A program made the position numbers and the translations under genes. Below the pieces are notes generated by a model. That model worked only from the letters and a program-made list of their open reading frames with translations, was not told where the DNA came from and did no database searches. From Modicisalibacter coralii (GTDB lineage Bacteria > Pseudomonadota > Gammaproteobacteria > Pseudomonadales > Halomonadaceae), in contig NZ_QWBW01000008.1 of the NCBI RefSeq assembly GCF_004117855.1, forward strand, positions 222,224 through 286,223: a stretch of 64,000 nt of DNA. Reading direction: 5' to 3'. This document shows positions 1 through 64,000 of this stretch, piece by piece. Within the stretch, counting starts at the first letter, position 1; each line of letters starts with the position of its first letter.

Positions 1-241
1 CCGGGCGGCAACGCAGACAGGGGCGAAAGCCCGCCTGCTCGGCCTGGGCGGGGTGCTCGAAGAACCGGCAATGCGCCGGGCGCGGAGTGCGCGCCGGACA
101 GATCGGCCGACAGTAGATGCCGGTCGACAGCACGCCGACCACGAAGCGCCCGTCGAAGCGGGCGTCGCGGGCGCGATAGGCCCGGTAACGCACGTCGTGT
201 GCCGTATCGGCGCCGGTCGAAGGGGAAGCGAGCGTGTCCAT
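1..241 (-). CDS. Ada/AlkA-type N-terminal zinc-binding domain protein (partial, C-terminus beyond window)
   Basis: Only the first 80 residues lie in the window; the gene runs off its left edge. They match the methyl-phosphotriester-accepting domain at the start of Ada and of Ada-AlkA fusions. Four cysteines, C44, C48, C75 and C78, have exactly the spacing of the zinc ligands of E. coli Ada (C38, C42, C69, C72), inside the motifs GIYCRPIC and PCLRCRP. The ATG at 241 begins about 30 residues before the domain. In this family the domain transfers methyl groups from DNA phosphotriesters to its first cysteine and acts as a transcription switch or DNA-targeting module. Whether the missing part is an AraC-type HTH, a methyltransferase or an AlkA glycosylase cannot be told here. 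Confidence 0.85.
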   Translation of the reverse strand, partial: MDTLASPSTGADTAHDVRYRAYRARDARFDGRFVVGVLSTGIYCRPICPARTPRPAHCRFFEHPAQAEQAGFRPCLRCRP

Positions 242-304
242 GGCGCTACGATAGCGCGTTCCGGCCGGCCCGACTGGTCGGAATCGGCCAGCGATCTGCG
301 GCCC

Positions 305-1498
305 TCAGTCGTCGATGGTCAAGCGATAGAGGCCGGTCTCGCCGACATCGGTGGTGAAGTAGACGGCGCCGTCGTCGCCCACCGCCACACCCACCGGGCG
401 GGCCCAGCGCCGGCCGCCGGCCTCCTGGAAGCCGGTGACCAGCGCCACCACCTCGCCGTTGCGGCCCTCTTCGTCGAGGCGCACGCCCATCAGGGCCGGT
501 TCTCGGCGCGTCGCCGGATCGCCGGCGGCGCTGCCATTGGGTGCGGTGGCCCAACTGCCGTGGAGGACGCTGATCAGGTCGACGTCGAGCGGGTGATCGT
601 CGGGCAGGAAGGCCAGCCCCATCGGCGCGCTGCGCGCCGGGAAGGTGGCGACCGGCGGCGTGACCGCGCTGGCCGGCTGTGGCGGGGCGACATCGATGCA
701 GTCGTCGCGGGTCGCCTTGCCGTCGACCCACTGGAACCAGGGCATGCCGAAGAAGCGCCCCGGCTCGGCGCGCTCCAGCACCTCGCGGGGGCGTTCGAAG
801 CCCCAGTGATCGGGGCCGTTGTTGTTGACATAGAGCGTGCCGTCGTCGCGCCAGGCCAGCCCGACCGGGTTGCGCAGGCCGCTGACGTAGGGCCGCCAGA
901 CGGGCGTGTCGCCGCTCTCGTCGAGGACCATCACCCCGCCGCGGCGATCCGTGAAGGGATAATCGCGGCCCAGGTACTGGTTCGAGCAGTTGCCCTGGAT
1001 ACCCAGCGAGACATGCAGCCGGCCGTCCGGGCCCAGGCTCAGCGAGCGCGAGCTGTGCCCGCCGCCGCCGGGGATCGCCGCCACCTCGTGGAAGTCGTCG
1101 GCGTCGAGCGTGGCGCCCGTGTGGTAGTCGGCGCGCAGCAGGGCGTCGGTGGTGGCGACGTAGAGCGCGTCGTCGCGGCGCACCGCACTGTGCGGGTAGT
1201 CGTCGAGACGCACCAGCACCTGCGCCTCGTCGTAGGGCGGCGTCAGACGATAGACGGTGTCGGCCTTGCTGCCGATGAACATCTCGCCGTCGCGGCCCAG
1301 GCTGATCAGGCGGGGATTCTCGAGCGCGACGAGCTTGGCGATGTGCGCTCCGGCCGGTGCCTCGAGCCGTTGCGACGTGCCGGCCACGGCGACCTCGGTG
1401 CGCGTCGCTTCCTGTGCGAAGGCGATGGATGCCAGCCCCGGGGCCAGCAGGGCGGCGAGAAGGATGGCGAGAGAAACGGCAGCGAACCGTGCCAGCAT
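305..1498 (-). CDS. Sorbosone dehydrogenase family (PQQ-type glucose/sorbosone dehydrogenase-like) periplasmic protein
   Basis: A 397-residue protein with a signal peptide (about residues 1-28, cleaved near IAFA-QE) followed by a predicted six-bladed beta-propeller of the glucose/sorbosone dehydrogenase type. GGGGHSSRSL places His148 just before a GPDG turn, like the catalytic histidine of soluble PQQ glucose dehydrogenase, and NPVGLAW and the GPDHWGF segment are also typical. The family oxidises sugars or aldehydes in the periplasm with PQQ, but many members have no known substrate. The ATG at 1498 was chosen because it directly precedes a standard signal peptide; an in-frame start 30 bases upstream only adds a polar extension. 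No PQQ synthesis gene is in the window, so the substrate is not assigned. Confidence 0.8.
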   Translation of the reverse strand: MLARFAAVSLAILLAALLAPGLASIAFAQEATRTEVAVAGTSQRLEAPAGAHIAKLVALENPRLISLGRDGEMFIGSKADTVYRLTPPYDEAQVLVRLDDYPHSAVRRDDALYVATTDALLRADYHTGATLDADDFHEVAAIPGGGGHSSRSLSLGPDGRLHVSLGIQGNCSNQYLGRDYPFTDRRGGVMVLDESGDTPVWRPYVSGLRNPVGLAWRDDGTLYVNNNGPDHWGFERPREVLERAEPGRFFGMPWFQWVDGKATRDDCIDVAPPQPASAVTPPVATFPARSAPMGLAFLPDDHPLDVDLISVLHGSWATAPNGSAAGDPATRREPALMGVRLDEEGRNGEVVALVTGFQEAGGRRWARPVGVAVGDDGAVYFTTDVGETGLYRLTIDD

Positions 1499-1570
1499 GA
1501 CGGACTCCGTGGAACGTGAGCGGTTCACGCCAGTGTAGTCGGTGTCCCCAGACCGAAGCGAAACGCCCTC

Positions 1571-2500
1571 TCAGCGGTAGAGCCGGAAACGGCGATACTC
1601 GGGGTGATCCTGCTGTTCTTCCGGGGTCTTGCGGTAGCGCTTGTATTCCCACTGGTACTGGGCGGGGTCGAGGTCGATGACCGCCTCGACGCTGGCGTTG
1701 ACGCCGCGTGCGGCGACCGCTTCGTCGGGGTCGTAGACGCGCTCGTCGGCGGCCAGGAAATGGATCTCGAAGTCGCCCCGCGCCAGGCGGCGGGCGACGC
1801 CGGTCACCACCCGGGCTCGGGTGCGTGCCACCAGCTTGGGCAGCAGCGTCGCGGTGTAGGCGGGACGGTGATAGAAGTCGGCGAACACGCCGCCGCTCCA
1901 GTCGGGTTCCTGGTCGGGCAGGATGCCCACCGCCTGGCTGCCCTTGAGTGCCTTGAGCAGGGCGGCAACGCCGCGGGCGTTGGTGGGCACCAGCGCGGCG
2001 CCCATGCGCTCGCGCCCCCGGCGGATCACCGGGTCGAGCTCGGTGATCTTGGGCGGCTCGTACATGGCGGTGAAGGGAAAGTGACTCGACAGCCAGAAGT
2101 TGAGGACCTCCCAGTTGCCGAAGTGCGGCGCCAGCACGATCACCCCGCGCCCCGCCGCGCGCGCCTCGTCGAGCAGCTCGCGGCCGTGCACGGCGTGAAT
2201 CGAACGCTCGACGCGTTGCGGCGCGCCCATCCAGGCGAAGCCCAGTTCGAGCATCGTCGCCGTGGAATGGCACAGGCTGTCGCGGGCCAGCCGGCGGCGC
2301 TGGCCGGCGTTCTGTTCGGGGAAGACTTCGCGCAGGTTGATCTCGGTGACCTGACGCTCACGGGCGCTGAGGCGATGAACCAGCGGGCCCAGACCCCGGG
2401 CCAGACGCCACAGCAGGGCGGGTGAGCAACGCGCCAGCAGCCGCCACATGGTGGCGATGGCCTTGGCCTGGAGCGGTTTGGAACGGGGTGGTTCACTCAT
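1571..2500 (-). CDS. Lipid A biosynthesis lauroyl/myristoyl acyltransferase family (LpxL/HtrB-like)
   Basis: A 309-residue inner-membrane acyltransferase. It adds a secondary acyl chain to Kdo2-lipid IVA, or to a similar lysophospholipid, in the LpxL/LpxM family. The catalytic HX4E motif is clear: His126-F-G-N-W-Glu131 within VLAPHFGNWE, after an amphipathic N-terminal segment, and YQWEYKRY followed by KTP near the C-terminus is also typical. The ATG at 2500 is preferred; a GTG 21 bases upstream is in frame but has no better ribosome site. A second family member lies at 20167-21081 with HX4D, so this genome carries at least two late acyltransferases of possibly different acyl specificity. Confidence 0.87.
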   Translation of the reverse strand: MSEPPRSKPLQAKAIATMWRLLARCSPALLWRLARGLGPLVHRLSARERQVTEINLREVFPEQNAGQRRRLARDSLCHSTATMLELGFAWMGAPQRVERSIHAVHGRELLDEARAAGRGVIVLAPHFGNWEVLNFWLSSHFPFTAMYEPPKITELDPVIRRGRERMGAALVPTNARGVAALLKALKGSQAVGILPDQEPDWSGGVFADFYHRPAYTATLLPKLVARTRARVVTGVARRLARGDFEIHFLAADERVYDPDEAVAARGVNASVEAVIDLDPAQYQWEYKRYRKTPEEQQDHPEYRRFRLYR

Positions 2501-2579
2501 CGATCGTGGCTGTCTGGACACCGGGGGCGGGCATTATAGCGACATGGCCGCCCGCCTTCAGCCTTGTGCGCGCGGGTCC

Positions 2580-2942
2580 TTACCACAGCCAGGTGTCGAC
2601 GTTGCTCGGCGCGCGTTTCTCCTGCAGACCCTTGAAGCCCTTCACGCAGCGCACGATCACCCATACCGCCAGGGCGATCAGCAGCAGCAGGCCGATGCCG
2701 ATCAGCGACAGCACCAGGGCGACGATGCCATAGAGCAGGCTGATCCAGAAGGTGCGGATCTGATAACGATAGTGTTCGTCGAGCCAGACCGGCCCCTTGC
2801 CGCGGTAGACATAGGCGATCACCACGCCGATCACCGGCGTGATCCCGACCACGAAGCCGGCCAGCATCAAGGCATAGACCACCGTGGCGATGGTGGTGTC
2901 GGCGGGTTGGGGTGATTCGCTGGCGACGGGTTGCTCGGTCAT
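2580..2942 (-). CDS. DUF4870-like small inner-membrane protein
   Basis: A 120-residue protein with three predicted membrane segments (about 19-46, 66-83 and 84-98), a polar N-terminus and a short basic C-terminal tail ending WLW. The pattern of a hydrophobic hairpin, then a segment like LDEHYRYQIRTFW, then two closely spaced helices is that of DUF4870/Tic20-like proteins, whose function is unknown. Its ATG at 2942 overlaps the stop of the upstream VOC-family gene by four bases (ATGA), so the two are almost certainly translated from one message. A longer open frame upstream lies over the VOC gene and was not accepted. Confidence 0.75.
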   Translation of the reverse strand: MTEQPVASESPQPADTTIATVVYALMLAGFVVGITPVIGVVIAYVYRGKGPVWLDEHYRYQIRTFWISLLYGIVALVLSLIGIGLLLLIALAVWVIVRCVKGFKGLQEKRAPSNVDTWLW

Positions 2943-3337
2943 GAAGCCTCCATGGGTTGACGGTCGGGGCGGCAGAGTTCGATCAGGTTGTTGTCCGGAT
3001 CGCGTAGGTACAACGAGGTGATCGGCCCGCTGGCGCCCTGGCGGGCGACCGGGCCGGTTTCGATCTCGACCTGCAGGGCGTCGAGGTGCGCCTTGACCTC
3101 GTCCAGCGGCAGCAGGCTGCGAAAGCAGATGTCCAGGCTGCCGGGGGTGGGGCAGCCGGCGCGCGGGGTGATGGTGGTGTCGACCTGATGCAGGCGCAGG
3201 GCGATGTCGCCGAATACCAGGTCGACCCGCTCGATGTCCCGATAGCGTGTCTCGAGCCCCAGTACGCGGGTGTAGAAGTCCACGGCTCGGGGTATGTCGG
3301 TGACGACGACGACCAGATGATCCAGGCCCGCTAGCAT
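2939..3337 (-). CDS. VOC (glyoxalase/bleomycin resistance) family protein
   Basis: A 132-residue single-domain protein of the vicinal oxygen chelate fold, with paired beta-alpha-beta-beta-beta modules. LDHLVVVVTDI at the start contributes the first metal ligand (His), and DPDNNLIELCRPD near the end contributes the last glutamate. Such proteins act as glyoxalase I, dioxygenases or antibiotic-binding proteins; nothing here fixes the substrate. The ATG at 3337 is chosen because it opens directly on the domain; the frame continues upstream without homology. Translationally coupled to the DUF4870-like gene downstream. Confidence 0.8.
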   Translation of the reverse strand: MLAGLDHLVVVVTDIPRAVDFYTRVLGLETRYRDIERVDLVFGDIALRLHQVDTTITPRAGCPTPGSLDICFRSLLPLDEVKAHLDALQVEIETGPVARQGASGPITSLYLRDPDNNLIELCRPDRQPMEAS

Positions 3338-3672
3338 GGTGATGTCCCCCGTGGGCAATCGGCACGGACGCGTTGCGTCAGGTCCGTGCATGGCTGTTAT
3401 CGTCCTTCAGGATACGCTAATCGTTCTCATCCTGCCCCGTCGCCGTGTGCCTCGCAAGCCCCGCTCGTGGGCCGCCTGCGGCAAACCGCGAAGGGTACCA
3501 GACCGGGTGTCCGCATAAGCGGGAATTATGCAGCGATTTTCTTGATCCAGGCCGCTTGAATTCGCTTTGTGGCACCGGTCGGCCGGCGTATAGTCGCCGG
3601 CGAAATCGCGACCCGCGTTCGCCGGGTTGCTGCGGGCGTCCTGCCCGGATGATGACAAGAGGCTCTTCCTGC
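3338..3672. other. Divergent intergenic region with a hairpin and a weak promoter
   Basis: 335 bases without a supportable gene between the VOC gene (minus) and the MFS gene (plus). An inverted repeat GCACGGAC / GTCCGTGC at 3362-3369 and 3382-3389 sits just upstream of the VOC start and could be an operator. A TTTGTG (3566-3571), 17-base spacer, TATAGT (3589-3594) pair could be the promoter of the MFS gene. Open frames through this region have no recognisable features and overlap on both strands. Confidence 0.5.
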
Positions 3673-5049
3673 ATGTCGCGGCAACTGCTGGCCATGGCGC
3701 TGGCTCCCCTGTTGGGGCTTTTCATTCTGGGCATCGGCAACGGCTTCCTGGCGACCCTGATCACCCTGCGTCTGGACGCCGCGGGCGCCTCGGCGGTGGT
3801 GATCGGCTGGGTCTCGTCGGCCTACTTCATCGGCCTGGCCATCGGCGCGCTGCTCAACGACCGATTGCTGCTGCGCATCGGGCACATTCGCGCCTATGCC
3901 TGCTTCGCCTCGCTGGTGGCGGTGACCGTGCTGCTCCAGGGGCTGTGGCTCAATGCCGGGGCCTGGTTCGCGCTGCGCCTGATCGGTGGCTGGGCGACCG
4001 TCGGCGTCTATCTGGTGATCGAGAGCTGGCTGCTCACCACCGCCGACCCGCGCGTGCGCGGCCGGCTGCTGGCCCTGTACATGGTCTCGCTGTACGCCGC
4101 GGGGGTGATCGGCCAGTTGCTGCTGGGGGTGACCGATGCCGCCGGGGTGACGGCGCCGTTCATGGTGATCGGCCTGCTGGCCTCGCTGTCGGTGTTGCCG
4201 ATGGCGATGATCCCGCGGGTCTCGCCGTTGATCGAGCACGCCGAGCCGTTGCCGCCGCTGCGGCTGATCCGTCTCACGCCGACCGGGGTGATGGGCTGCT
4301 TCGGTTCCGGCATCGCCGTCGCCGCGATCTATTCGCTGCTGCCGCTCTATCTGCAGCGCAACGGCCTGTCGGTGGAGCGCATCGGACAGATGATGGCGCT
4401 GGTGGTGCTCGGGGGCATGCTGCTGCAGTACCCCATCGGCCGCTGGTCGGATCGCCACGATCGGCAGCTGGTGCTGATCCTGATCGGCGTCGCCTGCATG
4501 GCCCTGTCGATGGGAGTCCTGTCGCCGGGGGCTTCGCCCTGGTTGCTGGCGGGATTGCTGTTCCTGCTCGGCGGCGGGATCTTCGCGATCTATCCGGTGG
4601 CGGTCAGCCATGCCGCGGACCGCGCCCCGGCCGGCGCGCTGGTGCGCATGAGTCAGGGCCTGCTGCTGATCAATGCCCTGGGTGCGGTGGTCAGTCCGCC
4701 GCTGATCACCCCGGTGATGTCGTCGGTCGGCGATGTCGGTCTGTTCTGGTCGCTGGCCGCCCTGGGCGGCTGCCTGGCGCTGTTCTTCACCTGGCGGCGC
4801 AGCCGGCGCCCGGCACCGCTGCCGATGGCACCCTTCACGCCCAACCCGCCGCAGACGGTGGTCGGGGCCGAGCTCAACGTCACCCAGGAACTGGTCGAGG
4901 GGGCGATCGAGCACGAGCACATCGAGGACCTGTCGCTGGCCGTGCCCGACGTGGCCGTTGCCGAGCCGGTCTGGCAGGCCGGCGAGACGCTCGCCGACAG
5001 CGAGCCCGGGGCGCCCCGGGACACCCGCCAGCGCGATTCCGTCGATTGA
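3673..5049 (+). CDS. MFS transporter, YcaD-like
   Basis: A 458-residue major facilitator with 12 predicted membrane segments up to about residue 380 and a long acidic cytoplasmic tail rich in Glu, Asp and Pro. The N-terminal half contains GWVSSAYFIGLAIGALLNDR and the second half IGRWSDRHDR, a loop 8-9 motif of drug/metabolite MFS carriers resembling E. coli YcaD. The substrate is unknown. The ATG at 3673 has AAGAGG ten bases upstream; two in-frame ATGs at 3649 and 3652 would add eight or seven residues. A strong hairpin follows the stop, so the gene is probably monocistronic. Confidence 0.8.
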   Translation: MSRQLLAMALAPLLGLFILGIGNGFLATLITLRLDAAGASAVVIGWVSSAYFIGLAIGALLNDRLLLRIGHIRAYACFASLVAVTVLLQGLWLNAGAWFALRLIGGWATVGVYLVIESWLLTTADPRVRGRLLALYMVSLYAAGVIGQLLLGVTDAAGVTAPFMVIGLLASLSVLPMAMIPRVSPLIEHAEPLPPLRLIRLTPTGVMGCFGSGIAVAAIYSLLPLYLQRNGLSVERIGQMMALVVLGGMLLQYPIGRWSDRHDRQLVLILIGVACMALSMGVLSPGASPWLLAGLLFLLGGGIFAIYPVAVSHAADRAPAGALVRMSQGLLLINALGAVVSPPLITPVMSSVGDVGLFWSLAALGGCLALFFTWRRSRRPAPLPMAPFTPNPPQTVVGAELNVTQELVEGAIEHEHIEDLSLAVPDVAVAEPVWQAGETLADSEPGAPRDTRQRDSVD

Positions 5050-5065
5050 TCCAACCTTTCACCGG

Positions 5066-5100
5066 CCACGCCCGACGACCAGCGTCGGGCTTGGCGTTTT
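5066..5100 (+). terminator. Rho-independent-like terminator after the MFS gene
   Basis: GCCCGACG (5070-5077), ACCAG loop, CGTCGGGC (5083-5090), extended by partial GCCA/TGGC pairing and followed by a short T-run (TTTT, 5097-5100). Confidence 0.6.
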
Positions 5101-5237
5101 GGGGCCCCGGTGGCCGCGCCGGGTTGGCCGAACGGCGGCTTTTCGGTCATGGTTAAGGCCGAGAGGCGACACGTGGATAGCGGGTGTTGCATCCATGTCG
5201 TCAGTCGCCAGTGTTTTCTCAATCGGAGAGCGAAGCG

Positions 5238-6086
5238 ATGGACAAGGGACGGATCGGGGTCGTCGGCGCCGGCACCATGGGCCAGGGCATCGCCCAGGTG
5301 CTGCTCGCCGGCGGTCGCGAGGTGATGCTTTACGATGTCGCCGAGGCGGCGCTCGAGCGCGCCGAGGCGGCGATCACCAAGGGACTGGACAAGCTCGTCG
5401 ACAAGGGGCGGCTCGACACCGAGACGCGCGAGGCCGCCCTGGCGCGGCTGAATACCGTCACCCAGCTCTCGCTGCTGAGCGAGTGCCGGGCGATCATCGA
5501 GGCGGCGCCCGAGCGCGAGGAACTCAAGACGGCGCTGTTCCGCGACCTGGCCGAACTGGGCGACGACATCGTCCTGGCCTCGAATACCTCCTCGCTGTCG
5601 CTGACCCGCCTCGCCGCCGTCTGCCGGCGCCCCGAACGCGTGGTGGGCATGCACTTCTTCAACCCGGTGCCGGTACTCAAGCTGGTCGAGGTGATCCGTG
5701 CCGAGCAGACTGCGGACGACACCGTGGCGGCGGTCGAGGCGCTGGCCCGCGAACTGGGCAAGACGCCGGTGGCGATCGCCGATTCGCCGGGATTCGCCGT
5801 CAACCGCCTGCTGGTGCCGATGATCAACGAGGCGGCCTTCCTGGTGCAGGAGAACGTCGCCGCCGTCGACGATATCGACCAGGCGATGCAACTGGGCGCC
5901 GCGCATCCCATGGGGCCGCTGGCGCTGGCCGACCTGATCGGACTCGACGTCTGCCTGGAGATCATGGAAGTGCTGCACGACGGCTTCGGCGATCCCAAGT
6001 ACCGCCCCTGCCCGCTGTTGCGGCGGATGGTCGATGCCGGCCACCTGGGCCGCAAGAGCGGACGCGGCTTCCATTGCTATTCCTGA
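5238..6086 (+). CDS. 3-hydroxyacyl-CoA (3-hydroxybutyryl-CoA) dehydrogenase
   Basis: A 282-residue NAD(P)-dependent dehydrogenase that interconverts 3-hydroxyacyl-CoA and 3-oxoacyl-CoA. The Rossmann motif GAGTMGQGIAQ is at residues 10-20, and the active-site segment GMHFFNPVPVLKLVEVI gives the catalytic His139 and Asn142. The C-terminal domain has the DSPGFAVNRLL and AHPMGPLALADLIGLD signatures. Its length is that of stand-alone Hbd/PaaH enzymes rather than the large FadB fusion. The ATG at 5238 has GGAGAG seven bases upstream. A crotonase gene follows 29 bases after the stop, so the pair likely runs two consecutive beta-oxidation-type steps on short-chain or aromatic-degradation CoA esters. 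Confidence 0.9.
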   Translation: MDKGRIGVVGAGTMGQGIAQVLLAGGREVMLYDVAEAALERAEAAITKGLDKLVDKGRLDTETREAALARLNTVTQLSLLSECRAIIEAAPEREELKTALFRDLAELGDDIVLASNTSSLSLTRLAAVCRRPERVVGMHFFNPVPVLKLVEVIRAEQTADDTVAAVEALARELGKTPVAIADSPGFAVNRLLVPMINEAAFLVQENVAAVDDIDQAMQLGAAHPMGPLALADLIGLDVCLEIMEVLHDGFGDPKYRPCPLLRRMVDAGHLGRKSGRGFHCYS

Positions 6087-6115
6087 ACCCTGTTCCCGAC
6101 TCACGGAGGTTTGTT

Positions 6116-6889
6116 ATGAGCGAGGCATTGGTACGACTCGACGAGCAGGCCGGGGTAATCCGGCTGACCCTGAACCGGCCCAAGGCGCTCAACGCCTTGA
6201 ACAGCGAGTTGATCGGCGAGCTGGATGCGACCCTGGCGGAGCTCGAGACGCGCCGCGACCTGCGCGCCGTGCTGATCACCGGCGCCGGTGACAAGGCCTT
6301 CGTCGCCGGCGCCGACATCGCCGAGATGCGCGACAAGACCCCCGAGCAGGCGCGCCGCTTCGCCACCCAGGCGCTGGCCACCGTCAAGCGCCTGGAACGG
6401 CTGCCGGTGCCGGTGGTGGCGCTGGTCAACGGCTTCTGCCTGGGGGGCGGTTGCGAGCTGGCGCTGGCCTGCGACTGGGCGGTGGCCAGCGACAATGCGA
6501 TCTTCGGCCAGCCCGAGGTGGGGCTGGGGGTGATCCCCGGCTTCGGCGGCACCCAGCGCCTGCCGCGGCGCGTGGGGCCGGCGATGGCGCTGGACCTGAT
6601 CACCACCGGGCGCAAGATCGACGCCGCCGAGGCGCTGCGCATCGGCCTGGTCAATCGCGTGGTGCCCCAGGGCGAACTGGACTCGCTGGCCGAGGAGTTG
6701 GCCGGTCAGTTGGCCGGTAACGGGCCGCAGGCGGTGCGCGCCGCCAAGCAGGCGATCCACGACGGTCAGGGCCAGGGGCTCGACAACGCCCTGGCGCTGG
6801 AGACCAGCCTGTTCGCGCTGGGCTTCGCCGGCGACGAACAGAAGGAGGGCATGAGCGCCTTCGTCGAGAAGCGCAAGCCCGACTTCTGA
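6116..6889 (+). CDS. Enoyl-CoA hydratase/isomerase family protein (crotonase)
   Basis: A 257-residue crotonase. The oxyanion-hole motif AFVAGADIAEM (about 61-71) and both general acid/base glutamates are present: Glu114 in GGGCELALACD and Glu134 in GQPEVGLGVIPGFGGTQRLPR, 20 residues apart as in rat crotonase (E144/E164). Having both predicts hydratase activity (trans-2-enoyl-CoA to 3-hydroxyacyl-CoA) rather than isomerase only. ATG 6116 has GGAGG six bases upstream. With the preceding dehydrogenase it could convert crotonyl-CoA to acetoacetyl-CoA or the reverse; no thiolase or PHA synthase is adjacent, so pathway direction is open. Confidence 0.9.
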   Translation: MSEALVRLDEQAGVIRLTLNRPKALNALNSELIGELDATLAELETRRDLRAVLITGAGDKAFVAGADIAEMRDKTPEQARRFATQALATVKRLERLPVPVVALVNGFCLGGGCELALACDWAVASDNAIFGQPEVGLGVIPGFGGTQRLPRRVGPAMALDLITTGRKIDAAEALRIGLVNRVVPQGELDSLAEELAGQLAGNGPQAVRAAKQAIHDGQGQGLDNALALETSLFALGFAGDEQKEGMSAFVEKRKPDF

Positions 6890-6920
6890 GCCGGGGCCCG
6901 GCCGGCTGGATGCCGGCGGG

Positions 6921-7595
6921 TCAGCGCGCCGGGTCGATGGTGCCGCCCAGCGAGGCGTTGCGCCGGAACCAGCCGGCGATGCTGGCGCGCGGGTGCCGGG
7001 TGGGCAGCACGGCATGCGGTACCCGGTCGGAGAGAAAGCACACGAAGGTTCCCGCCTCGGGGCGCACCCGGGTGAGTTCGCGGGTCGCGTCGTCGGTGGC
7101 GTAGATCGCCATCTCGCCGCCCCCGTCGGCGGGCCAGTCGGGGGTCAGGTAGAGCACCGTGGAGACCACCCGGTTGGCGCGGCCCTGGAAGCTGTCGAGA
7201 TGGGTACGGTAGAAGCTGCCCGGCGGGTAGTGGGCGAAATGGGCCTCGAACTCGAACAGCCCCAGGTACAGCGCGCGGTTGATCTGGCGCTGCAGTTCGG
7301 CCATCAGTTGCAGATAGTCGCGCTGGGCCTGGCTCTCGCGGGTCAGCCAGTGAATGGCATCGCCGCGGATGTCGCGGCGCAGGCGGTGCTGATCGCCGCG
7401 CCCGATGCCGGCGGCGTGCAGGGCGTCCGCCGCGGCGAGAGTACGGATCTCGTCGTGCAGGGCCCGACACAGGCCGGCGTCGACGATGTCGCTGCCCACG
7501 AAGTAGCCGGTTTCCACCAGGCCATCGACGAGCCGGTTCAGCGCGTGGGCGTCGAGCGTGACCCGCGAGGCGGGGGAGGCGTCGGAAGACGGCAT
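6921..7595 (-). CDS. 2OG-Fe(II) oxygenase (prolyl 4-hydroxylase-like)
   Basis: A 224-residue non-haem iron dioxygenase of the double-stranded beta-helix fold. The iron triad is His132-x-Asp134 in FYRTHLDSF and His194 in RVPHAVLP, and Arg203 in HPRASIAGWFR fits the 2-oxoglutarate salt bridge. The order and spacing resemble bacterial SM-20/EGL-9-like hydroxylases, some of which hydroxylate translation factors. The ATG at 7595 is chosen; a TTG two codons earlier is possible. It is convergent with the crotonase gene, and the CoA-pyrophosphatase gene ends upstream on the same strand. The natural substrate cannot be inferred. Confidence 0.82.
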   Translation of the reverse strand: MPSSDASPASRVTLDAHALNRLVDGLVETGYFVGSDIVDAGLCRALHDEIRTLAAADALHAAGIGRGDQHRLRRDIRGDAIHWLTRESQAQRDYLQLMAELQRQINRALYLGLFEFEAHFAHYPPGSFYRTHLDSFQGRANRVVSTVLYLTPDWPADGGGEMAIYATDDATRELTRVRPEAGTFVCFLSDRVPHAVLPTRHPRASIAGWFRRNASLGGTIDPAR

Positions 7596-7641
7596 CGGCA
7601 AGGTCTCTCGCAGACAGGAAATGGCACGGTCAGGCCGGAGG

Positions 7642-8283
7642 TCAAAGATCGACGTCGGGCACCGGTCTGGCCCGCTCCGGGCGATAGCGTAGCTCGCCGC
7701 CGGGTGGGGCGCTATCCAGACTCACCGGCCGACCGAAGCCCTCGGCGAGCAGTTCCACCAGCATCATCGCCGACAGCCCCCAGATCACGTGCCCCTGGGC
7801 CTGGTAACTGGGCACGTAGCGCCTGTGTTCGCCGACGGTGATCACGTCGGTATGGCTGCGCCGGTCCTCGAGGAACAGCGTCAGCGGCACCTCGAAGATG
7901 GTGTCGAGCTCGCCGAGCTGGGGGCGCAGCGGCAGGTCGGGCGGGATCACGCCGACGAAGGGGGTGACGCGAATGCCGTGCAGCGAAATGACATCGCTCA
8001 ACCGCCCCAGCAGGCGTACCCGGTCGGGCGGCAGCGCGATCTCCTCGCGGGCCTCGCGCAGGGCCGTGGTCAGCAGGTCCGGATCCTGGGGTTCGCGCTT
8101 GCCCCCCGGGAAGGCGACCTGGCCGGCGTGCTGCTTGAGATGTCCCGCCCGGCGCGTGAACAGCAGCGTCGGCGCCGGGCGTTCGACGATGGGGATCAGC
8201 ACCGCGGCCTGGGGCAGGGCGAGGCCGGTCTTGCGCGGCGTGTGCGCTTGCAGGCGCTCGTGAAGTTTCTCTAACATGGACAT
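7642..8283 (-). CDS. NUDIX CoA pyrophosphatase (NudL/YeaB-like)
   Basis: A 213-residue NUDIX hydrolase. The CoA-pyrophosphatase (UPF0035) signature is present: LLFTRRAGHLKQHAGQVAFPGG (about residues 40-61), followed by the NUDIX helix TALREAREEI (about 73-82) with its metal-binding glutamates. The family cleaves CoA and acyl-CoA to 3',5'-ADP and 4'-phosphopantetheine derivatives. The ATG at 8283 is taken as start; a second ATG six bases later is equally possible, while the longer open frame upstream crosses the divergent promoter region. Only 75 bases separate it from the divergent second NUDIX gene, so the two probably share regulatory DNA. Confidence 0.85.
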   Translation of the reverse strand: MSMLEKLHERLQAHTPRKTGLALPQAAVLIPIVERPAPTLLFTRRAGHLKQHAGQVAFPGGKREPQDPDLLTTALREAREEIALPPDRVRLLGRLSDVISLHGIRVTPFVGVIPPDLPLRPQLGELDTIFEVPLTLFLEDRRSHTDVITVGEHRRYVPSYQAQGHVIWGLSAMMLVELLAEGFGRPVSLDSAPPGGELRYRPERARPVPDVDL

Positions 8284-8358
8284 CTCGCGGGTTTCGTTCC
8301 TTTTATTACCCAGCCATCGCGAGGGCGTCAATGCCTTCGTCTGCCGCCCGAGGTGCCG

Positions 8359-8916
8359 ATGAACTTCTGCAGTCATTGCGGTGCGCCCGTCCGCTTCGCG
8401 ATTCCCGAAGGCGACGACCGACCGCGCTATCTATGCGACGCCTGCGGCAGCATCCACTACCAGAACCCGCGTATCGTTGCCGGCACCCTGCCGATCCGCG
8501 ACGGTCAGGTGCTGCTCTGCCGGCGTGCCATCGCGCCACGCTACGGCTACTGGACCCTGCCGGCGGGCTTCATGGAGAACGCCGAGACCACCCTCGAGGC
8601 CGCCGCCCGGGAGACCCTCGAGGAGGCCCGCGCCGAGGTCAGGATCCACGACCTCTATACGCTGATCAACCTGCCGCACATCGATCAGGTCTACATGATC
8701 TTCCGCGCCGACCTGACGGGAGACTTTGCCGCCGGCCCCGAGAGCCTCGAGGTGGCGATGTTCGATGAAGACCAGATCCCCTGGGACGAACTGGCCTTTC
8801 CGACCATCGAGCGCACCCTGCGCCACTATTTCAGCGATCGCCGCCACGGGGTGTTTCCGCTGCACATCAGCGACATCGGCCCGGAGGATCGGGAACGCTA
8901 CTTCGGCAGTGCCTGA
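8359..8916 (+). CDS. NUDIX hydrolase with N-terminal zinc ribbon
   Basis: A 185-residue protein with a four-cysteine zinc ribbon (C4, C7, C26, C29, in NFCSHCGAP and LCDACGS), then a complete NUDIX box starting at Gly70 (GFMENAETTLEAAARETLEEA: Gly70, Glu76, Arg84, Glu85, Glu89). The arrangement recalls NADH pyrophosphatase NudC, but the protein is shorter and lacks the extra N-terminal domain; such zinc-ribbon NUDIX proteins may hydrolyse dinucleotides or ADP-ribose-type compounds. The ATG at 8359 has GAGG five bases upstream, better than the GTG two codons earlier. Divergent from the CoA pyrophosphatase gene. Confidence 0.85.
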   Translation: MNFCSHCGAPVRFAIPEGDDRPRYLCDACGSIHYQNPRIVAGTLPIRDGQVLLCRRAIAPRYGYWTLPAGFMENAETTLEAAARETLEEARAEVRIHDLYTLINLPHIDQVYMIFRADLTGDFAAGPESLEVAMFDEDQIPWDELAFPTIERTLRHYFSDRRHGVFPLHISDIGPEDRERYFGSA

Positions 8917-8974
8917 TTCATCGTCATGAATCTCCTCCCTCAAGATCAGGCGCTGCAAGTCTTTTGCCCGCCGC

Positions 8975-9151
8975 TGTCGGGAATAAATTCCCTCCCACGG
9001 TAGCAGTGGGTGGGAATGGGTGGGAGCGAATACGTTCGCGATGAAGACTCGGGTAGCGGCAAGGTGGCCGAAACGCGTGGTGGGAGCGAACTCGTTCGCG
9101 ACGAATTCGCCATCCAGCCCACCGCTATCGGGAATGAATTTCCTCCTACGG
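8975..9151. repeat. Cluster of four REP-like palindromic elements
   Basis: Four related imperfect palindromes in about 180 bases of gene-free DNA. Two plus-strand copies read TGGGAGCGAA..TTCGCGA at 9021-9041 and 9081-9101. Two outer minus-strand copies have GGGAAT..ATTCCC-type arms followed by CCTCC(C/T)ACGG, at 8975-9000 and 9125-9151. All share a GTGGGAG(C/G)GAA..TTC(G/C)C core when oriented alike, the pattern of Pseudomonas/Halomonas REP sequences. The set therefore reads minus, plus, plus, minus, as in REPIN-type clusters. Another copy is at 20030-20050. Confidence 0.75.
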
Positions 9152-9155
9152 CAGG

Positions 9156-9467
9156 CTACAAATCCTCCAGCTTCCAGACCTCGTAGGCCGGCTCCTCGTA
9201 GGGGTGCGCGGCCTTGAGCGCGGCCACCGCGTCGCGGATCAGCGCGTCGGCGCAGACCAGCTCCACCTTGAGTTCCAGGACATGCTCGAGATCGCCGACC
9301 CGGCCGATGTGCGGGTCGGCGCCCGCCAGCGGGCGGAACTGGCCGAGGCCACGGGTCTGGAAGCAGCAGGCCTCGTAGTCGCCGATACGTCCGGCGCCGG
9401 TGGCGAAGACCGCTTCCTTGACCGGCTCGGCGTCGCGGAGGGGCACGAAGAAGGCGAGCTTGTACAT
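9156..9467 (-). CDS. NIF3/YqfO C-terminal-like small protein (PII/CutA-like fold)
   Basis: A 103-residue protein similar to the CutA/PII-like insert domain of YqfO/NIF3 proteins, found free-standing in many Proteobacteria. MYKLAFFVPLRDAEPVKEAVFATGAGRIGDYE at the start and AAHPYEEPAYEVWKL at the end are characteristic. Its function is unknown; the fold suggests trimer formation and small-molecule or metal sensing. The ATG at 9467 has AGGAG seven bases upstream on the minus strand. It is divergent from ftsB and adjoins the REP cluster. Confidence 0.82.
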   Translation of the reverse strand: MYKLAFFVPLRDAEPVKEAVFATGAGRIGDYEACCFQTRGLGQFRPLAGADPHIGRVGDLEHVLELKVELVCADALIRDAVAALKAAHPYEEPAYEVWKLEDL

Positions 9468-9578
9468 GGCAGACTCCTTGTCATGACGATTTTCGCCACG
9501 GCACGACGGCCGTCGGCAAGTCGGCTGTCATGATGGCATAATGCGCTCCTTCGCCTCGACTGGAAGGGATGTCCCCCG

Positions 9579-9920
9579 ATGCTCAAGTGGCTCGCCGTGG
9601 TCCTGGTCGCGCTGCTCGGCCTGCTGCAGTACAGCCTGTGGCTGGGTGAGGGCGGGGTGGGCGAACTCGCCCACATCCGCTCGCGCGCCGACGCCATGGC
9701 CGATCAGAATCAGACCCTGCGGGCGCGCAACCAGCGTCTGGCCGCCGAGGTCGTCGATCTCAAGAACGGTCTGGATGCGATCGAGGAGCGCGCGCGCAGC
9801 GACATCGGCATGGTCCGCCGGGACGAACAGTTCTTCTGGGTGCCCGGCGTCGCGGTGCCCGACGGCGACGCCCCCTCGGGTGAGCGCCAGCCCGAGCCGG
9901 ATACGGAGAGCGCGCCATGA
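9579..9920 (+). CDS. ftsB: Cell division protein FtsB
   Basis: A 113-residue bitopic membrane protein: one membrane helix at about residues 3-22, then a coiled coil at about 28-70 and a short, acidic, Pro-rich periplasmic tail. SRADAMADQNQTLRARNQRLAAEVVDLK is typical of FtsB, and RSDIGMVRRDEQFFWV matches the conserved region that contacts FtsQ. FtsB forms the FtsQLB complex that activates septal peptidoglycan synthesis. The stop overlaps the ispD start by four bases, so ftsB begins the operon. The E. coli order ftsB-ispD-ispF-truD-surE is kept exactly, which supports the assignment. Confidence 0.93.
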   Translation: MLKWLAVVLVALLGLLQYSLWLGEGGVGELAHIRSRADAMADQNQTLRARNQRLAAEVVDLKNGLDAIEERARSDIGMVRRDEQFFWVPGVAVPDGDAPSGERQPEPDTESAP

Positions 9921-10645
9921 GCGAGCGTCTCTGGCTGGTGGTGCCGGCGGCCGGTCGCGGCCGGCGCATGGGGGGCGCGTGTCCCAAGCAGTATCTCACC
10001 CTGGGCGGGCGCACGATCATGGCCCGGACCCTGTCACGGCTGCACGCGGCCTTTCCCGAGGCCCGCCTGCTGCTCTGCCTGGACAGCGACGACAAGCGCG
10101 TCGACGCGGCGACGGTGCCCTTCGCCGGCTGGCGGCGGGTGGACGGTGGTGCCGAGCGCGCCGATACCGTCTCCCGGGCGCTGGCGGCGATCGCCGACGA
10201 GGCCGATGCCGAGGACCTGGTGCTGGTCCACGACGTCGCCCGTCCCTGTGTCCATCCCGACGACCTGACGCGGCTGCGCGCGGCGCTCGTCGACGAGCCG
10301 GTCGGCGCGCTGCTGGCGGCGCCGGTGGCCGACACCATGAAGCGTGCCGATGGCGTCGGGCGCGTCGCCGCCACCGAGCCCCGCGAGGGCCTGTGGCACG
10401 CACTGACCCCGCAGGGCTTCCGCTTCGGCCTGCTGCAGCGCGCCCTGGCGCATGCCCGCCGCGAGGGTCTGGCGGTCACCGACGAGTCCTCGGCCGTCGA
10501 GGCACTGGGCCTCTCGCCGCGGCTGGTCGCCGGACGGCGCGACAATCTCAAGATCACCCATCCCGAAGACCTCGGCCTGGCGGCGCTGATTCTCGCCGCC
10601 CAGGATGACGAGGCCTCACGGACTCTCGGAGAGACCCCCGCATGA
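9917..10645 (+). CDS. ispD: 2-C-methyl-D-erythritol 4-phosphate cytidylyltransferase
   Basis: A 242-residue enzyme of the MEP isoprenoid pathway. It joins CTP and 2-C-methyl-D-erythritol 4-phosphate to give CDP-ME in the cytoplasm. The nucleotide-binding loop [18 protein letters not shown] lies at about residues 9-26, and VHDVARPCV and TPQGFRF are further IspD signatures. It overlaps ftsB and ispF by four bases each (ATGA), showing tight translational coupling. Length is normal for the family; nothing unusual is seen apart from a C-terminal acidic extension. Confidence 0.95.
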
Positions 10646-11130
10646 TGCGAATCGGCCATGGCTTCGACGTGCACCGCTTCGGCGACGGCGACCATCTGAT
10701 GATCGGCGGCGTGCGCATCCCCCACGCGCAGGGATTCGTCGCCCATTCCGACGGCGACGTGCTGCTGCACGCGCTGTGCGATGCGTTGCTCGGGGCCTGC
10801 GCGCTCGGCGACATCGGCCACCACTTTCCGGACGACGACCCGCGCTGGGCCGGCGCCGACAGTCGCGAGCTGCTGCGCGACGTGCTGGGCCACGTCGCGG
10901 CCGCCGGCTATCGGGTGGGCAACGTCGATGCCACGGTGATCGCCCAGGCGCCCAAGCTCGCCGGGCACATCGCGGCGATGCGCGAGACCATCGCCGGCGA
11001 TCTGGGCGTGACGCGCGACGCGGTCAACGTCAAGGCCACCACCACCGAGCGACTGGGCTTCACCGGGCGTGGCGAGGGCATCGCCGCCGAAGCGGTGGTA
11101 TTGCTCGAGCGGGAACCGGCGCATGACTGA
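10642..11130 (+). CDS. ispF: 2-C-methyl-D-erythritol 2,4-cyclodiphosphate synthase
   Basis: A 162-residue trimeric zinc enzyme that cyclises CDP-ME 2-phosphate to MEcPP, releasing CMP. Zinc ligands Asp9, His11 and His43 are in GHGFDVHRF and [11 protein letters not shown], as in E. coli (D8, H10, H42), and [23 protein letters not shown] is the C-terminal signature. The first ATG at 10642 overlaps the ispD stop; a second ATG follows immediately. The stop overlaps the truD start by eight bases. Confidence 0.95.
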
Positions 11131-12181
11131 AGCGCCCGCCATCGCCACGCCGGCCTGGCCCCCCGACTGGCCCCGCGCCCACGGCGCGCCGCTGGCCCCG
11201 GGCGACTACCGCGCCGCGGCCGAGGACTTTCTCGTCGAGGAGTGCCTGGGCTTCGAGCCGGAAGGGCAGGGCGAGCACCTGTGGCTGTGGGTGGAGAAGC
11301 GCGACCTGACCACCGTCGAGCTGGCGCGGCGGCTGGCCCGCGCCTGTGACGTATCGCCGCGGGACATCGGCTATGCCGGCATGAAGGATCGCCTCGCCGT
11401 CACCCGCCAGTGGCTGTCGGTCCACCTGCCGGGGCGCGAGGCGCCCGCCGATCTCGAGACCCGTCTGGGCGACACGCCGGCGCGTGTGCTGGCGATCTCG
11501 CGCCATCCGCGCAAGCTCAAGCGCGGCGTGCATCGCGGCAACCGCTTTCGCCTGCGCATCGGCGGGGCGGTCGTCGATCACCCGGGGCTGGCCGAGCGCT
11601 GGGCGGTGCTGTGCCGCGAGGGCGTACCCAACTATTTCGGCCCCCAGCGCTTCGGCCCCGAGGGCCGCAATCTGTTCCGGGCGTGTGGCATACTCGCCAG
11701 GGGCTGGCGCAAGCGTGACGACCGTCAGGGCGTGCTGTTGTCCTGCGCACGCAGCTACCTGTTCAACGAGCTGCTGGCCAGGCGACTGCGGCAGGGCGAC
11801 TGGCCCCGGCCCGTGCCGGGCGACGTGATGATGCTCGACGGCACGCGCAGCCAGTTCGTCGCCGACACGGTGGATGACCCGCTGCGTTCGCGGATCGCGC
11901 GACTCGACGTCCATCCCACCGGGGTGCTGTGGGGCGAGGGCCGGAGCGTCGCGGCGGATGACGCGGCGGCCTACGAGCGCTGGCTGGTCGAAACGCACCC
12001 GGGGCTCTGTGCGGCGCTGACGCGCAGCGGCGTGCGCCTGGCGCGACGGGCGTTGCGGGTGGCGCCCACCGAGGCGTCGCTGGAGGCAGTGGATGACGGC
12101 GTGGTGCTGGGCTTCGCGCTGCCGCGCGGGGCCTTTGCCACCGCGGTGTTGCGTGAGTTGATCGCTCACCCGACGCTCTAG
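11123..12181 (+). CDS. truD: tRNA pseudouridine(13) synthase TruD
   Basis: A 352-residue pseudouridine synthase modifying U13 in tRNA-Glu. The family motif GYAGMKDR puts the catalytic aspartate at residue 89, and [15 protein letters not shown] and [12 protein letters not shown] are further TruD motifs. The ATG at 11123 lies inside the end of ispF; an open frame extends further upstream over ispF but lacks homology. After the stop there are 79 bases before surE, which has its own strong ribosome site. Confidence 0.94.
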
Positions 12182-12260
12182 GCGCTTTCGACGGCACCGG
12201 GCGCCGGGTTGCGGCTACCGCGGCAGCGAATGGACGAGTCTCGACCAACCAGGAGGAACG

Positions 12261-13016
12261 ATGCGCAAACTGCTGCTCTCCAACGACGACGGCGTGCACG
12301 CGCCGGGGCTCGCCGCGCTCTATCAGGCGCTCAGCGTCCACGCCCGGCTGCGCGTGGTGGCCCCCGACCGCGACAAGAGCGGTGCCAGCAACTCGCTGAC
12401 GCTGTCGCGCCCGCTGGCGTTGACCGCCCTCGACAACGGCTTCTACAGCGTCGACGGCACCCCGGCGGACTGCGTCTACCTGGGCGTCAACGGGGTCTGG
12501 GACGAGAAGCCCGACCTGGTGATCTCGGGCATCAACCACGGCGGCAACCTGGGCGACGACGTCCTCTATTCGGGGACCGTGGCCGCCGCCATGGAAGGGC
12601 GCAACCTGGGCATGCCGGCCATCGCCGTGTCGCTGGTCGGCACCCACCACTTCGAGACCGCCGGGCGCGTCGCCGCCAGCCTGGTGGGCGCGGCGGACTC
12701 GCTGTCCCTGCCGCCGCGCAGCCTGCTCAACGTCAACGTGCCCGACCTGCCCTGGGAATCGATCCGCGGCTTCCGGGTCACCCGCATGGGCTATCGCGGT
12801 CCGGCGCAGCGCCCGCTGGAGGTCAGGGATCCGCGCGGGCGCGTGCGCTACTGGATCGCCCCGGTCGGCGAGAACGCCGACGACGGGCCGGACACCGATT
12901 TCGCCGCGGTCGAGGCGGGTTACGTCTCGATCACCCCGCTGCACACCGATCTGACTCGCCACACGGCGCTGAACGATGTACAAGGCTGGCTGGATGCGCT
13001 GTCACGACTCGCATGA
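12261..13016 (+). CDS. surE: 5'/3'-nucleotidase SurE
   Basis: A 251-residue nucleotidase (survival protein SurE) that dephosphorylates nucleoside monophosphates and short polyphosphates with a divalent metal. The metal-binding pair Asp9-Asp10 is in [38 protein letters not shown] provides the conserved Asn, and [17 protein letters not shown] ends the domain. AGGAGG at 12251-12256 lies four bases before the ATG. Followed closely by pcm, the usual partner in stationary-phase survival. Confidence 0.95.
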
Positions 13017-13032
13017 ACTGAGCGGCATCGGC

Positions 13033-13668
13033 ATGACCTCGCAGCGCACCCGCGACCGCATGGCGGGTCGGCTGGCCGAGGCGGGCATCACCGACGCCCG
13101 GGTGCTCGACGTGATGGCCCGCGAACCGCGCCATCTGTTCCTCGACGAGGCGCTGGCGCATCGTGCCTACGAGGACACCTCGCTGCCCATCGGCCACGGT
13201 CAGACCCTGTCGCAGCCGTGGATGGTCGCGCGGATGAGCGAGCTGGTGGTGGCCAGCGGGGCACGTCGGGTGCTGGAGATCGGCACCGGCTCCGGCTACC
13301 AGACGCTGGTCCTGTCGCGGCTGGTCGAGGCGGTGTGGTCGCTGGAGCGGATCCGGGTCCTGCAGAATCGGGCGCGCATGCGGCTGGCCCGGCTCGGGGT
13401 GCGCAACGTGCGCCTGCGACTGACCGACGGCGCTCACGGCTGGCCCGAGGCGGCGCCCTTCGACACCATCCTGCTGACCGCCTGTGCCAGTGAACTTCCC
13501 GTCGCTTTGTTGTCGCAATTGAGCGATTCGGGAACCCTGATCGCCCCGCTCGAGGACGCCGACGGCAGCCAGTGGCTGACGCGGGTCGTGCGGCGTGGCG
13601 ACGGGTACGATCATCAACGCCTCGAGCGCGTGCGTTTCGTGCCATTGCTCGAGGGCGTCATTCGATGA
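13033..13668 (+). CDS. pcm: Protein-L-isoaspartate O-methyltransferase
   Basis: A 211-residue SAM-dependent methyltransferase that repairs isoaspartyl residues in damaged proteins. The SAM motif VLEIGTGSGYQT and the family N-terminus TSQRTRDRM, RHLFLDEALAHRAYEDTSLPIGHGQT are evident. The ATG at 13033 is chosen because it gives the same 211-residue length and starting sequence as the Pseudomonas enzyme; in-frame ATGs at 12976 and 12994 would overlap the end of surE and have no supporting homology. Part of the surE-pcm-nlpD-rpoS stationary-phase cluster. Confidence 0.93.
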   Translation: MTSQRTRDRMAGRLAEAGITDARVLDVMAREPRHLFLDEALAHRAYEDTSLPIGHGQTLSQPWMVARMSELVVASGARRVLEIGTGSGYQTLVLSRLVEAVWSLERIRVLQNRARMRLARLGVRNVRLRLTDGAHGWPEAAPFDTILLTACASELPVALLSQLSDSGTLIAPLEDADGSQWLTRVVRRGDGYDHQRLERVRFVPLLEGVIR

Positions 13669-13699
13669 AAGGAATCATATCGGTGAAAGGAGTCGATCG

Positions 13700-14629
13700 T
13701 TGAAGCGAGGGCTGTCGCTGTTCTTCAAGGGCGCGGGCATGGGCGCCGCCGACGCCGTGCCGGGCGTTTCCGGAGGCACCATCGCCTTCGTCACCGGCAT
13801 CTACGAGGAATTGATCCACTCCATTCGCCGCTTCGGCCCCGACGCCTGGGGCGCCTGGCGCGATGGCGGCTGGCGAGGGCTGGCGATCCACCTCAATCTG
13901 AGCTTTCTGCTGCCGCTGCTCGCGGGGATCGCCGCCAGTCTGGTCAGCGTCGCGCACCTGGTCACCTACCTGCTGGCGGCCTACCCGATGCTGCTCAACG
14001 CCTTCTTCTTCGGGCTGGTGGTCGCCTCGGCCGTGGTGGTGATGCGCCACATCAGCGGCTGGCGGCTCTGGCACGTACTGCCGCTGGCCATCGGCATGCT
14101 GCTCGCCCAATGGCTGCCCGGACTGATGCCGGCGCTGGCGGGGCTGGGCGGGCTCAAGCTGACGGTGGCCGGGGCGATCGCGATCAGCGCCATGCTGCTG
14201 CCCGGCGTCTCGGGCAGTTTCCTGCTGCTGACCATGGGCCTCTACGGCACCGTGATGGAGGGCATCAAGGGGCTGGACCTGGTATTGATCGCCCAGTTCG
14301 GCATCGGCTGTCTGTTCGGGCTGATGACCTTCTCGCGGGTGCTGTCCTGGCTGTTTCGCCACTATCACGGCGCGACCCTGCAACTGTTGATCGGCTTCAT
14401 CGTCGGCTCGTTGCCGCAACTCTGGCCCTGGCGGGAGATGACCCGCTATCAGTTGGGGCCCGATCAGCAGGTGATCCCCCTCGACTATCGCTATCTGCTG
14501 CCCGGCGACTACACCGCATTGACCGGCCAGCCCGCGCAGATCTGGGCCGTGATGGCGCTGATGGCCGTGGGCCTGGTGCTGGTGCTGGTCGTCAGCGAGC
14601 GTTCCACGACCTCTTTCAAGGAGCAATGA
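13700..14629 (+). CDS. DUF368 family undecaprenyl-phosphate translocase (PopT-like), TTG start
   Basis: A 309-residue polytopic membrane protein of the DUF368 family, members of which (PopT) return undecaprenyl phosphate across the cytoplasmic membrane for reuse in wall and polysaccharide synthesis. The family hallmarks are seen twice: GMGAADAVPGVSGGTIAFVTGIYE near the N-terminus and SAMLLPGVSGSFLLLTMGLY in the middle, consistent with an inverted repeat. No ATG fits; a TTG at 13700 has AAAGGAG seven bases upstream and starts directly at the conserved region (LKRGLSLFFKGAGMG), so it is taken as the start. It sits between pcm and nlpD and overlaps the extended nlpD start region, so it probably belongs to the operon. 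Confidence 0.88.
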   Translation: MKRGLSLFFKGAGMGAADAVPGVSGGTIAFVTGIYEELIHSIRRFGPDAWGAWRDGGWRGLAIHLNLSFLLPLLAGIAASLVSVAHLVTYLLAAYPMLLNAFFFGLVVASAVVVMRHISGWRLWHVLPLAIGMLLAQWLPGLMPALAGLGGLKLTVAGAIAISAMLLPGVSGSFLLLTMGLYGTVMEGIKGLDLVLIAQFGIGCLFGLMTFSRVLSWLFRHYHGATLQLLIGFIVGSLPQLWPWREMTRYQLGPDQQVIPLDYRYLLPGDYTALTGQPAQIWAVMALMAVGLVLVLVVSERSTTSFKEQ

Positions 14630-14631
14630 TC

Positions 14632-15837
14632 ATGCGCAAGGTCTTTCTGATTTCCGCGCTGTCGCTGGCAGTGGCGGGGTGCGCCTCCTCCGGCGGGGCG
14701 CCCCAGGTCAATGATCTGTCCATCAGCCGCAACCAGAACCCGCCCCAGACGGTCACCGTGGAAAAGGGCGATACCCTCTACGGCATCGCCTGGCGCAACA
14801 ACATGGACTTTCGCGAGCTGGCGCGCCTCAACGGCATTACCCCGCCGTATCGCATCCAGCCGGGCGAGACCCTGCGGCTCGACCCCGATGCGGATGTCCG
14901 CCAGGCCGCCGGCACGAAGGCCAGCGCCATGGGTAACCAGGCCGCCGTGGCCACGACCGAGGATGGCGCCGCCACGGCGGGGACGCAGAATCCCGACTGG
15001 CTGGCGCCGGACAATCAGACGATCCAGCGCAACCAGCGCCTGACCGGCGATCAGCCGGGGGACGCCGGTACGCCCAGCGGCCAGTCGCTGGCGGCGGCCG
15101 CGACCGCCGGCGGCAGCGAAGGCCCGGGACCGATCTACAACTACGGCAGCCCGGGCGCCGACGGCTCGCTCAGTGCGCGCGATCGCGCCGAATCCAAGGC
15201 GCTCGCCGAGCAGCGGGCCAAGACCCAGGCCGCGCAGGAGGCCGGCGCGGCGGAAGAACCCCGGGGCCAGTCATCGGCGGCGCAGCCGGCCCAGGAAACC
15301 GCCCCGACTGACACGGTTTCGTCATCGACGCCGAGCGACAATGCGCCCCAGGCGGGGGATGCCGACAAGACCGGTTCGAACACTCGATCGACCGATGCCG
15401 GTACCGCGGTGGCCGGCGGGGCGAGCGCGCCGACGCAGTCGCAGCGCACCTACAAGCCGGTGTCCGACATCCCCTGGCAGTGGCCGGTGGATGGCAAGGT
15501 CGTTGGACGTTTTAGTGATGAATCTAACCTCACGGCCGGCATTGATATCGCCGGACAAAAGGGGCAACCTGTCAGAGCGGCCGGGCCCGGAATCGTGGTC
15601 TACGCGGGAGACGGCGTCCGCGGCTACGGCAATCTCATCCTCCTCAAGCACAACGATCACTTCCTCAGTGCCTACGCCCACAACGACAGCCTGAGAGTCA
15701 AGGAAAACGATGTGGTCAAGGCCGGAGAAGTGATTGCCACGATGGGCAATTCCGATGCCGACAGCGTCAAGTTGCATTTCGAGGTTCGCAAGGATGGCCA
15801 ACCTCAGGACCCCCTCGATTACCTGCCATCGCGCTGA
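14632..15837 (+). CDS. nlpD: Murein hydrolase activator NlpD (LysM + degenerate M23 lipoprotein)
   Basis: A 401-residue outer-membrane lipoprotein. The lipobox VAGC gives lipidated Cys17; a LysM domain (about 38-85, VEKGDTLYGIAWRN) binds peptidoglycan; a long Ala/Gln/Ser-rich linker follows; an M23 domain occupies about 285-400. The M23 zinc ligands are lost: the HxxxD position reads TAGID and the final HxH reads KLH. This is the expected state for NlpD, which does not cut murein itself but activates amidase AmiC at the septum. The ATG at 14632 has AAGGAG eight bases upstream; an ATG two codons earlier overlaps the DUF368 stop. rpoS promoters commonly lie inside nlpD in this group. Confidence 0.93.
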   Translation: MRKVFLISALSLAVAGCASSGGAPQVNDLSISRNQNPPQTVTVEKGDTLYGIAWRNNMDFRELARLNGITPPYRIQPGETLRLDPDADVRQAAGTKASAMGNQAAVATTEDGAATAGTQNPDWLAPDNQTIQRNQRLTGDQPGDAGTPSGQSLAAAATAGGSEGPGPIYNYGSPGADGSLSARDRAESKALAEQRAKTQAAQEAGAAEEPRGQSSAAQPAQETAPTDTVSSSTPSDNAPQAGDADKTGSNTRSTDAGTAVAGGASAPTQSQRTYKPVSDIPWQWPVDGKVVGRFSDESNLTAGIDIAGQKGQPVRAAGPGIVVYAGDGVRGYGNLILLKHNDHFLSAYAHNDSLRVKENDVVKAGEVIATMGNSDADSVKLHFEVRKDGQPQDPLDYLPSR

Positions 15838-16016
15838 TGAGAGCGGCTTCCGGGCTGACGCCCTGGAGCCGTCCTTCGAGGGGGCGATCGCTAGGGGAGT
15901 CGCGTTTCCGCCGTGCCACGCCTCGGCGGTTGGTGGATGACGTGTGCGGGAGCTGACGACTCGCCGATATTCAGGGACGGACGACCGACGCGTTCGGTCG
16001 CCCCAGACAGGTCGAT

Positions 16017-16025
16017 AACAATAAC
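16017..16025 (+). promoter_or_regulatory. A-rich ARN-type motif in the rpoS leader (possible Hfq site)
   Basis: AAC-AAT-AAC, three consecutive A-purine-N triplets about 54 bases before the rpoS ATG, in an otherwise GC-rich leader. The E. coli rpoS leader carries an A-rich AAYAA element bound by Hfq's distal face. That the motif acts this way here is inference. Confidence 0.35.
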
Positions 16026-16078
16026 TACGAGCCGGTCAACGGCTGCATTTTCGAGCAGCAGACTAACGGGGTAGCGAT

Positions 16079-17053
16079 ATGAGCATGCTTGAACGGGACC
16101 TTCAGGATGTGGATCTCAATGAAACCGACGACGGTGTCGAGGTCATTGACGATTCGGCGGATACCAAGGAAGAGGAAGCCTTCGAAAAGGCGCTGAACCG
16201 CGAGGAGAACAACTACCACCAGAGTCTGGATGCTACCCAGATCTATCTCAACGAGATCGGGTTCTCCCCCCTGCTGACGCCGGAAGAGGAAGTCCATTTC
16301 GGGCGTCTCGCCCAGAAGGGCGATCCGGCCGGACGCCAGCGAATGATCGAGTCCAACCTGCGACTGGTGGTCAAGATCGCCCGGCGCTATCTGAATCGCG
16401 GCCTGTCGCTGCTGGATTTGATCGAGGAGGGCAATCTCGGCCTGATCCGGGCGGTCGAGAAGTTCGATCCCGAGCGTGGGTTCCGTTTCTCCACCTACGC
16501 GACCTGGTGGATTCGCCAGACCATCGAGCGGGCGCTGATGAACCAGACGCGCACCATCCGCTTGCCGATCCACGTGGTCAAGGAACTCAACATCTACCTG
16601 CGCGCGGCACGGGAGTTGACCCAGAAGCTCGATCACGAGGCGACCGCCGAGGAGATCGCCGAATTCCTCGACAAGCCGGTGAACACGGTCAAGAAGATGC
16701 TGGGGCTCAACGAACGTATCTCCTCGGTCGACTATCCGCTGGGCGGCGAGAGCGACAAGCCGCTGATCGAGACCCTGGCCGACGAGAATGAAAGCGGTCC
16801 CGAGTCCTCGCTGGTGGATGTCGACGTCAAGCAGCACGTCGACGACTGGCTGGCCGAGTTGACCGACAAGCAGATGGAAGTGGTGATCCGCCGCTTCGGG
16901 CTGCGCGGGCACGAGGCGGCGACCCTGGAGGAGGTCGGCGAGGAGATCGGCCTGACCCGGGAGCGGGTGCGTCAGATCCAGGTCGAGGCGCTGAAGAAGC
17001 TGCGGCGCGTGCTCGAGAAGCAGGGCCTCTCGCTGGACGCCATATTCGAGTGA
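16079..17053 (+). CDS. rpoS: RNA polymerase sigma factor RpoS
   Basis: A 324-residue sigma-70 family factor, the general stress and stationary-phase sigma. Region 1.2 ([22 protein letters not shown]), region 2 ([58 protein letters not shown], read in blocks), region 3 and region 4 with its HTH ([26 protein letters not shown]) are all complete. The very acidic N-terminus and the length are those of RpoS rather than RpoD. It follows nlpD with a 241-base leader; no long-range structure was resolved there by eye. Confidence 0.95.
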
Positions 17054-17112
17054 GACGGCTTCCGCGAGGTCGTACCAGCGCGCCAGGCGCGGGTATCTTT
17101 TAGACAGCGCAC

Positions 17113-17135
17113 AACGCGGGCCGAGCGCCCGCGTT
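17113..17135 (+). terminator. Hairpin after rpoS
   Basis: A perfect 9-bp stem AACGCGGGC / GCCCGCGTT with a five-base loop, 59 bases after the rpoS stop. It has no clear T-run, so it may be a weak or Rho-assisted terminator. Confidence 0.5.
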
Positions 17136-17240
17136 CGTCGTTGGGGCCTATACTCGGTTTTGCATTTGATTCGCAAGCTAACATGCGGCATCGTATGTAT
17201 AATGCCTGCATCCCTGCTTGCCCGTAGAAAGGAAAATTCG

Positions 17241-18719
17241 ATGTCGTCTCGAAACGCTATCCTGGCGGGTGCCCGCCGCGTACCGGGCGCTCGTTTGCGC
17301 CTCCTGCCGTTGCTGGTGGCCGCCGCGCTGTCCTCCCAGGCCCAGGCCGCCGATCTGTGGTCGATCGCCCGCGACGCCCTCGACAACAACGCCGATCTGG
17401 CGTCCTCCCGCGCCACCTACCAGAGCGTCGAGGAAGCCCGCAACGTCGAGCGTGGCGACCTGCTGCCGCAGATCGACGCCACCGCCAACGCCGCCAACCA
17501 TCGAACCTTCGAGAGTCAGTCGAGTGCCGCGGGTGGTGGCGGCGGCGCCGCTGGCGGGATCAGCGACGACGACTACAACTCGGCGAGCATCGGTGTCGAG
17601 GCGACCCAGGCCTTGTTCGACGCCACCAACTGGTATCAGCTCAAGCGCAGCGAGAACCAGATCGACCAGCAGGCATTGACGCTGGAACAGACCCGTCAGC
17701 AGACGCTCTACGACGTCGCCAACGCCTATTTCCAGATCCTCCAGGCGCGCGACATCCTCGCCGCGCGAGTCGCCCAGGAAAAGGCCATCGGCCGCCAGCT
17801 CGAGCAGGCCAAGGAACAGTTCCAGGTAGGCCTGATCGCGATCACCGACGTCCACGAGGCGCAGGCGTCCTTTGACCTGGCCCGTGCCCAGCGCATCGCC
17901 GCCGAGAGCGACCTGCAGGTCAGCTTCGAGGCCCTCGAGCGCCTTACCGGCAAGCGCTACGACTCCATCGAAGGGCTGTCCGACGACCTGCCCATCGAAT
18001 CGCCCGAGCCCGGCAACCGTAACGCCTGGGTCTCGCTGGCCATGGAGAACAACCCCACCCTGCTGGCGACCCGCGAGGGCATCGACATCGCCCAGGACAG
18101 CGTCGACATCGCCCGCTCCGGGCACCTGCCGACCCTCGGCGCCTATGCCGACTACAACTACTCGGACAACGACGTCGATTACCTCGAGGGCCACAATTCC
18201 GGGGCGGAAATCGGCCTGCGCGCCAACCTGCCGATCTTCCACGGTGGCAGCACCAGCGCCCAGGTCCGCAGCAACAGCTATCAGCTCGAGGCCGCCCAGT
18301 ACGACTTCGAGTCGCAACGCCGTCAGACCACCCAGCAGGTGCGTTCGCTCTATACCCAGGTGGTCAACGACGTGCAGAGCGTCGAGGCCCAGCGTCAGGC
18401 GATCGTCTCCAACCGCAGTGCTCTCGAGGCGACCCGCTCCGGTTACGAGGTGGGCACGCGCAACATCGTCGACGTGCTGCAGGCCGAGCAGAACCTCTAC
18501 GACGCCCAGGCCAGCTACGCCGAATCGCGCTACACCTACGTCACCGACCTGCTCGCGCTGCGTCGCGAATCGGGGATCCTCGACATCGGCGCGCTGCGCA
18601 CGCTCAACGACTGGCTCAAGGCCGACCAGACCGTGCGCCTCAACCTCCCCGAAGGGGCGGGCAGTGACGACGCCATGATGGATATCGGCGAGCCGCCGGT
18701 GCCGCCCTCCGAGCAATAA
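17241..18719 (+). CDS. tolC: TolC family outer membrane channel protein
   Basis: A 492-residue TolC homologue: signal peptide to about Ala36 (SSQAQA-ADLW), then two structural repeats of the outer-membrane efflux family, with long coiled helices that form the periplasmic tunnel. EQAKEQFQVGLIAITDVHEAQASFDLARAQ and the second-half counterpart SGYEVGTRNIVDVLQAEQNLYDAQASYAESRY are the hallmark duplicated motifs, typical of true TolC. It is likely the general TolC serving RND pumps and other exporters; a more divergent family member at 45905-47440 belongs to a type I secretion operon. ATG 17241 has AAAGGA upstream, and a TATAAT box at 17198-17203 precedes it without a good -35. Confidence 0.92.
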   Translation: MSSRNAILAGARRVPGARLRLLPLLVAAALSSQAQAADLWSIARDALDNNADLASSRATYQSVEEARNVERGDLLPQIDATANAANHRTFESQSSAAGGGGGAAGGISDDDYNSASIGVEATQALFDATNWYQLKRSENQIDQQALTLEQTRQQTLYDVANAYFQILQARDILAARVAQEKAIGRQLEQAKEQFQVGLIAITDVHEAQASFDLARAQRIAAESDLQVSFEALERLTGKRYDSIEGLSDDLPIESPEPGNRNAWVSLAMENNPTLLATREGIDIAQDSVDIARSGHLPTLGAYADYNYSDNDVDYLEGHNSGAEIGLRANLPIFHGGSTSAQVRSNSYQLEAAQYDFESQRRQTTQQVRSLYTQVVNDVQSVEAQRQAIVSNRSALEATRSGYEVGTRNIVDVLQAEQNLYDAQASYAESRYTYVTDLLALRRESGILDIGALRTLNDWLKADQTVRLNLPEGAGSDDAMMDIGEPPVPPSEQ

Positions 18720-18766
18720 CGGCGTTTCCCGCCGGCATTCCGGAAGACGTACCGCCAAGGCGTGTG

Positions 18767-18790
18767 AAACCAGTGGGTATTGCTGGTTTT
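18767..18790 (+). terminator. Possible terminator after tolC
   Basis: AAACCAG (18767-18773) pairs with CTGGTTT (18783-18789) across a nine-base loop and ends in TTTT. Short stem, moderate support. Confidence 0.45.
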
Positions 18791-18872
18791 GCGCGCCTTT
18801 TTGGTGGTTCCTTGGGTGAAATCGCCGGGCGTTTTGCCAATAATGGGCTTTTCATTCAGGGAGTCACCGACC

Positions 18873-19973
18873 ATGGCCCGGCCGCTGGAAGCCGTCATCG
18901 ATCTCGAGGCGTTGCGCCACAACTATCGTCTGGCCCGGGATCTCGCCCCGGCGAGCCGGGCGCTCGCCGTGATCAAGGCCGATGCCTACGGGCACGGCGC
19001 GGTGGCCTGCGCGCAAGCGCTCGAGGGTCTGGCGCCGGCCTTCGCCGTGGCCTGCCTCGAGGAGGCCGAGCGGCTGCGCGAGGCGGGAATCGCCACGCCG
19101 ATCGTACTGCTCGAGGGGATCTTCTCCGCCGACGAGCTGGCGCGCGTCGACGCGCTGGGCCTGTGGACCGCGGTGCACAGCGACTGGCAGGTCGAGGCGC
19201 TGCTCGCTCATCGCCCGCGTCGCCCCATCCCCACCTGGCTCAAGGTGGATACCGGCATGCATCGGTTGGGCTTTGCGCCCGAACGCGCTGCGGCGGTCTG
19301 GGAACGCCTGGCTGCCGCGCCGGCGCACGTCACCGACCTGCATCTGATGACCCATTTCGCCACCGCCGATGCCCTCGACCCCGACTATTTCGCCCGCCAG
19401 ATGCGGGACGTCGACGGCCTGGCCGAGCGGCTCGGCGCGCCGACCTGCCTGGCCAACTCCCCCGCCACGCTGGCCTGGCCCCGGGCGCATGGCGCCTGGA
19501 ACCGGCCCGGGGTGATGCTCTACGGCAGCAATCCGCTCGAGGGCGACAACGACGCCGCCCGGGAGCTGCAGCCGGTGATGACCCTGCGCTCGCAGATCAT
19601 TGCCGTGCGCGAGATCGAACGCGGCGAACCGGTCGGCTATGGAGGGCGCTGGGTCGCGCCGCGGCGCTCGAGGATCGGCGTGATCGCGGTGGGCTACGGC
19701 GACGGTTACGACCGTCACGCCGCCGACGGCACGCCGGTACTGGTCGACGGGCAGCGCTGCGGCCTGGCCGGCAAGGTGTCGATGGACATGGCGACCGTCG
19801 ATCTCACCGACCTGCCCGAGGCGGGCATCGGCAGCCGAGTGGTATTGTGGGGCCGCGACGACGGCGGCGAGGTGCTGTCGGTGGACGAGGTCGCCACCCA
19901 CTGCGACACCATCAGCTACACGCTGCTGACCGGCATCCTGCCGCGCGTGCCGCGCCACTATCGGGCAGTATGA
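18873..19973 (+). CDS. alr: Alanine racemase
   Basis: A 366-residue PLP enzyme interconverting L- and D-alanine for peptidoglycan. The PLP lysine is Lys35 in AVIKADAYGHG, the catalytic tyrosine is in VGYGDGYDR, and VSMDMATVDLTDLP is the usual C-terminal motif. Length is standard for Alr/DadX. The ATG at 18873 has GGGAG nine bases upstream; the frame stays open further upstream through the tolC terminator region, without homology. No dadA lies nearby, so alr is used rather than dadX. Confidence 0.92.
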   Translation: MARPLEAVIDLEALRHNYRLARDLAPASRALAVIKADAYGHGAVACAQALEGLAPAFAVACLEEAERLREAGIATPIVLLEGIFSADELARVDALGLWTAVHSDWQVEALLAHRPRRPIPTWLKVDTGMHRLGFAPERAAAVWERLAAAPAHVTDLHLMTHFATADALDPDYFARQMRDVDGLAERLGAPTCLANSPATLAWPRAHGAWNRPGVMLYGSNPLEGDNDAARELQPVMTLRSQIIAVREIERGEPVGYGGRWVAPRRSRIGVIAVGYGDGYDRHAADGTPVLVDGQRCGLAGKVSMDMATVDLTDLPEAGIGSRVVLWGRDDGGEVLSVDEVATHCDTISYTLLTGILPRVPRHYRAV

Positions 19974-20029
19974 AAACCCAGCGCGGCGGGCGGTGCTGGC
20001 CCCGGCAGCGGGGCCGTGGGGCTGGTTCA

Positions 20030-20050
20030 TCGCGAACGAGTTCGCTCCCA
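20030..20050 (-). repeat. REP-like palindrome (fifth copy)
   Basis: On the minus strand this reads TGGGAGCGAACTCGTTCGCGA, identical over its 21 bases to the copy at 9081-9101, in the alr to acyltransferase gap. A GGCCCC/GGGGCC hairpin lies just before it (about 19998-20015). Confidence 0.7.
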
Positions 20051-20166
20051 CAGTAGCCAGCCAACCTGGCGGGAGGGCGCTTGTTCCCGACGCCATCCCG
20101 CTGCGCTGACGCCTCCCGTCTCGATGGGTAAACTAGGCCTTTTTCCAGCAGGACATCCGCGTTTCC

Positions 20167-21081
20167 ATGACCGATTCCACGTCACCGCCGTCGTTCGCCC
20201 ACCCGCGTTACTGGCCCACCTGGCTGGCCATCGGCCTGATGCGTCTCGGCGCCTGGCTGCCGTGGCGGCTCAAGCTCGCGGTGGGGCGGACGATCGGCTG
20301 GCTGGCCTGGCGCTTCGGCAAGCGGCGCCGGCAGATCACCGAGACCAATCTGCGGCTGTGCTTTCCCGAACTGAGCGAGGCCGAGCGCGATCGGCTGGTC
20401 AAGCGCACCTTCCTCGCCAACGGCATCGGCATCCTCGAGACGGCCACCGGCTGGTGTCGCGATCCCGAGCATTTGCGTCACCGGGTCACCTTTCGCGGCG
20501 AGGAGCACATGCACCAGGCGCTGGCCCGTGGCAAGGGCGCGCTGATCATCGGTATCCATTTCTCGACGCTCGATCTCGGCGGGGCGCTGCATTCGCTGTA
20601 TTTCCCGGCCGACGTGGTCTATCGCCCCCACGACAACCCGCTCTTCGAGCGCTTCATGACCCGGGCGCGTTCGCACATCTTCGGCCGCGCCATCGATCGT
20701 CGCGATCTGCGTGGCGTGGTGCGACGCATCAAGGCCGGCCACGCGGTGTGGTATTCGCCGGATCAGGACTTCGGTCGCGAGGCCAGCGTCTTCGCGCCGT
20801 TCTTCGGCGTCGAGGCGGCGACCATCAAGCTCACCGCCAAGATCGCGCGGATGACCGGCGCCCCGGTGATGCCGCTGATTTTCCACCGCAATCCGGACGA
20901 TCGCACCTACACCCTGGAGTACCTGCCGGCGCTGGAAGACTTTCCCAGTGGTGACGAAGTCGCCGACGCCACGCGCATCAACGCGGTGATCGAGGCGGCG
21001 ATCCGTCGTCATCCCGAGCAGTATCTTTGGCTGCACCGCCGCTTCAAGACCCGGCCGCGCGGCGAGGCCAAGTTCTACTGA
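20167..21081 (+). CDS. Kdo2-lipid A lauroyltransferase-like acyltransferase (LpxL)
   Basis: A 304-residue membrane-anchored acyltransferase of the LpxL/LpxM family. The catalytic HX4D motif is His131-F-S-T-L-Asp136 in IIGIHFSTLD; WYSPDQDFG and VFAPFFGVEAATI are other conserved blocks, and the C-terminus QYLWLHRRFKTRP is that of classic LpxL. It resembles E. coli LpxL more closely than the paralogue at 1571-2500 does. The ATG at 20167 lies 60 bases after a stop-rich intergenic region containing a REP element. It probably adds the first secondary acyl chain to Kdo2-lipid IVA. Confidence 0.9.
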   Translation: MTDSTSPPSFAHPRYWPTWLAIGLMRLGAWLPWRLKLAVGRTIGWLAWRFGKRRRQITETNLRLCFPELSEAERDRLVKRTFLANGIGILETATGWCRDPEHLRHRVTFRGEEHMHQALARGKGALIIGIHFSTLDLGGALHSLYFPADVVYRPHDNPLFERFMTRARSHIFGRAIDRRDLRGVVRRIKAGHAVWYSPDQDFGREASVFAPFFGVEAATIKLTAKIARMTGAPVMPLIFHRNPDDRTYTLEYLPALEDFPSGDEVADATRINAVIEAAIRRHPEQYLWLHRRFKTRPRGEAKFY

Positions 21082-21186
21082 AACGCCCATCGCCTTGACG
21101 TATCGGTATTTCCTGACGATTCTCATGTAGCGTGACCGGCCCTTTCGGTCACAGGGATCATCCACTCGCTACAAGGACGAACGAGC

Positions 21187-21342
21187 ATGCTCAACTACGC
21201 GATCATCTTCCTGGTCATTGCCATCATCGCCGCCGTGCTGGGCTTCGGGGGTATCGCCGGCGCCGCCGCCACCATCGCCAAGGTCCTGTTCTTCGTGTTC
21301 CTGATCCTGTTCATCGTGTCGCTGATCCGCAGCCGGCGCTGA
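21187..21342 (+). CDS. DUF1328 (YtjA-like) small membrane protein
   Basis: A 51-residue, highly hydrophobic protein with two membrane helices around a GFGGIAGAA turn, ending in a basic tail (IRSRR). This is the complete DUF1328/YtjA pattern ([20 protein letters not shown] at the start). Function is unknown; homologues are often stress-induced. A GTGACCG/CGGTCAC hairpin (21132-21152) precedes it, and TTGACG (21095-21100) with GATTCT 17 bases later could be its promoter. It converges on the DUF2254 gene, only six bases away. Confidence 0.85.
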
Positions 21343-21348
21343 CTGGCC

Positions 21349-22677
21349 TCACTCGGAGGGTGCCGACAACAAGGCCGGCAAGACCAGTCGATGGTCGCCG
21401 GCCTGCAGCCTTGTCGTGATGAAGTGACGGTCCAGCGCGTCCTTGGCGGCCGTTTCGAGAGCCAGGACGACGCGGTCCGCATGGGCCTGAATGGCCGCAT
21501 GCTCCTTGTCTTCCGCAAACAGCGACAAGGTTTTCAAGGCCTTGAGCAGGGCGAGGCAGATACTCACGTCATCGCGACCGTAATGGAGGATCGGTGAGAA
21601 CAGCCGGTACAGCAGGCTGTCGAAGGACTCGATCTCCCAGGTGACGAGCGCACGCCCCTCGGCGTTGGTCAGGGTATTGCAGGGCACCAGTTTCAGGCGC
21701 CGGCAGAGCAGTTCGGTCAGTTGATGAAGACATAGCCGGGCTGTCCCGGGGTCATTGATGCCGGGCGACAGTGCCTTGATGGCAATCTCCATCAGTTGTG
21801 TCAGACCATTGATATACAGATCCTTGACCGACTCCCCCTGCACATAGACAAGCTCGCCGAGCACCGCTTCGTCGAAGGCCTCGGAAGGCTGGGCGATATC
21901 GATCCGGAACAGTGGAAACGCCTCGACGGTGTAGTCGCCGAAGGTGAAGTTGAGGTGGATGCACGCGCCATGGCGATCGGCGAGCTTGGCAAGGGCCTCG
22001 AGATCGGCGTTCTGGATATAGCCGCTCTGGCGTGCCTGTATCCAGTGCCCGTGCGTGGCGACCGGCAGTCGCTCGCGATACTGCCAGTGCGATCTTTCCT
22101 GCAGTGTCTCCAATCGCTGGAGGGAATGGCGCGTGGCCTGGTGCAGGCCCTGCAGGATGGCATTGATCTGCACCGACTGTGACGCGTTGTGGATGAAATA
22201 CACGAACAGCGCCAGGCAGTGGATGACCATGGCCACACCCAGATAGGTCCCCATGGAGCGCCACAGGCTCGGCGTTTCTCCCTTGAAGGGCACCATCAGC
22301 AGAATCAGGATGAACAGAATGGTGCCGAGATAATGGCCCAGTACGCGCTGATGGTGGCGTTCGGTGATCAGGCCGAACACCAGCTTGTGGGAAAAGTTGC
22401 CCCCGGCCTGGGAGAGCACCGTCATGACCATCGAGAAGCTGAACACCATCATCGAGATCATGCCGGCGATGAGTGTCGAGAGCAGGGCGCGGGCGGTCTC
22501 CGGCTCCTTGAAGCCAAGCCATTCCAGGGCTTCGGGCAAGGCGGCCTCCGGCACCCTGGGGCCCACCGCGATGACCCCCAGCACCAGATAGATCAGGGCC
22601 AGCTGGCTCGGCAGGTAGGCGATGCTCTGTCGGAAGCGCATGAAGAGCCTGAAGGGCCCGGTGAGCATGGCATGCAT
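21349..22677 (-). CDS. DUF2254 family predicted membrane protein
   Basis: A 442-residue protein with four N-terminal membrane segments (about residues 20-40, 65-90, 108-130 and 140-165) and a large soluble C-terminal part. Motifs such as GMISMMVFSFSMVMTVLSQAGGNFSHKLVFGL and ALSPGINDPGTA are typical of DUF2254, which has no established role. ATGs at 22677 and 22668 are both possible starts. Convergent with the DUF1328 gene; a strong terminator of the upstream ettA gene separates it from that gene. Confidence 0.82.
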   Translation of the reverse strand: MHAMLTGPFRLFMRFRQSIAYLPSQLALIYLVLGVIAVGPRVPEAALPEALEWLGFKEPETARALLSTLIAGMISMMVFSFSMVMTVLSQAGGNFSHKLVFGLITERHHQRVLGHYLGTILFILILLMVPFKGETPSLWRSMGTYLGVAMVIHCLALFVYFIHNASQSVQINAILQGLHQATRHSLQRLETLQERSHWQYRERLPVATHGHWIQARQSGYIQNADLEALAKLADRHGACIHLNFTFGDYTVEAFPLFRIDIAQPSEAFDEAVLGELVYVQGESVKDLYINGLTQLMEIAIKALSPGINDPGTARLCLHQLTELLCRRLKLVPCNTLTNAEGRALVTWEIESFDSLLYRLFSPILHYGRDDVSICLALLKALKTLSLFAEDKEHAAIQAHADRVVLALETAAKDALDRHFITTRLQAGDHRLVLPALLSAPSE

Positions 22678-22736
22678 CGGTACGTCCTTGCGGTAAGGGG
22701 CGGCCTGGTGGTGCCTCGTGGGCCCCCCGGCCAGTC

Positions 22737-22768
22737 AAAAAAGGCCCCGACGCGATGCGCCGGGGCCT
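22737..22768 (-). terminator. Rho-independent terminator after ettA
   Basis: On the minus strand GGCCCCG and CGGGGCC arms (22743-22749 and 22761-22767) are followed by six T residues (22737-22742), a canonical intrinsic terminator directly downstream of ettA. Confidence 0.85.
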
Positions 22769-22790
22769 GTTTCTCGGGGTCGAGCGTCTC

Positions 22791-24452
<1,662 letters not shown>

Positions 24453-24563
24453 GGAAATCCGGTCAGTTGGGGATGAACGATGGTCCCCGATGATAGTGGG
24501 GGCAAACCGGAAAGGCCAGTGGTGGCTCGGGGAGGCATCCGCTGCCGCCCCGGTCCGGGAGGA

Positions 24564-24761
24564 TTACTCCTCCTCTTCTTCCTCGTCGTCGACGAGCCAG
24601 TCGTCCTCGATGGCGCGTTTCAGGCGGCGCTCCTCGAGCAGTGCCTCGACCTGACGGCGGACCCGCAGCGTATCGCCGCGGCTGGCACGCGGACGGGAAA
24701 AGTGCTCGTCGTTGACGGCGTCCAGGAATTCCTGTTCTTCGATGAAGGATTCACGGCTCAT
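24564..24761 (-). CDS. Small acidic hypothetical protein (PA3496-like)
   Basis: A 65-residue soluble protein with a central RRQVEALLEERRLKRAIEDD block and a C-terminal run of glutamates. The helix-forming, alternating basic/acidic pattern recalls the PA3496 family of short Pseudomonas proteins of unknown function; the match is tentative. A good promoter (TTGTAC, 17 bases, TATATA) lies 58 bases upstream on the same strand, and the gene stands alone between ettA and the LOV gene. Confidence 0.6.
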   Translation of the reverse strand: MSRESFIEEQEFLDAVNDEHFSRPRASRGDTLRVRRQVEALLEERRLKRAIEDDWLVDDEEEEEE

Positions 24762-24818
24762 GATGACCTCCCATGACCGCCGGGCTAGCGGAATGACATC
24801 TCGATGATGCCTGCTCGC

Positions 24819-24847
24819 TATATAGCGTCAGTCGCCGCTGGGTACAA
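24819..24847 (-). promoter_or_regulatory. Sigma-70-type promoter for the small acidic protein gene
   Basis: On the minus strand -35 TTGTAC (24842-24847) and -10 TATATA (24819-24824) are separated by exactly 17 bases, the best promoter match in this stretch. Confidence 0.6.
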
Positions 24848-24861
24848 GAGGGGAGGGCTAT

Positions 24862-24891
24862 TTAATTCAGGGGGCGGCGAGGCCCCCTGAA
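24862..24891 (-). terminator. Terminator after the LOV gene
   Basis: Perfect 10-bp inverted repeat TTCAGGGGGC / GCCCCCTGAA (24866-24875, 24882-24891) with a six-base loop, directly after the LOV stop on the minus strand and followed by TTAAATAG. Confidence 0.7.
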
Positions 24892-24897
24892 CGTCGG

Positions 24898-25332
24898 TCA
24901 GCCGGCGTCGCGCCCGCTTTTGAGTGCCTCGAGTTCGTCGAGTGTCTCGACGAGCTGGGTGACGTCCTTCTGAACGCCGATGAAGTAGGTCAACTGGTCC
25001 TGCTCGTCGAACATCGGGGTGATCGACAGCTCGTTGTAGAACAGCGAGCCGTCCTTGCGGTAGTTGCGCAGGATCTCGCGGCAGGGGCGTCTTGCCGCCA
25101 GCGCCTCGCGGATGCGCCCCAGCGCCGGCTGGTCGCGGTCGTCGCTCTGCAGGAAGCGACAGTCACGGTAGAGGATCTCATCGGCGCTGTAGCCGGTGAG
25201 CCGCTCGAACCCCTGGTTGACGTAGATCAGGATGTTCTCGTCGCCCTCCTGCTCGGCGACCACGATGCCATCGGCCGAGGCATCGACGATCCGTTCGAGC
25301 AGTCTGGCGTCGATCATCGGGGGTCTTTTCAT
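24898..25332 (-). CDS. Short LOV blue-light photoreceptor (stand-alone LOV/PAS domain)
   Basis: A single flavin-binding LOV domain with short helical caps and no output domain. YRDCRFLQSDDRDQ contains the photoactive cysteine that forms the flavin adduct (Cys53 counted from MIDARLL). NYRKDGSLFYNELSITP and YFIGVQKDVT supply the flavin-binding Asn and the signalling Gln. The protein resembles the short LOV proteins PpSB1/PpSB2 of Pseudomonas putida along its whole length, including their MINAQLL start and Cys53. Either MIDARLL (25317) or the ATG five codons upstream (25332, with AAGGA before it) may be the start. Such proteins dimerise through the C-terminal helix; their partners are mostly unknown. 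Confidence 0.9.
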   Translation of the reverse strand: MKRPPMIDARLLERIVDASADGIVVAEQEGDENILIYVNQGFERLTGYSADEILYRDCRFLQSDDRDQPALGRIREALAARRPCREILRNYRKDGSLFYNELSITPMFDEQDQLTYFIGVQKDVTQLVETLDELEALKSGRDAG

Positions 25333-25448
25333 GCGTGGTGCTGTCCTTGGGCTGCTGGCGGGGGCGACTCGCCCCGATTCGAGTTTTTCACAATCATGGG
25401 CATAGCGCCGCGCGATTTCAACGCGCCAGGCTCGCCGACGCCGCTCTC

Positions 25449-26768
25449 TCAGGCGGCTTCGACCTCGGGCAGACGATGCGCGCAGAGACCAGCGGCCAGC
25501 GCGCACAGTGCCAGGATCGTCAGCAGGCCGTCGCTGCCCAGCCACTGGGCCAGCACGCCGAAGAGGCCGCCGACGATCAGCATCAGCACGCCGGTCAGGG
25601 TGTTGGACAGGGCCACGTAGAGCGCCCGGTTCTCGGCGCCGGCGAGATCGACCACATAGGTCTTGCGGCCCAGGCGGACCCCGTCGTGGGCGATCACCAG
25701 CGCCCCGTAGGCCAGGGCATAGGGCCACACCGTCTCGCTCCACGCCCCCGGCGCCCAGGCGATCGCCGCGGCGGCCAGGCAGCACACGGCGGCGCCCAGC
25801 CCGGCGTCGCGCATCACCTGCCGGCTCGAGGCATCGGCGCGCTTGCCCCACACCGGGCTGGCCAGCATCCCGGCGATACCCGAAACCACGATCAGCACGC
25901 CCAGGCCGCCCAGGTCGGTACCGCTCTGGCGCTGGCCGAGCAGGGCGATGTAGGGCAGCGCCAGGGCGCTCGACAGCAGCAGTGCGCGGGCCAGGTTGAA
26001 CTGCAGGAAGGCGCGATCCTGACGCAGCCGGGCGATGCCCTCGCCGAGACTCTTCCAGGCGTTCTTGCCGCCCTCGGTGGCGCCGGGTTCCTCGCGAATC
26101 ATCGCCGCCGCGGCGGCGTTCACCAGCCAGCCCAGGGCGGCGATCGCCAGCAGCACGGCCAGCGCGGTCTGGCTGGGTCGGTCGTCGAACAGCATCAGTA
26201 CCGCCCCGGCCAACAGCGTGACGCCACCGGCAACGCTGCCGCTCCAGCCCATCAGGTTGCCGCGGCGCTGCTTGGCGATGGTCTTGCCCATCACGTCCTT
26301 GGTGGCGATGGAGGACAGTCCGCGAGCCAGTGACAGGGCGACCAGCACCGCCAGCACCAGCGCCCCGCCGAGTCCGCCCCGGCCGAGCAGTGCCAACACG
26401 GCGAGCAGGGCCGCGCAGAAGGCCTGGAGCAAGGCGCCGATCACCCAGATCCACTTGCGCTGGGGTAGGCCCCGGGCGACACCGGCGATCAGCACCTGCG
26501 GCAGCAGGGCGCCGGCCTCGCGGATCGGCACCAGCAGGCCGACCATCCACACCGGGGCGCCGATCGCCCCCAGCAGCCAGGGCAGCACCAGTCTGGCGCT
26601 GGCCAGTTCGTCGGCCAGCTTGTTGCCGAGCGACGCCAGCAGGTGGCGAAAGAAGTTGCCCGGCTGCTCCTGGCAGGCCGTGTCGGAAATGTCCTTGCAC
26701 ATCCGGCTGTCTTCGTCGCCGGTCAGCCATTCGTAGAGGCGGGTCTGGCTGATGGGGGGTTCTGCCAT
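25449..26768 (-). CDS. MFS transporter
   Basis: A 439-residue major facilitator with about 12 predicted membrane segments. It starts with an unusual 50-residue cytoplasmic segment (SQTRLYEWLTGDEDSRMCKDISDTACQEQPGNFF) before the first helix. ISQTRLYEWLTG and DTACQEQPGNFF recur in a group of uncharacterised carriers. The ATG at 26768 is preferred; the longer frame upstream crosses the divergent promoter region. Substrate unknown. Divergent from the SelW-like gene. Confidence 0.78.
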   Translation of the reverse strand: MAEPPISQTRLYEWLTGDEDSRMCKDISDTACQEQPGNFFRHLLASLGNKLADELASARLVLPWLLGAIGAPVWMVGLLVPIREAGALLPQVLIAGVARGLPQRKWIWVIGALLQAFCAALLAVLALLGRGGLGGALVLAVLVALSLARGLSSIATKDVMGKTIAKQRRGNLMGWSGSVAGGVTLLAGAVLMLFDDRPSQTALAVLLAIAALGWLVNAAAAAMIREEPGATEGGKNAWKSLGEGIARLRQDRAFLQFNLARALLLSSALALPYIALLGQRQSGTDLGGLGVLIVVSGIAGMLASPVWGKRADASSRQVMRDAGLGAAVCCLAAAAIAWAPGAWSETVWPYALAYGALVIAHDGVRLGRKTYVVDLAGAENRALYVALSNTLTGVLMLIVGGLFGVLAQWLGSDGLLTILALCALAAGLCAHRLPEVEAA

Positions 26769-26853
26769 GTCACGGTTCCCTCGTCCAAAGGATTCGTCGC
26801 GTCGTGGACGACGCTTGTTATCATCGGGCCATCGATCACACGGGAGTGCCACC

Positions 26854-27132
26854 ATGGCCAGAATCCGCATCCATTATTGCACGCAATGCCACTGGCTTCT
26901 GCGCGCGGCCTGGTATGCCCAGGAACTGCTGTCCACCTTCGGCGAGGATCTCGAGGAAGTCGCGCTGGCGCCCAGCCATGGCGGGCATTTCGAGGTCCTC
27001 TACGACGACGCGACGCTCTGGGAGCGCAAGCGCGACGGCGGCTTCCCCGACATCAAGGAACTCAAGCGCCGGGTTCGCGACCGGCTCGATCCCGAGCGGG
27101 ATCTGGGGCATACGGATCGAATCAAAAGCTGA
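26854..27132 (+). CDS. SelT/SelW/SelH (Rdx) family protein, cysteine form
   Basis: A 92-residue thioredoxin-like protein of the Rdx family. The redox motif CxxC (Cys9 and Cys12 in HYCTQCHW) follows the first beta strand, with ordinary cysteines rather than selenocysteine; GGHFEVLYDDATLWERKRDGGFPDIKELKRRVRD is the family core. Proposed role: thiol-disulphide exchange, substrate unknown. CGGGAG lies seven bases upstream of the ATG. A 7-bp tandem repeat array follows the stop. Confidence 0.87.
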   Translation: MARIRIHYCTQCHWLLRAAWYAQELLSTFGEDLEEVALAPSHGGHFEVLYDDATLWERKRDGGFPDIKELKRRVRDRLDPERDLGHTDRIKS

Positions 27133-27204
27133 CAGCTGTAAGCGTTGAGCGGTAAGAAAACGCCAAAACCCTAGGTTCGATTCTCTCCAAGCTGTTTGCA
27201 ATCT

Positions 27205-27271
<67 letters not shown>

Positions 27272-27275
27272 GCTC

Positions 27276-28274
27276 TTACCACCACCGCTTGCGCTTGAGC
27301 AGCGCCATCACGCCGACGCCCAGGACCAGGGTGAGCAGGATGAATACCGCGAAGCCGTAGGGGCTGTTGGCGCCGGGGATGCCGCCGACGTTGACGCCGA
27401 GCAGGCCGGTCAGAAAGCTCAACGGCAGGAACACCGTGGTGATGATGGCGAGCATGTACATGCGCTGGTTGAGCTGTTCGTTGTGCTGGCTCCACAACTG
27501 CTCCTGGATGATCAGCGCCCGCTCCTGCATGGCGTTGAAGTCCTCGACGTAGCGCGACAACTGGTTGGCGCTCTCGCGGATCGAGACCTTGCTTTCCTCG
27601 TCGAGCCACAGTGGCCCCTGGGCGAGCTGCGCCAGGCAGTCGCGCTGCGGACCCATGAAGCGTCGCAGGGTGATCAGCGGCCGGCGGATGCGCGTCAGAT
27701 CGTCGGCGTTGAGACTGTCATCGTCGGACAACTGGGTGTCCTCCAGCTCGGCCATGCGCTCCTCGAGCTGATGGGTGACGTCGCCCACCTGGTCCACCAG
27801 CGTCTCGACCAGCCAGGCGAGCAGGTCGGGGATCGATATGGCGCCTTCGCCGGCGTTGATCTGCTCGCGCACCACGTTGACCGCGTGCAGCGAGCGGCGT
27901 CGCAGGGTGATCAGCCGCTTGGGGGTCACCCAGACGCGCAGCGAGATCAGATCGTCCGGGGCGGCGCCGGGATTGAAGTTGATGCCGCGCAGGGTGGTCA
28001 CCACGCCGCGCCCGAAGCGGGCCACGCGCGGCCGGGTGTCGGCTTCGAGCAGCGCCTCGACTACCGCCTCCTCGAGCCCGGCCACCGCCTCCAGATAATC
28101 GGTGACATCGCCCTGGCGAAAGTCCAGGTGCATCCATAGCGGCGCGTTGTCGCTGTCCCAGGCACGCCGCAGGGCGTCATCGTCGAGTTGCTCGCCGCCA
28201 CCACGGCCGTCGAGCCGGTAGGCGGTGACGAGCGCGCTGGCACTGGCGGGGACGGGGGGCGTCGATGTCGCCAT
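27276..28274 (-). CDS. ZntB/CorA family divalent cation transporter
   Basis: A 332-residue member of the 2-TM-GxN family: a large N-terminal cytoplasmic domain, a long coiled helix (about residues 180-270), then two C-terminal membrane helices ending in a basic tail KRKRWW. The signature after the first helix is GVNVGGIPG, as in the zinc transporter ZntB rather than the GMN-x-P/M form of CorA. ZntB imports or exports zinc; direction is debated. The ATG at 28274 has AGGAG six bases upstream; a GTG two codons earlier is less likely. Confidence 0.87.
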   Translation of the reverse strand: MATSTPPVPASASALVTAYRLDGRGGGEQLDDDALRRAWDSDNAPLWMHLDFRQGDVTDYLEAVAGLEEAVVEALLEADTRPRVARFGRGVVTTLRGINFNPGAAPDDLISLRVWVTPKRLITLRRRSLHAVNVVREQINAGEGAISIPDLLAWLVETLVDQVGDVTHQLEERMAELEDTQLSDDDSLNADDLTRIRRPLITLRRFMGPQRDCLAQLAQGPLWLDEESKVSIRESANQLSRYVEDFNAMQERALIIQEQLWSQHNEQLNQRMYMLAIITTVFLPLSFLTGLLGVNVGGIPGANSPYGFAVFILLTLVLGVGVMALLKRKRWW

Positions 28275-28348
28275 GGGCACTCCTCTGGCCGGGGGCGAAG
28301 GGGTCGTCAGCGGCGAACGGCCCAGTTAGTCTGTCCGGCTCATCCTAA

Positions 28349-28503
28349 GCTCTGTTTGAAAAATCGGCGAGCGATGGCCAGGCAAGGCAAAAATTGACGA
28401 GAAAGCGGAGTTTACGCGTTGTAAATGAGCATTTTTACCGGGCTGGCGCACCAGTCAATTTTTAACGCTGCATGGGCGAGCGCAGACATTTTGCAGACAG
28501 AGC
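28349..28503. mobile_element. MITE-like non-coding element, copy A (155 bp)
   Basis: A 155-base segment bounded by imperfect terminal inverted repeats: GCTCTGTTTGAAAAAT at the left and, read inward from the right, GCTCTGTCTGCAAAAT (14 of 16 identical). It is AT-richer than its surroundings, contains no ORF, and has internal blocks AGGCAAGGC, GAGAAAGCG and ACCGGGCTGGCGCACCAGT (28437-28455) shared with the element at 32517-32675. Small non-autonomous transposon derivative is the likeliest nature; no target-site duplication is certain. Confidence 0.65.
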
Positions 28504-28543
28504 GTAATGGACATTCAGTCCTAGGCGGAAAAGGGGAGTGGCC

Positions 28544-29428
28544 ATGACCCGGGATCAACGAGCGATGCTCTACGGCGTGGGGGCGGTGGGCCTGTGGTCG
28601 ACGGTGGCCACCGCCTTCAAGCTGGCGCTGGCGCGGATGACGCCGGCCGAGCTGATGTGGATCGCCGCGCTGGTCTCCTGGGCCTTGATCGGCGCACTGG
28701 TGATCCATCGCGGTCAGTTGATGACGGCGTTGCGTGGCGGCTGGCGCACCGCGCTGTGGGCCGGATTGATGAACCCGGTGGCCTACTACCTGGTGCTGTT
28801 CGCCGCCTACGACCGGCTGCCCGGTCAGGAGGCGATGGCGCTCAACTACACCTGGGCGCTGGCCATGGCGTTCCTCGCGGTGCCGATCCTCGGCCAGCGC
28901 CTGACCCGTCGCGACGTGCTCGCCGGGCTCGTCGCCTACGCCGGGGTGTGGACCATCGCCACCCGGGGGCGGGTACTCGACGTGGCCTTCGCCGACCCGC
29001 TGGGCGTACTGCTGGCACTGGCCTCGACGCTGCTCTGGGCGCTCTACTGGCTGCTCAACGCCCGCGACCACCGCGAGCCGCTGGTCGCCCAGTGGCAGAA
29101 CTTCAGCGTCGGGCTGCCGGTACTCACCGCCGTGGTCGCGCTGGGGCCGGGCTTTGCCTGGCACGGCTGGGCCAGTCTCGGCGCCGGCGTCTACGTGGGG
29201 CTGTTCGAGATGGGCTTCGCCTTCGTGCTCTGGCAGATGGCGGTGCACCAGGTCTCGCGTACCGCCAAGGTCTCCAACCTGATCTTTCTCTCGCCGCCGG
29301 TGTCGCTGCTGCTGCTGCACCTGGTGGTCGGCGAACCGATCCTGATCTCGACCCTGGTCGGGCTGGTGCTGATCCTCGTCGGGCTGGGGCTGCAGCAGAT
29401 GCAGCGTGCCCCCGCCGAGCCGACGTGA
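28544..29428 (+). CDS. DMT (EamA) family transporter
   Basis: A 294-residue inner-membrane protein with ten predicted helices arranged as two EamA repeats, typical of drug/metabolite exporters such as amino-acid exporters. Features include GAVGLWSTVATAFKLAL at the start, ALNYTWALAMAFLAVPILGQRLTRRD at the end of repeat one, and LSPPVSLLLLHLVVGEPI in repeat two. AAGGGGAG lies just upstream of the ATG (28544). The MITE-like element ends 40 bases before the start, so it may supply or disturb the promoter. Confidence 0.83.
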   Translation: MTRDQRAMLYGVGAVGLWSTVATAFKLALARMTPAELMWIAALVSWALIGALVIHRGQLMTALRGGWRTALWAGLMNPVAYYLVLFAAYDRLPGQEAMALNYTWALAMAFLAVPILGQRLTRRDVLAGLVAYAGVWTIATRGRVLDVAFADPLGVLLALASTLLWALYWLLNARDHREPLVAQWQNFSVGLPVLTAVVALGPGFAWHGWASLGAGVYVGLFEMGFAFVLWQMAVHQVSRTAKVSNLIFLSPPVSLLLLHLVVGEPILISTLVGLVLILVGLGLQQMQRAPAEPT

Positions 29429-29446
29429 GCCGTCGCCGGGCGAGCG

Positions 29447-30790
29447 TCAGTAGTGGTAGGCCACGAACAACTCGAGCGCACTGAACGGATCGTCGTCGGC
29501 GAAGACGTCCCGCGCCCCGGCGCGCGGCGAGACCCGACTGTAAGCCAGGGAGGCGTACCAGTGCGGATCGGGCAGCCAGTCGAGATAGAGCGTGGTCTCG
29601 TCGGCGAAGCGCCGGTCCGCCACGGGCCGCCCCTGGTAGTTGGCCTCGTCGAGCCAGAACTGATAGTGGATGGCACCCAGGGTCCAGTGCGGGTCGAGCG
29701 CCAGCGTGGCCGAGAATTGCTGGACGTTCTCGTTGGTGTTGAACAGCAGGTAGTTGCCGACCACATCGCCTACCAGCCAGGTGCCCCAGTCGGTATAGCC
29801 CTTGCTCAGCGCGTCCCAGGCGCTGCGGGTGCCGTCGCCGGGGGTGGCGTCGCCGGAGAAGTGGGTGTAGCGGTAGCCCAGGGTCGGGGTCAGTGGCGCC
29901 GCGGCAAAGCGGTAATCCGCCTGCGCGTACCAGGCCGTGGCATCGTAGTCGACGCCATGGCCGTCGCCGAGCTGGCGGGCGTATTCGCCGGAGACGCGCA
30001 GTGATGGCAGACCGGGGAAGGGGATGTCCATCGCGCGCAGGTTGTAGACGCGCATGCCGTCGCGATCGAGGCTGGCGGCGGGGCGATCCAGGGTTTCCAC
30101 CGCCATGACCATGGCGCCCAGGGTGGCGCCGCTGGCGCCCAGCCGATAGTCGGCATTGATCCCGCGCAGCCGGTAGTCGCCCTGATCGTCGTCGCTCTCG
30201 AGGCTGAACAGCGCCGCCGACAACGGCTCGGCGTTCCAGTGCAGCACGGCGCTGTCGCGAAAGGCGGTGCGCGCGCCCATCCAGTAACCGCCGTCGTCGA
30301 ACAGGTCCAGATTGCCGTCCATGACGATGAAGCCGTTGCCCACCCGGTAGTTCTGGCGGCCCAGCGTCAGGCGCCAGTCGCGCCATTCGACGCCGGCGTA
30401 GGCTTCTTCCACGGCGGTTCGGCCGTCGCCGCCATGGGTGAAACCACCGGCATCGCCGTCACCGAAGGTTCGGCTGCTCATCAGCGATCCGCCGGCCAGC
30501 AGCGCCCAGTCGCCATCGAGGGCGTAGCGCAGGCTCGCCCCGGGCTTGAGGTAGGCTTCCTGCCAGTCGGCGGCGTCGCCGGTGTTTTCCTGCCGGCGAA
30601 GGTCGACCCGGCCGTCGCCGAAGTTGACGTTGCGGCTCCACAGGGCGGCGCCGGCCGCGTCGAAGGTGACGTCGCCGCTCAATGCACCGCGTTCGAACGT
30701 TGCGCCGGCCAGGGCACTGCTCACGGGCAGCGTCGTCAGCACAGCGGTGAAGGCCAGCCTGGTGGCCAGTCGGGTATCGATGGTCGTCAT
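29447..30790 (-). CDS. Alginate-export-domain outer-membrane porin-like protein
   Basis: A 447-residue protein with a signal peptide (about residues 1-28, SSALA-GATF) and alternating amphipathic strands to a C-terminal aromatic residue (VAYHY), as expected for a beta-barrel. RLTLGRQNYRVGNGFIVMDGN and the final LDWLPDPHWYASLAYSR are characteristic of the alginate export (AlgE-like) family, many members of which are general porins rather than alginate channels. No alginate genes are present. The gene is convergent with the DMT transporter and preceded by a palindromic repeat region. Confidence 0.75.
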   Translation of the reverse strand: MTTIDTRLATRLAFTAVLTTLPVSSALAGATFERGALSGDVTFDAAGAALWSRNVNFGDGRVDLRRQENTGDAADWQEAYLKPGASLRYALDGDWALLAGGSLMSSRTFGDGDAGGFTHGGDGRTAVEEAYAGVEWRDWRLTLGRQNYRVGNGFIVMDGNLDLFDDGGYWMGARTAFRDSAVLHWNAEPLSAALFSLESDDDQGDYRLRGINADYRLGASGATLGAMVMAVETLDRPAASLDRDGMRVYNLRAMDIPFPGLPSLRVSGEYARQLGDGHGVDYDATAWYAQADYRFAAAPLTPTLGYRYTHFSGDATPGDGTRSAWDALSKGYTDWGTWLVGDVVGNYLLFNTNENVQQFSATLALDPHWTLGAIHYQFWLDEANYQGRPVADRRFADETTLYLDWLPDPHWYASLAYSRVSPRAGARDVFADDDPFSALELFVAYHY

Positions 30791-30968
30791 GTCGGTGGTC
30801 TCTCGGTGGTTGGCATTGTTGTCGAAGACACGGGGGTTCGGCCCCGCTCAGGCGAGCGGGGAACATCGAATCGGCAGGGTTAAGACCCCTTCCATAACCG
30901 GTAGATGGAGTGAGATTCTCCGGCGGCAGGACGTCGCGAGGGCGCTGTAAACCCCTCCCTGGGCGCTA

Positions 30969-30990
30969 CCTTTGCCATCCATGGCAAAGG
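30969..30990. repeat. Perfect inverted repeat CCTTTGCCAT / ATGGCAAAGG
   Basis: Two 10-base arms separated by two bases, in the middle of a 256-base gap (30791-31046) between the amidase and porin genes. It is flanked by other sequence that looks repeat-like (CCCTCCCTGGGCGCT before, CCCCCGGCGCTCACC after). It may be part of a longer intergenic repeat. Confidence 0.6.
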
Positions 30991-31046
30991 ACCCTCGCTT
31001 TGCCCTGCCCCCGGCGCTCACCATCAGAGGGTTTGGAAATGAGCTC

Positions 31047-32486
31047 TTAGGAGCGTCGGTGCGCGAAGTCGGGGCGCTGGCCCGCCATGATCGGCGTGGG
31101 AGAGCGGGTTTCCAGCGCGGCGGCGATGCGAAACGCCACCGCGTCCGCGTAACGCGGCGCCACGATCTGCATGCCGATGGGCACGCCGTTGGCGGCCATG
31201 CCGATCGGCATGTTGAGCACCGGGTGACGATTGAGCACATTGAACGGGTAGGTGAGCGTGCACTGGGTCAGGCCCTGCCGGGCTCGCCCATCGACCGTCA
31301 GGGTGTCCCGGCTGTGGTCGTGGTCGGCGGGAATGTCGGCGGTGACCAGGGTGGGGCAGATCAGCGCCTCGAAGCCGGCGCCGTAGACCCGGTCGTGCAA
31401 CGTCGCGTGCAGGCGGTCGGCCTGATGCCAGTTGTCGAGTTCGTGGCCCATGTCCAGTTCTTGGCCCTCGTCAAGCAGTTCCAGCAGGTAGGGCGAAATC
31501 GCCTCGCGCGGGATGTCGGCGTACAGCCGCCGCAGCAGGTGGCCCGACTGGTAGCGGTAGTGCTGCATGGCGATGTCGCCGATGGCCGCCGTGAAACCGA
31601 TATCGACGCTTTCCACCTCGGCGCCCAGGGCGCGCAGATCGTCGGCCGCGGCCGCCAGCGCGCGGCGCATCTCGGCGTCCACCTCGAGATAGCCCAGGTC
31701 CGGCGACAGCGCGATGCGCATGCCGGCGAGCCCCGCCTGGCGTTGCGGGATGGTGTAGGCGGGCAGGGCGTTCATGTCCTGCGGGTGGGGGCCGGCGAGC
31801 AGGTTCTGGATCAGGATCAGATCGTCCACGCTGCGGGCCAGGGCACCGCCCTGGGCATACTGCTCCTGGTTCCAGGGCGAGACTTCCGGCACCCGGCCCC
31901 AGGGTGGCTTGAAGCCCACGTTGCCGGTCATCGCCGAGGGAATGCGGATCGAACCGCCGATGTCGCTGCCGGTGGCCACCACCGTGGTGCCGGCGGCCAG
32001 CGCGGCGCCACTGCCCCCCGAGGAGCCGCCGGGGGTGATCGCCGGGTTCCACGGATTGCGGGTCACGCCCCATTGCTTCGACCAGGTGACGAAGGCCATC
32101 GACATCTCCGGCGTCGCCGTACGGGCGTGGATGATGGCGCCGGCATCGAGCAGCCGCTGCACCAGCGGGTCGGTGTAGTCGGCGACGAAGCCGTCGAGCG
32201 CGGGGGAGGCGTTGGAGGTGCGCTGACCCGCGACCATCTGTTCGTCCTTGACCGCCACCGGCAGGCCCTCGAGCGGCCGCGCGGTGCCGTCGCGCCAGGC
32301 GCGTTCGGCCTGCCGGGCCTGCTCGCGGGCCTCGTCGAAGTAGGTGAAGGTGAAGGCGTTGATCAGCGGCTCGACCTCCCGGGCGCGCTCGATCAGCGCG
32401 TCCAGCAGGGTCACCGGGGAGAGGCTGCCGTCGGCGAAGCGGGTCAGACAGTCACGGGCCGAAAGGTAGTGGAGTTCGTCGTGCAT
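31047..32486 (-). CDS. Amidase (amidase signature family)
   Basis: A 479-residue hydrolase with the complete Ser-cisSer-Lys triad: Lys80 (LPVAVKDEQ), cis-Ser155 (TPGGSSGGSG) and nucleophile Ser179 (GSDIGGSIRIPS). The spacings 75 and 24 equal those of fatty acid amide hydrolase (K142, S217, S241). No signal peptide; cytoplasmic. The family cleaves many amides and no substrate can be chosen from sequence. A MITE-like repeat lies directly upstream of the ATG, and an MFS gene and a PchR-like regulator follow further upstream on the same strand. Confidence 0.85.
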   Translation of the reverse strand: MHDELHYLSARDCLTRFADGSLSPVTLLDALIERAREVEPLINAFTFTYFDEAREQARQAERAWRDGTARPLEGLPVAVKDEQMVAGQRTSNASPALDGFVADYTDPLVQRLLDAGAIIHARTATPEMSMAFVTWSKQWGVTRNPWNPAITPGGSSGGSGAALAAGTTVVATGSDIGGSIRIPSAMTGNVGFKPPWGRVPEVSPWNQEQYAQGGALARSVDDLILIQNLLAGPHPQDMNALPAYTIPQRQAGLAGMRIALSPDLGYLEVDAEMRRALAAAADDLRALGAEVESVDIGFTAAIGDIAMQHYRYQSGHLLRRLYADIPREAISPYLLELLDEGQELDMGHELDNWHQADRLHATLHDRVYGAGFEALICPTLVTADIPADHDHSRDTLTVDGRARQGLTQCTLTYPFNVLNRHPVLNMPIGMAANGVPIGMQIVAPRYADAVAFRIAAALETRSPTPIMAGQRPDFAHRRS

Positions 32487-32516
32487 TGGGATACCTGCGA
32501 TCGGAAGGTGGATAAG

Positions 32517-32675
32517 GGAATCACTGCATAAATGCCTGCACGAGCGAATGACTGCGTTACGCGGTACTGGTACGCCAGCCCGGTCGAAAGCTCGCCTAAC
32601 CTCATGTTATGTCTCGCTTTCTGCGTTCCGGGCGCCTTGTCCTTCATCTCGTTCGGCGATTTATTCAGCGTTTCC
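32517..32675. mobile_element. MITE-like non-coding element, copy B (159 bp)
   Basis: Bounded by imperfect inverted repeats GGAATCACTGCATAAAT and (inward from the right) GGAAACGCTGAATAAAT, 13 of 17 identical. On the minus strand it carries ACCGGGCTGGCGTACCAGT (32566-32584), differing at one of 19 bases from the block in copy A at 28437-28455, as well as ACAAGGC and GCAGAAAGCG in the same order. Similar length (159 against 155) supports one family with diverged ends. It lies between the amidase start and the MFS stop. Confidence 0.6.
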
Positions 32676-32687
32676 TAAGCGGGCGGA

Positions 32688-33893
32688 TTAGACGTTCCGG
32701 CGGCTGGGATCCAGCTCGCGCGTCGCCCAGGTGGTCGGAAGGGCGATGGCGAGACAGCCGGCGAAGGCGACCATGACCACCACCAGCCCCAGGTGCAGCC
32801 CGCCCGTGGCGATGCCGAACCCGATCAGTGAAGGGCCGAAGGAGAGGCTGCTCATGATCACCACGCCGCCGATGGTGGTCAGCTCGCCGTGCGGATCCAT
32901 GCGCGCCAGTACCCCCTGCAGGTAGGGCAGCGTGAACGCCCACAGGAAGTTCAGGAGCAGGGTCGACAGGATGTAGGTCGTCGCCGAGTTCAGCGGCAGC
33001 AGCAGCGCTACGGCGGCCAGCGAGCCGAACAGGCCGATGCACAGTGGCTTGGTGTGGCCGAAGCGCGGCCCCAGCAGCATCACCGCCAGGGCGCCGGGCG
33101 CGCCGACGGCGCCGGTCAGGGCAATGACGTACTGGATGGTGTCCGCGCTGATGAGATGCTCGCCGAAGGGCTGCATGAACGCCCAGACGCCACCGTTGGC
33201 GAGTTCGAACAGGCCGATCGCCAGCAGCGCGCTCCATACCCGCCAGTCCGCGAACAGGGCCAGCATCGAGGCAGCCTTGCCGTCACCCGCATCGCCATCC
33301 GGCAGCGTCTGGTGCGCCATGAACGGCACCCCGAGCAGGGAGACCAGCGAACAGCCCACCAGGCACAGGTAGATGACTTCGGTGCCGTGGGCGGCCACCG
33401 GGTCGGCGAGCAGCGAGATCAGCCCGCCGGTGCCCAGGAACTGCATCATCAGCAGCATGGCGTAGCCGCGCTCGGGAAAGCGCTGCTTGGCCGACCACGC
33501 ATAGGCCGTGCCCGCCAGCAACCCGGCACCGGCGCCGCCGACCCCCTGCACGATCATCAACCCGTGGAGGCTGTCGACGAACAACGAGACCAGATTGGCG
33601 ATCAGCAGGATGGCGATGCCGGCCAGGGCGATCCGCACCCGGGACCGGCGTCGTATCAGCCAGGCCAGGAAGATCATGCCCACCGCCGTGCCCAGCAGGT
33701 TGAAGGATGCCACCTGACCGGCGCTGGAAGGCGAATAGTGGCCGTTGTCGATCAGCGACGAGACCCACAGCGGCAGGACCGCCAGCAGGGTGAGTCCGGC
33801 GAAGCCGGAGAGCGCGACCATGAAGGTGGCGACGTAGCCGTCCACCTCGAGCTTGCGGCCGGGCCAGCGATCCGTGAAGGACAGATCACGCAT
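32688..33893 (-). CDS. MFS transporter
   Basis: A 401-residue, 12-helix major facilitator of the drug-exporter type. LIRRRSRVRIALAG is the loop 2-3 motif and GVGGAGAGLLAGTAYAW a motif C-like segment. The ATG at 33893 has GAGG seven bases upstream. It lies downstream of, and on the same strand as, a PchR-like AraC regulator, with a pair of direct repeats between them (33954-33986), so it is probably that regulator's target. Siderophore export or uptake of an amide compound are both conceivable. Confidence 0.8.
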   Translation of the reverse strand: MRDLSFTDRWPGRKLEVDGYVATFMVALSGFAGLTLLAVLPLWVSSLIDNGHYSPSSAGQVASFNLLGTAVGMIFLAWLIRRRSRVRIALAGIAILLIANLVSLFVDSLHGLMIVQGVGGAGAGLLAGTAYAWSAKQRFPERGYAMLLMMQFLGTGGLISLLADPVAAHGTEVIYLCLVGCSLVSLLGVPFMAHQTLPDGDAGDGKAASMLALFADWRVWSALLAIGLFELANGGVWAFMQPFGEHLISADTIQYVIALTGAVGAPGALAVMLLGPRFGHTKPLCIGLFGSLAAVALLLPLNSATTYILSTLLLNFLWAFTLPYLQGVLARMDPHGELTTIGGVVIMSSLSFGPSLIGFGIATGGLHLGLVVVMVAFAGCLAIALPTTWATRELDPSRRNV

Positions 33894-33953
33894 GGTGAAA
33901 CCTCACTGTTGTTATTGGCGTTCGCTCGAGGTTAGCAAGGGCGTCATGGGGAA

Positions 33954-33986
33954 AGTTCTGCGCGCGGCCAGAAGAGTTTTGCGATC
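33954..33986 (-). promoter_or_regulatory. Candidate AraC-family operator (two direct repeats 21 bp apart)
   Basis: AGTTCTGCGCGC at 33954-33965 and AGTTTTGCGATC at 33975-33986 (8 of 12 identical) start exactly 21 bases apart, two helical turns, as usual for AraC-family half-sites. They lie 61-93 bases upstream of the MFS start and just past the regulator gene. Confidence 0.45.
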
Positions 33987-34032
33987 GGACATACGTCGGC
34001 TACGCCCGACGGCCCGGGGCGGCTGCGGAGTA

Positions 34033-35010
34033 TCAGCGGTGGCGGCGGCGATAGCTGGCGGGTGTCGTGCCCATCGAACGCTTGAAGAAGGTGATGAAGT
34101 TGCCGGTGTGCTCGTAGCCGAGCTCGGCCGCGATCCGGTCGGTGCTCAGATCGGTGAGGGTCAGCAGTGCCTCCGCGCGGCGGCACTTGAGGTGCTGGAC
34201 GTGCTGCGAGATGGGCATCCCGTAACGGCGCTTGAACAGTGCCTTGAGCTTGCTTTCGCTCATCCCCGCCAGGCGGGCCAGTTCGGCCAGTCGCGGCGGG
34301 TCGGCGACACGCTGTTCGAGATGTTCGCACAGCCGTGCCAGCGCCTCCTCGTCGCGCTGGCGGAGGCCCGGCGTCAGCGGCAGGGCGGTGTCGAACGCGC
34401 CGATCGCCAGGCACAGGTACTCGACCGCCTTGGCGAACAGATAGGGGCGCAGCAGGTGCGGGGGCGTGGGCGGCTGCAGCATGTCGTTGACGCAGCGCCG
34501 GGTGCGCGCGTCGAGCGGCGCCGAGCACAGCGCGATGGGGTCGGCCTGATGCGTCATGCGTGCCATGAAGCCCGGAAGGGCGGTCGAGGCGCTGTCGTTC
34601 AGCAGGCGGGTCAGGGCCGCTTCGGTCATCACCAGTATTGCCATCACGTAGCGCTCGTGACTCGGGCAGGTATCGACGCAGGTCAGGGGGGCGGTGTGAT
34701 AACTCAACACCAGCTGGTTGGGCGGCAGGGACTGGGTGCGTTCGCCGAGGGTGATCCGGTTGGCGCCCAGCAGCTTGCAACTGACGTAGAAATACCCCCC
34801 TGGCAGCGAGAAGGTTTCGCTGCCGGCCGACTCATCGAGGTTGATCAGTCGCAGCCAGATGCCCTGATCGAGGCGGTGCAGGGCCTCCCAGCCGCGATTG
34901 CCGGCCGTGTCCCAGCGCAACCGGAACGCCTCGTAGCGATGCTGCAACGTCCACCAGTCGTTGCCGCTGGTGCCGGTCAGCTCGGGAATCGCGGGCAGGG
35001 AGTGAGACAT
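34033..35010 (-). CDS. AraC family transcriptional regulator, PchR-like
   Basis: A 325-residue regulator. The C-terminal 100 residues hold two helix-turn-helix motifs: PPRLAELARLAGMSESKLKALFKRRYG and LSTDRIAAELGYEHTGNFITFFKRSMGTTPASYRR. The N-terminal ligand domain, with SLPGGYFYVSCKLLG and LPPNQLVLSYHTAP, is of the type seen in PchR, which senses ferric siderophore. Upstream of an MFS carrier and an amidase on the same strand; candidate operator repeats lie in front of the MFS gene. The inducer is not known. Confidence 0.85.
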   Translation of the reverse strand: MSHSLPAIPELTGTSGNDWWTLQHRYEAFRLRWDTAGNRGWEALHRLDQGIWLRLINLDESAGSETFSLPGGYFYVSCKLLGANRITLGERTQSLPPNQLVLSYHTAPLTCVDTCPSHERYVMAILVMTEAALTRLLNDSASTALPGFMARMTHQADPIALCSAPLDARTRRCVNDMLQPPTPPHLLRPYLFAKAVEYLCLAIGAFDTALPLTPGLRQRDEEALARLCEHLEQRVADPPRLAELARLAGMSESKLKALFKRRYGMPISQHVQHLKCRRAEALLTLTDLSTDRIAAELGYEHTGNFITFFKRSMGTTPASYRRRHR

Positions 35011-35082
35011 GGGCCTTCATCGCAGCGCAACCGAGTTCGATAGTGCGACGATAGCGTGGCGTGACGCAAGCCGACAGGCTCG

Positions 35083-35430
35083 TCAATACAACAGCTGGTA
35101 CTCGAACAGTAGTTGCTTGAAGTCCTGGCGCTGATGGGCGAAGAGATGAACGGCGACCTGGTTCTCGTCGGGCCGATAACGGTAGATGACGCGATAGCCG
35201 TCGATCAGCAGCTCACGGTAATGGCTGATGCCCATTTCCAGCGCCAGGCGACAGACGGGATAGGTGCCGGGCCGCTGAGATAACCGCTCCATGGTAGTCG
35301 TGAGCAATCTCAGGGAAAACGCCTGCGCCTGCTCGAGGGGCATGTCCAATTGGTCGATCAAGAAGTGTTCGCAGGCTTCGAGAGAGGCTTCGGCCGTGGT
35401 CTCGAAGCTGACGACGACAGCAGTACTCAC
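35083..35430 (-). CDS. RelE/ParE family toxin
   Basis: A 115-residue protein of the ParE/RelE fold: helices then a beta sheet with YRELLIDGYRVIYRYRPDENQVAVHLFAHQRQDF, the core strands of ParE-like toxins. Its ATG overlaps the end of the upstream YefM-like antitoxin by four bases, the usual antitoxin-first arrangement. ParE members poison gyrase while RelE members cut ribosome-bound mRNA; the lack of a clear RelE catalytic set favours neither firmly. The module is the first of three toxin-antitoxin pairs within 6 kb. Confidence 0.85.
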   Translation of the reverse strand: MSTAVVVSFETTAEASLEACEHFLIDQLDMPLEQAQAFSLRLLTTTMERLSQRPGTYPVCRLALEMGISHYRELLIDGYRVIYRYRPDENQVAVHLFAHQRQDFKQLLFEYQLLY

Positions 35431-35690
35431 ATCGACTCGCCTCGTTCGGCCGCGTGGCGAGCCTTGACTCGGGCCGTGAACTCCTCGGCGCTCAGGGTCT
35501 TGCCTTCCTCGCGGCTCTTCTCGCCGAGGCTCAGCAGCTTGAGCAGGGCGATGGCCTGTTCCCGGCGCTCGTGGGCGGCGTAGGATTCGACGACATAGGT
35601 CGGCTTGCCCTTCTGGGTGATGACCAGCGGCTCCTCGACGTCGAGGCTGGCGGCGTTCTGCTTCAGGTAGCTGATGGTTTCGGTGCGCAT
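35427..35690 (-). CDS. Phd/YefM family antitoxin
   Basis: An 87-residue antitoxin: the N-terminal Phd/YefM DNA-binding domain has the pattern SYLKQNAASLDVEEPLVITQKGKPTYVVESY, and the charged C-terminal half (EKSREEGKTLSAEEFTARVKARHA) would wrap the toxin. The ATG at 35690 has GGAGG seven bases upstream; a longer frame upstream is antisense to tesA and rejected. Two TGGTCC direct repeats (35726-35731 and 35737-35742) lie upstream and could be autoregulatory sites. Confidence 0.87.
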   Translation of the reverse strand: MRTETISYLKQNAASLDVEEPLVITQKGKPTYVVESYAAHERREQAIALLKLLSLGEKSREEGKTLSAEEFTARVKARHAAERGESM

Positions 35691-35776
35691 GGCTTGCCTC
35701 CGGATCGGGCTATGGCTCGGTGCAGTGGTCCAAGTTTGGTCCTTTTTTGGACTGCCGGCAATTCCCGAGGCCGCGA

Positions 35777-36433
35777 TCACTCCTGGGCGGCGACGGCCGG
35801 CTTTGGCAACAGCGGCTCCAGCACCGGCCAGACATTGTCGAGCAGTCGCGGCTGAGCCTCGGCGGTGGGGTGGATGCCGTCGTCCTGCATCAGCGAGTCG
35901 TTCAGCGCGACGCCCTCGAGCAGGAAGGGCACCAGCGGCACGTCGTAGCGATCGGCCAGGCGGTGGTAGACCCGACGAAAGGCGTCGGCGTAGGCTTGAC
36001 CGTAATTGGGTGGAATCTCGATGCCCAGCAGCGCCACCTTGGCGCCGGCCTGCTGGCTGGCCTCGATCATGCGCGCCAGATTGGCCTGCATCTGCTGCGG
36101 TGGCAGCCCGCGCAGGCCGTCGTTGCCGCCGAGTTCGAGCAGAACGATGTCCGGGTGGTGCTGTCGGAGCAGATCGGGCAGGCGCGTCGCGCCGCCGGCG
36201 GTGGTCTCGCCGCTGATGCTGGCGTTGACGACCTTGACCGAATCGTCGAGGCGCGCATCGAGCAGCGCCACCCAGCCCTGGTCGCGATCGATGCCGTAAC
36301 CGGCGCTGATGCTGTCGCCCATTACCAGCACCGTGGTCGGGGCGTTCGCCGCAACCGCCTGGGCGGCCCCCAGCCACAACCCGAGCCACGCCAGCAGCAC
36401 CAACCGTGAAACCACAGGGAAAGCATGTCTCAT
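35777..36433 (-). CDS. tesA: Arylesterase/acyl-CoA thioesterase I (TesA-like SGNH hydrolase)
   Basis: A 218-residue periplasmic esterase with signal peptide (about residues 1-29). SGNH blocks: GDSISAGYGI (nucleophile Ser), SGETTAGG (Gly), LLELGGNDGLRG (Asn) and DDGIHPTAEAQ (catalytic Asp/His). The family hydrolyses acyl-CoA, lysophospholipid and aryl esters. The ATG at 36433 is preceded on its strand by GGGAG and its codon overlaps the start codon of the divergent ybbA-like gene, a conserved neighbourhood in gammaproteobacteria. Confidence 0.92.
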   Translation of the reverse strand: MRHAFPVVSRLVLLAWLGLWLGAAQAVAANAPTTVLVMGDSISAGYGIDRDQGWVALLDARLDDSVKVVNASISGETTAGGATRLPDLLRQHHPDIVLLELGGNDGLRGLPPQQMQANLARMIEASQQAGAKVALLGIEIPPNYGQAYADAFRRVYHRLADRYDVPLVPFLLEGVALNDSLMQDDGIHPTAEAQPRLLDNVWPVLEPLLPKPAVAAQE

Positions 36434-37160
36434 GTCCGACTCCCATGCGCGTGAATCCGCCTCGCAACAGTCCCCGATTCTACAGGCACGCGGGCTGTCC
36501 AAGCACGTCGCCAGCGGCGATCGCCGGCTGACCATTCTCGACGGGCTCGACCTGTCCGTCATGCCGGGCGAGAGCGTGGCGATCCTGGGCAGTTCCGGGG
36601 CCGGCAAGTCGACCCTGCTGGCGTTGCTGGCGGGGCTCGATGCCCCCAGCCACGGCGAGCTCGACCTGTTCGGATCCTCGCTGCCGTCGCTCGACGAGGA
36701 CGGCCGGGCCGCGCTGCGTGCCGGCCGGGTCGGTTTCGTGTTCCAGAATTTCCAGCTGTTGCCCACGCTGACCGCGCAGGAAAACGTGCTGCTGCCGCTG
36801 GAGCTGCTGCCGGGCCGCGATCACCAGGAACGCGCCCGCGAGTGGCTGACCCGGGTGGGGCTGGGCGAGCGTCTCGATCACCTGCCCAAGCAGCTCTCCG
36901 GCGGCGAACAGCAGCGGGTGGCCGTGGCGCGCGCCTTCGTCACCCGGCCCGAGCTGGTGTTCGCCGACGAGCCCACCGGCAACCTCGACCGCGACACCGG
37001 AGCCGCGATCATCGAACTGCTGTTCGAGATCAACCGCGAGGCCGGCACCACGCTGGTGCTGGTCACCCACGACCCCCATCTGGCGCGGCGCTGCGAGCGC
37101 TGCCTGCGTCTCGAGGGCGGCCGTCTCGAGGTGCTCGACCGCGACGAGGTGCAGGCATGA
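36432..37160 (+). CDS. ybbA: ABC transporter ATP-binding protein YbbA-like (LolD/MacB type)
   Basis: A 242-residue ATPase: Walker A GSSGAGKST, Q-loop FVFQNFQLLPTLTAQENVLLPLEL, signature LSGGEQQRVAVARA and Walker B LVFADEPTGNLD. These place it with LolD/MacB/FtsE-type ATPases. Its stop overlaps the start of the FtsX-like permease by four bases, so it energises that permease. The E. coli YbbA-YbbP pair with adjacent tesA has the same layout; a role in release of lipophilic compounds has been suggested. The start codon overlaps that of tesA on the other strand. Confidence 0.9.
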   Translation: MSDSHARESASQQSPILQARGLSKHVASGDRRLTILDGLDLSVMPGESVAILGSSGAGKSTLLALLAGLDAPSHGELDLFGSSLPSLDEDGRAALRAGRVGFVFQNFQLLPTLTAQENVLLPLELLPGRDHQERAREWLTRVGLGERLDHLPKQLSGGEQQRVAVARAFVTRPELVFADEPTGNLDRDTGAAIIELLFEINREAGTTLVLVTHDPHLARRCERCLRLEGGRLEVLDRDEVQA

Positions 37161-39709
37161 CCTCGCCGGGGGCCATGCTGGCGCTGTCGCTCAAGGGGCT
37201 CAGGCGCGACCTGCGCGCCGGCGACGTGCGCGCGCTGTTCGTCGCCCTGGCCCTGGCCGTGGCCGCGACGACCATGATCGGCTTCTTCCTCGACCGCCTG
37301 GATCGCGGCCTGACGCGTCAGGCCGGGCAACTGATGGGCGGCGACATCAAGCTCGAACAGGGCAGCCCGTTCGGCGACGAACTGCGCGACACCCTGCGCG
37401 GGGCGGGGCTGACGCTCTCCGATCAGGTCGACACCGTGTCCATGGTCAGCCGTGGCGAGGCCTTCCAGCTCGCCAGCCTCAAGGTGGTCGACGGCGCCTA
37501 CCCGCTCTATGGCCAGGTGCATGTCGATCTCGGCGACGGCATCACGCTGGTCTCGCGCGGCCCCGAGCCGGGCAGCGTGTGGATCGCGCCGCGGCTCGCG
37601 CAACTGCTCGACGTGGCGATCGGTGACCGCGTGCGGGTCGGCCAGAGCGAACTGACGGTTTCCGGCATCATCGACCGCGAGCCGGACCAGTCGGCGGGCT
37701 TTTCGAGCTTCAGCCCGCGGTTGATGATGCGTCTGGCCGATCTCGACGCCACCGGCCTGGTGCGCCCCGGCTCGCGCATCGAGTACGAACTGCTGGCCAA
37801 GGGCCCGCCCGAGGCGGTGAGCGCGATGGACGCCACGCTCGAACGGTTGCGCGGCGAGGGCGTCGAGATCGAGAACGTCCGCGACGACCGCCCGCAACTG
37901 GGAAGCGCCCTGGAGCGCGCCGAGAAATACCTGAGCCTGGCGGGGCTGGCGGCGGTGCTGCTCGCCGGGGTCGCGGTGGCGATGGCCACCCGGCGTTACG
38001 TCGATCGTCACCTGGATACCGCCGCGCTGCTGCGCTGCTTCGGGGCCAGTCAGCGCCAGCTCGCCCGGCTGTTCGCCTGGCAGTTGCTGTGGCTGGCACT
38101 GGCGGCCTCGGTGACCGGCGCGCTGCTGGGACTGGTGGGCCAGGCCGGGCTGCTGGCGCTGTTGACCCGCTTTCTGCCGCTGGAACTGCCGCCGCCCGGC
38201 GTGCTGCCGCTGCTGCTCGGCGTGCTCACCGCGCTGGCGGTACTGGTGGGCTTCGCCGGGCCGACGCTGTTGCGGCTCAAGCGCGTCAGCGCCTTGAAGG
38301 TGCTGCGCCGCGAGCTCGATCCGCTGCCCGCCTCGGCGTGGCTGGTGGTGGCCGTGGCCAGCCTGGTGTTCGGCGCCTTGCTGTGGCTCTACTCGGGGGA
38401 TTTCGGCCTCTCGGCGGCCTTGCTCGGCGGCGGGCTGGTCGCCCTCGCGGCGCTCTGGGCCCTGGGCTGGGCGCTGCTCGCGCTGGTGCTGCGGCTGGCC
38501 GCGCGGGTCGGACGCGATGACGCCACCTCGCGCCCCGGCGGGCTGGCACAAGCCCTGCGCCTGGGCGCCAGCCAGCTGGCGCGTCGCCGTCACGCCAGTC
38601 TCGGCCAGTTGCTGGCCTTCTCGGTGACCTTCGCGGCCATGGCGATCATCACCCTGGTGCGCGGCGATCTGCTCACCACTTGGCAGACACAGCTGCCCGC
38701 CGATACGCCCAACTACTTCGCCATCAACATCCAGCCCGGCGAGCGCCAGGGCTTCGTCGACATCCTCGACGAGGTCGCCGAGACCCGCACCGCGCTCTAC
38801 CCCATGGTGCGCGGGCGGATCACCGCCATCGACGGCCGGCCGCCGCGTCAGGCGGTTCCCGAGGAGCACCGCGGCGACAACGCCCTGCAACGCGAGCTCA
38901 ACCTGACCTGGCGCGAGGACGTGCCCGACGGCAACCGCGTGGTGGCCGGGCAGTGGTTCGACGCCGATACCCAGGTGGCGCCGGGCAGCGTGCCCATCTC
39001 CTTCGAGAGCGGCCTGGCCGAACGCCTCGGCGTGGGCCTCGGCGACACCCTGACCTTCACCATCGGCAGCGATACCGTCACCGGCGAGATCACCAGTCTG
39101 CGCGATCTCGACTGGGACAGCTTCCGGCCCAACTTCTTCGTGATCTTCCCGCCCGGGGTACTCGAAGGCTACGGCCACAGCTACATCACCGCCTTTCATC
39201 TCGACGCCGCCGCCCACGGCGACGTACTGGGGCGGCTGGTCTCGGCCTATCCCGGGGTGTCGCTGCTCAACGTCGACGCCATCCTCGGCCGGGTGCGCGA
39301 TCTGCTCGCCCAGGTCACCCGCGCGGTGGAGCTGGTGCTGGGCTTCGTCCTGCTCGCCGGTATCAGCGTGCTCTACGCCGCGCTCACCGCCAGCCATACG
39401 CTGCGCACCCACGAAAGCGGCCTGCTGCGGGTGTTCGGCGCCGGCAACCGGCTGATCTCCCGGGTCCAGGGCGTGGAGTTCGCGCTGCTTGGCTTCACCA
39501 GCGGGCTGATGGGGGCGCTGCTCGCCGAACTCGCCGCGCTGGGTATCTATGCCGGCTTCCTGGATCTCGCGCCGCGCCTGCACCTCTGGTTGTGGCTGGT
39601 GTTGCCGCTCGGCGGCGCGCTGCTCATCGGCGTGATCGGCCATGGACTGTCCCGCGGCGTGCGGCGCCAGGCCCCGGTTGAGAGCCTCGGTCTGCTGGGG
39701 GAGGGCTAA
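37157..39709 (+). CDS. ybbP: FtsX-family ABC transporter permease YbbP-like
   Basis: An 850-residue permease with about ten predicted membrane segments and two large periplasmic domains. The first FtsX core is around AALLRCFGASQRQLARLFAWQLLWLALAAS, and the second is at the C-terminus (SGLLRVFGAGNRLISRVQGVEFALLGFTSGLMGALLAELAALG). The periplasmic MacB-like part carries FSSFSPRLMMRLADL, and RLKRVSALKVLRRE sits at a cytoplasmic loop. Forms a mechanotransmission-type ABC complex with the ATPase encoded just upstream. Substrate unproven. Confidence 0.9.
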   Translation: MTSPGAMLALSLKGLRRDLRAGDVRALFVALALAVAATTMIGFFLDRLDRGLTRQAGQLMGGDIKLEQGSPFGDELRDTLRGAGLTLSDQVDTVSMVSRGEAFQLASLKVVDGAYPLYGQVHVDLGDGITLVSRGPEPGSVWIAPRLAQLLDVAIGDRVRVGQSELTVSGIIDREPDQSAGFSSFSPRLMMRLADLDATGLVRPGSRIEYELLAKGPPEAVSAMDATLERLRGEGVEIENVRDDRPQLGSALERAEKYLSLAGLAAVLLAGVAVAMATRRYVDRHLDTAALLRCFGASQRQLARLFAWQLLWLALAASVTGALLGLVGQAGLLALLTRFLPLELPPPGVLPLLLGVLTALAVLVGFAGPTLLRLKRVSALKVLRRELDPLPASAWLVVAVASLVFGALLWLYSGDFGLSAALLGGGLVALAALWALGWALLALVLRLAARVGRDDATSRPGGLAQALRLGASQLARRRHASLGQLLAFSVTFAAMAIITLVRGDLLTTWQTQLPADTPNYFAINIQPGERQGFVDILDEVAETRTALYPMVRGRITAIDGRPPRQAVPEEHRGDNALQRELNLTWREDVPDGNRVVAGQWFDADTQVAPGSVPISFESGLAERLGVGLGDTLTFTIGSDTVTGEITSLRDLDWDSFRPNFFVIFPPGVLEGYGHSYITAFHLDAAAHGDVLGRLVSAYPGVSLLNVDAILGRVRDLLAQVTRAVELVLGFVLLAGISVLYAALTASHTLRTHESGLLRVFGAGNRLISRVQGVEFALLGFTSGLMGALLAELAALGIYAGFLDLAPRLHLWLWLVLPLGGALLIGVIGHGLSRGVRRQAPVESLGLLGEG

Positions 39710-39740
39710 GCCTGTGACCAGGCGCTGGCAAAATAGTCGA

Positions 39741-39767
39741 CCAAGTAATAACATAGTTATTACTTGG
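39741..39767 (+). promoter_or_regulatory. Perfect 12-bp inverted repeat: mazEF operator
   Basis: CCAAGTAATAAC (39741-39752), spacer ATA, GTTATTACTTGG (39756-39767): a perfect palindrome 16 bases upstream of the mazE ATG. It is very AT-rich for this genome and overlaps the only promoter-like sequence there, fitting autorepression by MazE/MazEF. Confidence 0.75.
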
Positions 39768-39783
39768 CATGTCTGGAGGAGCC

Positions 39784-40020
39784 ATGAGAACGACACTACG
39801 CAAGATCGGCAATTCACGTGGGGTACTGATTCCCGCGCTATTGCTCGATGAGTGCGGTATCGACGGCGAGATCGAGCTGCACCAGGAAAACGGACGTATC
39901 GTCATCGAGCCGGTAAAACCGGCGCGACAGGGTTGGTTCGAGGGCTACCAGGCAGAGCACGATACCGATGCCTGGCAAGGCTTGCCCCCCGAAACCGATA
40001 GTGACGATTGGGAATGGTGA
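39784..40020 (+). CDS. mazE: MazE-type (AbrB/SpoVT fold) antitoxin
   Basis: A 78-residue antitoxin. The N-terminal swapped-hairpin DNA-binding domain reads LRKIGNSRGVLIPALLLDECGIDGEIEL, a standard MazE pattern; the C-terminal half is acidic and aromatic (DTDAWQGLPPETDSDDWEW) as expected for the part that blocks MazF. GGAGGAG lies right upstream of the ATG. It overlaps mazF by seven bases and is preceded by a perfect palindromic operator. Confidence 0.92.
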   Translation: MRTTLRKIGNSRGVLIPALLLDECGIDGEIELHQENGRIVIEPVKPARQGWFEGYQAEHDTDAWQGLPPETDSDDWEW

Positions 40021-40340
40021 AGCGACCAAAATCCGTCCGGCGCGGCGATGTCTACTGGGTGAACCTGGACCCGACCCTGGGCAGCGAGATACGCAAGACT
40101 CGGCCCGCGCTGGTCGTCTCTCCGGATGACATGAACGCCGCCTTGCCACGTGTCATCGTGGCGCCCATTACCAGCAAGGGCCAGCCGTTGGGTTGTCGGC
40201 CCGAGCTGACCTTCCAGGGCAAGCAAGCCCGCATCCTGCTGGATCAAGTGCGTTGTATCGATAAGGCCCGCTTGCTGGGCCGGCTGGGCGAGATCGACAA
40301 GGCGATATGGCATCCGCTGCTACTGGAAATGTTCGAATAG
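40014..40340 (+). CDS. mazF: MazF-type mRNA interferase toxin
   Basis: A 108-residue toxin of the MazF/CcdB fold. RRGDVYWVNLDPTLGSEIRKTRPALVVS is diagnostic, with catalytic Arg30 in the TRPALVVS block and Thr53 in VIVAPITSK. The ATG at 40014 lies within the end of mazE; GTG 40017 is an alternative. In this family the dimer cuts single-stranded RNA at short specific sequences; which sequence cannot be predicted. All key residues are present, so it should be active. Confidence 0.92.
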   Translation: MVKRPKSVRRGDVYWVNLDPTLGSEIRKTRPALVVSPDDMNAALPRVIVAPITSKGQPLGCRPELTFQGKQARILLDQVRCIDKARLLGRLGEIDKAIWHPLLLEMFE

Positions 40341-40363
40341 CGGGAGGCGGGCCTCCAGGCCTC

Positions 40364-40768
40364 TCAAAGCCAGTTCTCCACCCGTAATCCCTCGACACGA
40401 CCGAACTCGCCAGTGTTGGCGGTGACCACGATGCGCTGTTCCGCCAGTGCCTGAGCGGCGATCAGCAGGCCGTTGGGGCCGATCGGCGTCCCGGCGCGTT
40501 CCAGTTGCCGGCGGATTCGGGCGTAATGGCGATCGGCGGGCGGCTCGAACGGGCGCACGTCCAACACATCGAGCAGTGTTTCCACCTGGCGCGTCAGACG
40601 CTCGGAGCCCCGCTTGCCGGCACCAAAGCGAAGCTCCGCCGCGACGATGACGCTGGTCGCGATGGCATCCTCGCCGGCCTCGGCGATCCGCTGTGCCACG
40701 GCACCGTGCGGGTCGCGGACGAGTGCGGAGACGATATTGGTATCCAGAAGATAGCCGGAGTGTTTCAT
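40364..40768 (-). CDS. vapC: VapC-type PIN domain toxin with a substituted catalytic aspartate
   Basis: A 134-residue PIN-domain protein. Asp9 (YLLDTNIVSALV) and Glu45 (SVIVAAELRFG) are the first two metal ligands. In the third motif, normally GPNDLLIAA, the sequence reads GPNGLLIAAQALA, so the invariant acidic residue is Gly100. A single GAC to GGC change would explain it. RIVVTANTGEFGRVEGLRVENW completes the domain. Without that aspartate the Mg site should be impaired, so the toxin may be inactive. The ATG overlaps the vapB stop by four bases. Confidence 0.88.
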   Translation of the reverse strand: MKHSGYLLDTNIVSALVRDPHGAVAQRIAEAGEDAIATSVIVAAELRFGAGKRGSERLTRQVETLLDVLDVRPFEPPADRHYARIRRQLERAGTPIGPNGLLIAAQALAEQRIVVTANTGEFGRVEGLRVENWL

Positions 40769-41004
40769 AACTCGACATCATCGAGTGGCATCATCCCCTC
40801 ATCGACATCGCCCAGGGGCTCATCGATCGGATCGAGTCGCTGCAGGGTCTCCAGCAGCCCGGCCTTTTTGATCGGCTCGATGATCAGGGTGTCGCCCTCG
40901 CGGCGAATGATGGCCTCGTTTCCGGCCAGCTCGAATTCGCGGGGAATGCGCAGGGCCTGATTACGGCCGTTGCGGAAGAGACGGACGTGACGTTCGCTCG
41001 ACAT
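40765..41004 (-). CDS. vapB: VapB-type AbrB/SpoVT antitoxin
   Basis: A 79-residue antitoxin with N-terminal AbrB-like hairpin ([41 protein letters not shown]) of the VapB subtype, and an acidic C-terminal tail ([22 protein letters not shown]) that would occupy the PIN active site. Overlaps vapC by four bases. A 7-bp inverted repeat 18 bases upstream of the ATG (41022-41039) is the likely operator for autorepression. Confidence 0.9.
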
Positions 41005-41021
41005 GGCTACCTCGCTTTTGG

Positions 41022-41039
41022 CCTATGCCAAAGCATAGG
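41022..41039 (-). promoter_or_regulatory. Inverted repeat upstream of vapBC (operator)
   Basis: CCTATGC (41022-41028), CAAA, GCATAGG (41033-41039): perfect arms immediately upstream of vapB. Confidence 0.65.
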
Positions 41040-41133
41040 TCTCGCATTGTGTCATGTCCACTCGCTGAGTTGTCTGATCCTGACTTCAGCCTCACTAAAC
41101 CCCGCGTGAGAAATTCTCGGCCAGCCTTGACCG

Positions 41134-41149
41134 CCTTTCATGTGAAAGG
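41134..41149 (+). promoter_or_regulatory. Inverted repeat CCTTTCA-TG-TGAAAGG upstream of glyA
   Basis: A perfect palindrome 61 bases before the glyA start. An overlapping TGAC-N5-TTCA (41128-41140) is one base from the MetR consensus TGAA-N5-TTCA known to control glyA in enteric bacteria; MetR control here is only a possibility. Confidence 0.4.
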
Positions 41150-41210
41150 GGGGAGGGGCTGGGGTATCATGCCGGCCTGGATTCACCCCTTGATCCGAGG
41201 ATTCTCGCCG

Positions 41211-42479
41211 ATGTTCACCCGTGATATGCAGATTGCCGGTTTCGATGACGCGCTCTGGAAAGCGATGCAGCAGGAAGACGCTCGCCAGGAAGCGCACATC
41301 GAGCTGATCGCCTCCGAGAATTACGCCAGCCCGCGCGTGATGCAGGCCCAGGGCACGCAGCTGACCAACAAGTACGCGGAAGGCTACCCCGGCAAGCGCT
41401 ATTACGGCGGCTGCGAGCACGTCGATGTCGTCGAGCAACTGGCGATCGACTACGCCAAGCAGCTGTTCAACGCCACCTACGCCAACGTCCAGCCGCACTC
41501 CGGCTCCCAGGCCAACGGCGCGGTCTTCCAGGCGCTGGTCAAGCCGGGCGACACCGTGCTGGGCATGAGTCTCGACGCCGGCGGTCACCTGACCCACGGC
41601 GCCAAGCCCAACTTCTCCGGCAAGCACTACAACGCCGTGCAGTACGGCATCGACGACCGCGGCCACATCGATTACGACGAAGTCGCCAAGCTGGCTCGCG
41701 AGCATAAGCCGAAGATGATCATCGCCGGCTTCTCCGCCTACTCGCAGATCATCGACTGGGCCCGGTTCCGCGAGATCGCCGACGAGGTGGGCGCCTACCT
41801 GCTGGTCGACATGGCGCACATCGCCGGGCTGGTCGCCGCCGGCGTCTATCCGAGCCCGCTGCCGCACGCCCACGTGGTCACCACCACCACCCACAAGACC
41901 CTGCGCGGCCCGCGTGGCGGCCTGATCCTCTCCGCCGAGGACGACGCCGACATCGAGAAGAAGCTGCAGTCCGCGGTCTTCCCCGGTGGCCAGGGCGGCC
42001 CGTTGATGCACGTCATCGCCGCCAAGGCGATCTGCTTCAAGGAAGCCATGGACCCCGCGTTCAAGAACTACCAGCAGCAGGTGGTCAAGAATGCCCAGGC
42101 AATGGCCGGCGTGTTCCTCGAGCGCGGTTATGATGTGGTCTCCGGCGGCACCGAGGATCACCTCTTCCTGCTCTCGCTGATCAAGCAGGGCCTGACCGGC
42201 AAGGACGCGGACGCTGCCCTGGGCCGCGCCCACATCACCGTCAACAAGAACGCCGTCCCGGGCGACCCGCAGAGCCCGTTCGTCACCTCCGGCCTGCGCA
42301 TCGGCACCCCGGCGGTCACCACTCGCGGCTTCGGTGAGGCCGAGTGCCGCGACCTGGCCGGCTGGATCTGCGACATCCTCGACGCCATGCAGCAGGGCGA
42401 CTCCTCGAAAGCCGAGGCCGACGTCAAGGCCAAGGTCGAGGCCGTCTGCGCGCGCTTGCCGGTGTATCGCCAGGGTTGA
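41211..42479 (+). CDS. glyA: Serine hydroxymethyltransferase
   Basis: A 422-residue PLP enzyme converting serine and tetrahydrofolate to glycine and 5,10-methylene-THF. PLP lysine is Lys229 in [30 protein letters not shown] and [19 protein letters not shown] are the N-terminal signatures. The ATG at 41211 starts at the normal N-terminus (GAGGA about ten bases upstream); the longer upstream frame crosses the promoter region. A strong intrinsic terminator follows. Codon use is that of a highly expressed gene. Confidence 0.96.
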
Positions 42480-42518
42480 CCCCAAACGGCGGAATAGCTG
42501 CCGCCCGTAGAGGCTGAT

Positions 42519-42551
42519 CGAGGCGCCGTCCAACGGCGCCTCGTTCTATTT
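42519..42551 (+). terminator. Intrinsic terminator after glyA
   Basis: CGAGGCGCCGT / ACGGCGCCTCG, an 11-bp perfect stem with a CCA loop, followed by TTCTATTTT. Confidence 0.85.
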
Positions 42552-42726
42552 TGTGAAGACGCCCCTCATGCTGGCGTCGCGATTCTGATATCCTTGGCGG
42601 CCTCGCTTAAGGAGCAGGACCGCCGAGCGAAGCGCCGACCGTTCGAGAGCCGTGAGCACGGACATCCAGGTGTCGCCCATCGGTGCCTGCAACCCCTTGT
42701 TACCCAACCATTTAGTGAGTGAGCGC

Positions 42727-44520
42727 ATGGCCACCCGTCAAGAAGCCACCGACTTGCAACGTGCCTTGAAGGCATGTCGGGGATCGTTCGTTTCGGTGGG
42801 GTTCTTCAGCATGTTCATCAATCTTTTGATGCTGGTGCCCCCCCTCTACATGCTGCAGGTCTACGACCGCGTCATTTCCTCGCGCAGCGCTGACACCCTG
42901 CTCATGCTGACCCTGGTGGTGATCTTCCTGTTCGCCGTCATGGGGCTGCTCGAACTGGTGCGTTCGCGGATCCTGATCCGTGTGGGCAACCGCCTGGACA
43001 CCATGGTCAACCAGCGCCTCTACAGCGCCATGTTCCGGCGCAGCGTCATGTCCCAGGGCCAGCAGTCCGCCCAGCCGCTCAACGACCTGACCAGCCTGCG
43101 CCAGTTTCTCACCGGCAACGGCCTGTTCGCCTTCTTCGACGCGCCCTGGGTGCCCATCTACCTGGCCGTGCTGTTTCTCTTTCACCCCTGGCTGGGCGTC
43201 TTCGCCACCTGCGCGGGCATCGTCCTGCTGACCCTGGCGATCGCCAACGAAAAGGCCACCAAGGGGCTGCTCTCCGAAGCCAATTCGGAAAACATCAAGG
43301 CCCAGGAACTGGCCAACTCCAACCTGCGCAACTCCGAAGTCCTGCACGCCATGGGCATGCTGCCCGGCATCATGGGCCGCTGGGCGAGCAAGCATCACGA
43401 ATTCCTCGCCAAGCAGTCCCAGGCCAGCGATCGCGCCGGTGCGCTCGCCAACGCCTCCAAGGTGCTGCGCATGCTGTTCCAGTCGATGATCCTCGGTCTG
43501 GGTGCCTTCCTGGTGCTCGAGGGCGAGATGACACCCGGCATGATGATCGCCGGCTCGATCCTCATGGGCCGGGCGCTGTCGCCGATCGACCAGATGATCG
43601 GCAGCTGGAAGGGCTTCGTCGCCTCGCGCAGCGCCTACAAGCGTCTCAACGAACTGCTCGAACAGATTCCCGAGGAGCAGCGGCGCATGTCGCTGCCGGC
43701 GCCCAAGGGCGACATCGACGTCGAGACGGTCGCCGCCGCGCCCCCGGGGGTACGCATGGCGACCATTCGCGGCATCAACTTCTCGGTGGGCAGCGGCGAG
43801 CACATCGGCATCATCGGCCCCAGTGCGGCCGGCAAGTCGACCCTGGCGCGCGTGCTGCTGGGCATCTGGCCCACCCAGGTCGGCAGCGTGCGCCTCGACG
43901 GCGCCGAGATCATTCACTGGAATCGTGACGAACTCGGCCCGCACATCGGCTATCTGCCCCAGGACATCGAACTCTTCGACGGTACCATCAGCGAGAACAT
44001 CGCCCGCTTCGGTCAGGTCGATGCCCAGAAAGTCGTCGCCGCCGCCCAGAAGGCCGGCGTGCACGAGATGATCCTGCAATTGCCCAACGGCTACGACACC
44101 GTCATCAGCGGCTCCGGCGGGGCGCTCTCCGGCGGCCAGCGCCAGCGCATCGGCCTGGCCCGGGCGCTCTACGGCAACCCGGTGCTGGTGGTGCTCGACG
44201 AGCCCAACTCCAACCTCGACGACAGCGGCGAGCGCGCGCTGGGCGAAGCGATCCGCCAGCTCAAGGCCGAAGGCACCACGCTGTTCGTGATCAGCCATCG
44301 CCAGAGCGTGCTCAAGCACGTCGATCAGTTGCTGGTCCTCAAGGAAGGTCAGGTCAGCATGTTCGGCCCGCGCGATCAGGTGCTGGCGCAGTTCGCCAAG
44401 CCCGCCGGCAGCGGCCGGTCGAGCCTGGCCGGCGGCAGCAAGTCGGGCAGCCGTCTCACCGCCGTGCAGGGCGGTGGCAACCAACCGGGCAGCGATTCGC
44501 AATCCTCGGAGCAGAACTGA
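42727..44520 (+). CDS. Type I secretion system permease/ATPase (PrtD/HasD-like)
   Basis: A 597-residue ABC exporter half-molecule. Membrane segments lie in residues 20-300; the ATPase domain has Walker A GPSAAGKST (364-372), signature ALSGGQRQRIGLARAL and Walker B VLVVLDEPNSNLD. There is no C39 peptidase or C39-like domain in front, so it belongs to the PrtD/HasD group that exports RTX proteases, lipases and S-layer proteins with C-terminal signals. A 40-residue Gly/Ser-rich tail is unusual. First gene of a three-gene operon, with the fusion protein starting two bases after its stop. Confidence 0.92.
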   Translation: MATRQEATDLQRALKACRGSFVSVGFFSMFINLLMLVPPLYMLQVYDRVISSRSADTLLMLTLVVIFLFAVMGLLELVRSRILIRVGNRLDTMVNQRLYSAMFRRSVMSQGQQSAQPLNDLTSLRQFLTGNGLFAFFDAPWVPIYLAVLFLFHPWLGVFATCAGIVLLTLAIANEKATKGLLSEANSENIKAQELANSNLRNSEVLHAMGMLPGIMGRWASKHHEFLAKQSQASDRAGALANASKVLRMLFQSMILGLGAFLVLEGEMTPGMMIAGSILMGRALSPIDQMIGSWKGFVASRSAYKRLNELLEQIPEEQRRMSLPAPKGDIDVETVAAAPPGVRMATIRGINFSVGSGEHIGIIGPSAAGKSTLARVLLGIWPTQVGSVRLDGAEIIHWNRDELGPHIGYLPQDIELFDGTISENIARFGQVDAQKVVAAAQKAGVHEMILQLPNGYDTVISGSGGALSGGQRQRIGLARALYGNPVLVVLDEPNSNLDDSGERALGEAIRQLKAEGTTLFVISHRQSVLKHVDQLLVLKEGQVSMFGPRDQVLAQFAKPAGSGRSSLAGGSKSGSRLTAVQGGGNQPGSDSQSSEQN

Positions 44521-44522
44521 GC

Positions 44523-45902
44523 ATGGCAGGCGACAACTCCACCAGTCACGACATCACCCCCTACGAGGAATCCATCGAAGGGGAATCGGTCTCCCGCGAA
44601 CCGGGCAAGAAGACGCTGCCGATCAACGACCGCGGCTATCGGCGTCTGGGCCTGCTGATCCTGCTGATCGCCTTCGGCGGCTTCGGCGGCTGGGCGGCGA
44701 CCGCCGACCTGGCCGTCTCCGTGGTCGCGCCGGGCTCGGTCTCGGTCGAATCGTTCAAGAAGACCGTGCAGCACCTGGAAGGCGGCATCGTCAAGGACAT
44801 CCTCGTCGAGGACGGCGACCACGTCGACGCCGGCCAGACCCTGATGATCCTCGACAAGACCCAGGCGCGCTCGCAGCTCGAGATCGCCCGCTCGCAGTAC
44901 CTGATCAATCGCGCCGCCGAAGTGCGCCTGATGGCCGAGCAGAAGGGCGCCGACTCGCTCGACTTTCCGGACGAGCTGCTCGCCAGCGACGCGCCGCGCG
45001 TCAAGGAAGTGCTCGCCGTGCAGCGCGCGCTGTTCCAGGCGCGCCGCGAATCGCTCCAGGGCACCCTCGACGCCCTCGGCGAGCAGGCCAACCAGATGCG
45101 CGAGCAGATCGACGGTCTGCAGAAGATGATCAACGTCAACCAGTCGCGCATGGCCTCCCTGCAGAGCGAGGCGCGCGATTACCGGGCGCTGTTCAAGGAA
45201 GGCCTGGGTGACAACCAGCGCCTGCGCGAACTCGAGCGCCAGGTGCTGCAGTTCAAGGGCGAGATCGCCCAGCACCGTTCCGAGATCGCCAAGCTCAAGT
45301 CGCAGATCAGCGAGAACAAGGTCCAGCAGCAGGTCAAGCAGCAGGAGTTCCAGAAGGAGGTCGGCGAGCAGCTGCGCGAGGCCCAGGCCAACATCGCCGA
45401 CGCCGAGGAGCGCATGACCGCGCTCAGCGACCAGGTCAAGCGCACCACCGTCACCGCGCCGGTCGCCGGTACCGTGGTCGGCATGACGATCCACACCATC
45501 GGCGCCGTCGTCAAACCCGGCGAGCCGATCATGAACATCGTGCCCTCCGGTGACGACTTCGTGGTCGAGGCCCGCATCCCCAGCAAGGACATCGACAACA
45601 TCTATCCGGGGCAGTACGCCGAGATCCGCTTCAGCGCCTTCAACCAGCGCCTGACCAACGTCATCGAAGGCGAGGTGACCAACGTCAGCGCCGACACCTT
45701 CAAGGACGAGGCCACCGGTACCCAGTACTACAAGGCCCGGGTCAAGGTGACGCCGAAAGGCAAGCGCGAGATGACCGAGAACATGCAGTTGCTGGCCGGC
45801 ATGCCCGCCGAAGTGATGATTCGCACCGGCGAGCGCACCTTCGCCAGCTACGTGGCCAAACCCATCACCGACATGCTGGCACGCGCCATGCGTGAGGAAT
45901 GA
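44523..45902 (+). CDS. Type I secretion membrane fusion protein (HlyD/PrtE family)
   Basis: A 459-residue adaptor: cytoplasmic N-terminus, one membrane helix (about 42-60), lipoyl/biotinyl half-motif VQHLEGGIVKDILVEDGDHVDAGQTL, a long coiled coil to about residue 300, then TAPVAGTVVGMTIHTIGAVVKPGEPIMNIVPS and a beta-barrel domain. It links the inner-membrane ATPase with the TolC-like channel encoded next and forms the periplasmic duct. Stop overlaps an in-frame ATG of the next gene. Confidence 0.92.
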   Translation: MAGDNSTSHDITPYEESIEGESVSREPGKKTLPINDRGYRRLGLLILLIAFGGFGGWAATADLAVSVVAPGSVSVESFKKTVQHLEGGIVKDILVEDGDHVDAGQTLMILDKTQARSQLEIARSQYLINRAAEVRLMAEQKGADSLDFPDELLASDAPRVKEVLAVQRALFQARRESLQGTLDALGEQANQMREQIDGLQKMINVNQSRMASLQSEARDYRALFKEGLGDNQRLRELERQVLQFKGEIAQHRSEIAKLKSQISENKVQQQVKQQEFQKEVGEQLREAQANIADAEERMTALSDQVKRTTVTAPVAGTVVGMTIHTIGAVVKPGEPIMNIVPSGDDFVVEARIPSKDIDNIYPGQYAEIRFSAFNQRLTNVIEGEVTNVSADTFKDEATGTQYYKARVKVTPKGKREMTENMQLLAGMPAEVMIRTGERTFASYVAKPITDMLARAMREE

Positions 45903-45904
45903 CC

Positions 45905-47440
45905 ATGGTCAAGCGATTCAAGCGACTCCCCCTGTACGGCCTGCTGGTCTCGGCGCCACTGGCCGCCCCGCTGGCCATGGCCCAGGGCGATGGCGGCATG
46001 CACTGGACCGACGAGCTGCCGGTCATGAACGGCCAGCCGGCGCCGGGTGACGCGGCCAGCGTTGCCGTCGGCGAGGCCGACGCGAGCGTCGCCGAGGGTG
46101 GCGCGTCGGCGTTGGGCAACGAAGACACGCTGCCCTCGCTGCCACGGCTGTTCGAACTCGCGCTGAGCAACGACGCCAAGCTGGCCAGCCAGCGCTACAA
46201 CGCCGAAGCCACCCAGCAGAACGTGCCGATGACCCAGGCCGGGCTCAAGCCGCAGGTCAGCGCCAGTGCCAGCTACCTCTACCAGCATTCGGACAACTAC
46301 TACACCGACAATCCCGAGTACAACCCGGACAACGAGCTCAGTAACGTCAGTGACGACTACGAGGCGCGCTACCAGGGCGTGACCCGGGACAAGACCTGGC
46401 AGGTCCAGGTCACCCAGCCGCTGTTCAGCCTCGAGCGCTGGCGCAAGGTGGGCAAGGCGGAAGCGCAGAGCGACGCCGCCACCCTCAAGGTGGCGGTGGG
46501 CGAGCGCGATCTCGCCCTCGATGTCGCCAAGGCCTACCTGGACGCCTTTCTCGCCTCGCGCAAGCTCGGCCTGCTCGACTCCAAGGAGAAATCGCTGGAG
46601 CTGCAGGTCAAGCAGGCGCAGCGCGCCTACGATCTCGGTGTCGGCGACCGTATCAATCTGCTCGAGTCGCGTTCGCGGCTCGACCAGGCCGTCTCCGACA
46701 AGCTGCAGGCCGAGAACGAGCTGGACAACGCGCTGAGCGTGCTCGAGCGTTTCACCGGCCAACTGCCCGAATTCACCGGCAGTCGGCTCGGCGACCTGGG
46801 CACGGTCGACCTCACCGGCGATTTCGGCGATGAGCAAGAGTGGCTCGACCGCGTCGTCAACAACGTCGAGGTCAAGCTGGGCAAGCAGCAGGAAGCGGTC
46901 GCCAAGGCCGAAACCGGGGTGCGCCGCGCCGGCCACTACCCCGAGCTGAACCTGAGCATGTCCTATTCCGACCGCGACTCCAACGACCCCTACCGCGAGA
47001 GCAAGGACGCTTCGGCCAGCCTGCGGCTCAACGTGCCCATCTACGAAGGCGGCTACACCACCGCCAGCGTGCGGCAGGGTGAACTCTCGCTGAAGGCCAG
47101 CCGCTCCACCTACGTCAACGCCCTCAAGATGGCGCGTCAGGAAGTGCGAACGCGGCTGCGCAGCCTCAAGGGCGACGCCCGGCAGATCGAGGCCCTGCAG
47201 CGCTCCGTCGACTCCAGCAACCTGTTCCTGGAAGCGGCCGAGAAGGGCGAGAAACTCGGGCTGCGCGATCTCGTCGACGTGCTCGACGCCCGCGCCGATC
47301 TCTACGACCAGCGCATCAAGCTCGTCGAGACCATTCGTCAGTACCTGCTCGATCGCCTCAACCTCAAGGCCGCGGTGGGCGACCTGGACACCCAGGATCT
47401 CGTCGATACCATGCAGGTACTGCGTCAGGTGACCGGGTGA
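45905..47440 (+). CDS. TolC family outer-membrane protein of the type I secretion system
   Basis: A 511-residue protein with signal peptide (about residues 1-26, PLAMA-QGD), then an acidic 60-residue segment absent from general TolC, and the two OEP repeats (VKQAQRAYDLGVGDRINLLESRSRLDQAVSDKL; AAEKGEKLGLRDLVDVLDARADLYDQRI). It resembles PrtF/TolC-like components dedicated to one exporter. GAGGA lies six bases before the ATG at 45905; an ATG at 45899 overlapping the previous stop is less favourable. Completes the three-part exporter. Confidence 0.9.
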   Translation: MVKRFKRLPLYGLLVSAPLAAPLAMAQGDGGMHWTDELPVMNGQPAPGDAASVAVGEADASVAEGGASALGNEDTLPSLPRLFELALSNDAKLASQRYNAEATQQNVPMTQAGLKPQVSASASYLYQHSDNYYTDNPEYNPDNELSNVSDDYEARYQGVTRDKTWQVQVTQPLFSLERWRKVGKAEAQSDAATLKVAVGERDLALDVAKAYLDAFLASRKLGLLDSKEKSLELQVKQAQRAYDLGVGDRINLLESRSRLDQAVSDKLQAENELDNALSVLERFTGQLPEFTGSRLGDLGTVDLTGDFGDEQEWLDRVVNNVEVKLGKQQEAVAKAETGVRRAGHYPELNLSMSYSDRDSNDPYRESKDASASLRLNVPIYEGGYTTASVRQGELSLKASRSTYVNALKMARQEVRTRLRSLKGDARQIEALQRSVDSSNLFLEAAEKGEKLGLRDLVDVLDARADLYDQRIKLVETIRQYLLDRLNLKAAVGDLDTQDLVDTMQVLRQVTG

Positions 47441-47544
47441 GCGCCGGCCGCGTGTCGCAGCGTGCCGGGTCGTGTAGGCCCGGCCACGCCGCGGCGTGAC
47501 GGCCGCGACGACGCGGACGCGCCACCCACGAGGCAAGCACGCCG

Positions 47545-48921
47545 ATGATGCCAAGACGGCCCGGTAACGACCTCCTGCGCATGGTCATGCGCGGCTTCGA
47601 CGCCGCCACCGCCATGCTGGTCAGCGCCTTCTACTTCTGGTGCCTGCCCGATCTCGCCTTCGGTTTCGGCACCGAATACCCGCTGCTGATCGTCGCCGGC
47701 TCCCTGCTGCTGCCCGCCACCGGCGAGATCTTCGGGCTCTACGAGCCCTGGCGCGGGCGCAGCGTGTTCAGCATGTTCGGCACCTACTTCGCCAGCTGGC
47801 TGACCACCGTGCTGCTGATCAGCGCCTTCCTGGTCGTCACCCAGAGCGGCTATATCTATTCCCGGCTGTGGATGGGGCTCTCCGCGCTGAGCGTGCTGGC
47901 GGTCGGTCTGCTCGCCCGGGGCCTGCTCTACGGCTACCTGCGGCGGCTGCGTGCCCGCGGGCGCAACATCAAGTCGATCCTGTTCATCGGCCCCGCCGCC
48001 AACGCCGAGCAGACCCGCCAGCGGCTCGCCGGCATGCCTTACATCGGCTATCGCATCGACCGTACCATCGATTACGACCGCGACGACCAGGTCCTCGAGG
48101 CGGTCGTGCAACTGGCCAGGGAATCGGTCTTTCAGCGCGACTTCGACGAGATCTGGCTGAGCTTTCCGCTCAGTTGCGGGAACACCGTCAAGGCACTGGC
48201 CGACCGGCTGATCGGCGTGCCGGTCAACGTGCGCTACTTCCCCGATCTTTCCGACGTGCGCCTGCTCAACCACCGTGCCGCCCAGGTCGCCGACATGTTC
48301 TCCATCGACCTCAACTACAGTCCGCTCCACGGCCCGGCACGCATCGTCAAGAGCCTCGAGGACTACGTGCTCGGCACCTTGCTGTTCGTCGGCTTTCTGC
48401 CGGTCATGCTGCTCGTCGCGCTGGCCGTCCGGCTGTCGATGGGGCGGCCGGTGCTGTTCAAGCAGTATCGCCACGGCCTCGACGGCAAGCGCTTCAAGAT
48501 CTACAAGTTCCGCACCATGCGTGCCCATTCCGCGCCGGACGGCACCCGCCAGGCTCAACGCAACGACCCGCGCGTCACTCCGCTGGGCCGCTGGCTGCGC
48601 CGCACCAGCCTCGACGAGCTGCCGCAGCTCTACAACGTGCTCCAGGGGCGCATGTCGCTGGTCGGGCCGCGCCCCCACGCCCTGGATCACAACGCCTTCT
48701 ACAAGGACATGATCGTCAAGTACATGCAGCGCCACCGGGTCAAGCCCGGGATCACCGGCTGGGCGCAGATCTACGGCCTGCGCGGCGAGACCCGCGATGT
48801 CGGCGACATGGAACGGCGGGTCGACCACGACCTCTACTACATCAACAACTGGACGCTGGGCATGGACCTCAAGATCCTCGCGCTCACCGTCAAGCGCGGC
48901 TTCTTCAACCCCCAGCCCTGA
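47545..48921 (+). CDS. Undecaprenyl-phosphate sugar phosphotransferase (WcaJ/WbaP-like)
   Basis: A 458-residue polyprenyl glycosylphosphotransferase. Four or five N-terminal membrane helices, a Rossmann-like middle part (IKSILFIGPAANAEQTRQRLAG), and a C-terminal bacterial sugar-transferase domain with GRPVLFKQYRHGLDGKRFKIYKFRTMR, RTSLDELPQLYNVLQGRMSLVGPRPH and KPGITGWAQIYGLRGET. It attaches the first sugar phosphate (often glucose- or galactose-1-P) to undecaprenyl phosphate, beginning an exopolysaccharide or O-antigen unit. It starts the polysaccharide part of the surface island. Confidence 0.9.
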   Translation: MMPRRPGNDLLRMVMRGFDAATAMLVSAFYFWCLPDLAFGFGTEYPLLIVAGSLLLPATGEIFGLYEPWRGRSVFSMFGTYFASWLTTVLLISAFLVVTQSGYIYSRLWMGLSALSVLAVGLLARGLLYGYLRRLRARGRNIKSILFIGPAANAEQTRQRLAGMPYIGYRIDRTIDYDRDDQVLEAVVQLARESVFQRDFDEIWLSFPLSCGNTVKALADRLIGVPVNVRYFPDLSDVRLLNHRAAQVADMFSIDLNYSPLHGPARIVKSLEDYVLGTLLFVGFLPVMLLVALAVRLSMGRPVLFKQYRHGLDGKRFKIYKFRTMRAHSAPDGTRQAQRNDPRVTPLGRWLRRTSLDELPQLYNVLQGRMSLVGPRPHALDHNAFYKDMIVKYMQRHRVKPGITGWAQIYGLRGETRDVGDMERRVDHDLYYINNWTLGMDLKILALTVKRGFFNPQP

Positions 48922-48934
48922 ACCGCGGCGCGCG

Positions 48935-49876
48935 TCAGGCGTTGCGTCGCCAGTAGCCGGCGTGCATCGACAGCCCCGGCTTGCAGCGCTTGGGCAGCCG
49001 TTGGTGATGGCGGCCCAGCGAATAGCCCAGGTACTTCAAGCCGTTGCGCACGGTAGCCATGGGCAGCAGCCAGGGCGCGCGGTGCAGCAGATAGCGGGCC
49101 TCGGAGGCCACGAAGCGCCGCCCCTCGCCCTCGGCGCGGCCGGTCATCTCCAGCAGCCACGGCTCGTTGGCGTGCAGCACGCCGATATCGAAGTAGCGGC
49201 GGAACTCCTGGAACAGCGAATAGTTGTGCGAGTGATAGACCTGCGCCTCGGCGCAGTAGTGCAGCCGCCAGCCGTTCTTCAACAGCCGCGCGCCGGCGAT
49301 CATGTCCTCGCTGAGGATGGTCCCGCAGGGGAAGCCGCCGGCCGCGATCAGTGCCTCGCGCCGGTAGGCGGTGAACGAGTTGGACAGGAAGGCCGCGCGA
49401 ATGCCGTAGCGCGTGACATCCTCGGCGGCCATGGTGTGCGAGTGGGGCGGGTAGTTGAACAGCCGGGCGTGGGCGGCCACCGGCGTCGCCCAGTCATAGG
49501 GCAACTGGCGGCCGTAGGCGGCGCCGATGCTCGGGTCGTCGAAGGCCGCGACCAGTCGCGTGAACGCTTCCGGCGAGGCGACCAGGGCATCCTGGGTGAC
49601 GAAGATCACGATGTCGCAATCCGCCAACAGCTCCAGCGCCCAGCCACGGGTGCCGCCGTGGTCGAAGTCGCCGCGCGCGATGCGTCGCACCTCGCAGCCC
49701 TCGGCCTCGGCCAGCGTCGCCGTGGCATCGTCGGACATCGAATCGATGACCAGCAAGCGATAGCCGTTCGCCGCCTGCCGGGTTGCCGCCAGCCATGCCG
49801 CCCAGTCGGCGCCCGCATTCAGGGTTGGTACACAGATACCGACTCGACGCAACGCTGTTCTCCCTCGTTCATCCAT
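48935..49876 (-). CDS. GT2 family glycosyltransferase (rhamnosyltransferase-like)
   Basis: A 313-residue cytoplasmic GT-A glycosyltransferase. VGICVPTLNAG and LLVIDSMSDDATATLAEAEG form the nucleotide-sugar binding core; VIFVTQDALVAS has the TQDA variant of the DxD metal motif typical of rhamnosyltransferases such as RfbF; LSEDMIAGARLLKNGWRLHYCAEAQVYHSHNYS is the acceptor side. The ATG at 49876 opens on the domain; an upstream in-frame extension overlaps the divergent promoter region. Only gene in this island on the minus strand. Confidence 0.86.
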   Translation of the reverse strand: MDERGRTALRRVGICVPTLNAGADWAAWLAATRQAANGYRLLVIDSMSDDATATLAEAEGCEVRRIARGDFDHGGTRGWALELLADCDIVIFVTQDALVASPEAFTRLVAAFDDPSIGAAYGRQLPYDWATPVAAHARLFNYPPHSHTMAAEDVTRYGIRAAFLSNSFTAYRREALIAAGGFPCGTILSEDMIAGARLLKNGWRLHYCAEAQVYHSHNYSLFQEFRRYFDIGVLHANEPWLLEMTGRAEGEGRRFVASEARYLLHRAPWLLPMATVRNGLKYLGYSLGRHHQRLPKRCKPGLSMHAGYWRRNA

Positions 49877-49978
49877 GACCTGTCGCTTACCGGAGACGCT
49901 ACAGGGCCGCCGGCGCACCTCCGGTGCCACGACCCGCGCCAGCCGGCGGCCCCGCGCCGGGTTCCGGATCGGCGACAA

Positions 49979-50007
49979 TTCTCAACATAACCCGACTACT
50001 GTAATAT
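49979..50007 (+). promoter_or_regulatory. Promoter candidate for the wzm-wzt operon
   Basis: TTCTCA (49979-49984), 17-base spacer, TAATAT (50002-50007), 77 bases before the permease ATG in a locally AT-rich stretch. Confidence 0.45.
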
Positions 50008-50083
50008 GCCCGACCAAATGGCCGTCAGCGGCACGGATGTCGATCATACACGGCTCGAGTCTTGTAGTTGATAAAGAGGGACG

Positions 50084-50914
50084 ATGAATCCTCACGCTTA
50101 CCAATCGGTTTCGCTTCCGGCGATGCTACAGCGCCTGTGGCGCTACCGGAACCTGACACGGCAGATGATTCAGCGGGACGTCGTCGGGCGCTACAAGGGC
50201 TCGGTGCTGGGTCTCGCCTGGTCGTTCTTCAATCCCATCATCATGCTGGGTGTCTACACCTTCGTCTTCACCGTGGTGTTCGAGGCGCGCTGGGGCATGA
50301 CCCCGGAAGGCGGCCAGGCGCACTTCGCCCTGCAACTGTTCGCCGGGCTGATCGTGCATAGCCTGTTCGCCGAAGTGCTCAACCGCGCCCCGGGGCTGAT
50401 CCTGGCCAACGAGAACTACGTCAAGAAGGTGGTTTTCCCGCTGGAGATCCTGCCACTGGTGCCGCTCGGTTCGGCACTGTTCCACGCCATGGTCAGCCTC
50501 GTCGTGCTGGTGCTGGCGCAGCTCGCGATCGACCACGACATACCCGCGACCCTGCCGCTCGCGCCGCTGGTCGCCTTGCCGCTGTGTCTGCTGGCGCTGG
50601 GCCTGGGCTGGATGCTGGCCTCGCTGGGTGTCTTCCTGCGCGACATCGGCCAGACCATGTCGCTGGTGACCACCATGCTGCTGTTTCTCTCGCCGGTGTT
50701 CTATCCGCTCTCCGCGCTGCCCGAGACGTTCCGCCCGTTCATTCTCGCCAACCCGCTGACCTTCATCATCGAACAGATGCGCCGGGTGGTGATCGCCGGG
50801 CAGATGCCCGACTGGCTGGGGTTGACGGCCTATGGCCTGGCGGCACTGGTCGTCGCCTGGCTGGGCTTCGCCTGGTTCCAGAAGACACGCAAGGGGTTCG
50901 CCGATGTGCTCTGA
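50084..50914 (+). CDS. wzm: ABC-2 polysaccharide export permease (Wzm-like)
   Basis: A 276-residue permease with six predicted membrane helices. RDVVGRYKGSVLGLAWSFFNPIIMLGVYTFVFTVVF near the N-terminus and NPLTFIIEQMRRVVIAGQ near the C-terminus are standard in Wzm/KpsM/TagG exporters of lipid-linked O-antigen or capsule. AGAGGG lies upstream of the ATG. Overlaps the ATPase gene by 11 bases, so the two form an exporter. Confidence 0.9.
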   Translation: MNPHAYQSVSLPAMLQRLWRYRNLTRQMIQRDVVGRYKGSVLGLAWSFFNPIIMLGVYTFVFTVVFEARWGMTPEGGQAHFALQLFAGLIVHSLFAEVLNRAPGLILANENYVKKVVFPLEILPLVPLGSALFHAMVSLVVLVLAQLAIDHDIPATLPLAPLVALPLCLLALGLGWMLASLGVFLRDIGQTMSLVTTMLLFLSPVFYPLSALPETFRPFILANPLTFIIEQMRRVVIAGQMPDWLGLTAYGLAALVVAWLGFAWFQKTRKGFADVL

Positions 50915-52355
50915 CAGTGTGCACGCCGCCGAGCGCGTGGCAGCGGAAACCGCCGGAGCCGGGGAGGGCGCCGCCCACGACGACGTGGCCATTCGCGTCG
51001 CCGACGTCGCCAAGTACTACCGGGTCTACGCCACCCCCCGCGACCGGCTCAAGCAGTTCATCGTGCCGCGCCTGCAGCGCCTGATCGGCCGGCCGCCGCG
51101 CGAGTACGGCCGCGACTTCCACGCCCTCGACGGCATCAGCTTCGAGATCGCCCGGGGCGAGACGGTCGGCATCATCGGCCGCAACGGCTCCGGCAAGTCG
51201 ACCCTGCTGCAGATGATCTGCGGCACGCTCGCGCCGACCCGCGGCGAGGTTGGCACCCGCGGGCGCGTCGCCGCGCTGCTCGAACTCGGCGCCGGTTTCG
51301 ACCCCGAGTTCACCGGCCGCGAGAACGTCTACATGAACGCCACGGTGCTTGGCCTGAGCCGCGAGGAGATCGACGCGCGCTTCGACGACATCCTGGCCTT
51401 CTCCGAGATCGGCGACTTCATCGACCAGCCGGTCAAGACCTACTCCAGCGGCATGTACGTGCGTCTGGCGTTCGCCGTCATCGCCCACGTCGACGCCGAC
51501 ATCCTGGTCATCGACGAAGCGCTCGCCGTGGGCGACGCCTTCTTCGTCCAGAAGTGCATGCGCTTTCTGCGCGACTTCATGAAGCGCGGCACCGTACTGT
51601 TCGTCAGCCACGACACCGCCGCGGTGCTCAACCTCTGCCAGCGGGCCATCTGGCTCGATGGCGGCAAGGTGGTCGCCGAGGGCGAGCCCAAGGACGTCGC
51701 CGACGCCTACCTGCAGGCCTTCTTCGAGTCCAACCAGGGCAGCGGCAGCGCCGGGCGCGCCTCGGCCGGTCCGCGCCAGGCCGAGCCGGCACCCCGCGAG
51801 CGCCGCGACATGCGCCAGGACCTGATCAACGCCTCGCCGTATCGCAACGACCTGGAAATCTTCGAGTTCGATCCCTCCGCCAGCGGCTTCGGCAAGGGGC
51901 ACGCCACCATCGAACACGTCGAACTCACCGACGCCGACGGCCGGCCGCTGTCGTGGATCGTCGGCGGCGAGACCGTCACGCTGCGGATTCGCGCCCGCGC
52001 CCAGAGCGGCGAGCCGCTGACGCGCCCGATCATCGGCTTCTACGTCAAGGACCGCCTGGGCCAGACCCTGTTCGGCGACAACAGCTTCCTGACGTACCGC
52101 GACGACCCCGTCGGCACCGCGCCCGGCCAGGCGTTGAATGCCGCTTTCACCTTCCGCATGCCGATTCTGCCCCGGGGCGACTACAGCATCAGCACCGCCA
52201 TTGCCGACGGCACCCAGGACGAGCACGTGCAGCATCACTGGATCCATGATGCGCTGTTCTTCAAGTCGCACTCCAGCAGCCAGAGCCACGGCCTCGTCGG
52301 CATTCCCATGCACGCCATTTCGCTAGAGGTTGATAGCCCGCATGAAGTCCAGTGA
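50904..52355 (+). CDS. wzt: ABC-type polysaccharide export ATPase with C-terminal substrate-recognition domain (Wzt-like)
   Basis: A 483-residue protein: an ATPase domain (Walker A GRNGSGKST at about residues 93-101, VKTYSSGMYVRLAFAVIAHVDADILVIDEALAVGD) in residues 20-270, a linker, then a beta-sandwich Wzt_C domain (about 300-475) with FGKGHATIEHVELTDADGRPLSWIVGGETVTLRIRA. In O9a-type systems the C-terminal domain binds the non-reducing terminal modification, often a methyl group, of the finished chain before export. The neighbour downstream begins with a methyltransferase, which could make that cap. Confidence 0.92.
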   Translation: MCSDSVHAAERVAAETAGAGEGAAHDDVAIRVADVAKYYRVYATPRDRLKQFIVPRLQRLIGRPPREYGRDFHALDGISFEIARGETVGIIGRNGSGKSTLLQMICGTLAPTRGEVGTRGRVAALLELGAGFDPEFTGRENVYMNATVLGLSREEIDARFDDILAFSEIGDFIDQPVKTYSSGMYVRLAFAVIAHVDADILVIDEALAVGDAFFVQKCMRFLRDFMKRGTVLFVSHDTAAVLNLCQRAIWLDGGKVVAEGEPKDVADAYLQAFFESNQGSGSAGRASAGPRQAEPAPRERRDMRQDLINASPYRNDLEIFEFDPSASGFGKGHATIEHVELTDADGRPLSWIVGGETVTLRIRARAQSGEPLTRPIIGFYVKDRLGQTLFGDNSFLTYRDDPVGTAPGQALNAAFTFRMPILPRGDYSISTAIADGTQDEHVQHHWIHDALFFKSHSSSQSHGLVGIPMHAISLEVDSPHEVQ

Positions 52356-55300
52356 TTCCAACGCCTTGCCCACGACGGGAGAACGTTTCCTGCCGGAGTT
52401 CGATGGCGGCATCGTCGCCGAGCACCAGCATCGCTACCGCCTGGCGCAACGCTATGTCGAGGATCGGGTCGTGCTGGATATCGCCTGCGGCGAAGGCTAC
52501 GGCTCGCATCTGCTGGCCGAGCGCGCGGCGCGGGTCATCGGCGTCGACATCGACGCCGACACCGTGGCCCATGCCCGGGCCGCCTACCCGGGCGACAACC
52601 TCGAATTCCTCATCGGCGACTGCGCGGCGATCCCCCTGGACGACGCCTCGGTGGATGTGGTGGTCAGCTTCGAGACCATCGAGCACCACGACCGCCACCA
52701 GGAGATGCTCGCCGAGATCCGCCGCGTGCTGCGCTCCGGCGGCCTGCTGATCATCTCCAGCCCCGACCATCACGAATACAGCGTGGTGCGCGATTTCGAC
52801 AACCCCTACCACGTGCGCGAGCTGAGCCGCGACGAGTTCGCGACCCTGCTCGGCGAGCACTTCGCCCACCACGCCCTGTTCGGGCAGCGCGTGGTCTACG
52901 GCTCGCTGGTGGTGCCCGAAAGCCGCGAGCCCACCGCCATGGTCACCTACGGCGGCGAGCGTGGCGGCAACGCCGGTGGTGCCGCCATCAACGGCCTCGA
53001 CGACCCCATGTACTGGATCGCCCTGGCCAGCGACGCCGAACTGCCGACGCTGCCGGCGAGCTGCTACCGCCAGGACATCGCCCACGCCGACGCCGTGATC
53101 GAACGCCAGCAGGCCCTGGATGCCGCCCGTGCCGCCCTGGAAGGCTACCAGGCCGCCGTCGACGAGCGCGATGCGCGCATCGCCGGCATGAACGAGGCCA
53201 TCGACGAGCAATCCCGCGCGATCGAGGCCCGCGATGCCCAGCTCGAGACCCTCCAGGCCGAGCGTGAGCGCCTCATCGCCGAGTGTGAGCGCCTCATCGC
53301 CGAACGCGACTGCTTGAGCGCCGAACAGGCCCGCCTGGAAGACGAGATCGCCCGGCTGGCCGATGACCTCGCCGAGGCCCGGGCCGAGCGCGACCGCGCC
53401 GTCGACGAGCGCCAGACCCTGGAAAGCCAACTGGTCGATCTCAACGGCCATTACTTCCGGCTGCAGGCCCGCGCCCAGTCGCCGGGCTGGCTGCTCAAGC
53501 GCCTGGTCAAGCGCGCCTGGCAATGGCCGGGCGAAGTCCGCCGTGCCCGTGACGAACGCCGGCAGATCGCCGAATCCGGCCTGTTCGATGCCGAGTGGTA
53601 CCGCCAGCACAACCCCGACGTGCACAGCCGTGGCCTCGACCCGCTGGCCCACTACCAGCGGCACGGCGGCTACGAAGGGCGTGCCGCCTCGGCGGAGTTC
53701 GACACCGCCAGCTACCTGCGCCAGCACCCCGAGCTGATCGACCGCCGCGAACACCCGCTGCTGCATTACCTGCGCAGCCGGCCGGGGCAGGGCAGCGAGG
53801 CCACGCACCACGCAGCCGGCGGCGACCGGCTGTTCCCGATCCTCTTCGAGGGCGCCGCCAAGCCCAGCGAACAGTACGTCGCGCCCACCGAGTACGCCCT
53901 GGACGGCGATACCCGCATGCGCGCCATCGCCTTCTACCTGCCGCAGTTCCACCCCATCGCCGAGAACGACCGCTGGTGGGGCAAGGGCTTCACCGAGTGG
54001 ACCAACGTCAGCAAGGCGGTGCCGCAGTTCATCGGCCACGAACAGCCGCGCCTGCCCGGCGAGCTGGGCTTCTACGACCTGCGCATCCCCGAGGTCCAGG
54101 AACGCCAGGTCGAACTGGCCCGCCAGCACGGCATCGAAGCCTTCTGCTTTCACTACTACTGGTTCAGCGGCCGCAAGCGCCTGCTCGAACGGCCCATCGA
54201 CCAGTACGTCGCCAACCCCAACATCGACTTCCCGTTCTGCCTGTGCTGGGCCAACGAGAACTGGACGCGGCGCTGGGACGGCCAGGAAAACGACGTGCTC
54301 ATGGAGCAGCGTCACGAGCCCCAGGACGACCTGGAGTTCATCGAGGACATCGCGCCGCTGCTCGAGGACCCGCGCTACCTGCGTGTCGACGGCAAGCCCG
54401 TGCTGATCGTCTATCGGGTCGACATCATCCCCGACGCCGCGCGCACCGCGCGCACCTGGCGCGAGTTCTGCCGCGAGCGCGGCATCGGCGAGCTGCACCT
54501 GGTCTGTGCCCAGAGCTTCGGCATCGGCGACCCAGAGCCCTACGGCTTCGACGCCGCCGTGGAATTCCCCCCGCACGCCCTGCAGGCCCGCCAGATCGAA
54601 GGCGAGCTGGAATTCCTCAACCACGAGTTCGCCGGGCGCGTCTACGACTACCGCGACGTGGTCGCCAGCCAGATCGCCAAGCCCCGCCCCGAATACCGGC
54701 TCTACCCGACGGTCTTCCCCGCCTGGGACAACGAGGCCAGAAAGCCCGGCCGCGGGCACATCTTCCACGGCGCCAACCCCGGCGACTACCGCCGCTGGCT
54801 CGACGACGCCTGCCGCCGCAGCGACGCCAACGCCGGCGACGGCCAACTGGTGTTCATCAACGCCTGGAACGAATGGGCCGAGGGCGCCTACCTGGAGCCC
54901 GACCGTCGCCACGGCTACGCTTTCCTGCGTGCCACCCAGGAAGTGCTCGCCCACTACCCGGCGGCGCACGAAGCGCCCCAGGGCATTGCCGACATGGCCG
55001 CCACGCCGCGCGCCCATGACACCGCCGTGATTCTGCATCTGTACTACCCCGAGATGTGGCAGACGGTGCTGCCCTGGCTCCGACAAATACCCGACGGCCA
55101 TGACCTCTTCGTGACGCTGGCCGAGGATGCCCCCGCCGACACCGAGCAGCGCCTCGCCGCCGACGTGCCCGGCGTGCGCACCGCCCGGGTGCCCAACCGC
55201 GGCCGCGACATCGCCCCCTTCCTGGAAGTGCTGCGCGCGATCCGCCCGCTCGGCTATGCGGCGGTGTGCAAGGTCCACGCCAAGAAGAGCCTGCACCGCA

Positions 55301-55908
55301 GCGACGGCGAAGGCTGGCGCGACGAGATGTTCCAGGCCCTGCTGGGTGACGCCGGGCGCATCGCCGAGATCCAGCGTGCCTTCGCCGACAACCCCGAGCT
55401 GGGGCTGGTCGGCCCCGCGGGGCACTGGCTGGCCTACCCGCGCTACTGGGGCATTCACCCGGAAAGCCCGGCCCATGTGCACCGCCTGCTCGAGACCCTG
55501 GGCGACGCCGAGCCGCTGGATACCATGCACTTCTTCGCCGGCTCGATGTTCTGGTGCCGCCCCGAGGCCCTGGACCCGCTGCTGAAGGCCGTGCACTGGG
55601 GCGACTTCGAACACGAGCTGGCGCAGACCGACGGCGCCCTCGGCCACGCCGTGGAGCGCATCCTCGCCCGCGCCGTGCAGACCGCCGGCTTCCGCGTCAC
55701 CGACAGCGACGCCCCGGCGCGGCTCGACCGCGCGCCCAGGGTGAATGACCGCTACGGCTACGCCGCCCCGTGCCCGCCGCCGGCGGACACCAGCGCCGAC
55801 TACGCCCCGCGCCAGTGGTCGGGGGCCAAGGCCCGGCTGCGACAAATTGCCCGGCAGAGCCCTTTGGCCCGACGTTTGCGGCGAGAAATCCTCAGCCGAA
55901 TCGGTTGA
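52342..55908 (+). CDS. Multidomain polysaccharide enzyme: methyltransferase / coiled coil / WbsX (GH99-like) / RgpF-like
   Basis: A 1188-residue cytoplasmic fusion. Residues about 1-220: SAM-dependent methyltransferase ([25 protein letters not shown]). About 245-385: coiled coil rich in Glu/Arg, a likely molecular ruler. About 413-480: two repeats of the FD-x-x-(W/S)Y..NPD..PL-x-HY type. About 526-875: WbsX/GH99-like domain ([54 protein letters not shown]). About 892-1130: rhamnan-synthesis RgpF-like domain ([29 protein letters not shown]). The organisation suggests building and methyl-capping of a rhamnose-type chain, read by Wzt's C-terminal domain. Starts within the end of wzt (14-base overlap). 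Confidence 0.88.
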   Translation: [1188 protein letters not shown]

Positions 55909-55940
55909 ATTGCGCTAGTAAATCCTCACTATTCTCGGCC

Positions 55941-55968
55941 AACGCCACCCGCCCAGGGTGGCGTTTTC
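55941..55968 (+). terminator. Intrinsic terminator of the polysaccharide operon
   Basis: AACGCCACCC / GGGTGGCGTT, a 10-bp perfect stem with a GCCCA loop, then TTC; 32 bases after the stop. Confidence 0.8.
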
Positions 55969-56375
55969 ATGACAGCTACCGGAATATCAGGCTTTCCTTG
56001 ATAGTGAGCATTAACTTACAGTCAGAAAAGTGCCGTAAAGCGTTGGTGGGCAACGCTGACCCGCCCTTTACTGACGCTTGCATTGCGCATGCGAAGTATC
56101 TAGCATCCAGCAGGGTGAAGCTCATGCTCATTAGAAATGAGCCTTGCGGTAATATCCGGGACGACGGTCTCGGAGACCGGTTTCACCGGCATTGGGAACA
56201 ACGGCACGAATAACGTCAGGGCCCCATGTCGCAGCGCTGAGCGCCACCGTTGCCTGTGTGCACGGGTGCGCAGGCGACAGCGCAAGGCGCCGAATTGGAA
56301 ACATGTTGGATCCAATAGCGGTGTTTTTACCGCAACCCATGGAAAAAAAGCCGCATATGCAAGGAGATTGCCAGT
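55969..56375 (+). promoter_or_regulatory. Long structured leader of the surface-protein gene
   Basis: 407 bases with no supportable gene upstream of the 1175-residue protein gene. Perfect inverted repeats: GCTCATT-AGA-AATGAGC (56126-56142), CGGTCTC-G-GAGACCG (56165-56179) and GCGGT / ACCGC around a T-rich loop (56318-56333); AAGGAG precedes the ATG by about eight bases. No convincing -35/-10 pair was found by eye. Several short frames on both strands here look like noise. A long stable 5' leader is common for S-layer mRNAs; that this is one is inference. Confidence 0.5.
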
Positions 56376-59300
56376 ATGGCAACGATTAATTTCGATTCGC
56401 AGTTCTATCTCGAACAAAAGCTGGCACAGCTTCAGAAGCAGGACAGCGCCGAGTACGGCGACTGGACCACTGAAAACGTGCAGCAGGCGTTCGACGATGC
56501 CGGCCTGACCGCCGAACAGCACTACGAAATGTACGGCTACATCGAAGGTCTGAGCCCGAACATCGAGTTCGATAGCACCGAATACCTGAAGGACAAGCTG
56601 GCCCAGCTCCAGGAATCCGGCGCGACCCAGGCCAACGGCGAAGCTTACGAAACCATCGCCGACGTCGCCAACGCCTTCCAGGCGGCTGGTCTTTCTCCGC
56701 TCGAGCATTACAACCAGTACGGCCAGGACGAAGGGCTGACCGCCACGCCGGTGACCACCACGCCGAAGCCGCCCACCCCGGATAACATCATCACCTTCGA
56801 TTCTTCCGAGAAGGACGGCACCGTCGTTACCGTTGACGACAGTGGCAACCTGCAGCTGACTCAGGAAGATCAGGGCGACCTCGTCAAGCACGTCGGCAAG
56901 GATTACCGTGACGAGAACGGCAGCTTCAACACCACCGCCGACTACCAGTTCACCCTGAGCAACCAGCTCAACTACGGTGAAGACGACGCCGCAACCACCG
57001 ACATCGATGAAAGCATCGATCTCTACCAGGCGACCTTCCTCAGCCCGCTGATGGTAGCGAGCGGTGGTCAGGATCAGGGTTCCGTACTGGACCTGCGTTT
57101 CGCCGATCGTCTGGCCCCGGCCGACGACACCACCGAAACGCTGAACAACACCCAGATCAACTACTTCGAGTTCACCGTCAACGGAACCAAGTACCAGATC
57201 AACGACGAGAACACCGATGGCGCGCTGAGCCAGGCCCGTGACTATCCGGAACTGCTCCAGGCCATCCAGACCGGTGTCGCCAACCTGAAAGCCGCCAATC
57301 CGGACCTCTCCGGCCTGAGCGCGCGTCAGGGCAACACCTTCTCCGTCGACCAGTACGACGAAGCCGATAACCTGACCGGCGAACAGGTCAAGGGTATCTC
57401 CGTCGTCCTGAGCCTCCAGGAAGGCGAACTCGGCGGCTTCACCGCCAACGTCTCCAGCGCCGATGAAGGCGGTGTCGACTCCTACGCCCGTGCCTTCAAC
57501 GAAATCACCGATGGCGTGGACGGTTTGATCCAGACCTCCATCGCGCTGGACAACGTCGGTTACGGTTCACAGGGCGGCAGCGTCAACATCGCCGGTGAGT
57601 CCAACACCAACGTGGGTATCGAGAAGTTCGTCGTCACCACCAAGAACGGTGCCTGGCTGACCGAGCTGTCCTCTTCTGACACTGACAACAACGGTGAGTA
57701 CAACCACCTGAAGGTCGTCGAAGTCAGCGGCAGCAGCTACTTCCGCGTCGGCCAGCAGAGCGCGACCTGGGGTCACAGCACCACCGCCGGTGAATACTTC
57801 ACCGCCAACGGCCAGACCGCCAACTGGGTCAGCCCGTTCGTCGCCGACCAGACCGGTGGTAACCAGGGCCTCAACGACGTTCAGGACCTCGACCTGACCG
57901 GCGTCGACAGCTCCGCGATCAACGCCGCCATCACTGATGCGGTCATCAATCGCGACCTCAATCTGGTTGACGTCAACGGCGACCCGGCCGACGACAACGT
58001 CGTCTACGAGTACGACCTGACCGGCGGCGACGACGTGCTGAACCTGAACGTCTCTGCCAACGTCCTCGAGCACGAAGATTTCGAACTCGAAATCGACACC
58101 GGTGCCGGCAACGACGTCGTTCACCTGAGCAACGGCCTGACCCAGGGCTCCGCTGCACTGGTCAACCAGCAGCTCAACGACAACGTCTCCATCGAGACGG
58201 GCGCTGGCAACGACCGCGTGTGGAGCGAAGGCAGCGGCAACGCCAACATCACTACCGGTGTGGGCGACGACCTGGTGCTGGCTGACAACAGCGGCGAGCA
58301 GACTCTGGAAGCAGGTGAAAGCGTCGTCGTTGGCACCGAGACTGTCGCAACTGCTGGCGACGCTTTCGGTACCAATGAAGGCCGTGCCCAGTTCGTCTTC
58401 AATAACGCGACGACGAACATTCGCGATCTCGAGTCCAACAGTAACGCGAACCTGTCCGATGGTGCCAACGGTACCGCACAGAGCTTCACCGTCGGTGGCC
58501 TGAACTCCAATGGTGGCACCCTGGTCGTCACTGCCAGCTTCATGGGCTACCAGGCGACTGCCAACATCGCCATCGCTGCCAGCAACGTCGACGGTAGCGG
58601 CAACGCCACCGTGACTGCGCTGCAGGTCAATCAGGCCATCAAGGAAGCCATCAACGGCGATGACGTCCTGAAGGAACTGCTGCTGGCCAAAGACGGTAAC
58701 GGCAACGCGCTGATCGTCGACTCCAAGATTGACGGTGAGCTGAGCCTGGACGACCTGAGCATCGGCTTCAGCGGGCAGAATCCCGACGGTACCGCTGCGA
58801 CCTATACGTTCTCTGATGGTAACGGCACCATCGATCTGGTTGACAACGATCCCAGCACCGACGGCATCTACGACACTGAGTTCGCTCAGGAAGCCGTGAC
58901 TAATGGCGGTACCACCACCCTGACCGATATCGTCGGCGATGACAGCGACGCGGAAAGCGACAACGTCATCAACGTGGGCGCTGGCACCGACGAGATCGTT
59001 CTCGGCACCGGCCAGTTCAGCAACGACACCGTGGCTTTCACCGGCTACAACAACGGTGTCAACACCATCGTCAACTTCACCGATGGCGCTCTTGTTCAGG
59101 GTGATGAAGGTAGCGGCACTGCGCAGCCGGAAATCGCTACGGTGACATTCTCTGGTGAAGCAACTGATGGTGACACCATTGACTTCAATGGCACCACTAT
59201 CACGCTGTCGGATTCCGATACCAGCGGTACGGTCGAACTCAGCGAGATCATCACCCAGCTGGCTGGTGGTACTTACACCGACTACACGGTATCCAACTCT

Positions 59301-59903
59301 GATACCGGCGCAGGTACCATCGAGTTCACCTCGACTGCCAACGCTGATCAGACCGATATCACCACTGGTGACTTCGCCTTCACGGACGCTGATACCAGCG
59401 GTAGTGACACCTTCTCGGCAGACAGTGTCAATGTGACTCAGCAAGGTGATGATGGCACAACTGCTCCGGGTAACGGTGCCGATATCCTCGACTTCACCAG
59501 CTATCTGCAGTCTACCACTGCATCGGGTGACGCTATCGCCACCACGCTGAATGGCGATACGACTGCCGAGGCTGACTCGGTGACCGTCCTCGACTTCAGC
59601 GGTGCGACTACCGATGAAACCTTCGCCAACCTGACCGCGCAGAACCTGCTGACGGCTCTGAACGGTGATGGTGACTATGCCGGTTTCGGTGACTCCGATC
59701 TGGACGCTGCCAGCATTGCTTCTGACGCCAGCGATGGTAACTACATCGTGATGGTCCAGAGCGACAGCAACGCCGGTGAGTACAAGGCATTCCACCTGAC
59801 CGCTAATGACGACGGCGCTGGCGACTTCGCCTCCGCGCAGTTGATCGGCACCATGGACTTCGGTTCTGAGCTGACCAACCTGAACGTCGACAACCTGGCG
59901 TAA
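56376..59903 (+). CDS. Large acidic secreted surface (S-layer-like) protein, type I secretion substrate
   Basis: A 1175-residue protein without cysteine or signal peptide, very rich in Asp, Asn, Gly and Thr. N-terminus: two repeats (about 5-62 and 67-122) of the form FD-S-x-(F/E)YL-x-x-KLAQLQ...AF..AGL..HY-x-x-YG-x-x-EG, then a Pro/Thr linker and a large beta-rich body. RTX-like calcium turns GAGNDVVHL (about 575), GAGNDRVWS (about 609) and GVGDDLVLA (about 627) are scattered, not a long array. The C-terminus (FGSELTNLNVDNLA) has no positive charge and fits a type I secretion signal. Codon choice suggests high expression. Export by the exporter at 42.7-47.4 kb is inferred. An alternative is a secreted adhesin. 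Confidence 0.82.
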   Translation: MATINFDSQFYLEQKLAQLQKQDSAEYGDWTTENVQQAFDDAGLTAEQHYEMYGYIEGLSPNIEFDSTEYLKDKLAQLQESGATQANGEAYETIADVANAFQAAGLSPLEHYNQYGQDEGLTATPVTTTPKPPTPDNIITFDSSEKDGTVVTVDDSGNLQLTQEDQGDLVKHVGKDYRDENGSFNTTADYQFTLSNQLNYGEDDAATTDIDESIDLYQATFLSPLMVASGGQDQGSVLDLRFADRLAPADDTTETLNNTQINYFEFTVNGTKYQINDENTDGALSQARDYPELLQAIQTGVANLKAANPDLSGLSARQGNTFSVDQYDEADNLTGEQVKGISVVLSLQEGELGGFTANVSSADEGGVDSYARAFNEITDGVDGLIQTSIALDNVGYGSQGGSVNIAGESNTNVGIEKFVVTTKNGAWLTELSSSDTDNNGEYNHLKVVEVSGSSYFRVGQQSATWGHSTTAGEYFTANGQTANWVSPFVADQTGGNQGLNDVQDLDLTGVDSSAINAAITDAVINRDLNLVDVNGDPADDNVVYEYDLTGGDDVLNLNVSANVLEHEDFELEIDTGAGNDVVHLSNGLTQGSAALVNQQLNDNVSIETGAGNDRVWSEGSGNANITTGVGDDLVLADNSGEQTLEAGESVVVGTETVATAGDAFGTNEGRAQFVFNNATTNIRDLESNSNANLSDGANGTAQSFTVGGLNSNGGTLVVTASFMGYQATANIAIAASNVDGSGNATVTALQVNQAIKEAINGDDVLKELLLAKDGNGNALIVDSKIDGELSLDDLSIGFSGQNPDGTAATYTFSDGNGTIDLVDNDPSTDGIYDTEFAQEAVTNGGTTTLTDIVGDDSDAESDNVINVGAGTDEIVLGTGQFSNDTVAFTGYNNGVNTIVNFTDGALVQGDEGSGTAQPEIATVTFSGEATDGDTIDFNGTTITLSDSDTSGTVELSEIITQLAGGTYTDYTVSNSDTGAGTIEFTSTANADQTDITTGDFAFTDADTSGSDTFSADSVNVTQQGDDGTTAPGNGADILDFTSYLQSTTASGDAIATTLNGDTTAEADSVTVLDFSGATTDETFANLTAQNLLTALNGDGDYAGFGDSDLDAASIASDASDGNYIVMVQSDSNAGEYKAFHLTANDDGAGDFASAQLIGTMDFGSELTNLNVDNLA

Positions 59904-59968
59904 GGGTCTGCCCCGACATCACGTAGTTGGTGATGTCATCCGGGTCGGTTCGCCGGCTCGGTTTATTG

Positions 59969-59998
59969 AACCCCTCGGTCTTCGGGCCGGGGGGTTTC
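59969..59998 (+). terminator. Terminator after the surface-protein gene
   Basis: AACCCCTCGG pairs with CCGGGGGGTT (one wobble) across a TCTTCGGG loop, then TTCTCGTT. A first hairpin GACATCAC/GTGATGTC (59915-59937) lies 11 bases after the stop, so the 3' end has two stem-loops. Confidence 0.75.
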
Positions 59999-60183
59999 TC
60001 GTTGGTGGGGTGTCGCCAGCGATGCCAGGGTCGGTTTTCCGGCCCGCTTCGGTGGCTTACCCGGCACTGGGCGCGTTGGTGGCCTGGCAGCCGGTCAACG
60101 GGGTGTCGCGGTAGCATGGTGAGTCGCGGCGCCGAGGGGGCCAACCAGGCAAGCAAGCACGCTACACAAGCAGAGGAGGGAAC

Positions 60184-60774
60184 ATGACCAGTCCGATCAA
60201 TACCCATTTCGACAGGTACTATTACGTCGAGCAGAAGCTGGAACAGCTTCGCTCGGAGGATCCCGATCAGTACGGCGACTGGACCACCGAGGACGTCGAG
60301 CAGGCCTTCGAGGACGCGGGTCTCTCAGCTCGGGAGCATTACGCCACCTATGGCTTCCTGGAAGGCATCGATCCGAGCGCGGGGTTCGACACGCTCGGTT
60401 ATCTCGACGCGAAGCTGACTCAGCTCCAGGAAACCGGTGAAACCCAGGCCAACGGCGAGCCCTACGAGAATATCGCGGACGTCGCCAGCGCCTTCGTCGC
60501 CGCCGGGCTGTCGCCTGTCGAGCATTTTCACCGTTATGGCGTGTCCGAGGGGGTTCGGCCCCCCGAGTCGGATGGATTCGGCGAAACCTGGGTGTTCCCC
60601 GCCGAGCCGGACGCCGGCGAGTTTTCCGAGACCTATGTGTTCCCCACCGAGTCCGGTGCCGAAGGTGCGGAACAGCCCGCCCCGACGCTTGCCGAGCCGG
60701 CGAATGACGCCGTGGCCCTGGTGGGTGTCGCCGGTTCCCCGGCGGTGAGTCTGGACGACGGCAATATCGCCTGA
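60184..60774 (+). CDS. Short paralogue of the surface protein (N-terminal repeat domain plus tail)
   Basis: A 196-residue, cysteine-free acidic protein whose first 120 residues closely match the start of the 1175-residue neighbour (YYVEQKLEQLR, YGDWTTEDVEQAFEDAGLS, HYATYGFLEG; then a second repeat with QETGETQANGEPYENIADVASAF). The body is replaced by a short tail with a duplicated (GETWVFPAEPDAGE / SETYVFPTESGAE) motif and a hydrophobic end (ALVGVAGSPAVSLDDGNIA) that may be its secretion signal. AGGAGG lies six bases before the ATG. It could be an anchor, chaperone or competitor for the same ligand as the large protein. Confidence 0.8.
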   Translation: MTSPINTHFDRYYYVEQKLEQLRSEDPDQYGDWTTEDVEQAFEDAGLSAREHYATYGFLEGIDPSAGFDTLGYLDAKLTQLQETGETQANGEPYENIADVASAFVAAGLSPVEHFHRYGVSEGVRPPESDGFGETWVFPAEPDAGEFSETYVFPTESGAEGAEQPAPTLAEPANDAVALVGVAGSPAVSLDDGNIA

Positions 60775-60803
60775 TTGTGGGCGCCGCCGGCGTTCCTGTC
60801 GTT

Positions 60804-60840
60804 GACGCCCCTCGGCCCCCGGGCCGGGGGGCGTCTCGTT
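60804..60840 (+). terminator. Terminator after the short paralogue
   Basis: A 15-bp stem GACGCCCCTCGGCCC / GGGCCGGGGGGCGTC with one wobble pair and a two-base loop, followed by TCGTT. Its right arm and tail resemble those of the terminator at 59969-59998. Confidence 0.8.
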
Positions 60841-60880
60841 TGGTAGGATGGGCACCGGCCAACGATTCGAGAGGAGTGCC

Positions 60881-61681
60881 ATGCCACGCTTTATTCCCCT
60901 GAGTACCGAACGTCACCGCGCCGATGGCTGGGCGAAGACGCCGGATTACGCCTTCGCCGTCGACCGGCCGATCGCCGAGCTGGTGGCCGAGGAGATTCCC
61001 CGCGCGCTGCCCACGCTGCCGCTGGCCTTCATGCCCGAGGGGGAGCAGTGGGCGCTGGTCGCGCTGCTCTCGCTGGACTCGCAACGCAACCTGTTCGTGC
61101 ACCCGGACGGGCGCTGGATGGGCGGCTACATTCCCGCCGCGTTTCGCGGTTATCCGTTCGCCCTGCTGCACGACACCGAGGGCGGTCGCCGCATGCTGGG
61201 CTTCGATGCGGACAGCGGCCTGTGGGTGGAGGGCGCCGAGGAGGAGCGCCGCTTCTTCGATGACGAGGGCAAGCTGAACCAGCCGGTGGAGCGGGTGATG
61301 ACCTTCCTGCGTCAGTACGACGATCAGCGCCGCGCCACGCGGCGTGCCGTCACCGCGCTGGCCGAGGCCGGGGTGGTGGTGCCCTGGGCGTTCTCGGTCA
61401 AGGACGAGGCGGGCAATGCCCGGCGTGTCGAGGGGGTCTATCGCACCGACGAGGCGGCGCTCAAGGCGCTGCCCGGCGAGACCCTGAGCGAGCTGGCCGC
61501 CAGCGGCGCCCTGGCCATCGCCTACGCCCAGCTCTATGCTCAGCATCGCCTGCCCGGGCTGACGCGGCTGGCCGAGCTGCAGGCCAAGGTGGGCGAACAC
61601 CGCCAGGCCGGCGAGTCGGTGGACGTCGAGCGGCTGTTCGACGGCGACGACGAGGAACTGACCTTCGATTTCGGCGACTGA
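60881..61681 (+). CDS. SapC family protein
   Basis: A 266-residue soluble protein matching SapC, a family named from the Campylobacter fetus S-layer locus. The start (FIPLSTERHRADGWAKTPDYAFA) and the central block (QWALVALLSLDSQRNLFVHPDGRWMGGYIPAAFRGYPFALL) are typical, and the DEGKLNQPVERVMTFLRQYD segment follows. No signal peptide or membrane segment; presumably cytoplasmic. Its job is unknown, but it often accompanies genes for type I secreted surface proteins. GAGGAG lies four bases upstream of the ATG. Confidence 0.87.
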   Translation: MPRFIPLSTERHRADGWAKTPDYAFAVDRPIAELVAEEIPRALPTLPLAFMPEGEQWALVALLSLDSQRNLFVHPDGRWMGGYIPAAFRGYPFALLHDTEGGRRMLGFDADSGLWVEGAEEERRFFDDEGKLNQPVERVMTFLRQYDDQRRATRRAVTALAEAGVVVPWAFSVKDEAGNARRVEGVYRTDEAALKALPGETLSELAASGALAIAYAQLYAQHRLPGLTRLAELQAKVGEHRQAGESVDVERLFDGDDEELTFDFGD

Positions 61682-61792
61682 ACGCTGCGACCGGCGCCCG
61701 CCGAGGCGGCCGGTCGTCGCTCGCCTAGGAAGACAGGCCCACAACGGCTAGAATACCGGCTCGATTTACCAGTACCCAAGGATCGATCGACC

Positions 61793-62083
61793 ATGGCCGA
61801 CAACGACCAGACCGTCACCATCGACGGCAAGGATTATCAGCTGGACCAGCTCAGCGAGGAGGCTCGCAAGCAGTTGGCCAACCTGCGCCTCTGCGACGAG
61901 GAAATCGCCCGCATCCAGCGTCAGTACGGCATCGCCCAGGCGGCGCGGGTCACCTACTCCAACCTGCTCGAGCGTGCGCTGCCCGATGACAAGGCGCCCG
62001 CCAAGCGCGCCACCAAGAGCACGGCACGCAACGGCACGGCCAAGAAGACGACCGCCAGCCGGAGCAAGAAAAGCGGCGAGTGA
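61793..62083 (+). CDS. DUF6447-like small protein
   Basis: A 96-residue protein: an N-terminal beta hairpin (VTIDGKDYQLDQLSEEARKQLANLRLCDEEIARIQRQYGIAQAARVTYSNLLERALP) followed by a lysine/threonine-rich tail. The pattern resembles DUF6447, small proteins of unknown function often seen beside type I secreted giant or S-layer proteins; the match is by memory. AAGGA lies nine bases before the ATG. A clear intrinsic terminator ends the transcript. Confidence 0.72.
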   Translation: MADNDQTVTIDGKDYQLDQLSEEARKQLANLRLCDEEIARIQRQYGIAQAARVTYSNLLERALPDDKAPAKRATKSTARNGTAKKTTASRSKKSGE

Positions 62084-62105
62084 ACCGACGCGCGGCGTCT
62101 CAGCG

Positions 62106-62131
62106 AACCGGCCCATGTGGCCGGTTTTTTT
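62106..62131 (+). terminator. Intrinsic terminator after the DUF6447-like gene
   Basis: AACCGGCC / GGCCGGTT with a five-base loop and a seven-T tract, the best intrinsic terminator of the island. Confidence 0.9.
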
Positions 62132-62427
62132 GTCCGTGCGGTGCCGCGCCGGGGTGGATCGGGCGCCCGACGTGTCAGCCAGAACCTCGATCCTTGTCAG
62201 CGATATCGGACATTGTCTGTCAGTAAAACCTGCGACTTTGGTCGGTTTTTTTACGTTTCATTGCGATTTTATAACCTGGGTTACTTTGTTTACAGAATGA
62301 TACTGCTAGGGTGATGCCGCGAACGGGATGTTCGCCCTCCTTTGGCCAGCGGGCAGGAGTGCCCGACGGCCAAGACGAGGACACATGGCCAACGGCCGAT
62401 CGCGGCAACACCAAAGGAGCAGGACAG
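62132..62427 (+). promoter_or_regulatory. Regulatory gap before the third surface-protein gene
   Basis: About 300 bases with no gene. A short hairpin (CGAC-TTTG-GTCG, 62233-62244) followed by seven T residues forms a second possible terminator. From about 62220 to 62310 the DNA is markedly AT-rich, with TATAAC (62270-62275) and TTTACA (62289-62294) elements that could belong to a promoter, although no ideally spaced pair was found. AAAGGAG lies upstream of the next ATG. Confidence 0.45.
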
Positions 62428-64000
62428 ATGGCCTTACAGGGTTTCGATAAGGACTATTACCTCAACGCCAAACTCGACGCGCTTCAGAATGATCCCGATG
62501 CCGATGCGGCATGGCAGGGACGCACCACCGCCGATCTGGAGAACATCCTCCAGAACGATTACGGCCTCACCCCGGAACAGCACTACGCCCGTTACGGTTA
62601 CCAGGAAGACCTGGCCCCCAACGCCTATTTCAATGCCGAGGAATACGTTCAGGCCAAGGCACGTGACATGGTCGACAACGGCGATGTCGCTACCGTGACC
62701 GAAGCCCGTGGTGAATTCGAGGCGCGCTGGCAGGGCAACCCCTACGAGCATTATCTCCAGTACGGTGCCAGCGAAGGCATCAACCCCTCCAATGACTTCG
62801 ATGCGTCCGCCTACTACGCGGAAAAGCTGGACGCGCTCCAGAACGACCCCGAGACGGCCGAGGAATGGTCCGGCAAGAGCGTTGATGACGTTCAGCAGGC
62901 GTTCGCCGATGCCGGGCTGACGCCGCTGGGGCATTTCGTCGCTTATGGTGACGAGGAAAACCTGACCGCACCGGAAGTGCCGGCGGGCGAGGATGTGCCG
63001 GGCGAGGACGATGAGCAGCCGCCCACGGATGGCGGCGGCGAGGAACCGCCCACGGATGGCGGTGGCGAGGAACCGCCCACGGACGGCGGTGGCGAGGAAC
63101 CGCCCACGGACGGCGGCGATGACACCATCACCGACGACGAGATCCTCGAGGTCGATGGCCAGAATCTCGCAAGCTCCTACGATTTCAATGCCGCCGAGCT
63201 GGATGGCTACCGCGCGATCCGCTTCTCCAATGTCGACACGACCGACACGGTCAACATCGACAACCTGGGCGCCGACAATCGCCTGTATACCGTCGACAGT
63301 GCCCTGGCGCTGAATATCGCTGCCGCGTCGGCCGCGCAACTGGACCTCACCAACAGTGACGTGACCCTGTTCGGTCAGCAGGACACACCGGTGCTCGATA
63401 CCCTGGATGTCGTCGCCCAGGCGGGCGATGGCTCGGGGTCGACCCTGGATCTGGGTGGCTCGGCGGCGGATGCCCTGACGGGCATGACTCTGTCGGGGGC
63501 CGGCGATCTGACCCTGGCGGGCAGCACCATCGGCGCGCAGGCGACCGAGGCGAGCACCATCGACGCCACGGCGATGACCGGCTCGCTGACCGCGGGTGAC
63601 GGCATTCTGGACGCGGTGGCCAGCGTGCAGGCGGGTAGCGGCGACGACGCCCTGACGCTCGACAGCGTGGCGGCGCCCGTCGATGGCACGGCGCCGATGC
63701 TCGACGGCGGCGCCGGCAACGATACGCTGACCGTGACCGGCAGCGACGACATCGGTTCCAGCGATGTCAGCGGCTTCGAGACGCTCGAACTCGGCAGCTA
63801 TGTCGATGTCGATGCCAACGCCGTCGACGGCGTCACGAACTTCGTCGTCGGTGCCGCGGGCAGCGAGGTCCAGAACTTGGCCGCCGACCAGACCGTCACC
63901 TCGCGGGTCGACCAGGCCCCCGATGAGGCTCCCGAGCTGAACCTGCGCGACGCAGCGGAGAGCGTTTCGGTGGTCACGGACTTTGCCGGACCGGCCCAGG
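62428..64000 (+). CDS. Third paralogous surface protein, type I secretion substrate (partial, runs off window)
   Basis: The first 524 residues of a larger protein. It opens with three copies of the shared domain: FDKDYYLNAKLDALQ..HYARYGYQEDL, YFNAEEYVQAKARD..HYLQYGASEGI, FDASAYYAEKLDALQ..HFVAYGDEENL. Then come a PPTDGGGEE tandem linker (63019-63117) and a Ala/Asp/Gly/Thr-rich repetitive beta body (DALTGMTLSGAGDLTLAGS; GGAGNDTLTVTGSDD) like S-layer and RTX proteins. No cysteine in the visible part. Same presumed fate as the 1175-residue protein: type I export and surface assembly. No stop before the window end. Confidence 0.85.
   Translation, partial: MALQGFDKDYYLNAKLDALQNDPDADAAWQGRTTADLENILQNDYGLTPEQHYARYGYQEDLAPNAYFNAEEYVQAKARDMVDNGDVATVTEARGEFEARWQGNPYEHYLQYGASEGINPSNDFDASAYYAEKLDALQNDPETAEEWSGKSVDDVQQAFADAGLTPLGHFVAYGDEENLTAPEVPAGEDVPGEDDEQPPTDGGGEEPPTDGGGEEPPTDGGGEEPPTDGGDDTITDDEILEVDGQNLASSYDFNAAELDGYRAIRFSNVDTTDTVNIDNLGADNRLYTVDSALALNIAAASAAQLDLTNSDVTLFGQQDTPVLDTLDVVAQAGDGSGSTLDLGGSAADALTGMTLSGAGDLTLAGSTIGAQATEASTIDATAMTGSLTAGDGILDAVASVQAGSGDDALTLDSVAAPVDGTAPMLDGGAGNDTLTVTGSDDIGSSDVSGFETLELGSYVDVDANAVDGVTNFVVGAAGSEVQNLAADQTVTSRVDQAPDEAPELNLRDAAESVSVVTDFAGPAQ
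63019..63117 (+). repeat. In-frame tandem repeat encoding PPTDGGGEE
   Basis: Three full 27-base units (starting 63019, 63046 and 63073) and a fourth that diverges after PPTDGG; nearly identical at DNA level. Encodes a flexible acidic linker and could change copy number by slippage. Confidence 0.9.

Follow-up and report, generated by a model that had tools for sequence, protein, structure and literature searches.

In the window, that is, the whole stretch of 64,000 nucleotides that was analysed, the gene of a 196-residue protein (denoted here as SMALL) follows that of a 1175-residue surface protein (BIG) and precedes a SapC-family gene, a DUF6447-like gene and the gene of a second large surface protein (THIRD); a type I secretion system, a Wzm/Wzt exporter and a glycosyltransferase are encoded upstream (Table 1). 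The type I exporter of the SMALL/BIG locus is complete, with its PrtD, HlyD and TolC components all above the cut-offs of their TIGR models. Of 14 named control genomes, Caulobacter vibrioides, the species of RsaA, was the only one in which a SapC-family member was found.

Table 1. Features of the locus (positions in the window)
Feature	Position	Strand	Remarks
Type I secretion ATPase, PrtD family	42652..44520	+	TIGR01842, 796 bits, cut-off 510
Type I secretion adaptor, HlyD family	44523..45902	+	TIGR01843, 410 bits, cut-off 209
Type I secretion TolC	45899..47440	+	TIGR01844, 233 bits, cut-off 225
Wzm/Wzt polysaccharide ABC exporter, two genes	50084..52355	+
Methyltransferase-WbsX-RgpF glycosyltransferase	52330..55908	+	short FD...HY..G repeats by eye
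BIG, 1175-aa surface protein	56376..59903	+	same N-domain as SMALL, plus body with GxGxD motifs
Terminator-like element after BIG	59971..60003	+
SMALL, 196-aa protein	60184..60774	+	two-repeat helical N-domain (residues about 6-127) and acidic 69-residue tail
Two-repeat N-domain of SMALL, residues 6-127	60199..60564	+	repeat-profile matches and helix prediction
Tail of SMALL, residues 128-196	60565..60771	+	no K/R/C/H; duplicated GETWVFPAE/SETYVFPTE; weakly type I-like C-end; low-confidence structure
Terminator-like element after SMALL	60808..60840	+	85% identical to element after BIG
SapC-family gene	60881..61681	+	PF07277, E 3.7e-55 (scanned from 60848)
96-aa protein, DUF6447-like	61793..62083	+	below Pfam cut-off; related proteins encoded next to SapC in several other genomes
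THIRD, second large surface protein, three N-repeats	62428..63999	+	extends beyond window; complete 721 aa in L035:152-2317

SMALL is a real gene. Its frame is open from ATG to TGA, an AGGAGG ribosome-binding site lies directly 5' of the start codon, and the log-odds per codon (domain, 0.43; tail, 0.41) resemble those of other genes, the median over 55 genes of the window being 0.46; a promoter search gave no match. In Pfam, NCBIfam and PHROG nothing matched the protein above the cut-off (one Pfam match, with E 0.13, lay below it), a plasmid search was equally negative, and none of 156 pattern matches in viral contigs was confirmed.

Cys is absent from SMALL, BIG and THIRD, and all three are strongly acidic, with Asp+Glu to Lys+Arg ratios of 38:7, 192:30 and 143:17, respectively; the pI computed for all of them was 4.05, which we take to be the floor of the calculator, and pI values were therefore not used. 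GxGxD motifs number five in BIG and two in THIRD, and none was found in SMALL. Judging from its acidity, the lack of Cys, the five GxGxD motifs and the type I exporter in the locus, BIG is probably an exported surface protein. Its first domain is probably the cell-attachment end.

Two further features of the locus were observed. The motif GCATATG occurs three times inside TTGCATATGCAAGGAG (56353-56366, 5' of BIG) and stands ahead of the start codon in 7 of 11 regions lying 5' of domain genes, SMALL and THIRD being without it; these repeats possibly form an mRNA hairpin at the ribosome-binding site. In addition, the WbsX/RgpF glycosyltransferase carries FD...HY..G..EG repeats that, by eye, resemble those of the surface proteins, so the enzyme and the surface protein may share a ligand-binding motif.

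The N-terminal domain and the tail of SMALL

The initial annotation had described SMALL as a minimal paralogue of its large neighbour, made almost only of the two-repeat N-terminal domain of the latter. The homology was confirmed: residues 6-125 of SMALL match BIG with E 4.9e-46, far beyond chance, with both repeats in the order in which they occur in BIG and an identity of 58% over the N-domain (54% to the Kushneria copy), and the neighbour is itself a probable type I-secreted protein. The wording "almost only" proved too strong, as the tail accounts for 69 of the 196 residues. The repeat profile matched SMALL at residues 9-65 (E 6e-28) and 68-127 (E 7e-29), although both repeats are among the seven seeds of that profile and the independent figure is the E of 4.9e-46 given above. 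SMALL falls within the FD-repeat N-domain family, characterized by at least two repeats of about 55-60 residues with F-D, Y-L, K-L, H-Y and G..EG positions, and it keeps the invariant alignment columns of the domain.

The domain is predicted to be all-helical, with seven helices, and the prediction has high confidence over most of residues 10-127 (pLDDT 67-96 per 10-residue block after residue 10). Searching the PDB by sequence yielded nothing credible for SMALL, and no match to RsaA or to any carbohydrate-binding protein. Fold searches were carried out with two models, one of the whole protein and one of the domain alone, the latter against the PDB only: Foldseek gave no match at E <= 0.001 in PDB or BFVD, and the best VIA score was Z 3.0 over 45 residues. 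This failure is evidence neither of a new fold nor, through the absence of RsaA from the lists, against a likeness to RsaA.

The helical N-domain of RsaA binds O-antigen, also when added alone to cells without RsaA (PMC6978808), and in a published analysis residues 16-104 of a Halomonas DUF4214 protein aligned to RsaA (PMC11970703). A DUF4214 module is also found at the N-end of SapC-linked large surface proteins in two genomes of our set (G003 and G009). The argument that the domain of SMALL and BIG would attach to a polysaccharide is thus one from position, not from homology. Near SapC in the same two genomes (L097, L098, L100), large surface proteins start with DUF4214 or with short NPDV-type repeats, that is, with modular heads. 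In the genome of SMALL itself, the repeat is present in two copies, well away from the N-end, in two very large proteins on contigs C7 and C27 (L036:8296-13047 and L037:3945-7103).

The tail contains 14 Asp/Glu among its 69 residues and not a single Lys, Arg, His or Cys. The duplicated motif reported in it is present, GETWVFPAE and SETYVFPTE being identical at 6 of 9 residues when read directly. When the tail alone was compared with 275 genomes of the family, the best non-self match had E 0.005 and 37 other genomes gave values of 0.005-0.1, which we take as chance matches due to composition; no convincing match was found in those 275 genomes.

The possible secretion signal that had been suggested is not of the Sec type: the highest 15-residue Kyte-Doolittle mean from residues 1-26 was -0.6. 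Type I exporters read the C-end of their substrates, not an N-terminal module. The C-ends of large family proteins, 16 of which were aligned, share a motif of the approximate form D..h.L.G with 11 to 21 residues after it, and SMALL ends in NDAVALVGV plus 14 residues. With the corrected C-end matrix, which gives our main figure and not a proof and has one doubtfully anchored row (L031), SMALL came 21st among 273 distinct gene ends; 14 of the higher-ranked ones are of the type I kind, and 6 gene ends that are not of this kind equal or beat its score. The same score was matched by 259 of 10,000 shuffled tails (2.6%) and by 47 of 1932 internal pseudo-ends. A profile HMM test gave 62 shuffles scoring at least as high as SMALL among 1982 scored (2000 made), and an earlier matrix, in which two rows were misanchored, gave 296 of 5000. 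These figures lend a slight weight to the proposal that the tail directs export and to a C-terminal type I signal; judged from the context of the locus, type I export of SMALL is likely.

Probable duplication, selection and occurrence in relatives

The regions 3' of BIG and SMALL aligned better than 500 of 500 shuffles and include terminator-like elements with 85% identity over 33 nt. A pattern shared by the two sites was searched in the 4.44 Mb genome; as the pattern was written from these sites, their exact match is by construction, and no third site had fewer than two mismatches, the next best one having two. As a control, the reversed pattern was searched with up to three mismatches allowed, and it had 2 matches. 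No similarity was seen between the 5' regions of the two genes (425 of 500 shuffles as good), and at the DNA level their coding 3' ends are not alike beyond chance (40 of 500). The region after Kushneria BIG bears no likeness to that after SMALL (304 of 500 shuffles as good) and a weak one to that after BIG (14 of 500). Since BIG and SMALL share the 33-nt element and no comparable third copy was seen, the simplest story would be a tandem duplication of BIG together with its 3' element, followed by loss of the body; no second copy of the body of BIG was found in the genome. The identity of the elements (85%) exceeds that at third codon positions (50%), and hairpin selection or a later exchange may therefore contribute to it. 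As for the date, the three tree topologies, with SMALL splitting before or after Kushneria, lie within 0.22 log units, so that the duplication cannot be dated relative to the Kushneria split.

The domain of SMALL evolved under purifying selection. Over 123 codons, its branch has a dN of 0.206 and a dS of 1.089, with a ratio of 0.19 (bootstrap 0.08-0.48), similar to that of the BIG branch (dN 0.086, dS 0.413, ratio 0.21); pairs with SMALL are Nei-Gojobori estimates with dS near saturation. Neutral evolution over the same nucleotide distance was simulated 300 times: protein identity did not exceed 0.46 (observed, 0.59), pN/pS never fell below 0.66 (observed, 0.37) and 18 sequences were stop-free. 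Decay with neutral substitution rates, which the initial annotation had named as the finding that would speak against its proposal, was thus not seen in the domain. Long neutral decay is refuted. The data are compatible, however, with a protein that was long selected as part of a larger one and became functionless recently, and the selection seen in the domain may predate the loss of the body. The SMALL branch is two to three times as long as that of BIG (0.57 vs 0.18 in the tree; 23 vs 9 unique residues, a comparison that would read as a relative rate only if Kushneria were the outgroup). As it is longer in both dN and dS, SMALL is either faster or older.

Matches to P0001 were found in 15 of 275 family genomes, the own one included, and 10 of them besides the own one have clear copies of the domain; this count leaves out four weak genomes (G069, G072, G073 and G163, best E 1.4e-4 to 4.4e-4). 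The first search scored at most about a dozen candidates per genome (11 of 23 in G001, where another pass scored all 24), so that weak copies may be missed. In wider draws from the order (390 genomes) and the class (369 genomes), the domain profile matched 5 and 2 genomes, respectively, at E <= 0.001, the own genome being counted in both, and the full two-repeat match was seen only in the own genome and in G014, the others being weak partial matches.

A conserved order of large and small paralogues was not observed: in none of the 10 relatives did the stretches examined contain an intact free-standing copy of the domain beside the large gene, among frames of at least 60 residues. On present data, the pairing is therefore lineage-specific, SMALL being so far found in one genome only, and SMALL is apparently a maintained, lineage-restricted minimal paralogue. 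The large gene directly adjoins SapC in six relatives (G001, G002, G035, G156, G168 and G245), whereas G242 has a called frame of 58 residues, lacking the repeat, between the two; the distance is greater in G014 and G060, and in G165 SapC lies on a different contig. SapC comes directly after BIG in Kushneria aurantia, with 117 bases from the BIG stop to the called SapC start. Wzm/Wzt homologues are found beside the large gene in 9 of the 10 relatives.

Several other arrangements were noted. Short proteins of 278, 353 and 432 residues with one to three repeats occur on other contigs of G001, G014 and G168 (L033:5197-6033, L034:6163-7224 and L063:6242-7540), followed by similar small genes; their regions are perhaps prophage, and no convincing PHROG match was found for the proteins. 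A 137-residue open frame in G035 was considered as a second SMALL and rejected by eye as a piece of a broken large gene, and the large surface-protein gene of that genome (L027:11343-13840) appears, also by eye, to be interrupted within the N-domain, where it has a stop and a change of frame. G014 has two opposed copies of a large surface-protein gene, the inverted one being without the N-domain (L030:7030-11562); at the domain/body junction, each copy bears one arm of a 27-nt inverted repeat (93%; 7414-7440 and 11536-11562). Phase-variable S-layers swap bodies behind a fixed head by inversion, and an inversion at this repeat would do the same.

Possible roles of SMALL

The reading that we tentatively prefer, and to which we give a little less than an even chance, is that SMALL is an exported protein devoted to attachment, which would bind the same surface ligand as BIG without joining the putative lattice. 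SMALL would go back to an old tandem duplication of BIG and have diverged since; of BIG it would retain the N-terminal attachment module and the 3' element but not the body, and it bears an acidic tail. It would be expressed alongside BIG, and its C-end would take it out of the cell through the PrtD/HlyD/TolC system encoded in this locus. Its two-repeat domain would then bind what BIG binds on the outer surface, for which the Wzm/Wzt-exported polysaccharide is the most likely candidate; without a body it would be unable to join the lattice, and it might tune the density of BIG attachment, serving as a spacer, gap filler or competitor. The roles raised by the initial annotation, namely capping, anchoring or nucleating the lattice or regulating export, look alike at the level of sequence. 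That SMALL is a natural, secreted, anchor-only surface-layer protein of a Gram-negative type I locus which, from the polysaccharide sites of the lattice protein, caps edges, fills gaps or sets lattice density, is a more specific proposal that we regard as fairly unlikely.

A somewhat unlikely alternative is that SMALL is a young remnant, left when a second full-length copy of BIG, long under selection, lately lost its body, the rest being functionless and decaying. Its restriction to one genome, its longer branch and the existence of broken or partial copies in relatives (that of G035, the headless copy of G014 and pieces in G001) would fit such a history. However, the intact frame, the good ribosome-binding site and the terminator-like element of its own argue against decay, as does a tail whose codon usage is as good as that of the domain and which resembles no piece of BIG among the blastn matches listed, with coding 3' ends at chance level.

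Quite improbable, in our view, is a cytoplasmic role in which SMALL, paired with BIG or with the exporter, acts with SapC to regulate or assist export. The position of the gene directly 5' of SapC, the absence of a Sec signal and the weakness of the type I C-end are in its favor, but the domain that was kept is the N-terminal module and not the end that exporters read, and relatives have the large gene and SapC without SMALL. Finally, the N-domains of Campylobacter fetus surface-layer gene families are exchanged by recombination, and the inverted repeat of G014 makes rearrangement plausible in this family, but a role of SMALL as a donor cassette for the head of BIG is most improbable given a DNA identity between both genes of 70% over 300 nt, their direct orientation and the lack of a second body in the genome.

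One of the closest known systems is RsaA of Caulobacter crescentus, which shares a helical N-terminal module (predicted in SMALL) and combines type I export with a polysaccharide anchor, its isolated N-domain binding O-antigen on cells (PMC6978808). SMALL differs from it in that the module is encoded naturally with no lattice body, the protein ending 69 residues after the domain, in having a putative ligand and in giving no sequence or fold match to RsaA in our searches. The SapC-linked DUF4214-type surface proteins of Halomonadaceae occupy the same kind of locus, but they are large, their N-module belongs to another family, and no free-standing FD-repeat copy was seen in those loci. Those Gram-positive S-layer-associated proteins that share the anchoring domain of the S-layer carry a functional domain of their own and are exported by Sec. 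The likeness lies in an accessory protein with the anchor of the lattice protein, whereas SMALL consists of an anchor and a tail and is encoded in a Gram-negative type I locus. In a literature covering mainly open-access texts, and hence as weak evidence of absence, we recognised no free-standing N-domain paralogue in such a locus.

Should SMALL be a remnant, it would record how such loci duplicate and lose parts. If it is exported and binds, it would represent a very small test substrate for the PrtD/HlyD/TolC exporter, would be a natural counterpart of the isolated RsaA N-domain of the laboratory and would offer a handle on the control of lattice density and edges in Gram-negative S-layers.
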